In this document: one piece after another, positions 1 through 32,913 of the stretch
How the letters are laid out: the number at the start of each line of letters is the position of its first letter
How positions within the stretch are numbered: position 1 is the first letter of the stretch
Position numbers and translations under genes: made by a program
Notes under the pieces: generated by a model
Databases searched by the model: none
What the model saw: only the letters and a program-made list of their open reading frames with translations
Told to the model about the DNA's origin: nothing
Assembly: GCA_023489435.1 (NCBI GenBank)
Contig: JAMDCA010000004.1
Span: 1-32,913, forward strand
DNA: 32,913 nt
Source: Thermoplasmatota archaeon
Lineage (GTDB): Archaea; Thermoplasmatota; Thermoplasmata; Thermoplasmatales; Thermoplasmataceae
Direction: 5' to 3'

Positions 1-622
1 CTGAGAAATTGCAGGATACTGTTTCCATATGGGAAATAATGTCTGCAAGGCTTTCCCAGTGTATGGCCTGGTCCTGCGCTTTGTTGCTTGCCTCTTCCTT
101 CGAAACGCTCAATGCAGCCGACATTATAGCTGACTCAAGCAGTTTCATCGGATTTCTGGAAGGCCTGTGTTCTGAACCATGTGGATTCACAAGTCTTGAA
201 ATGTCTGGCGAACCTTTCCCTCTGGGAACACTTCCTTCATTTACTGAAAACGGCGTGATTCTGGACTGGTATGTGTACTTCCTGTCTTCCAGTGCCCAGG
301 ATGGCAGGTAGTTCACAGAATCTATTGAGGGGTTGTTGAATTCAATTTCATTGAAATTTGCATTTTTTCCAGAGATCTCACCCATAATCTTCCTGATGGC
401 TGGCCCATCCAGAAGTGGTGTTGGATCTCCGGACAATACAAGTTTAGACCCTTCGTCTGTGAATGTGGTTTTGAATTTGAAATCCTTTCCCAATGTCCTG
501 TAGGCGGCATATCCCGTTACAAGTTTCATGTTTGAGGCTGGCATAAGAGGCATTTGGCCATTCTGTGATGCTATGCTGTTCCCGTTCCTGTCGAGGAAAG
601 TATAGGCAAAGATTTCTTTCAT
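1..622 (-). CDS. D-alanyl-D-alanine carboxypeptidase-like protein, peptidase S13 (PBP4/DacB) family, 3' end outside window
   Basis: The frame is open from an ATG at 622 to the window edge, so the C-terminus is missing. Near the N-terminus PASNMK supplies the S-x-x-K nucleophile motif of penicillin-binding proteins, followed by the family pattern L-G-K-D-F-K-F-K-T. SWALEDRKYTYQ and PFSVNEGSV match the middle of S13 enzymes, and SCN at 8-16, preceded by LADIISHMETV, fits the second (S-x-N) motif. The third motif (K-T-G) would lie outside the window. S13 enzymes normally trim peptidoglycan peptides outside the cell. Here the protein begins almost directly before the S-x-x-K region, with no signal peptide visible, so it may act in the cytosol, perhaps as a D-peptidase or esterase. 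An AT-rich box about 30 nt upstream of the ATG suggests a short or absent leader. Confidence 0.75.
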   Translation of the reverse strand, partial: MKEIFAYTFLDRNGNSIASQNGQMPLMPASNMKLVTGYAAYRTLGKDFKFKTTFTDEGSKLVLSGDPTPLLDGPAIRKIMGEISGKNANFNEIEFNNPSIDSVNYLPSWALEDRKYTYQSRITPFSVNEGSVPRGKGSPDISRLVNPHGSEHRPSRNPMKLLESAIMSAALSVSKEEASNKAQDQAIHWESLADIISHMETVSCNFS

Positions 623-670
623 CCAGACCCGGAGGAATTGAAAAAGTATTAATTTATCAATCTAAAGTCG

Positions 671-1117
671 TCAGTGGGCAACCAGTATGAATTTCATCCC
701 GAACTTTCGCGCCAGTTCTCCGTCCAAGTCATCCCTGTCGCCAAAGTAAACAGACTTTTGGATGTCAATATCGTATTTTTCCATAGCCTGTTCGATCAGG
801 CCGGGCTCTGGTTTCCGGCAACTGCAATGCTCTTCCGGCGTGTGGGGGCAGATAAATGCATCGTCCACATGGACACCCATTTTTTCCATTTCCCTGAACA
901 GGGCTCCGTTAAAGGCATCCATTTCCTCTTGGGTGAAATATGCTCTGTTAAGGCCAGACTGGTTAGAAATCATGAAGATAAAGTATCCCCTTGACTGGTA
1001 TTCTCTCAGAGCCTTCACTGTATCAACATACACGTAGAGATCCTTAGGATCGTGGCAGTAAGGGCAGTCCCTGTTCAATGTTCCGTCCCTGTCCACAAAA
1101 ACTGCAGGCTTAGCCAT
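671..1117 (-). CDS. HAD-IIIA phosphatase, GmhB-like (heptose/histidinol-bisphosphate phosphatase type)
   Basis: The 148-residue protein starts with the HAD motif I DRDGTLN (Asp9 nucleophile, Asp11 acid/base). Motif II is in ISNQSG and the late acidic motif in FGDRDDLDGE. The stretch C-P-H-x5-C-S-C-R-K-P is the zinc-binding loop of the GmhB/HisB-N subfamily, which removes a phosphate from sugar bisphosphates such as D-glycero-D-manno-heptose 1,7-bisphosphate. Archaeal members are usually linked to nucleotide-sugar synthesis for surface glycans, but the substrate cannot be read from sequence. The gene lies 13 nt after the MTH1187-like gene and upstream of the S13 gene on the same strand, so a shared transcript is likely. 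Confidence 0.8.
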   Translation of the reverse strand: MAKPAVFVDRDGTLNRDCPYCHDPKDLYVYVDTVKALREYQSRGYFIFMISNQSGLNRAYFTQEEMDAFNGALFREMEKMGVHVDDAFICPHTPEEHCSCRKPEPGLIEQAMEKYDIDIQKSVYFGDRDDLDGELARKFGMKFILVAH

Positions 1118-1130
1118 TATTATTGTAACC

Positions 1131-1424
1131 TTAAGCTTCGCCTATTGCCTTAAGTTTTCTTTCAACATTGTTCTCTAGATCCACCCTGTGGTCAACCTTC
1201 ACAATGGTCTCTACTCTCTGGAATCCCTGTGATACAATGTATGCTTCTACTTTGGAAATTGCCATGAAGACTTCGTCCAGCGTCTTTCCCTCAAGGACCG
1301 TAGCCATACTATTTGGATAACACCTGAGACCGCTTTCCTTGAGCTTGGAAATAGCGGCCTTTATGGTTTCCCCGGCCGATACCCCTTTTCCAATTGGATA
1401 AAATGTCACATCTGCGACTATCAT
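1131..1424 (-). CDS. MTH1187/YkoF-family thiamine-binding-like protein (DUF77)
   Basis: The 97-residue protein has the ferredoxin-like pattern of the MTH1187 family: an N-terminal strand IVADVTFYPIG, the conserved G-x-S-x-x-E-T-I segment, Y-P-N-S-M-A-T-V-L-E-G in the middle, and a C-terminal helix with R-V-E-T-I-V-K-V-D-H-R-V-D. Relatives are small cytosolic oligomers; some bind thiamine or its pyrimidine precursor. The family has no known catalytic activity. The ATG at 1424 places the first strand at the N-terminus as in homologues. The gene sits 33 nt downstream of the large surface-protein gene and 13 nt upstream of the HAD phosphatase gene. Confidence 0.75.
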   Translation of the reverse strand: MIVADVTFYPIGKGVSAGETIKAAISKLKESGLRCYPNSMATVLEGKTLDEVFMAISKVEAYIVSQGFQRVETIVKVDHRVDLENNVERKLKAIGEA

Positions 1425-1457
1425 ATTTGAAAATCGCCCTGATGGATAAAAGTTTGA

Positions 1458-3962
1458 TCACTTCACGTCTTTGTGCCCGCAATACGGGCATGGAATTCTT
1501 TTCTTTTTCCTGGTTGAGCCGCAGCCACTGCAAACATACCAGGTATGGGAACCATTCCATCCGGCAATTGAGATTGCAATTATTCCTGCAAATGCCAGCG
1601 GGAGATAATATTCAGGAGTGGAAAGCCGATCCTCTATATATGCAGCCAACGGGATGACCTTCTGAGAAACCAAGCTCACACTGAAAGAACTGTTTTGAAC
1701 ATGAATTATTCCTGTTGAATTCTGCAATTCATATCCATGTGGATCCACTGCCTCGTAGTTGTAGGTTCCGGGCCGAAGCGCCACAGTTATTGACGAATTG
1801 TCCGAGACGAAAGTGGAACCAGCTATGATCAATTTCCAGTGGCTGTCTCCTGAGATATTGGGATTTTCAAACGAAACTTCGTACTGGACCATGAAGAAAG
1901 TGATATTATACTGGCTCTGAGAGGGCGTTAGGTTGAGGATTGCTGGAGAGGAACCGTATCCATTTGGTTCAATGATTCTGGCTGTTTCATTAACTGTAAT
2001 GTTTACGTAAATTGATGTGTCATTGTTGTAAAATGTAGTGTTTCCAATTGAAATACCCCATATCTTTCCATCAAGGCCACCATTGCTGACGATCCTGATC
2101 ATGTGCTCCTTTGGAGGTAAAATTCCCAGAAAATATGTGGAAGAGACTCTGCCTGAATTGTTGAAAGCGTGTTCCTCTCCGATTGCTGCCTTCGCATCAA
2201 GGGTATATTTTCCGGGTTCGAGATGCTCCGTCAGGTTAATGAAAACAGCCTTGCTTCCTGTAGTGCCGGGACTCCCGATAATTGTTTCTCCTTGCATGAT
2301 AGTAGAGCTGGCATTGTAAAGAGTCCAAGACAGATTTAGGTTTGCAGTGGCACTTAAATTTCCAGCCCATTGAAGGTAAAACTTCCCTGTTCCGTTTGCG
2401 TCAACGTGGAATCCGCTTAAGTTGAAACTTGAATATGGAATTGAAAGTGAGGTAAACGTGAAATTTAAAGGGCCCCTGTTCAGTGTAGGGAACGGCGAAA
2501 CGGAGAAATGCGAAATGCTGCCGGCTGATGAAATGCTGAAAGTACCTGTATAGTTGAAGTCACCCGAAACATTGGCCGTTTCATAAACCACTGCATCTGA
2601 TCCGTTGTATATCCAGCTACTTCCAGTGGAATTTATTGAGTTCAGGAACACCTTACCTGCAAGGTTCTCGTGGCCGGAAGGTGAAATGCCGTATTGCAGG
2701 TTCTGTACGGGAATGTCATGTGAATATGCGTTCACATTAATCTCGCTCATGAAGTAAATCCGGGAATCATGATTTTGGAAAAATGGGTCAAAGTAACTGC
2801 CCTGTCCCGTAATGGAACTGTCCCCTATTGTTAGAGTTGATCTATTTAGGTTCATGAACAGTTTGTCAGGATTTGCCTGTCCACTTGTAAGAACGTTTTC
2901 CGCGTCATTCACCCCTATGGATGAGTTGAACACCGTAACGTTGGAATTTGAAAAGTTGTATGAATAGGGGCTATTCCCATAGAGAGAAACTGTATCATTT
3001 GAATAGAAGAATTCACTGAGGTTGTATATTGTTATTGGAGTCTGGCTGTTTATCACAGAAATCAGGTAGAAGTTCGCAGAGTTTTCCATCCAGGTGAGAT
3101 TGTGTTCAGTTCCGCTGAAGTTGAGCTTGAAACTCTGGGTAGCCTGTTTTTCCGAAAGGTTAAAGGGCAACATATATTCCTCAAGCAGTTTTCCACCATA
3201 TCCAATTTTCAGGTAATTGTTACTTTCATTGTATTTCGAACTGTATGTTACATTGATCACAGCTGAGTTGATGTGGGCTTTGTATCTGATGTGAGAAGCA
3301 GGAGTCATTTTTATGGTTGAATTGGTCGAACTGTATGGGGTGTTGTACAGGTACTGAAAACCATCCCGGAATTGATATGGCGCATTTTGCCTGTAAAGGC
3401 CATTTACAGTGCTGCTCAAAATTGATATCTGCGAATAATTGGAGGAAATTCTCAAGGAACTGTCATAAGGATTCTTGGAATCTGAAACGGACGTATTGAC
3501 AGTTGAGTTCTCCATTCGCGCGTAACTGTGGTTGAAGGCTATAGCACCCGGGAATAAGAGAGTTGAATTCTGTAAATTAAATCTCGAACCCGGTTCCATG
3601 AAAATGGAAAAGTTCAGAACCTTTGAATAGGATACGTTGTCCAGTGAAATATATGAGTTGGTAACGGACAGGTTTCCATAGACTTTCATATGAATGGTGG
3701 TATCGTAAAGGCTTTCCACCAAAAGGTTTTCATGGGAAATCGTATAGTTTTGACCTGCCTTTACAGTAACATTGCCGGTAAGATAAAATGTGGATCCTTG
3801 AGGCGAACTGGAGTATGATTGTGAAGCAAGTATTCCAGAAGAAACTGCGCTGCTCGGCTGACCCGAGTGTGTATTGTAAGGAATCTGGACCAGAAGACAC
3901 GCTACTAACATAGTTATGAGCCAGACCTTAGGATTTATCTCAATTAAACGCCATTCCCCCAT
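1458..3962 (-). CDS. Large secreted, sequon-rich surface protein with C-terminal transmembrane helix and zinc ribbon
   Basis: The frame opens at 4040, but the ATG at 3962 is preferred: it gives a clear signal sequence (VWLITMLVACLLVQIPYN) and lies about 30 nt from a TATA-like box at 3989-3996. The roughly 830-residue protein is mostly beta-rich, with dozens of N-x-S/T sequons, consistent with a glycosylated surface protein. It includes parallel-beta-like repeats (xxVYNSSIxx, xxTLTIGDSSI) and, near residues 720-790, a PEGA/thermopsin-type Ig-like module. Near the C-terminus a hydrophobic helix (YYLPLAFAGIIAISIAGW) is followed by C-S-G-C-G, a basic patch and C-P-Y-C-G, a zinc ribbon expected to be cytosolic. 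No peptidase motif was recognised. Function unknown; possibly an S-layer-associated or sensory protein. Confidence 0.75.
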   Translation of the reverse strand: MGEWRLIEINPKVWLITMLVACLLVQIPYNTHSGQPSSAVSSGILASQSYSSSPQGSTFYLTGNVTVKAGQNYTISHENLLVESLYDTTIHMKVYGNLSVTNSYISLDNVSYSKVLNFSIFMEPGSRFNLQNSTLLFPGAIAFNHSYARMENSTVNTSVSDSKNPYDSSLRISSNYSQISILSSTVNGLYRQNAPYQFRDGFQYLYNTPYSSTNSTIKMTPASHIRYKAHINSAVINVTYSSKYNESNNYLKIGYGGKLLEEYMLPFNLSEKQATQSFKLNFSGTEHNLTWMENSANFYLISVINSQTPITIYNLSEFFYSNDTVSLYGNSPYSYNFSNSNVTVFNSSIGVNDAENVLTSGQANPDKLFMNLNRSTLTIGDSSITGQGSYFDPFFQNHDSRIYFMSEINVNAYSHDIPVQNLQYGISPSGHENLAGKVFLNSINSTGSSWIYNGSDAVVYETANVSGDFNYTGTFSISSAGSISHFSVSPFPTLNRGPLNFTFTSLSIPYSSFNLSGFHVDANGTGKFYLQWAGNLSATANLNLSWTLYNASSTIMQGETIIGSPGTTGSKAVFINLTEHLEPGKYTLDAKAAIGEEHAFNNSGRVSSTYFLGILPPKEHMIRIVSNGGLDGKIWGISIGNTTFYNNDTSIYVNITVNETARIIEPNGYGSSPAILNLTPSQSQYNITFFMVQYEVSFENPNISGDSHWKLIIAGSTFVSDNSSITVALRPGTYNYEAVDPHGYELQNSTGIIHVQNSSFSVSLVSQKVIPLAAYIEDRLSTPEYYLPLAFAGIIAISIAGWNGSHTWYVCSGCGSTRKKKRIPCPYCGHKDVK

Positions 3963-3988
3963 ATAGAGGTAATACCCATTTTGGTCGG

Positions 3989-3996
3989 TTATTTTA
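3989..3996 (-). promoter_or_regulatory. TATA-like box for the surface-protein gene
   Basis: On the minus strand the sequence reads GTAAAATAACC, centred about 30 nt upstream of the ATG at 3962. Transcription would begin at or very near the start codon, which supports 3962 over the upstream in-frame ATG at 4040. Confidence 0.5.
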
Positions 3997-4033
3997 CACT
4001 TTTGCTCGAAAAACCCACTTATTGGGAATAAAA

Positions 4034-4050
4034 TAAACACTTATTGTTTA
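4034..4050. repeat. Short inverted repeat upstream of the surface-protein promoter
   Basis: TAAACA-CTTAT-TGTTTA is a perfect 6-bp inverted repeat with a 5-nt spacer, about 40 bp upstream of the TATA-like box at 3989-3996. It may be a regulator site; at this size chance is not excluded. Confidence 0.3.
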
Positions 4051-4159
4051 CAAATTTGCTCCCTTGAAGGCTTACCAAGTTAACCATTTTCTGTGTTAAT
4101 TAGATTCCTTCAAGTTTTTTAATAATTCATGCCGTGAGTATTACCCGGTATCCAATCAG

Positions 4160-4270
4160 ATGACTGACAAGAAATTTTTGATAACCGTTTTGCTCGCCGA
4201 TATGGAAAGGCGACTGTATGGTGAGTTTTGTTCGATATTTCCCTCTTCAACGAACTCTTTCAAGCTTTGA
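4160..4270 (+). other. Intergenic stretch 3963-4259 with a possible 36-residue ORF
   Basis: The stretch between the surface-protein gene and the broken toxin holds the promoter and repeat listed separately. It also has one short plus-strand frame, ATG at 4160 to stop at 4270, starting MTDKKFLITVLLADMERR. It is antisense to the decayed toxin remnant, and its composition is coherent in both directions. A TATA-like run (TTTTTTAATAA) lies near 4115-4125. I do not recognise the peptide and cannot tell a real small protein from the shadow of the degraded toxin gene. Confidence 0.2.
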
Positions 4271-4463
4271 AACGGTTAGTGGCCAGGAAATCAATATCCA
4301 GTGAGTATTTCCATGGGTTATATGAATGAACGGCCCAACCACCAATTAGTACGAGGTCTCCTTGCCTAAATTCTTCATTTTTTGCGCTCCAACTGAAGAT
4401 GTAACCCAGTTCTTCGTAAGAATAACCTGCTAAAGTTTCATCAGCGCCTTCACTTTTTGCCAT
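4260..4463 (-). pseudogene. Truncated AbiEii-like nucleotidyltransferase toxin
   Basis: The 67-residue frame contains LIGGWAVHSYNPWKYSLDIDF, trimmed here to its key features: the G-G-W and D-x-D elements of the DNA polymerase-beta-type nucleotidyltransferases used as type IV (AbiEii) toxins. Those proteins are usually 200-300 residues. Here translation stops right after the D-x-D strand. Reading in the -1 frame after R-F-K restores a plausible continuation (S-L-K-E-F-V-E-E-G) down to a stop at 4156, as if one A had been lost from a short A run. Even then only about 37 residues are added, so the gene is decayed. Its ATG overlaps the 3' end of the upstream antitoxin-like gene by 14 nt, the coupling typical of such pairs. 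Confidence 0.6.
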
Positions 4464-5496
4464 CTTTGCTCACCAATTCTTTTAGAGATGCGCGACCATC
4501 AATTCCTAATCCTGCTAAGTCAAGTAAATTCTGGCAAAGGCTTACTATTCGTACTCCTCCTAAAATTTGTGAGGAACCCATAATATCCCTGTCAGGTGTG
4601 TACACTTTCAAAGCGCAACCTTTCTCATTATTAACAGAAAAGATCCTAAGATTTTGTCTAGCTCTGGGGTCCGGCATGTAAATGTACGCGGTGTCGTCCC
4701 TGATTGTAGTTGATCCATAATATAGGGAAGAGGAATGTGCTGTGAAAGCGTATTCGATTCCAAGTTTGTTGAGATTCAAGGCAACTTCATTGATACAGTC
4801 ATTAGAAATCTTGAATCTGGTATGAATGGTTTCTACGTGGAGGCTTTCCAGCGGTCTTTCCCAGGAAACTGCATTAAATAATTTGTCGAGATCTTTTATC
4901 ATCAGGCCATATGACATATGAATGATCCCTGCGTCTCCGAGTTTGTGAATGATGGAGTTTGTCCAGCCGTATGACACATTTGCTTCTTTAGACAGGGAAA
5001 GAATACTTGGAGGTTTTTTAGAGAGAATAGTACAAATTATTTTCCAGGCTTTATGAGAAGTAATTTTCGCTGGGGATGATCTTACGCTAAACTCTCGATT
5101 GCTTTCTGTTGAATTGTATTGCTCTGGTGCCAGAATATTATACAATTTATGAGGGAGGATCACTATTTCGACTCCAAGTTTATCGGCTAATTCCTGCGTA
5201 CTGTACTTTAATGACTTACCGGCACATACTAATCTTATGCGGTTCTTTATATTTCTCTGATCTTCTAACAACCGTGAAAGTGCATATATTCGATAGACCG
5301 TATCTTCATTTATTCTTGATTTTAACTCAATTAATGTGACATAATTCAAGGATTCGACTGCCTTATCTATTAGGAACTCTCTGTTCCCCAGCTTGATTGA
5401 AAAGTTATCCTCAAACCGGGCATCCAGAGGCAGTCCAAGTTTTTCCAGAAGGTAATGGTTCGCTTGTTCCAGCTCGTCATCCATTAGTATCTGCAT
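4450..5496 (-). CDS. AbiEi-like antitoxin/transcriptional regulator with N-terminal PD-(D/E)XK-like domain
   Basis: The 348-residue protein has two parts. Residues 1-120 look like a restriction-endonuclease fold: Asp44, then Glu57-x-Lys59 in a strand (VTLIELKS), followed by a helix and strands (IRLVCAGKS, LGVEIVILP) ordered as in PD-(D/E)XK nucleases. Residues about 150-210 form a winged helix (ILSLSKEANVSYGWTNSIIHKL). The C-terminal part (LNKLGIEYAFTAHSSSLYYG, GGVRIVSLCQNLLDLAGLG) resembles the sensor domain of AbiEi antitoxins, which repress their own operon. It overlaps the broken nucleotidyltransferase gene. Known AbiEi proteins lack a nuclease domain as far as I recall. Whether the nuclease is active, and its substrate, is unknown. 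ATG at 5496; Met5 is an alternative. Confidence 0.6.
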   Translation of the reverse strand: MQILMDDELEQANHYLLEKLGLPLDARFEDNFSIKLGNREFLIDKAVESLNYVTLIELKSRINEDTVYRIYALSRLLEDQRNIKNRIRLVCAGKSLKYSTQELADKLGVEIVILPHKLYNILAPEQYNSTESNREFSVRSSPAKITSHKAWKIICTILSKKPPSILSLSKEANVSYGWTNSIIHKLGDAGIIHMSYGLMIKDLDKLFNAVSWERPLESLHVETIHTRFKISNDCINEVALNLNKLGIEYAFTAHSSSLYYGSTTIRDDTAYIYMPDPRARQNLRIFSVNNEKGCALKVYTPDRDIMGSSQILGGVRIVSLCQNLLDLAGLGIDGRASLKELVSKDGKK

Positions 5497-5516
5497 TTAC
5501 TGATAGCTTATTAATC

Positions 5517-5569
5517 TATCACTGATACCTATCTGTGATTACAGATACCTTAAAAACATATCAGTGATA
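5517..5569. promoter_or_regulatory. Nested inverted repeats upstream of the AbiE-like locus, probable operator
   Basis: TATCACTGATA (5517-5527) and its exact reverse complement TATCAGTGATA (5559-5569) flank a second inverted repeat, TATCTGT-GATT-ACAGATA (5530-5547). All lie 21-73 nt upstream of the antitoxin-like ATG. AbiEi-type antitoxins are known to bind paired inverted repeats in their own promoter, so the adjacent winged-helix protein is the natural ligand. Confidence 0.6.
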
Positions 5570-5632
5570 AGAAGTGACAACTGTAAAGAATATAAGTCAA
5601 TAGGAATAGAAAAATAAGCTATATTCGCAATT

Positions 5633-6688
5633 TCAGAGCTGGTCTTTCAGCAGTAAGACAGTAGAATCCTTCATCTCACGGAAAAGTTTGCTTTTCTGGG
5701 AAAGGAACCTTATGTGGGCACGGTCAATGTTCCATGCCATCTTGTCACTGACATCAGCCATTTTCAGGTACTCCTTGAGGATAATTGATTCAAGGACTGC
5801 TTCCATGAAAATGATGTAATTGTTCCTGTTGTAGCTCACTGGCTTTATGTGGGAGAACTTTGAGCCAAAATATGAAAGGAAGAACAGCCAGGACCTCGAA
5901 AGGCCGTCAATATCCCTGATAATTTGCCTCAAGACCTTCAGGTCGTTCATGGAGTGGTTGCAGGAAATGATCAGGTCTCTCATGTGCCTGTATGACTCCC
6001 CGAACGGCCTGCCTTGGTTCAATGGGAATTCCCTTATGCTGACTATCTCCCTCTTGAACTGGTCGTCGCCTTTGAGAATATTTGTGGGGCAGGCAAATAC
6101 CCCGTAGTTTATTGACACCCGGGAAAAGAGGTCAATGTCTTCGCCATTAGAGAGATTTCTCCACCCACCAACCTCAACGATTATTTCCCTGCTGACAAGA
6201 GGCAGTTCAGAATAGTAAAGCCTCTTGAGCTTTAACTTGAGGAAATCATGCAACACATCAGAATATGCAATGGGATAGGCAATTCCGGTGTTAAAAGGAA
6301 CTATGAATTTGCCGGTAGAATAGTCGAATGAGATACTCTTCCCCTGGCTGAATGACTCCAGGTTCGACTCAAGCAACACCAGGCTCTGGCAGGTTTTTCT
6401 CAATTCTCTGAGGACAGGTTGAAAAGCTTCAGGAGCACGTTTATGGGCGACAACGATCTCAAATTCCCTGCCAAGCTCTTCGGCAATCGTATTAATGCTT
6501 CGAATGGAATCCACAAAACGGGGAGTAACTTCCAAGGCGGAGCCTATGAAACTGATGGTGTAATTGTAATCTGTCGGCTTCAGGGTGTTAGCATCCCGTT
6601 GAAGCAAAGCCTCCTGTGGGTCCACCATAAACTTATGACATCTCTTGATATAATCTTGGCTGTAGCCTCTCAATTCCTGATACTTCAC
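5633..6688 (-). CDS. Family 2 (GT-A fold) glycosyltransferase
   Basis: The 351-residue protein has the outline of a GT-A glycosyltransferase. An early strand YTISFIGSALE is followed by SINTIAEELGREFEIVVAHKRA, where family 2 enzymes bind the nucleotide sugar. Near residues 174-187, GGWRNLSNGEDIDL matches the acceptor-site E-D of family 2 enzymes (the usual G-G-F-x-x-x-x-E-D-x-D-L). The C-terminal 120 residues are helical, without a clear membrane anchor. The start is a GTG at 6688. It probably transfers a sugar during surface glycan or protein N-glycan assembly; donor and acceptor are not predictable. It is followed downstream by the AbiE-like locus and preceded by a 150-nt gap. Confidence 0.6.
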   Translation of the reverse strand: MKYQELRGYSQDYIKRCHKFMVDPQEALLQRDANTLKPTDYNYTISFIGSALEVTPRFVDSIRSINTIAEELGREFEIVVAHKRAPEAFQPVLRELRKTCQSLVLLESNLESFSQGKSISFDYSTGKFIVPFNTGIAYPIAYSDVLHDFLKLKLKRLYYSELPLVSREIIVEVGGWRNLSNGEDIDLFSRVSINYGVFACPTNILKGDDQFKREIVSIREFPLNQGRPFGESYRHMRDLIISCNHSMNDLKVLRQIIRDIDGLSRSWLFFLSYFGSKFSHIKPVSYNRNNYIIFMEAVLESIILKEYLKMADVSDKMAWNIDRAHIRFLSQKSKLFREMKDSTVLLLKDQL

Positions 6689-6843
6689 TTATTTCCATTT
6701 CGCCTGCACAAAATCATTCAGAGATAAAGCTGCCAAAGAATAAATTGAAAAAAACTTTTCCGGTCAGATGCACCTATAATAGCTGACATTAGCTAAATCG
6801 CATAGGGAATTATCGGCACGGCAAGAAGAAATCTTCCACCAGT

Positions 6844-7500
6844 CTAGTAAAATGACAGTTCATTCCAGACCCTTTTCAGGTTCTCTTCAAGTTTGGAAAA
6901 GATTTCACCGGTCAAGGGGCTGTTCCTTATGAGGTCCCTCATGGATTCAACGTTGTAGTTTGTGACTGACCTTGAGAGATCCAGTATCCTGTCGTATTCC
7001 TTAGTTCTGGGAACCTGGTCAAGATTGGAAATCTTTCTTGCCATAAGTGACAGTATGTACGGCTTTACAAGTAGTTCTGATACCTGGGCATCGAATTTTG
7101 ACGTATCCTGCGTAACGAAATTTGCTCCGTTGAACAGGTCCAGAATAACTTCATCATAACCGTCCCGGCTGATATCTGTTATGATATTAACCACCTTCCT
7201 TGGCTGTTCACCAGCTTCAGGAATTATCCCGAGCGATACTACCTGGCCCCTGAACTGTAGCATGGGGGTTTTTGCCATTGAGAATTCTATTACCTTTTCC
7301 CTGTTCTCAAGTTTCGATATGATCCTCCGGTTGACGGTGGTGGTGTGGTTCAGCACAAGGTAATCAAAGTCTTGCATCATGCCAGCAATCCTGGACGGAT
7401 TTTCATCTTCTGATACCCCCATTTCATGTTTGTTGGAGATCAACAGCTGCATGATTATGTCAAGGACTTCATTTTGTGTGGAGCAAACAAGGACTTTCAA
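6844..7500 (-). CDS. Divergent TyrA (prephenate dehydrogenase)-like protein
   Basis: The 218-residue protein begins at a TTG (7500), 11 nt after the stop of the small upstream gene. The second half resembles the dimerisation part of TyrA: FRGQVVSLGIIP where TyrA has the H-P-M-F-G-P and L-x-G-x-x-V-V-L segment, GANFVTQDTSKFDAQVSELLVKPYILSL where it has the E-E-H-D and helix, and a C-terminal D-L-I-R-N-S-P-L-T-x-E-I-x-x-x-L-x-E-x-L. TyrA oxidises prephenate or arogenate in tyrosine synthesis. The expected N-terminal G-x-G-x-x-G is absent (MKVLVCSTQNEVLDII), so NAD binding and catalysis are doubtful. It may be a regulatory or repurposed relative. No other aromatic pathway gene is nearby. Confidence 0.4.
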   Translation of the reverse strand: MKVLVCSTQNEVLDIIMQLLISNKHEMGVSEDENPSRIAGMMQDFDYLVLNHTTTVNRRIISKLENREKVIEFSMAKTPMLQFRGQVVSLGIIPEAGEQPRKVVNIITDISRDGYDEVILDLFNGANFVTQDTSKFDAQVSELLVKPYILSLMARKISNLDQVPRTKEYDRILDLSRSVTNYNVESMRDLIRNSPLTGEIFSKLEENLKRVWNELSFY

Positions 7501-7511
7501 GTTACAAGCCC

Positions 7512-7727
7512 CTAAAATTTGAGCCGGAGAAGCTTAAGGTCCGGATATAGCTCCCGCTTTATTACTTCATCAATTCCTGTTCCCTCTTCCTGAGATTTGA
7601 GGCAGAATCTGACGGTATCCTCATGGCTAACCTCTATCTGCGTGCCATCCTTCCTGTACACAAGCAGGGTTCCAAGGTTCTCGCAGTCTATTCCCATTCT
7701 TATGGTGATTTGGTTATTGGAAATCAA
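7512..7727 (-). CDS. Small uncharacterised protein
   Basis: The frame gives 71 residues from a TTG at 7727, or 61 from the ATG at 7697, which may be the real start. The protein is soluble and mixed charged, with G-T-L-L-V-Y-R-K-D-G-T-Q-I-E-V-S-H-E-D-T-V-R-F-C and a C-terminal P-D-L-K-L-L-R-L-K-F; I do not recognise a family. The same frame continues upstream without a stop to the end of the polytopic membrane-protein gene (stop at 7758-7760), so the two are adjacent and in phase. It ends 11 nt before the TyrA-like gene; the three genes are probably co-transcribed. Confidence 0.5.
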   Translation of the reverse strand: MISNNQITIRMGIDCENLGTLLVYRKDGTQIEVSHEDTVRFCLKSQEEGTGIDEVIKRELYPDLKLLRLKF

Positions 7728-7757
7728 TATTTTGCTTGCCAGAACAGGTTGTTGCCT

Positions 7758-8912
7758 TTATGTTGGGTTGCCTGCTTTCCACAGAGCTTTCTGGCTCTTG
7801 GCAGCAAGAAGCAGGCCCAGTGCCATGAATGCATTGCCCAGTAGAATCAGGTAATTGGGAAGATACAGGTATTGTTGTACGGTGGAAGACCTGAAGTAAT
7901 AATCAAAGCTGAATACCGGGAAATCGAATGGGTTTCCGGCGCTGGTTGCAAGAGGTCCCGGGACAACGCTGAAAGGATTCAGGCCGCCAAATGTCATAAT
8001 CTCAGGATGGAATGACATTACAATGAGGAAAGAAAGCCACACCATGCCGAAAATGGTCAGGGAATAGGCGCCTTTTCCAGATCCCCTTCCCATGAAGAAG
8101 ATGTATCTAAGCAATCCTGTTATAAAGAAACCCCACGCCAGCAGCATATACATAGGTGATGCAGTAAGCATCATTGTAATGGTATTGTCTACAATCGGGG
8201 AAAAAGAACTGGGAAGATATGAAGAGAAGATACCAAGGAGCGTGAGTAAAATAAAGAGGATAATGGAAGCCACAACCAGTGGAATGGACTTTCTGGATTC
8301 ATTTCCCAGGCTTATGGCTCTCAACACGATGGCCGCTATGGATATGAGGAGGATAAAGAGGCCAAGTGGCAAAATGGTCCCATAAAGAGTATTGACAACC
8401 AGATAGTTGCCGAAGATTGAATTTAACCCGCTTCCTAAGAAAGCAATGGCAGCAAGATAAAGGCTCACGGGAGTGGACCTATTGGTTTGTTTTCGAGCTG
8501 GTTTTCTGTTCCAGGCCCTGTTCTTGGCCGGCAATCCATTCTTATCCGACAAACTCTGCGCATAACCCTGAAGGCCGGTTTCACCATAGAATTCATCACT
8601 GACCACTACTATTAGAACCGGCGCTTTCATGTAAGAAAGCATGGAACTGTCGAACAGTGCCCTTATGGGCTTATCTGTCCCGTTGATATCTTCCCCGAGA
8701 ATGTCCTTAATGGTGGGTTCATCGATTGTATAAACTGTGATTGAATCAGAATTGGATTTCTCCACTTTCTGATTGATGTTGTCTTTATTGAGAACCTGCA
8801 CTTTGTAGCCATGAAGCCTTAGGACACGGTGTACCTTTTCTGCAAAACTCCTGGCATTCTTGAGGTCTCTGCTCTTGATAATCTGGATTCTTGGCCCCCT
8901 GGAGACCTTCAT
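7758..8912 (-). CDS. Polytopic membrane protein with soluble N-terminal region; N-terminus probably frameshifted
   Basis: From the ATG at 8912 the protein has 384 residues. The first 150 are soluble (R-I-Q-I-I-K-S-R-D-L-K-N-A-R-S-F-A-E-K, then a Rossmann-like alternation around ITVYTIDEP and PVLIVVVSDEFYG). A basic linker and about six to seven transmembrane helices follow. I do not recognise the family. The frame stays open upstream to 9077 with an acidic, coding-like stretch (E-E-Q-W-D-G-P-S-P-D-E-P), but no ATG, GTG or TTG. An ATG-ATG at 9084 with a well-placed TATA box is in another frame, and a single-nucleotide shift near 9069 would join it to this gene. The native protein is therefore probably about 55 residues longer. 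Confidence 0.65.
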   Translation of the reverse strand: MKVSRGPRIQIIKSRDLKNARSFAEKVHRVLRLHGYKVQVLNKDNINQKVEKSNSDSITVYTIDEPTIKDILGEDINGTDKPIRALFDSSMLSYMKAPVLIVVVSDEFYGETGLQGYAQSLSDKNGLPAKNRAWNRKPARKQTNRSTPVSLYLAAIAFLGSGLNSIFGNYLVVNTLYGTILPLGLFILLISIAAIVLRAISLGNESRKSIPLVVASIILFILLTLLGIFSSYLPSSFSPIVDNTITMMLTASPMYMLLAWGFFITGLLRYIFFMGRGSGKGAYSLTIFGMVWLSFLIVMSFHPEIMTFGGLNPFSVVPGPLATSAGNPFDFPVFSFDYYFRSSTVQQYLYLPNYLILLGNAFMALGLLLAAKSQKALWKAGNPT

Positions 8913-9108
8913 GGATTCCTCTATCTTGCGGACAACTTTCAGTTCGTTTACGCCTACGGCCTTGTCAACTTCAGATTCGGGCCCTTTGACGCTAACTTCA
9001 TGCGGTTCATCCGGAGACGGCCCATCCCATTGTTCTTCCGTCTTGTTTGCTTCCTCAGAATGGTCAGGTTCCAGAACTCATCATCTCCGACGATTAATTA
9101 ATATTGAT

Positions 9109-9119
9109 CTTTATTAAAA
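9109..9119 (-). promoter_or_regulatory. TATA-like box for the frameshifted membrane-protein gene
   Basis: On the minus strand the run CTTTTAATAAAGA is centred about 30 nt upstream of the ATG-ATG at 9084. This is the spacing expected for a leaderless transcript starting there rather than at the in-frame ATG at 8912. Confidence 0.45.
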
Positions 9120-9141
9120 GTTTAGGCACGATGCCGTTGCG

Positions 9142-9149
9142 AAAAAAAA
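9142..9149 (-). terminator. Oligo-T terminator after trxB
   Basis: Eight consecutive T on the minus strand begin about 8 nt after the trxB stop codon. Archaeal RNA polymerase ends transcripts at such T runs without needing a hairpin. Confidence 0.5.
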
Positions 9150-9156
9150 GATAATT

Positions 9157-10146
9157 TTACTGTGAAGGTTTTGCCTCTACCTTCACAGTTTTCCAGTCGC
9201 TTTTAACAGCAGTCTTTCCAAGTTTCTTCTGAATATAGTTATATGCTGAAAGTGCTGCTGCAGATCCCTGTCCTGCGGAGATCACAGCCTGCTTGTAAGG
9301 TATATCGGTGACATCGCCGGCTGCGAATACCCCTTCCTGGCTTGTAAGTCCAAGCTTGTCTGTAATGATTTCACTGCTCTTGGTGAGATTCACAAGATCT
9401 TTTACGAATTCAGTCCTTGCAACGTATCCCATTTCAATGAAGAGGCCTTCAACTTTCAGTTCCCTTGAATCTGTGCTATCCTTGGCATTGCCTTTTATTG
9501 AAACTGTCTTTACGGTCATTTCGCCTTCAATCTTTTCCACACTGTAGTTGATAAGGAATTCCACATTCTCCTTTTCCTTGAGCTGCTGATATAGCTCATC
9601 ATCCTGGCTTATCCTGGAACCCTTGTATACAACATAGAGCTTAGATGCAAGGCCTGAGAGGTAAACCGCAGCCTGAAGAACGTGCTCACCTATGCCAACA
9701 ACAGCAATAGGCACTTTCTTGTAAAGTGGCCCATCGCAGACTGCACAGTAGGAAACACCTCTTCCCCTGAAGGTCTCCTCTCCCGGAACGTCAAGGTTTC
9801 TGGGTGTCTTGCCAAATGCAAGTATGAGGGCTGTGGATATGTATTCCTGGTCCCTTATTTTTACCGAAAAATTGCCATTTTCAAGCTTTCTGACCTCGGT
9901 GACCTCGTCATAAACGAATTTTGCCCCATATGCAGCAGCCTGCTGCTGGAACTTGTTCATTAGCTCGAAGCCGCTGATCTGGTTGTAGCCGGGATAGTTC
10001 TCTATGTCATCTGTAAGAAGAGCCTGGCCGCCAATATCCTTTGAAATTACTAGGGTGCTTGCCGACTGCCTTGCAAGGTACAGCGCGGCAGTCAATCCTG
10101 CCGAGGCAGCACCTATGACTATGCAGTCGTATTTATCCTGGGGCAA
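9157..10146 (-). CDS. trxB: Thioredoxin-disulfide reductase (FAD flavoprotein)
   Basis: The 329-residue protein, TTG start at 10146, is a full-length low-molecular-weight thioredoxin reductase. The FAD site is at residues 12-17 (G-A-A-S-A-G, with Ala in place of the middle Gly), the redox pair Cys134-A-V-Cys137-D-G, and the C-terminal FAD motif GVFAAGDVTD. It passes electrons to thioredoxin in the cytosol. The pyridine-nucleotide site is unusual: the loop is G-I-G-E-H-V-L (151-157) and the NADPH-selecting H-R-R-x-x-x-R is replaced by Y-K-G-S-R-I-S (174-180). The Thermoplasma acidophilum enzyme is likewise known not to use NADPH. The gene follows trxA by 17 nt, so both are expressed together. 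Confidence 0.93.
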   Translation of the reverse strand: MPQDKYDCIVIGAASAGLTAALYLARQSASTLVISKDIGGQALLTDDIENYPGYNQISGFELMNKFQQQAAAYGAKFVYDEVTEVRKLENGNFSVKIRDQEYISTALILAFGKTPRNLDVPGEETFRGRGVSYCAVCDGPLYKKVPIAVVGIGEHVLQAAVYLSGLASKLYVVYKGSRISQDDELYQQLKEKENVEFLINYSVEKIEGEMTVKTVSIKGNAKDSTDSRELKVEGLFIEMGYVARTEFVKDLVNLTKSSEIITDKLGLTSQEGVFAAGDVTDIPYKQAVISAGQGSAAALSAYNYIQKKLGKTAVKSDWKTVKVEAKPSQ

Positions 10147-10163
10147 TTCTCACACCTTTTCCC

Positions 10164-10571
10164 TTACAGGGCCATGTGCTTCTGAATCTTCTGTTCCAGG
10201 AAGGGCTTTGGCACGGCACCAATCTGGGAATCAACCATTCTTCCGTTTTTGAAGAACATTATGGTCGGGATGCTCCTGATCATGAATTTCTGTGAAACCA
10301 TGGGGTTCTCATCCACGTTTAGCTTTCCGAATGAGACTTTCCCTGCAAAATCGGATGCCAGTTCCTCAATGATTGGGGATACGTACTGGCATGGCCCGCA
10401 CCATGCTGCCCAGAAGTCAACAACCATCAGGTCGGCTTTCTGGACTTCCTCGGTGAAATTCTGATCGGTGAGTTCCATAGGCTTTTTGCTTTCGACTTTT
10501 GAAGTGTTGTGTTCACTCATCATGCTGTGTAATACTTTTTCCCTTATTTGATCTATGTTTCCGTCTTCCAT
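10164..10571 (-). CDS. trxA: Thioredoxin
   Basis: The 135-residue protein has the active site W-C-G-P-C (Trp57, Cys58, Cys61) in VDFWAAWCGPC, and the cis-proline segment R-S-I-P-T-I-M-F-F-K-N-G-R. Both are diagnostic of thioredoxin. An extra charged N-terminus of about 30 residues (starting MEDGNIDQIREKV) precedes the fold, longer than in a minimal thioredoxin. It reduces protein disulfides in the cytosol and is the natural partner of the reductase encoded 17 nt downstream. Transcription likely starts near 10608 from a TATA-like box at 10628-10642, giving a short leader with a palindrome. Confidence 0.93.
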   Translation of the reverse strand: MEDGNIDQIREKVLHSMMSEHNTSKVESKKPMELTDQNFTEEVQKADLMVVDFWAAWCGPCQYVSPIIEELASDFAGKVSFGKLNVDENPMVSQKFMIRSIPTIMFFKNGRMVDSQIGAVPKPFLEQKIQKHMAL

Positions 10572-10591
10572 ACAATTAACCTCTAAGTTTT

Positions 10592-10611
10592 GTGTCCTTT
10601 CTTAAGGACAC
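10592..10611. promoter_or_regulatory. Perfect 8-bp inverted repeat in the trxA leader/promoter
   Basis: GTGTCCTT-TCTT-AAGGACAC is a perfect 8-bp inverted repeat with a 4-nt loop, 21-40 nt upstream of the trxA ATG and near the expected transcription start. It could be an operator or a 5'-leader hairpin. Confidence 0.45.
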
Positions 10612-10643
10612 TACACTGTATTTCAGTCTATATTTAATATTTT

Positions 10644-10672
10644 TCGATATTGCCAATTTACCACAATATCGA
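10644..10672. promoter_or_regulatory. Palindromic operator between trxA and the HTH regulator gene
   Basis: TCGATATTG (10644-10652) and its exact reverse complement CAATATCGA (10664-10672) are separated by 11 bp, so their centres are about two helical turns apart. The left arm abuts the trxA TATA-like box (minus strand, 10628-10642). The right arm overlaps the likely TATA region of the regulator gene (about 27 nt from its ATG). One dimeric repressor could shut both promoters. A partial copy (TATATCGA, 11137-11144) lies before the ABC transporter gene. Confidence 0.55.
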
Positions 10673-10697
10673 TATACTACCTTTGCATTACTGTAAT

Positions 10698-11126
10698 ATG
10701 GTATCATTTTCATCCCTCATCAGAAGCAAAGCCAAGTGCTCAGATCTTCTCTCCTGTTTCCTGGACCTGAACGAACTTGAAGTCAGGATCTTTTACTCTC
10801 TTCTGGACGGCGGAAGAGCGACGCTGGATGAAATAGCGGATCTGGTGTCCCGGGACAGAAGCACTGTTTTCCGGAATCTCCAGAAGCTTGATTCTCTTGG
10901 CCTCATTTCCAAGGAGATGTCTTCCCTGGAAAAGGGAGGGAGAATTTCAGTATTTGTTCCTTCAGATATACCTACTGTCAAGGAAATCGTAACCCAGAGG
11001 ATAGAGAGTCTCAAGCGAAGCATGGATTCCTTCCTGGATGAATTTGAAGTGAGAATGAACCTTGAAATGGTAATATACGGAAAACCCAGGGAAACGCCAC
11101 AATTGAAAAGCGTAAAGAACCTCTAA
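10698..11126 (+). CDS. Winged-helix transcriptional regulator (TrmB/MarR-like)
   Basis: The frame starts at 10650, but the ATG at 10698 is preferred because the upstream part would overlap the palindromic promoter. The resulting 142-residue protein has a winged helix: L-N-E-L-E-V-R-I-F-Y-S-L-L-D-G, then A-T-L-D-E-I-A-D-L-V and R-D-R-S-T-V-F-R-N-L-Q-K-L as recognition helix, and a wing with basic residues. A C-terminal helical segment (VKEIVTQRIESLKRSMDSFL) may dimerise. It resembles TrmB-type archaeal regulators without the sugar-binding domain. It is divergent from trxA and 37 nt upstream of an ABC exporter pair, so it probably controls one or both, through the palindrome at 10644-10672. Confidence 0.75.
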   Translation: MVSFSSLIRSKAKCSDLLSCFLDLNELEVRIFYSLLDGGRATLDEIADLVSRDRSTVFRNLQKLDSLGLISKEMSSLEKGGRISVFVPSDIPTVKEIVTQRIESLKRSMDSFLDEFEVRMNLEMVIYGKPRETPQLKSVKNL

Positions 11127-11163
11127 GGCGAAAAGGTATATCGAACAAAAGCTTTACAGGTCG

Positions 11164-12081
11164 ATGAAACCAGAGCCTGCGATTTCCGCCAGCGAAGTGC
11201 ACAAAAGCTACGGTTCAATCAAAGCCGTCAATGGGATTTCCTTTGAGGTTCTCAAGGGTGAAGTGTACAGCTTCCTTGGCCCCAACGGCGCAGGAAAGAC
11301 CACGACTGTGGAAATGCTTGAAGGCATAAGGAAACCAGACAGTGGCGCCATAACCGTTTTTGATGAGGAGCCATGGGTCTCTGCATCCAAGCTGCGCAAC
11401 CGAGTTGGAATAATGCCGCAGGATTTCCGTTTCATTGAGCGCATCACCCCGAAGGAGGCCATAAGATATTACTGCACTCTCTTTGGTGTACCTGACAAAT
11501 CAGGCCAGCTTCTTGACCTAGTCGAACTCACTGAGGTCGAAGACGTCTATTTCCAGAACCTGTCTGGCGGGCAGAAGCAGAAAGTTGGCATATGCCTGGC
11601 ACTTGTGAATGACCCTGAACTTGTCTTCCTGGATGAGCCCACGACCGGCCTGGATCCCAAGGCAAGGAGAAAAATCTGGGAACTCATAAGGAAACTGAAA
11701 AAGGAAGGCAGAACAGTGATCCTGACAACCCATTACCTTGAAGAGGCCCAGATGCTGGCAGATCGCGTGGCCATAATGGACCACGGCAAAATCATCATTG
11801 AGGGGAGCCCCTCAGACATTATCAAGAAAATGGGCAAGGGAAGGAAGCTGGTTCTGCAGTACAGTGATTCACTTTACGCGTACCTTAAAGAAGAGCTGAA
11901 GCTGGACTGCTCCAGGTCAGGGGAAAGCATAAATGTGAGTGTGCACAGCAACCAGGACGTGCTAAGAGTACTCGAATTTGCAGACAGGAACAATATAGAG
12001 CTTACCAGTTTCTCATTGAATGAGGATACGCTTGAGGACATTTTTGTCGATCTGATCTCTGAACAGGAGGAGTCTCAATGA
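11164..12081 (+). CDS. ABC transporter ATP-binding protein (DrrA/ABC-2 exporter type)
   Basis: The 305-residue protein has Walker A G-P-N-G-A-G-K-T (39-46), signature LSGGQ (133-137), Walker B L-V-F-L-D-E-P (153-159), a D-loop T-G-L-D, and the switch histidine in T-T-H (His190). About 80 C-terminal residues follow, with the usual late motif D-T-L-E-D-I-F of ABC-2 exporters such as the DrrA drug pump. It powers the permease encoded by the next gene, which it overlaps by four nucleotides (ATGA). The substrate is unknown; drugs, lipids or surface polymers are possible. Confidence 0.9.
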   Translation: MKPEPAISASEVHKSYGSIKAVNGISFEVLKGEVYSFLGPNGAGKTTTVEMLEGIRKPDSGAITVFDEEPWVSASKLRNRVGIMPQDFRFIERITPKEAIRYYCTLFGVPDKSGQLLDLVELTEVEDVYFQNLSGGQKQKVGICLALVNDPELVFLDEPTTGLDPKARRKIWELIRKLKKEGRTVILTTHYLEEAQMLADRVAIMDHGKIIIEGSPSDIIKKMGKGRKLVLQYSDSLYAYLKEELKLDCSRSGESINVSVHSNQDVLRVLEFADRNNIELTSFSLNEDTLEDIFVDLISEQEESQ

Positions 12082-13172
12082 AGCTGAAAAATATCATAGC
12101 AGACCTGAAAGTGTATTCAAGAAATTATATGCGGAGCACCACGGCCATCTTCTTTGTCTTCATATTCCCGCTTATCCTTATGCTCCTTTTTGGTTCGATT
12201 TTTTCGGGGAGTTCCTCCAGTGCGGTTCCATTGTATGTCCAGAACATGGACTCCTCCGGAAACATGTCCAACACCTTCATCAATACGCTAAATTCCACTC
12301 ATTTTGTGGATATTACCATGATACCCGACAATGTGAATATTCAGACATACATTTCACAGCATTCCATAACCGCTGCCCTTGTGATACCTGCAAACTTTAC
12401 CTCATCTTATCTGCAAGGTAAACAAGTGAACCTGATATACTACAACAATCCCGCCGTGTCCACAAGTTCAGTGGCCCAGCAAGCCATTTCAGTAACAGTG
12501 CAGCTTTTCAACAGCCATTTTGCACAGAAAAACCAGACCATTGCACTTGTGAGTGCGTCTGTAACGACGCATGCTGCCAATTACATTGATTTTCTCATCC
12601 CGGGGCTTATTGGGCTGGTCATTCTGACTTCCCCGATGTTTTCCATGACATATATCGTGAGTTCATACAAGAAAGATAAAATATTCAGGCAGCTCTCGCT
12701 GACGCCCCTTACAAAATCTGAGTGGTTCCTGTCCAAGTTCATCTGGTACCTCATAATTTCTGCACTCTCAGCAATCATGATCATAACAGTTGGAGTTTTG
12801 CTGTTCCATTCATCCCTGTCACTTTCCCTGTATATGATCCCATTCCTCGTGGTCGGGGTGTTCATGTTCACTTCCCTAGGTGTACTGGCAGGATCTATCT
12901 CCCGATCGGAGGAGAGTGCATCAGTGATTGGCAACATCATTACCTTCCCCATGATGTTTCTCTCCGGGACATTCTTCCCCATAGCCATAATGCCAGGGTG
13001 GCTGCAGTCAGTGGCGCACGTGCTCCCACTGTACTATATTATTGACGGCCTGAACTCGGTGACAATTTACTCCAATTACAGATCTGCCTTGCTTGATCTC
13101 GTGGTCAGTATTGCAGTTGCAGCGGTGATCTTTGCACTGACTGTACTGAAATTCAGCTGGAAGGAGCAGTGA
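12078..13172 (+). CDS. ABC-2 type transporter permease
   Basis: The 364-residue protein has one transmembrane helix near residues 20-40 (AIFFVFIFPLILMLLFGSIF), a large extracytoplasmic domain with several sequons, and five C-terminal helices. Those helices carry the ABC-2 hallmark segments: the cytosolic loop K-K-D-K-I-F-R-Q-L-S-L-T-P-L, the V-G-V-F-M-F-T-S-L-G region, and S-G-T-F-F-P-I-A-I-M-P before the last loop. This is the half-exporter architecture of DrrB/NatB-like permeases. It overlaps its ATPase gene by ATGA, so the two subunits are translated together. The preceding HTH gene suggests inducible efflux. Confidence 0.88.
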   Translation: MKLKNIIADLKVYSRNYMRSTTAIFFVFIFPLILMLLFGSIFSGSSSSAVPLYVQNMDSSGNMSNTFINTLNSTHFVDITMIPDNVNIQTYISQHSITAALVIPANFTSSYLQGKQVNLIYYNNPAVSTSSVAQQAISVTVQLFNSHFAQKNQTIALVSASVTTHAANYIDFLIPGLIGLVILTSPMFSMTYIVSSYKKDKIFRQLSLTPLTKSEWFLSKFIWYLIISALSAIMIITVGVLLFHSSLSLSLYMIPFLVVGVFMFTSLGVLAGSISRSEESASVIGNIITFPMMFLSGTFFPIAIMPGWLQSVAHVLPLYYIIDGLNSVTIYSNYRSALLDLVVSIAVAAVIFALTVLKFSWKEQ

Positions 13173-13204
13173 ACTTTCACTCATTCCACTGGCACAAAGA
13201 TAAT

Positions 13205-13214
13205 CAATTTAATA
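13205..13214 (+). promoter_or_regulatory. TATA-like box for the glycerolipid cluster
   Basis: CAATTTAATA is centred about 28 nt upstream of the ATG at 13238, consistent with a leaderless transcript for the flavoprotein-glpD-lipid kinase genes. Confidence 0.45.
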
Positions 13215-13237
13215 CAATCGAAGGCATATAATATATC

Positions 13238-14737
13238 ATGAAGGTGCCGGTCCTTTATGGGCAGGGTGAGATGGAGGGATTCAGGAATGAGGTTGAATAC
13301 ATCTCAAAAAAATTCTCCTGGAATCTATCAGAGAGCTGGGATGGAATGGCTGATGCGGAATTCCCTGACACACCGGATGAATTAAAAGCAGAGCTTCTTT
13401 CATTTCTTGGGCCTGAAGAAGTGGATTTCTCACCGGAGGAAAGGTACAGGCATTCCCTTGGAAAATCTTCACCGGAAATCCTCATGGCAAAGCACGGCAG
13501 GATCACAAGAATAGTGGATGCAGTTGTGTTTCCCAAAGAGGAGCGTGCCCAGCAGATTCTTTATGATCTGCTCCAACACGGATTCAGGGCAACCATTTAT
13601 GGTGGTGGAACCTCTGTTTCAGGCTCCCTTCTCCTCTCCGGAAAGGAAAAGACCGTGAGCATTGATACCAGGAACTTCAGGAAATTCATTGCAAAAAACC
13701 ACTTTGCAATTGTTGGCTCCGGCCTCAGGGGGGCGGAAGCGGAAAGGGCTGCCAATAGTAACAGATTGACACTGGGAAACTTCCCGGAATCTTTCATTCA
13801 TTCAACAATAGGAGGATGGGTCGCCACAAAAGCAACAGGGCAGGAGTCAAACTATTATGGCGGAATGGAGAACCTGACTCTTGGGGTAAAGATGGAAACC
13901 TCAGGCGGGATCCTGCAGGATGACCTGGTTCCCAGGGAATCCGTTGGCATACAGCCCAGAGACCTTGCCCTTGGCAGCGATGGCAGGAACGGCCTCATAA
14001 CAGAAGTTGCCATGAAGACATTCCCTCTGCCTGATGGCAGATACTACAATTCCAGAATATACAATTCATTCTATGACGGAATTACCTCTCTCAGCAGGAT
14101 GAAAATTTTCCCTGTTGTGGCAAGGCTTTCTGATGAAAAGGAAACTGAGTTCGCCCTGATGGGGGCTGGTGATTCCGCAGCACTGAAACTATTCAGAGGA
14201 TACCTTAAATTGAGGAGGCACTCCAAAGGCTCGCTACTGGTAATTGTGAACAACAACCGCGCAGTGCTTCCGGTCAGAAAGAATTCAATCTCCACAGGCT
14301 CAGGGCCGGCAAAGTCATGGGAAAATGGCAGGTATTCACGGCCAGGCATTGCAAACATTCTCTGGAAGTCTGGACTGGTTCCGGATACCCTTGAGACTTC
14401 TGCCACATGGGAAAATATTTGGGCCGTGTATGCTGAAACCAGGAAGGCATTCTACTCTTTCAGGCAGGCGAAAGGATTTCAGGGTGAAATCATGGCACAC
14501 CTGTCCCATCTTTATCGTGAAGGGGCATGCATCTATTTCACTTTCATAATCAGGGGAGAAAGTGAACTGGAACTGCTTCAGGAATTGCGTGACGTGCTTA
14601 TCAGGTCATTCATGGCAAACGGGGGTTCTGCGACCCATCACCATGGCAAGGGAAGATTTTTTTTACCTTACATGGATTCATTGCTGCTCAAAGCACAGGA
14701 GAGCTATTCCGACCCGCTTCTTGGGGGAGAAAGGTAA
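13238..14737 (+). CDS. FAD-binding oxidoreductase, alkyldihydroxyacetonephosphate synthase (AGPS)-like
   Basis: The 499-residue protein matches the alkyl-DHAP synthase branch of the VAO/PCMH flavoproteins. The FAD-binding loop is Y-G-G-G-T-S-V-S-G (121-129). The segment F-P-E-S-F-I-H-S-T-I-G-G-W-V-A-T (182-197) is near diagnostic, with G-S-D-G-R-N-G-L-I-T-E later. The triple histidine H-H-H-G-K-G (467-472) corresponds to the essential histidine motif of AGPS. AGPS swaps the acyl group of acyl-DHAP for a fatty alcohol, making the ether bond of bacterial and eukaryotic ether lipids. Actinobacterial relatives of this length sit beside glpD and lipid kinase genes, as here. Archaea make ether lipids by another route, so the substrate is open. 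The glpD-like ATG follows its stop directly. Confidence 0.82.
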   Translation: MKVPVLYGQGEMEGFRNEVEYISKKFSWNLSESWDGMADAEFPDTPDELKAELLSFLGPEEVDFSPEERYRHSLGKSSPEILMAKHGRITRIVDAVVFPKEERAQQILYDLLQHGFRATIYGGGTSVSGSLLLSGKEKTVSIDTRNFRKFIAKNHFAIVGSGLRGAEAERAANSNRLTLGNFPESFIHSTIGGWVATKATGQESNYYGGMENLTLGVKMETSGGILQDDLVPRESVGIQPRDLALGSDGRNGLITEVAMKTFPLPDGRYYNSRIYNSFYDGITSLSRMKIFPVVARLSDEKETEFALMGAGDSAALKLFRGYLKLRRHSKGSLLVIVNNNRAVLPVRKNSISTGSGPAKSWENGRYSRPGIANILWKSGLVPDTLETSATWENIWAVYAETRKAFYSFRQAKGFQGEIMAHLSHLYREGACIYFTFIIRGESELELLQELRDVLIRSFMANGGSATHHHGKGRFFLPYMDSLLLKAQESYSDPLLGGER

Positions 14738-16096
14738 ATGGATTTTGAATTTTCATACAAAACAAGGACTTCGGACATTGAAAAAATCAAGGGAAACCCA
14801 TGTGACGTGTTAATTGTTGGTGGCGGCATTACCGGTGCTGGAGCTGCGAATATACTAGCTGCAAATGGGCTTAAAGTAGTCCTGGCAGAAAAGGGCGATT
14901 TCGCCTCTGGAACTAGCTCAGGATCTTCGAAGCTTATCCATGGGGGGCTCAGATACCTTGCACAGGGAGAAATAATGGAGGTAAGGAGCCTGCTCAAGGA
15001 GCGTAACTATCTCACCGCGAATACGGAAATTGTCAAACCCATGGATTTCCACATTCTGGTTGACCAGTATTCCTGGAGGAAAGGCACCCTGAGATTTGGT
15101 TTATATCTCTATAACCTCCTTTCTGGAAAATTCTCCATTCCCCGGTTCAGGGAGAACCACGGGCTCTACCCTGAATCAGTCAAGGGATACTTCGTCTACA
15201 ATGACTCTTACACGGATGATTCCCTGCTGGTTATTTCCAACATAGTAACTGCAAAGATGCATGGGGCCGTCTGCCTGAACTATGTCGAAGCTGTGGATTT
15301 CAGCACCAGGGACTCGGGGAGCGAAGTAACCCTTCTGGATCACACCACCGGGAAAAAGTTCTCTGTTGAACCGGAAGTGATAATCAATGCTGCCGGGCCG
15401 TGGGCTGGCGAGATTTCAAGCAAGCTTAACCTGAAGCTCGAGCACGGGCTGAAACTCAGCAAAGGCATACACCTGGTGGTGCCTGCGGACAAGATACCTG
15501 TAAAGAATGCCATCGCCTTCAGGACATATATCGACAAACGGCAGATGTTCATTATACCTCGGGGAGAAGTGGTGCACATTGGAACAACAGACACGTTTAC
15601 AAATGAACCTGATGATTTTAACATTACAGATGAGGATGTGGATTATATTGTGAAGAGCGTTTCGCACCTGTTCCCGGCGCTGAGGAAGGAGGACGTTATC
15701 ACTTCATTCTGTGGCATCCGCCCCCTCTTTGGGGAGGGAAATGATCCCGGTTCAGTGACAAGGGATTTTGAAGTGCGCATGAGGGGAAATGTGCTGAGCA
15801 TCCTTGGGGGGAAGATAACAAACTACAGAACAGCCTCCCAGGATACGGCACTGAAAGTTTCAGAAATGCTTGGAATGAAGTTAAAAGTGAAAGGGCTGCC
15901 AGTTATTGAATACAGGCGCCCTGATTTGAGCCTTCCAGAAAGGATTGAATATGAAATATACCACGAATGCCCCGTTTACACTGAAGACATCATGAGAAGA
16001 AGGGAAGCTGCAAGAATTTATACACTTGATATGGGAAAATCAATTGAGCCTGTGGTCAGGGAGCAGGTACAAAAGGCAGGTATGCTGAAAGGATGA
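14738..16096 (+). CDS. glpD: FAD-dependent glycerol-3-phosphate dehydrogenase (GlpD/GlpA-like)
   Basis: The 452-residue protein has the dinucleotide motif G-G-G-I-T-G (28-33) and the GlpD signature S-S-K-L-I-H-G-G-L-R-Y-L (63-74). Later family landmarks are A-G-P-W-A, I-P-R-G-E-V-V-H-I-G-T-T-D-T and G-G-K-I-T-N-Y-R. It should oxidise sn-glycerol 3-phosphate to DHAP, feeding electrons to the membrane quinone pool. The C-terminal helical domain is shorter than in bacterial GlpD (about 500-560 residues). No glpK or glpF is adjacent; instead it lies between the AGPS-like gene and a lipid kinase gene (4-nt overlap), pointing to lipid metabolism, for example DHAP supply or G3P removal. Confidence 0.88.
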   Translation: MDFEFSYKTRTSDIEKIKGNPCDVLIVGGGITGAGAANILAANGLKVVLAEKGDFASGTSSGSSKLIHGGLRYLAQGEIMEVRSLLKERNYLTANTEIVKPMDFHILVDQYSWRKGTLRFGLYLYNLLSGKFSIPRFRENHGLYPESVKGYFVYNDSYTDDSLLVISNIVTAKMHGAVCLNYVEAVDFSTRDSGSEVTLLDHTTGKKFSVEPEVIINAAGPWAGEISSKLNLKLEHGLKLSKGIHLVVPADKIPVKNAIAFRTYIDKRQMFIIPRGEVVHIGTTDTFTNEPDDFNITDEDVDYIVKSVSHLFPALRKEDVITSFCGIRPLFGEGNDPGSVTRDFEVRMRGNVLSILGGKITNYRTASQDTALKVSEMLGMKLKVKGLPVIEYRRPDLSLPERIEYEIYHECPVYTEDIMRRREAARIYTLDMGKSIEPVVREQVQKAGMLKG

Positions 16097-16956
16097 AGAT
16101 ATTTGCTATTGTCAATCCCATTGCAGGAGGAGGGTATGCCGGGGAAATCTACAGATCAGTACTCAAAGAATTCGAAAAGTTTGACCTTGAGTTCCATCTC
16201 ACTTCTGGCCCCGGCAACGCAACAGAACTGGCAAAGGCTGCCCTGGAAAACGGTTTCACCCACCTGGTATGCATTGGCGGCGATGGCACCCTTAACGAGA
16301 TAGTGCAGGCCATTGCAAAGAGCCCAATCATCCTTGTGCCCATTTCCGCCGGAACGGGTTCTGATTTTGTCAAGTCCACTAATATCAGGGATATCCCGTC
16401 TGTTGTCGAGGCAATGAACAATAACACAAGCCGGAGCATAGACCTTGGAAAGATAACAAGGAATGGCGAGACCAGATATTTCCTTAACATTCTCGAAGTT
16501 GGTTTTGGAGCCCAGGTAATGAAAAGGGTCAATTCAAGGAGGAAAAGCCACGATGGCCGATCCTTCACTTCGGCAGTGCTTGCAACTATACCATCCTACA
16601 GGCCATATGAAATAAGCATTACACACGAAAACGGTTCTGAATCCATGAAAGTGGCAGAGATAATCATTGCCAACGGCAGGTATTTTGGAGGAGGAATGCT
16701 TGCCGCCCCAAATGCAGATCTGGATGATGGCCTTCTGGATGTCCACATTGTAAAAGGTGCCGGAAAGCTCCAGCTCCTCACCAAACTGAGAAAACTGAAG
16801 GATGGGCGCCACATCAATGATCCAGTTGTTTCCTCTATGCGCAGTTCAAGCTTGAAGTTGGAAGGGAAAGCGCCCGTTGAAATTGACGGTGAGGACTTTG
16901 GGGAGCTTCCTGTTGAAGTTGGTGTTGAAAATAACGCCATCAGGCTTATAAATTGA
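16093..16956 (+). CDS. Diacylglycerol kinase-family lipid kinase (DagK/YegS/LCB5 type)
   Basis: The 287-residue protein has the kinase-domain motif G-G-D-G-T-L-N-E (62-69), the upstream N-P-I-A-G-G-G (8-14) nucleotide loop, and P-I-S-A-G-T-G-S-D-F-V. The second domain holds N-G-R-Y-F-G-G-G-M, A-P-N-A-D-L-D-D-G-L-L-D and E-I-D-G-E, all conserved in soluble bacterial diacylglycerol kinases and sphingosine-kinase relatives. It phosphorylates a lipid alcohol (diacylglycerol or an archaeal diether analogue) with ATP at the inner membrane face. It overlaps glpD by ATGA, so the three cluster genes are translationally linked. A secreted phospholipase C-type gene follows after 42 nt. Confidence 0.88.
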   Translation: MKIFAIVNPIAGGGYAGEIYRSVLKEFEKFDLEFHLTSGPGNATELAKAALENGFTHLVCIGGDGTLNEIVQAIAKSPIILVPISAGTGSDFVKSTNIRDIPSVVEAMNNNTSRSIDLGKITRNGETRYFLNILEVGFGAQVMKRVNSRRKSHDGRSFTSAVLATIPSYRPYEISITHENGSESMKVAEIIIANGRYFGGGMLAAPNADLDDGLLDVHIVKGAGKLQLLTKLRKLKDGRHINDPVVSSMRSSSLKLEGKAPVEIDGEDFGELPVEVGVENNAIRLIN

Positions 16957-16998
16957 CAGACAAAAATAATTTGTACATCTAAGTCAATTCTTACCTGT

Positions 16999-18486
16999 AT
17001 GGGTAAACTTTTACCTGCCATCTTCGCCATTATTTTATTTGCTATGGCTTTTGTCCCGGTTTCTTCAGGCTCATCGCCCCATTACTCCCCTTATGCTTCG
17101 GGTTCCGCTGCCACAAAAACGCCAATAAAGCACGTGGTTGAAATCATTATGGAAAACCGTGCCTTTGACAGCATGTTCGGCGTATATCCATTCGTCAACG
17201 GCCTTAGTGGAGGAAATCCTGAGAACCTCACAGTTCCTCTGAACCTCCTTTCCCTGAACAACCCGGCAGTCCTTAACCAACTCAAGGCTGTTCCCAATGG
17301 AACTTACACAAACGGGAATCCTGTGGAAGGGTACATTGCATACCACGGTGACATTAACCACGGGAAAATGAATGGCTTCCTGAATTACTCAGGCCCCAAT
17401 TCCATGGAATATTACACTGCAGCACAGCTGGCTCCCCTCTGGGACCTTGCTGAGCAATATGCCCTTGCAGACAACTATTTTGCAAGTGTCCTTTCTGAAA
17501 CAAGCCCCAACCGGTTAACCAACCTGGCTGGCTTTTCACCTGTCATCAATGATTACGGTCCGCCCCCATACATTCCATTCAACCAGACCATATTCGGTGA
17601 ACTCCAGAACCATGGGCTTCCATGGTCATACTATGTGGCAAATATTTCACAGGGCTCCCCTATCCTTGATTTCATCGGCGGAATACAGCAATACCAGAGC
17701 CACCTGCATAGCTGGAGTTCCTTTTACGGAAGCCTGCATAACAACACCACACCATCTGTCTCCTACCTGATGCCAATTGGAGGGGGCGCCAACGGCTACG
17801 ATATGGGTTCACCTGAGAATGTGCTGAAGGGTGAACTCTGGCTGCTCTACACCATTGAACAGATTATGCACAGCCCGGAATGGAACAGCACTGCCATATT
17901 CCTGACCTTTGATGAGGGCGGAGGAATGTATGACCAGGTTCCGCCTCCGGTGCTTGGAGGGCACCAGCTCGGCCAGAGAATACCCATGATTCTTATTTCA
18001 CCTTATGCAAAAGAGAACTACATTTCCAGCACAGAGATGAACCATGCCTCGATGCTTGGTTTCATAGACTACAACTGGAATCTTCCGGCACTGAACAGGT
18101 TTGTTTCCTTGAGCAATCTTCCCCTGGACATGTTCAACTTCAACCACAATTATGCCTGGGGAAACGCTATCCGGCCACCCGTCAATTTCTCCAACAGCTC
18201 AGTCGTGAGCATTCCCACAAGCGCCTATTTCACATTGGGCAAGATTCCCCATTCTGTTGCAGGCATGTTCCAGATGAAGCCGCAGATACCGTTTAACCAG
18301 TTGGGTTATAACAGGACAGGAAGTTCAGACTTCAATCTCTCACAGGTTTCCACTTCCTATTACAATACCTCCAATTATGCATATTACCCGTTCTTCACTT
18401 CCAGTTATGCCATTCTGGCACTGGCTGTAGCTGATGTGGGCATTGCTTCAGGGATATTCCACCTTGCAAGGAGGAGAAAGCAATGA
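16999..18486 (+). CDS. Secreted, membrane-anchored phosphoesterase (phospholipase C / acid phosphatase AcpA family)
   Basis: The 495-residue protein begins with a signal sequence (LPAIFAIILFAMAFVPVSS). The phosphoesterase motif M-E-N-R-A-F-D follows (51-57), where E-N in the family bind the metal; the later N-x-F-A-S-V-L-S-E-T-S-P-N-R and T-F-D-E-G-G-G-M-Y-D-Q-V segments match the bacterial phospholipase C/acid phosphatase family. Numerous sequons fit export. The C-terminus has one helix and a basic tail (R-R-R-K), so the enzyme is probably anchored outside the cell. Phospholipases C of this family release diacylglycerol from phospholipids; others are acid phosphatases. Its position beside a lipid kinase and GlpD supports a lipid substrate. 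It overlaps the next gene by ATGA. Confidence 0.85.
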   Translation: MGKLLPAIFAIILFAMAFVPVSSGSSPHYSPYASGSAATKTPIKHVVEIIMENRAFDSMFGVYPFVNGLSGGNPENLTVPLNLLSLNNPAVLNQLKAVPNGTYTNGNPVEGYIAYHGDINHGKMNGFLNYSGPNSMEYYTAAQLAPLWDLAEQYALADNYFASVLSETSPNRLTNLAGFSPVINDYGPPPYIPFNQTIFGELQNHGLPWSYYVANISQGSPILDFIGGIQQYQSHLHSWSSFYGSLHNNTTPSVSYLMPIGGGANGYDMGSPENVLKGELWLLYTIEQIMHSPEWNSTAIFLTFDEGGGMYDQVPPPVLGGHQLGQRIPMILISPYAKENYISSTEMNHASMLGFIDYNWNLPALNRFVSLSNLPLDMFNFNHNYAWGNAIRPPVNFSNSSVVSIPTSAYFTLGKIPHSVAGMFQMKPQIPFNQLGYNRTGSSDFNLSQVSTSYYNTSNYAYYPFFTSSYAILALAVADVGIASGIFHLARRRKQ

Positions 18487-19061
18487 GGAGCACGTTGACA
18501 AGATTGGTTCTCACTGTGCTTTTTTCACTATTTGCGACGTCAGTTGCAACAGTGTTGCTTTACTTCCTTCCCGTTCTTGACTATGTTGGCTATCAGACCC
18601 AGATTCCTGATATTCTGATAGGATATGCGATTGGAGCCCTTTTATTCTCAAGTGCCGGAACTGCTGTGGGGCTGTTTACAAGAAGGCCGGTGCTTTATGG
18701 GCTGGTTGCGTCAGCAGTGCTTGCGGTAGTGCTTGCATTTGCATACAGGATGACTGGAATCACCGATAACAGAGATCTAATAATTGGTGCTTTTGCCTCG
18801 CAGAGCTTTGCGCTCTTCTTTTCAGCACTCTTCCAATATTTCCGGTCTGATAAGAGGAAGTTGGTTGCAGCAGGAATATCTGTGTTAGTCTTCACCCTGC
18901 TGAATGTAGTAATATTTCTTGCAATGGCACTTATCTATTTAGATTTCGGGCAGGCTTACCTGCCCAACATCCTTGTCTCACTGGAAACATTATGTGCTGT
19001 TCTTGGCCTGGCAGTTATAATGTTGTTCCTGCTTGGAAAGCCGAAACCCCGTCCCACTTAA
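18483..19061 (+). CDS. Small polytopic membrane protein of the phosphoesterase operon
   Basis: The 192-residue protein has about five to six transmembrane helices (for example LVLTVLFSLFATSVATVLLY and LVAAGISVLVFTLLNVVIFL) and short basic loops, with a C-terminal K-P-K-P-R-P. No motif was recognised. The start overlaps the phosphoesterase stop (ATGA), so the two products are coupled; it may help export, anchor or transport the products of the secreted enzyme. Its stop overlaps the stop of the convergent ThDP-enzyme gene in the sequence TTAA. Confidence 0.7.
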   Translation: MRSTLTRLVLTVLFSLFATSVATVLLYFLPVLDYVGYQTQIPDILIGYAIGALLFSSAGTAVGLFTRRPVLYGLVASAVLAVVLAFAYRMTGITDNRDLIIGAFASQSFALFFSALFQYFRSDKRKLVAAGISVLVFTLLNVVIFLAMALIYLDFGQAYLPNILVSLETLCAVLGLAVIMLFLLGKPKPRPT

Positions 19062-20599
19062 ATGAACAGCCGGGGAACAGTCTTGGGGACATTTGCCACC
19101 AGGAGTTTTGCCTCATTCCCCCGGGCAAGCCATTCCATTTCCTTTAGCTCCGGATCGGCCACCCTTGATTCTATTCCCAGGGATTTTGCCACCTCAATAA
19201 TGTTGTAAGAGAAACTGAGGAATTCAGAATTCTCCACTCCGGGATAGAAACTGGCGGAGAAACTTTTCAGGATTGTGTAGCCTCCGTTATTCAAGACAAG
19301 TATCTTTACGGGAAGTTTGTACTTTGATATTGTCCAGAGCGTTTGGACTGTGTACATGAGCGATCCGTCCCCCACGATCTCCAGAACCTTGTCCTTGAGC
19401 ATGGAAATGCCTGCAGCTGCCGGAAGCCCCCAGCCGAGCTGCCCGCTCTTGGCTGTGAAATATGAATTCTGGCTGTATCCCATGTTCTTCCTGACCAGCA
19501 GAGATGAGGAGATTGCCTCATCCACAATTGTATACCCGGCGAAGAGTTTTCTGGCCTTCTGAAGGACATAGTTGACCCCCATTACCTTCTTTTCGCGCGC
19601 AATAAGCCCTGCGTTTCCCTGATCTTCAGGTTTGCGGAAGCCCCATTTCCCATTGGCCTTATGAAAAAGCGCCTGCAAAAACAGCTTTGGGTTGCTGATC
19701 ACGTAATCGCCCTGTTTGAATGAAGGGGACATTCCAACGGAAACAATTTTCTTGCCGGGCAGCAGTGGTGAAGGAAGGTAAGGATACAATGTGAATTCAC
19801 CTCCGAAATTCACTATGAGATCATAAGGCAGAAGTGCCATGTTTATTGCAGTTGTGGCAGGGGGCAGCTCACCGGCAAAATTTTCGCTGATGCTGTTGAA
19901 TGTGGCCCTGCTGGCAAGGGGCTCTGAGAATACCGGAACCCCCAGGTGCCCGGCAAGTTGCTCCAGCGCCACGATTCCATCATACTGGTCCAGTTCAGAG
20001 CCAGCAACAAATGCTGGGTTCTTTGCATTGCTGATTAGTTCAGAGATTCTTTCAACTTCACCAGAATTCAACAGCTGGACATTTGGGGTGGAATAATCAA
20101 GTCCCATATACTGGCTTTCCTGGTCCATGACCTCCATGGGAAACGACAGGAAAACCGGGCCAGATGGTGGTGAGAGACTAATGGAGTATGCTCTCTTCAT
20201 TGCCCGCTCAATATCTTCTGAGCCCCTGACTTCATATGAATATTTAACTGCAGAGCCCACCAGGCTTTTGAGATCATGCCACAATAGAGGCTCATAGAAA
20301 ACATGCCTGCTGTCCTGCTGGCCGGAAGTTATGATCACAGGGGACCTGTTCATCCTGGCTGTGTGAATGAAAGCCATTGAATTCGCAACTCCCGGGAGAG
20401 TGTGAAGATTAACAAGTGAGGGCTTTCCAGAATATTGTGCGTAGCCATCAGCCATTCCAACGGAAATAGAATCATGGAGGGTGAGTATGTAATCTGAAGT
20501 CCCCCTGAGCATTGGAATTTCAGTTGATCCCGGGTTGCCGAATATTTTGCTTATGCCAAGATCTTTCATAGTCCTGTTGAAAATCTCAAAGCCTTTCAT
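19058..20599 (-). CDS. ThDP-dependent 2-oxoacid decarboxylase, benzoylformate decarboxylase-like
   Basis: The roughly 513-residue protein aligns end to end with benzoylformate decarboxylase. The N-terminal motif F-G-N-P-G-S-T-E-I-P has the substrate-binding serine (Ser25), N-L-H-T carries a catalytic His (His66), and the cofactor motif G-D-G-S...L-N-N lies near the C-terminus. It should decarboxylate a 2-oxoacid to an aldehyde. Two active-site changes stand out: the glutamate that activates ThDP is Asp43 (L-H-D-S where the Pseudomonas enzyme has L-Q-E-A), and the second histidine (Y-H-Q-Y) is replaced by tyrosine (F-T-L-Y-P-Y). The ATG at 20599 overlaps the dehydrogenase stop by one nucleotide (TGATG), so a TTG at 20602 is not needed. 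Confidence 0.8.
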   Translation of the reverse strand: MKGFEIFNRTMKDLGISKIFGNPGSTEIPMLRGTSDYILTLHDSISVGMADGYAQYSGKPSLVNLHTLPGVANSMAFIHTARMNRSPVIITSGQQDSRHVFYEPLLWHDLKSLVGSAVKYSYEVRGSEDIERAMKRAYSISLSPPSGPVFLSFPMEVMDQESQYMGLDYSTPNVQLLNSGEVERISELISNAKNPAFVAGSELDQYDGIVALEQLAGHLGVPVFSEPLASRATFNSISENFAGELPPATTAINMALLPYDLIVNFGGEFTLYPYLPSPLLPGKKIVSVGMSPSFKQGDYVISNPKLFLQALFHKANGKWGFRKPEDQGNAGLIAREKKVMGVNYVLQKARKLFAGYTIVDEAISSSLLVRKNMGYSQNSYFTAKSGQLGWGLPAAAGISMLKDKVLEIVGDGSLMYTVQTLWTISKYKLPVKILVLNNGGYTILKSFSASFYPGVENSEFLSFSYNIIEVAKSLGIESRVADPELKEMEWLARGNEAKLLVANVPKTVPRLFI

Positions 20600-21528
20600 C
20601 AAAGCACCTGATAAGACGGTTCGAGACCCTGGACATATTTGAGCACATTGGAAATTGTATCTGCGATGAAGCGTTGCTGGCTCTCTACAGTAACACCAGC
20701 AATATGAGGTGAAAAAATAACATTTGGAACCTTGAAAAGCTCACTCCCGGGATCAGGGGGCTCCTGAGAATAGACGTCTATGCACGCCCTGACACCTTTT
20801 GACTTGATTGCCTTGATAAGAGCCGGTTCATCCACAACCTCTCCCCTGGAGGTGTTAATGAAGATTGCAGCATCCTTCATGAGATTGAACTCCTTTTCGC
20901 CGATGAATCTGTCCGTTTCTTTTGTGAGAGGCACATGCAGCGAAACAATGTCTGACCTGTGCAGGAGTTCATCCATTGGAGCATAAGACACTCCAAGGTT
21001 CTCCTCCTCTTCCTCTGGAATTCTTACCGGATCAGAATAGATTGTATTGACGCCGAAATATAGGAGCCTTTCAGCCAGCCTTTTTCCAATGGCACCCATG
21101 CCTATTATTCCAAATGTCTTCCCCATAAGCTCTGTGGAATTTGTCAGGAAAGGCCAGTTGCCGTTTACTATTTCGTTGTGGAAGTAAAGGAGGTTCTTCA
21201 GTTGAGCAAGCGCAACGGCGATTACATGCTCCGCCACACTTTCCTTGTTTGCGGTGGGAATGTTGGAAAGCTTCACTCCCCTTTTTCTCAGAGTTTCTGC
21301 ATCCACATTGTCGTAACCTGTGCTTGCGATCTGTACAAATTTCAGGTTTGGGAACTTCGAAACCAGTTGTTCATCCACTTTAGTGAATGTTGTGGCCACA
21401 AGAACTTCGGCATTGCTCTGCCCAAAATCTGTATTTGTGGTTATCTCTGCATCAGGGAGGATCTGCTTAATAGTTGCTTCAACACTTGTGGCGGGGAAAA
21501 ATGGGGGCAAAATGATTAAAATCTTCAC
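20599..21528 (-). CDS. NAD(P)-dependent D-2-hydroxyacid dehydrogenase
   Basis: Starting from the GTG at 21528, about 26 nt from a TATA-like box, the protein has roughly 309 residues. The NAD site G-M-G-A-I-G is followed by an acidic residue (Y-S-D-P), suggesting NAD preference. The catalytic set is present: Arg in N-T-S-R-G-E-V-V-D-E, Glu in Y-S-Q-E-P-P, and His in S-P-H-I-A-G. The family interconverts 2-oxoacids and D-2-hydroxyacids (glyoxylate, lactate, mandelate, phosphoglycerate); substrate choice is not readable. It is translationally coupled to the ThDP decarboxylase gene, so it probably feeds or drains the same 2-oxoacid. Confidence 0.85.
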   Translation of the reverse strand: MKILIILPPFFPATSVEATIKQILPDAEITTNTDFGQSNAEVLVATTFTKVDEQLVSKFPNLKFVQIASTGYDNVDAETLRKRGVKLSNIPTANKESVAEHVIAVALAQLKNLLYFHNEIVNGNWPFLTNSTELMGKTFGIIGMGAIGKRLAERLLYFGVNTIYSDPVRIPEEEEENLGVSYAPMDELLHRSDIVSLHVPLTKETDRFIGEKEFNLMKDAAIFINTSRGEVVDEPALIKAIKSKGVRACIDVYSQEPPDPGSELFKVPNVIFSPHIAGVTVESQQRFIADTISNVLKYVQGLEPSYQVL

Positions 21529-21550
21529 AAAATATAATGATTCATTCAAT

Positions 21551-21558
21551 ATTTATAT
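21551..21558 (-). promoter_or_regulatory. TATA-like box for the hydroxyacid dehydrogenase-decarboxylase genes
   Basis: On the minus strand ATATAAAT is centred about 26 nt upstream of the GTG at 21528, supporting that start and a leaderless transcript. Confidence 0.5.
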
Positions 21559-21581
21559 GTTCTTTTAGCGCAATTATGCAT

Positions 21582-21660
21582 AGAATTTATTGATATTTAT
21601 TATAAAAATTCAGAATTTATGTTGCAATAACGTTCCCATGAAAGAAAAACCAGAATTTAT
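21582..21660. repeat. Three phased direct repeats in the divergent intergenic region
   Basis: AGAATTTAT occurs at 21582-21590, 21612-21620 and 21652-21660, the last two as CAGAATTTAT. The spacings are 30 and 40 bp, about three and four helical turns, so all lie on one face of the DNA. They sit between the divergent dehydrogenase-decarboxylase and alcohol/aldehyde dehydrogenase arms and may bind a shared regulator. Confidence 0.45.
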
Positions 21661-21721
21661 TTGTTCAGAGAATCCCTGAAACAAAAGGAAAATTTCGTTT
21701 TTGCCTAACAAAAATTTAAGT

Positions 21722-22666
21722 ATGAATGGCAATAACATAATTCCGGTCATGAAGGGCATTGGGCTGATCAGCGACAAATTGGACTTTCATATACGCATAT
21801 CATTGAGTTTAAGCCAGGAAATGGGCCTCTTTTTTGCTAAAATAGAAGAACCCATCCCGCTCTATGCAACGCTCAACGATGATTCGGCGGAAATAAGCCT
21901 TTATCTTGGGGAAGAACTCAGGAAGAAATTTGACCCTTCTTTTGGCAAATTTACCCAGACCTCAAAGGGAAAGTTTGATATCCTCAACTTCAAGGCTGAG
22001 GAGCTGATGTTCGAATTCCAGATTTTCAGGGACATTACGAAAATTCCCTCAGTGGTGCCGGGCGGTTTCTACCTTAAAGAAGGGTGGGTGTACGCCGATT
22101 TCAGGTTTCACCATTCATCCCTGCAGAAAGTGAGCGAAATAATGAGGAGAATAACCGAAGCAAAGAACAGGATACACATCTCAAAACTCTCCCCCTCTCC
22201 CGGCCTGGAGGACACCCTAAGGGGAATAATCTCAAGAATTTCAATAACCAACGTTTCATTTTCATACACACCGGAACCCGGCTATCTTCCAAAGGAAGTG
22301 CTGGACGCCAGTCCCATGGCTGAGGCAAAACTTTACTCTGGCGGCATGGAGACAGAATATGAATCGGTGATTTATTCCTCAAAGATCTCCGGCAATGCCA
22401 TAACTGTTGATTCGCAGGAAGGTATCCATGAAACCATGTTTTCAACCCCTTACATGAGGAAACTTATGAGTGAGGTGAGAAGGGAGAAAATACCTGTTGC
22501 TTCGCTTATCGGACAATTTACGGAGACAGAGGTTTTGAACCATTTCTTTGTTCCAAGCTTTATAGCAGACCAGCTTCTTGAAACGATTTTCAGAACCACT
22601 GATGAAACAGGCTTAAAGGGCTTGAAAATCACCGCATACGAAGAACTGACGCCAGAAAATTTCTGA
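21722..22666 (+). CDS. Uncharacterised protein leading the alcohol/aldehyde dehydrogenase arm
   Basis: A TTG frame opens at 21701, but the ATG at 21722 is a more likely start (about 314 residues). The protein is soluble, without signal or membrane segments. It has a beta-rich first half (L-D-F-H-I-R-I-S-L-S-L, P-I-P-L-Y-A-T-L, A-E-I-S-L-Y-L-G-E-E-L) and a helical C-terminus ending L-K-I-T-A-Y-E-E-L-T-P-E-N-F. I recognise no family or catalytic motif. It heads the plus arm of the cluster, 70 nt upstream of the SCP2-domain gene. A sensor or accessory role for the pathway is conceivable. Confidence 0.6.
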   Translation: MNGNNIIPVMKGIGLISDKLDFHIRISLSLSQEMGLFFAKIEEPIPLYATLNDDSAEISLYLGEELRKKFDPSFGKFTQTSKGKFDILNFKAEELMFEFQIFRDITKIPSVVPGGFYLKEGWVYADFRFHHSSLQKVSEIMRRITEAKNRIHISKLSPSPGLEDTLRGIISRISITNVSFSYTPEPGYLPKEVLDASPMAEAKLYSGGMETEYESVIYSSKISGNAITVDSQEGIHETMFSTPYMRKLMSEVRREKIPVASLIGQFTETEVLNHFFVPSFIADQLLETIFRTTDETGLKGLKITAYEELTPENF

Positions 22667-22703
22667 TTTTTCCCGGAAAATCCCTGAGTCGCTGTGGTTC
22701 AGG

Positions 22704-22713
22704 AAAATTTATC
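22704..22713 (+). promoter_or_regulatory. TATA-like box upstream of the SCP2-domain gene
   Basis: AAAATTTATC is centred about 28 nt upstream of the ATG at 22736, supporting that start and a promoter internal to the plus arm. Confidence 0.4.
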
Positions 22714-22735
22714 TACGGTTATCAGTTGGTTCACC

Positions 22736-23137
22736 ATGCCAAAATTTCCCACTGAAGAATGGGCTTCTGAATATGTAGAGAAACTGAACGGCAATGCAGC
22801 TTACAAGGATGCAGGGAAGAACTGGGAAGGTGACATCACTTTCGTCATCAAAAGCGATGAGGGGCTTGAAAATGACGCTTTCCTGTATCTTGATCTTCAC
22901 CATGGGGAATGCAGGGGTTCAAAATTCACAGTTGACTCAAAGGATATTCCCCAGTCAGAATTCAAGTACATTGGAAAGTACTCCAACTGGGTCAGGCTCA
23001 TCAACAAGGAAATAGACCCGATCCAGGGGATCCTCACAGGCAAATTCAAACTTGAGGGCTCAATGATGAAGATCATGAAGTTCACAAAAGCTGCAAAGGA
23101 AATGGTAAGCACTGCTTCCAGCGTAAACACAGAGTGA
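22736..23137 (+). CDS. SCP2 (sterol carrier protein 2)-like domain protein
   Basis: The ATG at 22736 gives 133 residues, almost exactly one SCP2 domain. The family pattern is visible: an N-terminal helix (P-T-E-E-W-A-S-E-Y-V-E-K-L-N), five-stranded sheet, then the conserved end I-L-T-G-K-F-K-L-E-G-S-M-M-K-I-M-K. SCP2 domains enclose a hydrophobic tunnel and carry or present lipids, fatty acyl or aromatic compounds. The gene ends 7 nt before the alcohol dehydrogenase gene, so it may hold the hydrophobic aldehyde or alcohol for the neighbouring enzymes. An upstream in-frame start (22694) would overlap the promoter. Confidence 0.7.
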   Translation: MPKFPTEEWASEYVEKLNGNAAYKDAGKNWEGDITFVIKSDEGLENDAFLYLDLHHGECRGSKFTVDSKDIPQSEFKYIGKYSNWVRLINKEIDPIQGILTGKFKLEGSMMKIMKFTKAAKEMVSTASSVNTE

Positions 23138-23144
23138 TGAACTG

Positions 23145-24269
23145 ATGTGGTTCTTCAGGGCACCATCCATTGTTTTCGGTGAAGAGGCACTGTCTTTCCT
23201 GAATAACATTGACTTCAGGAGAATTGCAATCATCACGGATGAGAACATAAAAAGGGCCGGACTGGTGTCCCTGGTACTCAAGGAATTGCCAGAAAATTCT
23301 GAAAATATTGTGGTTTCCGACATCCCCGAGGAACCTACCCTTGCAGATATAAAGCAAAGAGCGACAGCTGTTGGAGAATTTGCACCTGACCTTATCATAG
23401 GACTAGGTGGAGGTTCAAGCATGGATGCTGCAAAGGCCATTTTCACTCTTTATGAACGGCCTGACATAGATATTTATGATATTACTCCACTGGTAAAGCT
23501 TAACCTGAGGAACAAGGCGCGGCTAATCCTGATTCCCACCACAAGCGGAACTGGTTCTGAGTGCACGTGGGCTGCTGTTCTCAGTGACGAGGACCACTCA
23601 AGGAAGAATGAACTTGCCTCAACCGAGATCATAGCAGATCACGCCATACTTGATCCTGCACTGGTACTGAAGCTTCCACCGGGCATTACGAGAAACACGG
23701 CCGTGGATGCCATAACGCATGCAGTGGAAGCCAGAAGCAGCCAGTGGCGCAACTACTATTCTGATATTTTTGCTGAGAAAGCCATTGAGCTCATAACCAC
23801 TAACCTTCCGCTGGTACTGAAGGACCCGGATAACAGGAAGGCCAGGGAAGAGGTGCATATAGGTGCATCAATGGCCGGGATTGCCTTTTCAAATGCACAG
23901 GTCGGTCTAGCGCATGCAATGGGGCATTCACTGGGGGCCCATTTCAGGATTCCCCATGGAATAACTGTTGCTTTGTATCTTCCACAGGTTGTTGAATTCA
24001 GTGAGCCAGAGGCAAAGGAGAGTTACAACAGCCTGATGATGAAGATGCCCCATGAATTCCGGAGGGGAAATCTGGCAGATTCCCTGAGAGCTTTCTTCAA
24101 ATCTGTTGGCCAGCCCCTGAACGTGAAGGATTGCGGAATTGACAGACAGAGTTACATGGAGAAAATGGATACCCTTGTTGCCCTGGCTGAGGAATCCACA
24201 GGTGGCGTTACAAACCCTAGAGAGGCTTCGTCCGCGGAACTCCGTGAAATGTTTGAGAAGGTAATTTGA
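23145..24269 (+). CDS. Iron-containing (group III) alcohol dehydrogenase
   Basis: The 374-residue protein is full length for the family. The NAD-binding loop G-G-G-S-S-M-D-A-A-K spans residues 88-97, and P-T-T-S-G-T-G-S-E follows. The metal ligands are Asp188, His192 (D-A-I-T-H-A-V-E-A), His257 and His271 (A-H-A-M-G-H...I-P-H-G). It interconverts a primary alcohol and an aldehyde in the cytosol. The TGATG overlap with the aldehyde dehydrogenase gene and closeness to the SCP2 gene mean the three are made together. It may reduce the aldehyde from the decarboxylase or oxidise an external alcohol. Confidence 0.92.
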   Translation: MWFFRAPSIVFGEEALSFLNNIDFRRIAIITDENIKRAGLVSLVLKELPENSENIVVSDIPEEPTLADIKQRATAVGEFAPDLIIGLGGGSSMDAAKAIFTLYERPDIDIYDITPLVKLNLRNKARLILIPTTSGTGSECTWAAVLSDEDHSRKNELASTEIIADHAILDPALVLKLPPGITRNTAVDAITHAVEARSSQWRNYYSDIFAEKAIELITTNLPLVLKDPDNRKAREEVHIGASMAGIAFSNAQVGLAHAMGHSLGAHFRIPHGITVALYLPQVVEFSEPEAKESYNSLMMKMPHEFRRGNLADSLRAFFKSVGQPLNVKDCGIDRQSYMEKMDTLVALAEESTGGVTNPREASSAELREMFEKVI

Positions 24270-25771
24270 TGGTTAAAACCTTGGAAATTTTTGGAAACTA
24301 TATTGATGGAAAAATAGACAAAGACGGAGAGGAAACCACTCTGCTGTCACCCATTGATGGATCAGAATTCGGGAAGTTATACCTGGCTGATGAGGAGAAA
24401 ACAAAGGCAGCAATAGACAGCGCTGAGTCCGCATTCAGAAAGTGGTCCATGACAACCCTGAACCAGAGGCAGGAGATCCTTTCAAAGCTCCTCAGTATCG
24501 TTGAGGAAAAAGCAGACAGGTATGCGTGGCTTGAAAGCGCAAACACTGGAAGAACTCTCAGGCAGAGCACATTCATGGATGTAACGATTGCCATAGAGCA
24601 CATAAGGTACTTTGCCACCACCACGGAATTTGTTGAATCCAGGACCATTGAACACCCTGAATACCCTGGAACAAAAGGCATAGTGCAGTACAGGCCATTT
24701 GGGGTTGTAGGAGGGGTCGCGCCATGGAATGTCCCTCTTCTCATGGCTGTCTGGAAAATCATGCCTGCCCTTCTGACCGGTAACACGGTTGTGCTTAAGC
24801 CAAGCCATTTTACCCCCGCAACTGCATTTGAACTTGCGAAGGACCTGAGCGCAGCGGGACTGCCTCCAGGAGTGCTCAACGTTGTGACCGGTGAAGGTTC
24901 AGTAGTGGGAACTACCCTGTCCAGAAGCGAGAAAATAAAAGTCTTGAGTTTTACAGGTTCCACCGCTACCGGCAAAAGGGTCTCCAGGGAAGCGGGAGGC
25001 ACTCTGAAGAAAATTCTCATGGAACTGGGAGGGAAATCCCCCAATATCGTGCTCAGTGATGCTGATTTGGACAAGGCTGCCAAGGGTGTTCTCTTCGGCA
25101 TATTCCTTCACTCCGGCCAGCTATGTGAGAGTGGCAGCAGGCTTCTGGTTCATGATGACATAAAGGAGAGGTTGCTCAGCAGGATCAAGTTCTATATGGA
25201 GAGAATGAAGCCGGGGAACCCCCTTGATATGGAAACGGACATAGGGGCCATCACCACGAGGGAGCAGAGAAGAAAGATAGAGGAACTGTACAACAGGGGC
25301 TTGGAAGAAGGCGCAAAATTATTCTTTTCACATAACCTTGGAACCGGAGTCCCCGAAGGGGGCTTCTACTTCCCTCCCACAGTATTTTCCGATGTCAGCA
25401 GCACCATGGATATCGCCCGGGAGGAGATATTCGGCCCGGTCCTCACCGTAACCGACTTTCACTCAGACGGAGAAGCCGCCGACATTGCCAACGGGTCCAA
25501 ATACGGATTGGCTGCAGGGATCTGGTCCAACAGCACCAGCAGGGCAACAGGTTTGGCCAATCGTATAGACTCTGGGACGGTGTGGATCAATGACTACCAC
25601 ATGATATCTGCTGCCGCCCCACGTGGAGGTTACAAGGAAAGCGGCATCGGAAGGGAACTCGGCCTGGACGGCATTATGGAATACACACAGACCAGGCATC
25701 TATTCTATGGTTCAGATGAAAACGCCTTGGGTGAGATTGCAAGAGGGTTAGTGGTTTCTGACCATGATTGA
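24269..25771 (+). CDS. NAD(P)-dependent aldehyde dehydrogenase
   Basis: The ATG at 24269 overlaps the alcohol dehydrogenase stop (TGATG) and gives 500 residues, normal for the superfamily. Catalytic residues are Asn154 (A-P-W-N), Lys177 (L-K-P-S), Glu252 (M-E-L-G-G-K-S) and Cys286 (G-Q-L-C-E-S-G). The cofactor-loop F-T-G-S-T-A-T-G-K is present. It oxidises an aldehyde to the carboxylic acid. With the upstream alcohol dehydrogenase and the divergent decarboxylase it completes a plausible route from 2-oxoacid to aldehyde to acid. The closest functional class (betaine, phenylacetaldehyde, benzaldehyde) cannot be decided by eye. Confidence 0.92.
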   Translation: MVKTLEIFGNYIDGKIDKDGEETTLLSPIDGSEFGKLYLADEEKTKAAIDSAESAFRKWSMTTLNQRQEILSKLLSIVEEKADRYAWLESANTGRTLRQSTFMDVTIAIEHIRYFATTTEFVESRTIEHPEYPGTKGIVQYRPFGVVGGVAPWNVPLLMAVWKIMPALLTGNTVVLKPSHFTPATAFELAKDLSAAGLPPGVLNVVTGEGSVVGTTLSRSEKIKVLSFTGSTATGKRVSREAGGTLKKILMELGGKSPNIVLSDADLDKAAKGVLFGIFLHSGQLCESGSRLLVHDDIKERLLSRIKFYMERMKPGNPLDMETDIGAITTREQRRKIEELYNRGLEEGAKLFFSHNLGTGVPEGGFYFPPTVFSDVSSTMDIAREEIFGPVLTVTDFHSDGEAADIANGSKYGLAAGIWSNSTSRATGLANRIDSGTVWINDYHMISAAAPRGGYKESGIGRELGLDGIMEYTQTRHLFYGSDENALGEIARGLVVSDHD

Positions 25772-25840
25772 TGAACAACTTCGTGGATAGAATGCCGCCC
25801 CCCGAAAACTCCTTAACCGATATTTTGTTTATTTTCCAAA

Positions 25841-26071
25841 ATGGAAATATTCAGCAATGATTTCTTTGGCAACATAATAGTCATGATTGTCGGATTGGTC
25901 ATACTAACAGTTGGCGCTCAACTGTTCATTGCCGGCGCTTATGCCTCTACCTTCAATTCCTTGCTTACTTTTATCCTCATGGTAGCGGGTGTTATACTGA
26001 TGGTATTTGGCCTGAGGCTGCTTTTCGACCTCGTGGACCATATCCATCCCGGACACAGGCATAGAACATGA
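25841..26071 (+). CDS. Small two-helix membrane protein
   Basis: The 76-residue protein has two transmembrane helices (roughly residues 12-32 and 40-62) and a short histidine-rich tail, D-H-I-H-P-G-H-R-H-R. No family recognised. The His-rich tail may bind metal, which is a guess. A TATA-like T-rich run (TTGTTTATTTTC) lies 15-30 nt upstream. Its stop is 2 nt from the stop of the convergent membrane-protein gene. Confidence 0.6.
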   Translation: MEIFSNDFFGNIIVMIVGLVILTVGAQLFIAGAYASTFNSLLTFILMVAGVILMVFGLRLLFDLVDHIHPGHRHRT

Positions 26072-26073
26072 AT

Positions 26074-27195
26074 TTATGGGTCTGCCGCACAGGTGGAACC
26101 AACTGGATTCAAAGAGGCCCACTGTTTCCTGGACCTCAACGCCAGGTACACTGAAAGTGACATGAGGACTAACACCAAACCTGTATTTGGGTCAGTACCA
26201 TAGCCGCCAAATATTCCAAAATCCTGTCCCACAAACCAGATTATGGCGGTGAGAGGTATGCTGGCAAATGAGGCAATTCTCGGCTTAACCATCCAGGTTA
26301 AACCCAACCCAAGGAGAGATACCACCAGAAGAATGTTCCAGACGGAATTATAATGGGACAGTATGACCGCTGTGCTGAATATCGCATATGAAAGCAGGTG
26401 CGGTTCGTAAATGAATGAGTAAGGCCCGGCCACGGCAGCAATGCTTCCCGGTACCCAGTATCCATTGGCGGGCAGTGCCTGCAAAAAGGCTGAAAAGATG
26501 AACAGTGCGGCAAAGGTATACCTGTAGATGCGCAATTCGTTTCTCTGGTTGAATTTCACCACGAGAATTGTGGATGCTATTGCGTAAAGCAGTGCAGCTC
26601 CGGGAAGGCCTGTGAGGATGCTCATGCCTATTCCAGGGGACCCAAGGCTCTCTGCAAATATCCATATGGCAATTGACCAGACAACAGAGATTGCAGCCAC
26701 AGGCGCAACAGTTCTCCTGGATTTGAGGGTGAGAAATGCCATGCCAAGGAATACCTGCAGTACAGCGGAGAGGGCGTTCATCAGGCTGGCATTTGCGGTC
26801 CACAGCATTATGATTGGCTGCGCCAGGGGCTGGAGCAGTGCCGGAAGTGCCTGCAGAGTGGGGACCAGAATAAATGGCCCATAACCGAAGGACATCTCAG
26901 GCTGGCCCTGGAGGATTCCATCGAGAACCCAGAGTGAGCCAAACGCTATCCTCGTGTAATTCCACAGTTTTGAATCGACTGCTGGAAACCTGAGGTCATA
27001 AACCCGGAGCATGAGGACGATGAGCGTTGAAATGATGAGAAGGACTGCAGTGTAGAAATAAAAACCGTAAACTATGGAATATGGCATGTTGTATTCCGTA
27101 AAATCCGATACAAAGATGTAAATGAGCGTCAGAAACGCAACTAATGATATTGCTACAGCAGTCACGAGTTTCAGTTGTGGCTTTTCTTCAGGCAT
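26074..27195 (-). CDS. Polytopic membrane protein of unknown function
   Basis: The 373-residue protein has about nine to ten transmembrane helices from residue 10 to near the C-terminus. Between helices are conserved-looking polar segments: W-V-L-D-G-I-L-Q-G-Q-P-E-M in the third region, A-E-S-L-G-S-P-G-I-G-M, and W-F-V-G-Q-D-F-G-I-F-G-G-Y-G-T-D-P-N-T-G near the end. Similar multi-pass proteins with L-Q-x-Q-P and E-x-x-G motifs occur in actinobacteria and archaea, without an assigned function to my knowledge. The acidic and glutamine residues within helices hint at ion or metal handling. It is the last gene on this strand before the convergent small protein. Confidence 0.65.
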   Translation of the reverse strand: MPEEKPQLKLVTAVAISLVAFLTLIYIFVSDFTEYNMPYSIVYGFYFYTAVLLIISTLIVLMLRVYDLRFPAVDSKLWNYTRIAFGSLWVLDGILQGQPEMSFGYGPFILVPTLQALPALLQPLAQPIIMLWTANASLMNALSAVLQVFLGMAFLTLKSRRTVAPVAAISVVWSIAIWIFAESLGSPGIGMSILTGLPGAALLYAIASTILVVKFNQRNELRIYRYTFAALFIFSAFLQALPANGYWVPGSIAAVAGPYSFIYEPHLLSYAIFSTAVILSHYNSVWNILLVVSLLGLGLTWMVKPRIASFASIPLTAIIWFVGQDFGIFGGYGTDPNTGLVLVLMSLSVYLALRSRKQWASLNPVGSTCAADP

Positions 27196-27277
27196 TTCGG
27201 GAAAATCCCTCCGTTTGTTATGTCACCGCATCCTTATATATTAGGTGCACGAATTCCTGGCCGAATCACGGAAATCA

Positions 27278-27397
27278 TCAGTATCCGAGACAGCACTGCA
27301 TTTCCAGTATGCATCCACACCGCGGGCACATGCTGGCGTACCTGTATGTCCTGCACTCATCGCAATCACATCCCCTTTCCATGCAGTCTGCGCACAT
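27278..27397 (-). CDS. 39-residue cysteine-rich zinc-ribbon-like small protein
   Basis: An ATG at 27397, directly after two in-frame stops, opens 39 codons. Ten are cysteine, at positions 2, 5, 10, 12, 15, 24, 27, 29, 36 and 37. C-A-D-C, C-D-C-D-E-C and C-P-R-C-G-C are paired knuckles as in zinc ribbons. The longer overlapping frame (27241-27486) covers the same DNA but looks like a random translation. The gene is upstream of the polytopic membrane protein gene, and its stop is 83 nt from that ATG. Relatives would be the tiny archaeal zinc-finger proteins, whose roles are mostly unknown. Confidence 0.55.
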   Translation of the reverse strand: MCADCMERGCDCDECRTYRYASMCPRCGCILEMQCCLGY

Positions 27398-27486
27398 AGC
27401 TTTCTATTAGTCATTCCCGCAGAACTATTAGTAAATAATTTAGCAGTTCCTGCAACAATGGGGGCTTCTCTGCGGTTCAACAGCAC

Positions 27487-28461
27487 TCACAGTCTGAATG
27501 CACTGCAGTCCCTGTCAGCCTCAAAGGCAAGATTTACAATCCTGACAACTTCAGCGCCATCCTTTCCGGTTGCAATGTGGCTTTCCCTGCCCTGCACCTT
27601 GTCGGTGAATGCCTTTATCTCCTCTCTGTAGACATTGACTCCCCTGAAATCCCTGATCTTCTTTCCATCCCTTAGAAGTGCTGATTCCACTGAAGTGGAG
27701 AACACCCCGGTTGCAACAAGTGTCCCTTCCGTACCATATACGGTGAGATTGTTCATGGGGCTCTTCATCTCCCTTGACGCAATAATATCCACTATTGTGG
27801 GGCCATACTGGAGTGTTACGTGCTCGGTGTGTTCTATGACTTTGCCTGTCGGGTTCCTGAAGGATGAAAGGCGATCTGGATGCTTCCCGAGAATGAAATT
27901 GATTGTATCCATGACATGGACTCCCGTTCCCATGACCGCTCCTCCGCCCACTTTTTCATCTTCTCTCCACCATTTGTTGTCAGGGTTCTCATAACTTCTG
28001 GCAGAAAGCGAAGCCCACATTCCTGTGATATATGAAACTTGACCCAGCGCTCCTGCTTGCAGTATCCTCTGGATTTCCCTGATGGCAGGATGAAACCGCA
28101 TGTGGAATCCAATAGCCAGAGTCAGGTGGTTTTCCTCTGCCAGTTTCACAAGTTCCTCCGCTTCTTCCGTCTTAAGGGTCATCTGCTTCTCAAGCAGGAC
28201 ATGCTTTCCCTTCTGAAGTGCCATTTTTGTTTGGTCATAATGAAGGAAATTTGGTGAAGCTATATACACTGCCTCGAATTCGCCGTTAACGAAGAAGGAA
28301 TCGAGATCGTCAAATGGCCTGGCGTTGTACTTCATTCCCTCCTTCCTGGCCTTGTCGATATTTCTGCTGTAAACCGCTGAAATAGAGTGGCCTGCTTCCC
28401 TGAATACTGGCATAACCCTATTGATGGCATGATTTCCCAATCCGGCAATTCCAAAATTCAT
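27487..28461 (-). CDS. Gfo/Idh/MocA-family NAD(P)-dependent oxidoreductase
   Basis: The 324-residue protein has an N-terminal Rossmann domain (G-I-A-G-L-G-N-H-A, residues 4-12), Y-I-A-S-P-N-F-L-H-Y-D, and the family E-K-P motif as E-K-Q (91-93). The second domain has the sheet typical of the family, with G-G-G-A-V-M-G-T-G-V-H-V-M-D-T, where the conserved Asp-His pair appears as H-V-M-D. Members oxidise or reduce sugars, inositols or sugar nucleotides. E-K-Q instead of E-K-P is an uncommon but seen variant. It is divergent from the CBS-domain gene. Substrate unknown. Confidence 0.85.
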   Translation of the reverse strand: MNFGIAGLGNHAINRVMPVFREAGHSISAVYSRNIDKARKEGMKYNARPFDDLDSFFVNGEFEAVYIASPNFLHYDQTKMALQKGKHVLLEKQMTLKTEEAEELVKLAEENHLTLAIGFHMRFHPAIREIQRILQAGALGQVSYITGMWASLSARSYENPDNKWWREDEKVGGGAVMGTGVHVMDTINFILGKHPDRLSSFRNPTGKVIEHTEHVTLQYGPTIVDIIASREMKSPMNNLTVYGTEGTLVATGVFSTSVESALLRDGKKIRDFRGVNVYREEIKAFTDKVQGRESHIATGKDGAEVVRIVNLAFEADRDCSAFRL

Positions 28462-28557
28462 GAGTAAAACATTCTTTCAGGAATAAATAAATTTAGCTAT
28501 TTCTGATGACAGGAAGAGCCCTTTTATGCTAGGATTGCATATTTTGATGGGTTCCAT

Positions 28558-29688
28558 ATGTTAGTTAAAGATATTATGACAAGGGAGCCAGTAATTATTG
28601 ACGCGCGCGAGGCTACTATTTCTGAAGCTATGGAAAAGATGAGGGGTATCGATGTGAGTCAGGTGCCTGCGGTAAACGGGCACAAATATGTTGGCATGCT
28701 GAACTACAGGGAGATCATGAGGAGGAGAAGCCTGCAGCTGACATCCAAAGCGCAGAATTATATCATAAGCACACCCGAACTGACACCGGATACGGAATTG
28801 GAGGAGGTTATTCGGCTTCTAGTGGACACGGGGCTTTCAGCATTCCCTGTCCTTGAAAAGAAGAAACTGACAGGGATTGTTTCCAGAAGCGACATTATCC
28901 GCAACCTTGACGAGATTCTCGGGAGCAGGGTACTCAGGAACAGGCAGATCATGTCAACTGAACCAGTTTTCGTACATGAGAATGACAGCGTAGATGAAGC
29001 AGCGATGAAGATGAGAGGCCTCGATGAAACAGAAATTCCAGTGCTGGATTCTGTTGAAAAACTTTCGGGAATTCTGAGGCTCGATGATATAGCTGCGGAT
29101 ACCTTCAAGAGGCACAAGGAAAAAATACACGGAAGGGAAGGTGGGGCAGGAGACAGAACCGGTGATAAGGTCAAGGTTGTCATCAAGAGTGCCTCCCTGA
29201 TGGACAATGCCCAGTGGGTTTTCCCTGAAGACAACATCACCAATGCTGCCAAAATGATGAGTGCCCGCAGGTTGCACATCGTGCCCGTAGTGGACCAGGA
29301 CATGCACGTTCAGGGCATCGTTGGAGTATCTGATATCATAGATGCACTGGACCAGAGGGAGAAGGAAGGAATTCTCATTTCTGTGTCAGGAGTAGAACCC
29401 GACGAGCAGGACATATATGACATAACATACAGCATGACAAGCAAGTTTCTCCTGAGATTTTCGAGAATTACAGGCATAAAGCATGGCAAATTCAACATAC
29501 ACGTGGCAAAGTACAGCCAGGAGGGAAAGGTGAAGTATTCCATCAGGACCAAGATTATTGCAGAACCACTGACAATGACTGTAGACTACTTTCACTGGAA
29601 CTACGGCAAAGGGCTTTCATCCATTTTCGATGCTTACGAGGAAAGACTGCAGAAGTGGAAGACAAAAAATTCCCACCAGCTTGCCTGA
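28558..29688 (+). CDS. Four-CBS-domain protein with C-terminal HPF-like domain
   Basis: The 376-residue protein has four CBS motifs, at roughly residues 3-56, 70-120, 128-182 and 208-266, with characteristic M-x-x-x-P-V and L-x-G-I-V-x-x-x-D-I segments. CBS pairs bind adenine nucleotides. The last 100 residues (271-372) run strand-helix-strand-strand-strand-helix: I-L-I-S-V-S-G, a long helix, H-G-K-F-N-I-H-V, V-K-Y-S-I-R-T-K-I, L-T-M-T-V-D-Y, then an amphipathic helix. This is the topology of the HPF/YfiA ribosome hibernation fold. CBS-containing proteins acting on ribosomes have been reported in archaea, so a role in ribosome inactivation under low energy is plausible, but inferred. Confidence 0.75.
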   Translation: MLVKDIMTREPVIIDAREATISEAMEKMRGIDVSQVPAVNGHKYVGMLNYREIMRRRSLQLTSKAQNYIISTPELTPDTELEEVIRLLVDTGLSAFPVLEKKKLTGIVSRSDIIRNLDEILGSRVLRNRQIMSTEPVFVHENDSVDEAAMKMRGLDETEIPVLDSVEKLSGILRLDDIAADTFKRHKEKIHGREGGAGDRTGDKVKVVIKSASLMDNAQWVFPEDNITNAAKMMSARRLHIVPVVDQDMHVQGIVGVSDIIDALDQREKEGILISVSGVEPDEQDIYDITYSMTSKFLLRFSRITGIKHGKFNIHVAKYSQEGKVKYSIRTKIIAEPLTMTVDYFHWNYGKGLSSIFDAYEERLQKWKTKNSHQLA

Positions 29689-29730
29689 TATCTTTGAAGA
29701 GGAGGGATAATTTTCCATTCCCCCCTCATT

Positions 29731-30321
29731 TCAATCTATTTTCCATTTTTTTTCATCCACTTTGAGGCGGATGAACTGCGTATTGCTGTATTCCGGCAAG
29801 CCCAGACCTTCGTGAGTCAGCGTATAAGAGATGGTACGCAGGACACCACCATGGGCCACAACAAGGATCTTATCATGTTCAGTTGCAAGAGCAACCTCCT
29901 CCAGAAAACTCCAGACTCTCCTGGTAAAGCTCTCCCAGGGTTCCACATCAGGGCCATTCTCTATTATTAATTCATCAGTTTCAAGTGTTCGTGCCTGTTC
30001 ATCTGGCATTCCGAAGTACCTGGCAACTTCAACAGACAGCAGGCCCTCAAATTTTCCAAGTCCCCTCTCCCTTAACCGGCTGTCTGTCGTAACGTTTCCG
30101 GTTTGTGTTATTTCAGAAACAATCTTTGCTGTGGTGTAAGCCCTCTGGAGATCGCTGGAATAGATTTTGCCTATTCCTTCCCCAGTAAGTGAGATGCCCA
30201 GTTGCCTGGCCTGCAACTGTCCAGTCTCATTTAATGGAATATCGGAGAAGCCCTGCCATTTTCTCATCCTGTTCCATTGAGTCTCCCCATGCCGGGCAAC
30301 TAGTATTTCTTTTGTGCTCAT
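29731..30321 (-). CDS. Histidine phosphatase (phosphoglycerate mutase-like)
   Basis: The 196-residue protein has the catalytic R-H-G-E motif (Arg10, His11, Gly12, Glu13), the second phosphate-pocket arginine in S-S-D-L-Q-R-A, Glu85 in L-R-E-R-G-L-G-K-F-E-G, and the second histidine in A-H-G-G-V (His157). These define the acid-phosphatase/mutase branch of the histidine phosphatase superfamily. The size is that of a phosphatase (CobC, SixA-larger, broad-specificity PhoE) rather than of a full glycolytic mutase of about 250 residues. Substrate unknown. It stands alone between a convergent CBS gene and the zinc-ribbon protein gene. Confidence 0.88.
   Translation of the reverse strand: MSTKEILVARHGETQWNRMRKWQGFSDIPLNETGQLQARQLGISLTGEGIGKIYSSDLQRAYTTAKIVSEITQTGNVTTDSRLRERGLGKFEGLLSVEVARYFGMPDEQARTLETDELIIENGPDVEPWESFTRRVWSFLEEVALATEHDKILVVAHGGVLRTISYTLTHEGLGLPEYSNTQFIRLKVDEKKWKID
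29746..29753 (+). terminator. Oligo-T terminator for the CBS-domain gene
   Basis: Eight consecutive T on the plus strand lie 58 nt after the stop of the CBS gene, within the 3' end of the convergent phosphatase gene. Just upstream, GAGGAGGG (29699-29706) can pair with CCCCCCTC (29720-29727) with one mismatch. Confidence 0.4.
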
Positions 30322-30373
30322 TCAAAGGTTCAACGTAAAGGGCAATATTACTTTAAGTTTATTCCGGCACCTA

Positions 30374-31237
30374 TCAGGGTTTCCAGCATGCACCTGCTGC
30401 ATCGCTGTACCAGGCATTCACGTATTCCCCTGTGCTGATCCTGTTGCACACGAAGTGGGCATCGCAATAATCGCAGATTTCCTCGTTGCCTATAACCCAG
30501 CCTGTCCCGGGATTCATATCTGTCTTGAGTTCCACCATTTCTTCAGATAAACCCTGTGTCATGGTATCGAATGCGCTGGACGTGCACTGGTTACATCCGG
30601 TGTTGCAGGGATATGGCTCACAGGTGAAGAATGGGCCATTACTTCCGTTTCCGGTGTCGTGGTAATCGCAAAACACTGAACAGGATGCATCAGGGCCAAG
30701 GGTAGCAGTTATTCCTGGCGGCAGGAAAACATTGTAAGCACCTTTCCCGGCAAGATCTGGAACTGTCCCCGCCTTTATCCATGAAACTATAGAGCCGCCA
30801 ATATCCTGGTTACTCACAGTCGATGGCGGATCCTGCTGGATTATGACATGTGACTTCAGTGAACCAATGCCAACATTGTATTGCTTTAGCCCTCCGGAAT
30901 AGCTCTGGTTCTTTTCTATATCCGCCACAGCCCGATCTATGAATTGGACCCAGGGTTGGTTTGTCCAGTATGTTCCCCAGAAAATGTTAACCCATTGGTA
31001 CCCGTCCTTCCATACGGGTCCGCCATTATAAACAGCAAGCTTGGTCCCTGGCTGTGCTCCAGCTACCCTGGATGATTCAATCTCATTCCGGTGGCCGCAT
31101 GGATAAGCGTAATGCCATATGGCAGAATGGTTTTGGCCGGAGGCCCGGACTCCAACATGTCTGAAAGATTCCACGCTGGAACCGCAAACAGTGCATTCCT
31201 CAATTTTAGAACAATAACTGCATCTCCCTTCTGGCAT
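30374..31237 (-). CDS. Zinc-ribbon protein with a peptidase-like/EXORDIUM-related domain
   Basis: The 287-residue protein opens with C-S-Y-C and C-T-V-C-G (Cys6, 9, 15, 18), a zinc ribbon. A longer domain follows that recalls a bacterial secreted family: V-Y-N-G-G-P-V-W near residue 70, N-I-F-W-G-T-Y-W, F-L-P-P-G, S-V-F-C-D-Y-H, and L-S-E-E-M-V-E-L-K-T-D followed by G-T-G-W and E-I-C-D-Y-C. In the bacterial relatives I recall, the corresponding segment reads S-H-E-x-x-E-x-x-T-D and is thought to bind metal; the first His is Glu here. Fifteen or more cysteines and no signal peptide make it unusual. Function unknown; family assignment tentative. Confidence 0.5.
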   Translation of the reverse strand: MPEGRCSYCSKIEECTVCGSSVESFRHVGVRASGQNHSAIWHYAYPCGHRNEIESSRVAGAQPGTKLAVYNGGPVWKDGYQWVNIFWGTYWTNQPWVQFIDRAVADIEKNQSYSGGLKQYNVGIGSLKSHVIIQQDPPSTVSNQDIGGSIVSWIKAGTVPDLAGKGAYNVFLPPGITATLGPDASCSVFCDYHDTGNGSNGPFFTCEPYPCNTGCNQCTSSAFDTMTQGLSEEMVELKTDMNPGTGWVIGNEEICDYCDAHFVCNRISTGEYVNAWYSDAAGACWKP

Positions 31238-31321
31238 ACATAAAATAACACTGACACACTATTTCAAGTTTTTTCAAGATTTAGAATATCCTGGCAAAAA
31301 AATTTAAAATGAAGGAAAGTA

Positions 31322-31353
31322 GCATTGCATGTTCTGGAACATAATGGCAATGC
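31322..31353. repeat. Nested inverted repeat upstream of the acetyltransferase gene
   Basis: GCATTGC (31322-31328) and GCAATGC (31347-31353) enclose a second inverted repeat, ATGTTC-TG-GAACAT (31329-31342). A TATA-like run AAATTTAAAAT lies about 15-25 nt before it, so it may form a hairpin at the 5' end of a roughly 180-nt leader of the plus-strand gene, or act as an operator. The rest of 31238-31504 shows no gene. Confidence 0.4.
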
Positions 31354-31504
31354 AAAGGGATGCTGGAAAAGATTTCGGAGAGCATCACGGAACCTCTATG
31401 ATTTCACATAGAAATTCATCATACGTGAAACTCCCAGTAAAGTATTTCTGAATATTGTGTTAGGAATGCTTCAAATACCCGCAGGTTTTCCACCTTTGTT
31501 CAAT

Positions 31505-32029
31505 ATGATCAGGGAGCTCAGATGGGAAGATATGGATGACATCATCAGAAACTATTACTCATATTATGATGAAATGGAAAATGAGAACCCTGACCTTGGG
31601 CTTATTTTTTACTGGGTGAAACCTGATTACCCGAATGAGATAGGATGGTTCAGCAACCTCTACCAAGCAGTCATCAGAGGAGATGCCATATGCCTTGTCG
31701 CGGAAGAAGATGGACACGTTGTTGGAATTTGCGATGTGCATTCCAAGCGCCCCGGATCTGAGGTGGCCCATATTGGGATGCTGGGAATTGCAATAATTAA
31801 AGGATACAGGGGGAAAGGTATAGGAAAGGCTCTGCTCCAGGGAATGTTCAAGGCATGCAAGGGTCATTTTGAAATACTCACACTTGAAGTCTTTTCTAAC
31901 AACACGAAGGCTTATGAACTTTACAGGAAGGTTGGATTCAGGGAGAATGGAAAACTCGACAAGTCCATAAAGAGAAATGGCAGGTATTATAGTGAAATCA
32001 AGATGTATATTGACCTGACAGAGTCATGA
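31505..32029 (+). CDS. GNAT-family N-acetyltransferase (RimI-like)
   Basis: The ATG at 31505 starts the domain at I-R-E-L-R-W-E-D-M-D-D-I, as GNAT proteins usually begin, giving 174 residues; a GTG at 31457 would add 16. The acetyl-CoA loop is G-Y-R-G-K-G-I-G-K-A-L-L-Q, preceded by strand beta-4 with H-I-G-M-L-G-I-A-I and followed by L-T-L-E-V-F-S-N-N-T-K-A-Y-E-L-Y-R-K-V-G-F. It transfers an acetyl group from acetyl-CoA to an amine, possibly a protein N-terminus or a small molecule. Not obviously in an operon with its neighbours. Confidence 0.85.
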   Translation: MIRELRWEDMDDIIRNYYSYYDEMENENPDLGLIFYWVKPDYPNEIGWFSNLYQAVIRGDAICLVAEEDGHVVGICDVHSKRPGSEVAHIGMLGIAIIKGYRGKGIGKALLQGMFKACKGHFEILTLEVFSNNTKAYELYRKVGFRENGKLDKSIKRNGRYYSEIKMYIDLTES

Positions 32030-32082
32030 AATTCAGTTTTGGTTGCTTCATATCAATTTACGAAATTCCTTTTCTAGCAAGA

Positions 32083-32093
32083 TTTTAATAAAG
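32083..32093 (+). promoter_or_regulatory. TATA-like box for the VOC gene
   Basis: TTTTAATAAAG is centred about 26 nt upstream of the ATG at 32114, indicating a leaderless transcript. Confidence 0.5.
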
Positions 32094-32113
32094 CATAACT
32101 GTGAACATTCTAT

Positions 32114-32467
32114 ATGCCTCTCTTTTGGGAACCAAGAACAATAACCCTGAAAGTCAGGAAATATGATGAGGTCAGGAGTTTCTACAAAGCCGTGCTTTCC
32201 CTCAAAGTTTTAGAGGACGAACCGGGGCTCTCTGTGGCTTTTGATCTTGGCAATATATTGTTGATATTGGTCAAAGATGACCTGGGAAAAATGCCAAACA
32301 ATTTCGGCAAGACATTTGAAATGACCTTTGTTGTGAGAAATCTCAATGAGATTCTGGAAGGGCTGCATAAATTGAATGTGGAGTATGAAGTTGAAAGAAT
32401 GGGCGAAAAACAGAAGCTCAACATTCAGGATCCAGAGGGAAGGTTAATTTCTTTTATTACTAAGTAA
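32114..32467 (+). CDS. VOC (glyoxalase/bleomycin-resistance) superfamily protein
   Basis: The 117-residue protein has two beta-alpha-beta-beta-beta modules: R-T-I-T-L-K-V-R-K-Y-D-E-V-R-S-F-Y-K-A-V-L, then V-A-F-D-L-G-N-I-L-L-I-L-V, and E-M-T-F-V-V-R-N-L-N-E-I-L with the closing I-Q-D-P-E-G-R-L-I-S-F. The last segment is the usual D-P-D-G-N-x-I-x-x end of VOC proteins, with E-G-R in place of D-G-N. The typical first metal-binding His is not evident at the N-terminal strand (T-L-K-V), so catalytic use of a metal is uncertain. Substrate unknown. Confidence 0.8.
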   Translation: MPLFWEPRTITLKVRKYDEVRSFYKAVLSLKVLEDEPGLSVAFDLGNILLILVKDDLGKMPNNFGKTFEMTFVVRNLNEILEGLHKLNVEYEVERMGEKQKLNIQDPEGRLISFITK

Positions 32468-32552
32468 GTGTGTGGAACAAAGCCTGCAGCCACATATTCT
32501 AGAATGATTCCCTGTTTTTTGCCAGATGCCTGAATAAAATGGAGGAAGTGGT

Positions 32553-32860
32553 TAGTGACCTCCTCCCACGAATAAATCCATGGGCTTCCTGCTTCTACGG
32601 CTGCTGGCGGAGTCTCCACAGGCTTGAATTCCCCTCGGCCCGAAGGTACTGTGTTCTCCATGCTCAGCCATCTGACTTTACGGATGCAGGCACGCATGGA
32701 GCAATATGCGATCCGACCACTTTCACTTATGTCTGCCAGCGAACAGGAGATTATCTGCAATCGCCTAATAAATTTTGGTTCGCTCCCATCCCACCCCTGA
32801 AGGATGTGGGATTTCCCGCTCACGATGTTAAAGGCTTTTTCCCGCACCTATGTTAGAACA
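32553..32860 (-). mobile_element. Decayed IS200/IS605-type end with TnpB C-terminal remnant
   Basis: The 446 nt after the VOC gene hold no intact gene. On the minus strand a frame reads S-M-E-N-T-V-P-S-G-R-G-E-F-K-P-V-E-T, then A-V-E-A-G-S-P, resembling the C-terminal tails of TnpB. Immediately after, G-A-A-G-C-C-C-A-T-G, an 8-nt loop and C-G-T-G-G-G-A-G-G (32562-32587) resemble the subterminal hairpin of IS605-family right ends (usually GAAGCCCACGA...TCGTGGG). About 210 nt upstream on the same strand, ATCCCAC and GTGGGAT (32788-32812) form a second perfect 7-bp hairpin. The catalytic part of TnpB and any TnpA are absent, so it is either a fragment or a small non-autonomous element. From 32861 to the window end I see nothing. 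Confidence 0.45.
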
Positions 32861-32913
32861 GCCTAATTACTGAGCAACATTGTACCACAAAAATATAACC
32901 TGTATATGGTGTA

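Follow-up and report, generated by a model that had tools for sequence, protein, structure and literature searches.

Archaeal ether lipids are very stable and serve as geological markers, and to our knowledge no genes have been assigned to their breakdown. Our literature search found no established enzymes for ether-lipid digestion in archaea, and the open-licence papers covered described neither an archaeal alkyl-DHAP synthase (ADPS) pathway nor an ether-lipid catabolism pathway, which is weak evidence of novelty. The closest described systems are the peroxisomal AGPS, with ADPS acting as a synthase in eukaryotes; the peroxisomal alpha-oxidation of phytanic acid (PhyH, HACL1, pristanal dehydrogenase and SCP2), which handles a 3-methyl-branched acid of the kind that cannot enter beta-oxidation directly; and the mandelate pathway of P. 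putida (MdlC, benzaldehyde dehydrogenase).

Gene content and extent of the locus

The locus lies in a window of 32,913 nucleotides from a Thermoplasmatota archaeon (assembly GCA_023489435.1, contig JAMDCA010000004.1), and positions refer to this whole stretch. The first-pass annotation had described 19058–25771 as a divergent, mandelate-like cluster. Its five named genes (D-2-hydroxyacid dehydrogenase, ThDP enzyme, SCP2, FeADH and ALDH) are all intact and in place, but its limits were too narrow: the neighbourhood reaches left to 13238, and the lipid genes directly upstream (13238–18486; ADPS-like flavoenzyme, GlpD-like dehydrogenase, lipid kinase and phosphoesterase) share one unit with them. 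The best explanation is a unit spanning 13238–25771, of which the mandelate-like cluster is one half:

13238–14737, plus strand: ADPS/AGPS-like FAD enzyme, candidate for the ether-bond-cleaving step (phmmer vs PDB 2uuu)
14738–16096, plus strand: GlpD-like FAD glycerol-phosphate dehydrogenase/oxidase homologue (PDB 3da1, E=5e-60; NCBIfam GlpD models)
16093–16956, plus strand: YegS/DAGK-type lipid kinase (PF00781, PF19279; TIGR00147 above cut-off)
16999–18486, plus strand: phospholipase C/acid phosphatase-type phosphoesterase (PF04185, E=6e-65; TIGR03397/TIGR03396 partial)
18483–19061, plus strand: small membrane protein, companion of the phosphoesterase (homologues after the phosphoesterase in relatives)
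19058–20599, minus strand: ThDP-dependent 2-oxoacid decarboxylase, benzoylformate decarboxylase (BFDC)-like (PF02776/PF00205/PF02775)
20599–21549, minus strand: NAD-type D-2-hydroxyacid dehydrogenase (PF02826, E=7e-58)
21529–21748, no strand: divergent promoter region (by-eye comparison with G016, G046, G056)
21701–22666, plus strand: Ta1207-family protein, leader of the plus arm (PF19020, E=2e-34)
22733–23137, plus strand: single-domain SCP2 lipid-carrier protein (PF02036, E=7e-10)
23145–24269, plus strand: iron-containing alcohol dehydrogenase, FeADH (PF00465/PF25137)
24266–25771, plus strand: aldehyde dehydrogenase, ALDH (PF00171, E=6e-156)

SCP2, FeADH and ALDH thus stand as plus-arm genes, but a sixth gene, of the Ta1207 family (21701–22666), had been overlooked between the divergent start and SCP2. 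Orthologues place the SCP2 start at 22733 (not 22694), its orthologues beginning MxKFPS, and that of the ThDP enzyme at the ATG at 20599 (not 20602). The dehydrogenase gene is translationally coupled to the ThDP gene, and its own start is probably a GTG near 21528.

The protein encoded at 13238–14737 combines FAD_binding_4 and FAD-oxidase_C domains and is nearer to ADPS than to glycolate or lactate oxidases; the latter identity was rejected, as the ADPS match was far better (phmmer against PDB: 2uuu, alkyl-DHAP synthase, E=6e-53; glycolate oxidase, 2e-5). R296, Y433 and H467–469 align with the catalytic R419, Y578 and H615–617 of guinea-pig AGPS. Within the family, Arg is conserved in 15/15, Tyr in 14/15 and the His triplet in all 14 covered sequences; a simple text search of a wider ADPS set found HHH in 17/20, and the three copies lacking a contiguous HHH count against the catabolic reading proposed below. 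Judged by sequence, the identification of the ADPS and GlpD homologues is strong. The enzyme resembles AGPS in sequence family, FAD-binding layout, the Arg/Tyr/His-His-His set and partners acting on glycerol phosphates, but it is archaeal, without a peroxisome, and has oxidative and hydrolytic neighbours. We therefore propose its use in the reverse, cleaving direction rather than in synthesis, a direction that is an assumption given that ADPS is known as a synthase.

Conservation and co-location across relatives

We compared 61 related genomes of the family, using a linkage distance of 15 kb. The dehydrogenase and ThDP genes are adjacent in 35 of the 36 relatives that have both, and SCP2 and FeADH in 32/37 genomes; this grouping exceeds chance. 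In 21/32 genomes and 11/15 genera, no more than 15 kb separates SCP2 from ADPS, a proximity kept through about ten gene orders. Within the same distance of the ADPS-like gene are found the lipid kinase (32/36 genomes, 15/15 genera) and the GlpD-like gene (27/36), and the phosphoesterase is near ADPS in 12/25 genomes. The full set GlpD-SCP2-FeADH-DAGK-ADPS-DH-ThDP-ALDH occupies ten kb in Thermoplasmatales A_EUR_01 (L091). In the deeper Thermoplasmatota sampled (L197), ADPS is found beside GlpA-like genes and a glycerol kinase, which is a catabolic setting.

The functional link between the two arms, as first annotated, is borne out by ThDP genes within 15 kb of ALDH in 20/28 genomes and by same-direction runs of DH-ThDP-SCP2-FeADH-ALDH in four genomes (G013, G027, G052, G060). 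Their union is not universal: in some genera (G011, G024, G031 and G048, for example) the arms lie apart, an arrangement that the first-pass annotation had itself named as refuting its reading, and so they constitute separable modules. Genomes of g3 contain ADPS and the SCP2 triplet without the ThDP-DH pair; other genomes, Ferroplasma acidarmanus (G026) among them, have that pair without ADPS. Only 8/28 genomes place ThDP no more than 15 kb from ADPS, and presence/absence correlation within genera is weak, both of which count against one unit.

The catalytic residues of the oxidative enzymes are invariant: FeADH metal ligands D188, H192, H257/H261 and H271 in 32 orthologues, ALDH C287, E253 and N155 in 33, and dehydrogenase R235/E263/H282 with the NAD Asp173 in 33. 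An aldehyde:ferredoxin oxidoreductase (AOR) occupies the ALDH slot in G051 and in G165, which belongs to another family of the same order, adjoining FeADH-SCP2-ADPS-GlpD-DAGK in both; since AOR stands in for ALDH, aldehyde oxidation is the step that is conserved.

The ThDP enzyme and its partner

In the contig search for the ThDP enzyme, a single-sequence query gave no match and an alignment query succeeded. The enzyme has the ThDP-binding decarboxylase fold and the GDG...N motif. Its top NCBIfam model is the benzoylformate decarboxylase PRK07092, at 317 bits below the 493-bit equivalog cut-off, and its AlphaFold model (pLDDT 90) by fold best matches BFDC-type decarboxylases in the PDB (TM 0.85–0.90), which are non-CoA enzymes. 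The BFDC pocket set (H281, T377, F397, A460; P. putida numbering) is absent from the family: His281 is replaced by Tyr (32/32 orthologues), Thr377 by Ile (31/32), Phe397 by Thr (27/32) and Ala460 by Ile (31/32). Engineered BFDC H281Y/T377P/F397T/A460I (PDB 4MPP) has three of these four residues (Tyr, Thr, Ile), which occur here in a natural archaeal family that differs from it by Ile at 377 and Asp at 47. BFD A460I is reported to acquire pyruvate, and PDC I472A to acquire aromatics (PMC9063327). The pocket therefore looks PDC-like rather than BFDC-like and indicates aliphatic 2-oxoacids. Furthermore, Asp replaces the cofactor-activating Glu (BFDC E47) in 31/31 readable orthologues. This Glu is near-universal in ThDP enzymes, and such a natural Glu-to-Asp clade puts a textbook rule of catalysis to the test.

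A proposed route for ether-lipid breakdown

In these acid-loving, Thermoplasma-type archaea the mandelate-like genes have ether-lipid cleavage and processing genes as neighbours, so that a part in digesting ether-linked membrane lipids is the likelier role. The ether-lipid context itself is well supported, and at a probability of roughly 0.5 we read 13238–25771 as a locus for catabolism of alkyl-ether glycerolipids that would include the ThDP pair. This reading builds on the gene families observed, on catalytic residues that are intact, on a co-location kept among relatives and on the replacement of ALDH by AOR. The phosphoesterase would strip the polar head, the lipid kinase would rephosphorylate the alkylglycerol, and the GlpD-like enzyme would oxidise the free C2 hydroxyl of alkylglycerol phosphate to alkyl-DHAP. 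The ADPS-like flavoenzyme would then free the chain as an alcohol, together with DHAP, in reverse of the known synthetic chemistry. SCP2 could ferry the hydrophobic chain while FeADH converts its alcohol to the aldehyde and ALDH (or AOR) the aldehyde to the acid. Archaeal isoprenoid ether lipids are the probable substrates. A 3-methyl-branched acid such as phytanate being barred from direct beta-oxidation, the dehydrogenase would oxidise its 2-hydroxy form to the 2-oxoacid, and the ThDP decarboxylase would yield CO2 and a chain-shortened aldehyde, to be oxidised by the same ALDH; the pair thus probably shortens methyl-branched 2-hydroxyacids by one carbon. We infer the direction of ADPS, the shortening step, the identity of the substrate, the way in which the first ether, at sn-2, is removed, and the source of the 2-hydroxyacid.

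The predicted end of this route resembles phytanic-acid alpha-oxidation in its ThDP enzyme giving a one-carbon-shorter aldehyde, the subsequent ALDH, the SCP2 carrier and the 3-methyl-branched target. A ThDP enzyme and an aldehyde dehydrogenase are both present, and beta-oxidation, which would follow downstream, was found as an operon in G052, the one genome examined for it, which has the full set. The route differs in its BFDC-like ThDP enzyme and in the lack of PhyH, classically the phytanoyl 2-hydroxylase, found in 0/61 family genomes by a search whose control gave a match; this absence counts against the reading. The dehydrogenase partner points to decarboxylation of a 2-oxoacid more than to a lyase acting on CoA thioesters. 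Around the ThDP pair in relatives lie tRNA ligase, AMMECR1/MEMO/radical SAM, M50 peptidase, saccharopine dehydrogenase, POR and other genes; a linked P450 or other hydroxylase was rejected, as none occurred among the neighbours checked, and G052 (78% of the genome read) has a single, unlinked P450. We offer more tentatively the further step that this is a dedicated archaeal isoprenoid ether-lipid pathway, with a backward-running ADPS cutting the ether and a CoA-free alpha-oxidation (dehydrogenase plus Asp-using ThDP enzyme) shortening the chain. A conserved set naming an enzyme for each step makes this a bench problem for cultivable Thermoplasma/Ferroplasma relatives.

Alternative readings

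The order from hydroxyacid through oxoacid and aldehyde to acid or alcohol, as first annotated, is supported, and with the BFDC nature of the closest solved structures and models it would suit a mandelate-like route for aromatic 2-hydroxyacids. The locus also shares its reaction order and ThDP fold with the P. putida pathway, but its NAD D-hydroxyacid dehydrogenase belongs to a different family, and pocket residues, the activating position and lipid-gene context all differ. With family-wide pocket substitutions, a score under the equivalog cut-off, and mapped neighbourhoods that hold lipid enzymes and no aromatic-degradation genes, aromatic chemistry is very improbable.

A stronger rival, which we consider possible though unlikely, places two modules side by side: ether-lipid/alkanol genes (ADPS, GlpD, kinase, SCP2, FeADH, ALDH) and a DH-ThDP pair decarboxylating amino-acid-derived aliphatic 2-oxoacids in an Ehrlich-like manner, with ALDH alone shared. 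Each module does occur without the other in several genera, the pocket appears aliphatic, the alpha-oxidation reading has no known 2-hydroxylase, and Thermoplasmata live on peptides. However, the invariant ThDP partner is a D-2-hydroxyacid dehydrogenase (35/36) and not an aminotransferase, one-direction five-gene runs take in SCP2 and FeADH in g10, g11 and g14, and every gene is contiguous in L091. In another reading the locus serves lipid synthesis or remodelling instead of breakdown: ADPS, the GlpD-like enzyme and the kinase would produce alkyl ethers of non-isoprenoid type, with alkanols supplied or recycled by ADH/ALDH. This reading agrees with the eukaryotic role of ADPS and with a lipid kinase suited to phosphatidic-acid-type products. 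It is doubtful in view of the oxidative and hydrolytic company (phosphoesterase, ALDH or AOR, decarboxylase), beta-oxidation in the genome, the glycerol kinase and GlpA-like partners of ADPS in deeper lineages, and mapped neighbourhoods with neither an acyltransferase nor a fatty acyl reductase nearby.

Small proteins and promoter region

The Ta1207-family protein matches the fold of T. acidophilum Ta1207 (5m86, TM 0.71). A role as a general lipid protein was rejected: the sole match is Ta1207 itself, and close orthologues occur only in G016, G046 and G056, that is, in the genus of the window. A search of open-licence papers for Ta1207 gave no description of an ether-lipid pathway of the kind proposed here. 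Its true start is probably at 21749, the likely start of the plus arm, which is preceded by a TATA-like AAATTTAAG; another TATA-like box lies ~25 bases upstream of the dehydrogenase gene (both by eye against the same three genomes). The gene for the small membrane protein, which matched no Pfam family, overlaps that of the phosphoesterase by 4 bases, and a homologue follows the phosphoesterase in G002, G038, G050, G165 and G041 as well. The phosphoesterase itself has a signal-peptide-like N-terminus.

Conservation of the divergent cluster

All five genes named by the first-pass annotation in the divergent cluster at 19058-25771 are present and intact: on the minus arm a D-2-hydroxyacid dehydrogenase (DH) and a benzoylformate decarboxylase (BFDC)-like ThDP enzyme, and on the plus arm an SCP2-domain protein, an iron alcohol dehydrogenase (FeADH) and an aldehyde dehydrogenase (ALDH). 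The plus arm is headed by a Ta1207-family gene absent from that list. Catalytic residues of FeADH, ALDH and DH are invariant (32-33 orthologues each). Comparison of the divergent region by eye in four members of the genus suggests that each arm has its own TATA-like box at leaderless spacing.

Each protein was searched against the family, represented by 61 genomes from 19 genera. Where DH and ThDP genes both occurred (36 genomes), they stood next to each other in 35; SCP2 and FeADH were neighbours in 32/37, and FeADH and ALDH in 27/32. Conservation of the divergent pair among relatives held in part: the arms occur together in about half of the genomes (ThDP ≤15 kb from ALDH in 20/28 and from FeADH in 15/30), forming a single co-directional run, DH-ThDP-SCP2-FeADH-ALDH, in G013, G027, G052 and G060, and lie apart in other genera (G011, G024, G031, G048). 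The arms are thus two modules that selection has repeatedly brought together.

Other genes also accompany these modules. A triad known to occur together, radical SAM, MEMO and AMMECR1, lies between ThDP-DH and FeADH-ALDH at L027:8643-11371 and in L033, L057 and L069 (genera g17 and g2). In genera g10 and g12, and likewise in L089, the ThDP/ALDH module repeatedly has as neighbours genes for an MFS transporter, an FGGY kinase and a PLP-dependent decarboxylase-like protein (L044:14729-18970; L043; L049; L089:5187-9488).

A larger lipid-gene unit

According to gene maps of 60 relatives, other genera also have, around their SCP2-FeADH-ALDH triplet, the genes found directly left of the cluster:

13238-14737, alkyl-DHAP-synthase-like flavoenzyme (ADPS); solved-structure search, 2uuu
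14738-16096, GlpD-like glycerol-phosphate dehydrogenase; solved-structure search, 3da1 (5e-60)
16093-16956, YegS-type lipid kinase
16999-18486, phospholipase C/acid-phosphatase-type phosphoesterase

For the first gene, glycolate oxidase was rejected (structure match only 2e-5 vs E=6e-53 for 2uuu), and the catalytic Arg, Tyr and His-His-His of ADPS are conserved. A simple text search found no contiguous HHH in the ADPS copies of G048, G060 and G226 (ADPS-like genes of L203 and L204).

In 21/32 genomes, representing 11/15 genera, SCP2 and an ADPS-like gene are ≤15 kb apart; the genus-level tail of ~1e-8 (simple random placement, smallest genome size) is indicative only, given shared ancestry. 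More telling is that the same genes stay together in about ten different orders; in one of these, that of Thermoplasmatales A_EUR_01 (L091), GlpD, SCP2, FeADH, kinase, ADPS, DH, ThDP and ALDH fall within ten kb. Within genera, presence and absence of the genes are weakly associated (ADPS-kinase, p ~0.0005; most other pairs, p ~0.03-0.2), to which the incompleteness of many genomes contributes. The modules are separable, ThDP-DH being found without ADPS and ADPS without ThDP-DH.

Beside FeADH, aldehyde:ferredoxin oxidoreductase (AOR) replaces ALDH in G051 and in G165, from another family of the order. That one slot can be filled by either of two unrelated enzymes with the same reaction argues for conservation of the step from alcohol through aldehyde to acid. 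The slot in G059 holds a gene of similar size. In deeper Thermoplasmatota, ADPS has a glycerol-catabolic setting: a scan of L197 placed it beside an FGGY (glycerol-type) kinase and two kinds of oxidoreductase, GlpA-like and pyridine-nucleotide, and L196, L198 and L201 share the layout.

Predicted substrate preference of the ThDP enzyme

Benzoylformate-type decarboxylases are the nearest structural matches (TM 0.85-0.90) to an AlphaFold model of the protein (pLDDT 90), and the cluster had earlier been read as a mandelate-like pathway. Such an aromatic substrate is disfavoured by the pocket, whose benzoylformate positions are replaced family-wide (P. putida numbering: 281 Tyr, 32/32; 377 Ile, 31/32; 397 Thr, 27/32; 460 Ile, 31/32). 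Three of the archaeal pocket residues equal substitutions named in the title of entry 4MPP, an engineered BFDC. The A460I change reportedly makes BFD active on pyruvate and, conversely, PDC I472A admits aromatics (PMC9063327). Together, replacements and precedent favour aliphatic 2-oxoacids over mandelate-type substrates.

At the position of BFDC Glu47, all 31 readable orthologues carry Asp, as does a Thermoprotei homologue (L100) that keeps the adjacent dehydrogenase. Glu47-type residues are, to our knowledge, near-universal among ThDP enzymes; the bacterial relatives examined have Glu in all cases except L113 (10001-11572; Asp by tblastn alignment). Glu47 hydrogen-bonds N1' of the cofactor (PMC6028569). 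Ferroplasma genomes also have additional ThDP paralogues (48-50% identical) that are not next to the dehydrogenase gene (L080:5933-7456 and other G009/G026 copies). The ThDP gene of G034 is split into two open frames (L057:2600-4368), which may reflect either loss of function or an error in the sequence.

Proposed route

Judged from gene content and arrangement, the unit is best read as serving alkyl-ether lipid catabolism, with a probability of about 0.5. Since ADPS chemistry operates next to a ketone, kinase, C2 dehydrogenase and ADPS would offer a plausible route from monoalkylglycerol to DHAP and an alkanol, which FeADH and then ALDH or AOR would oxidize to the acid, with SCP2 as a hydrophobic carrier. 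The sn-2 ether of archaeol would need another activity ahead of the ADPS step.

Archaeal lipid chains are 3-methyl-branched and the branch blocks beta-oxidation, so that one-carbon shortening would be needed; DH and the ThDP decarboxylase could provide it from a 2-hydroxyacid onwards, followed by the same ALDH. The route as extended by this shortening step is tentative and rather doubtful. Classical phytanoyl 2-hydroxylase (PhyH) was absent from all 61 family genomes searched, and G052, the complete genome examined, has one, unlinked, P450. Downstream beta-oxidation is represented in G052 at 726-733 kb (HAD-hydratase fusion, CoA ligase, thiolase, acyl-CoA dehydrogenases).

Source genome and flanking genes

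The window corresponds to contig C34 in an archaeal genome (1.35 Mb, 82% complete), whose family in the genome set includes Ferroplasma acidarmanus (G026; NC_021592.1) and Thermoplasma isolates. Several long minus-strand ORFs (860, 348, 351 and 384 aa) at 1458-8912 have no Pfam match. Ahead of the lipid genes, 9157-13172 encodes thioredoxin reductase and thioredoxin, followed by a regulator of TrmB-like type and a pair of ABC exporter genes, the pair being kept in G016. Beyond ALDH, the stretch 26074-30321 encodes in turn a membrane protein, a Gfo/Idh/MocA oxidoreductase, a protein with four CBS domains and a histidine phosphatase, an order retained in G016 and G046.
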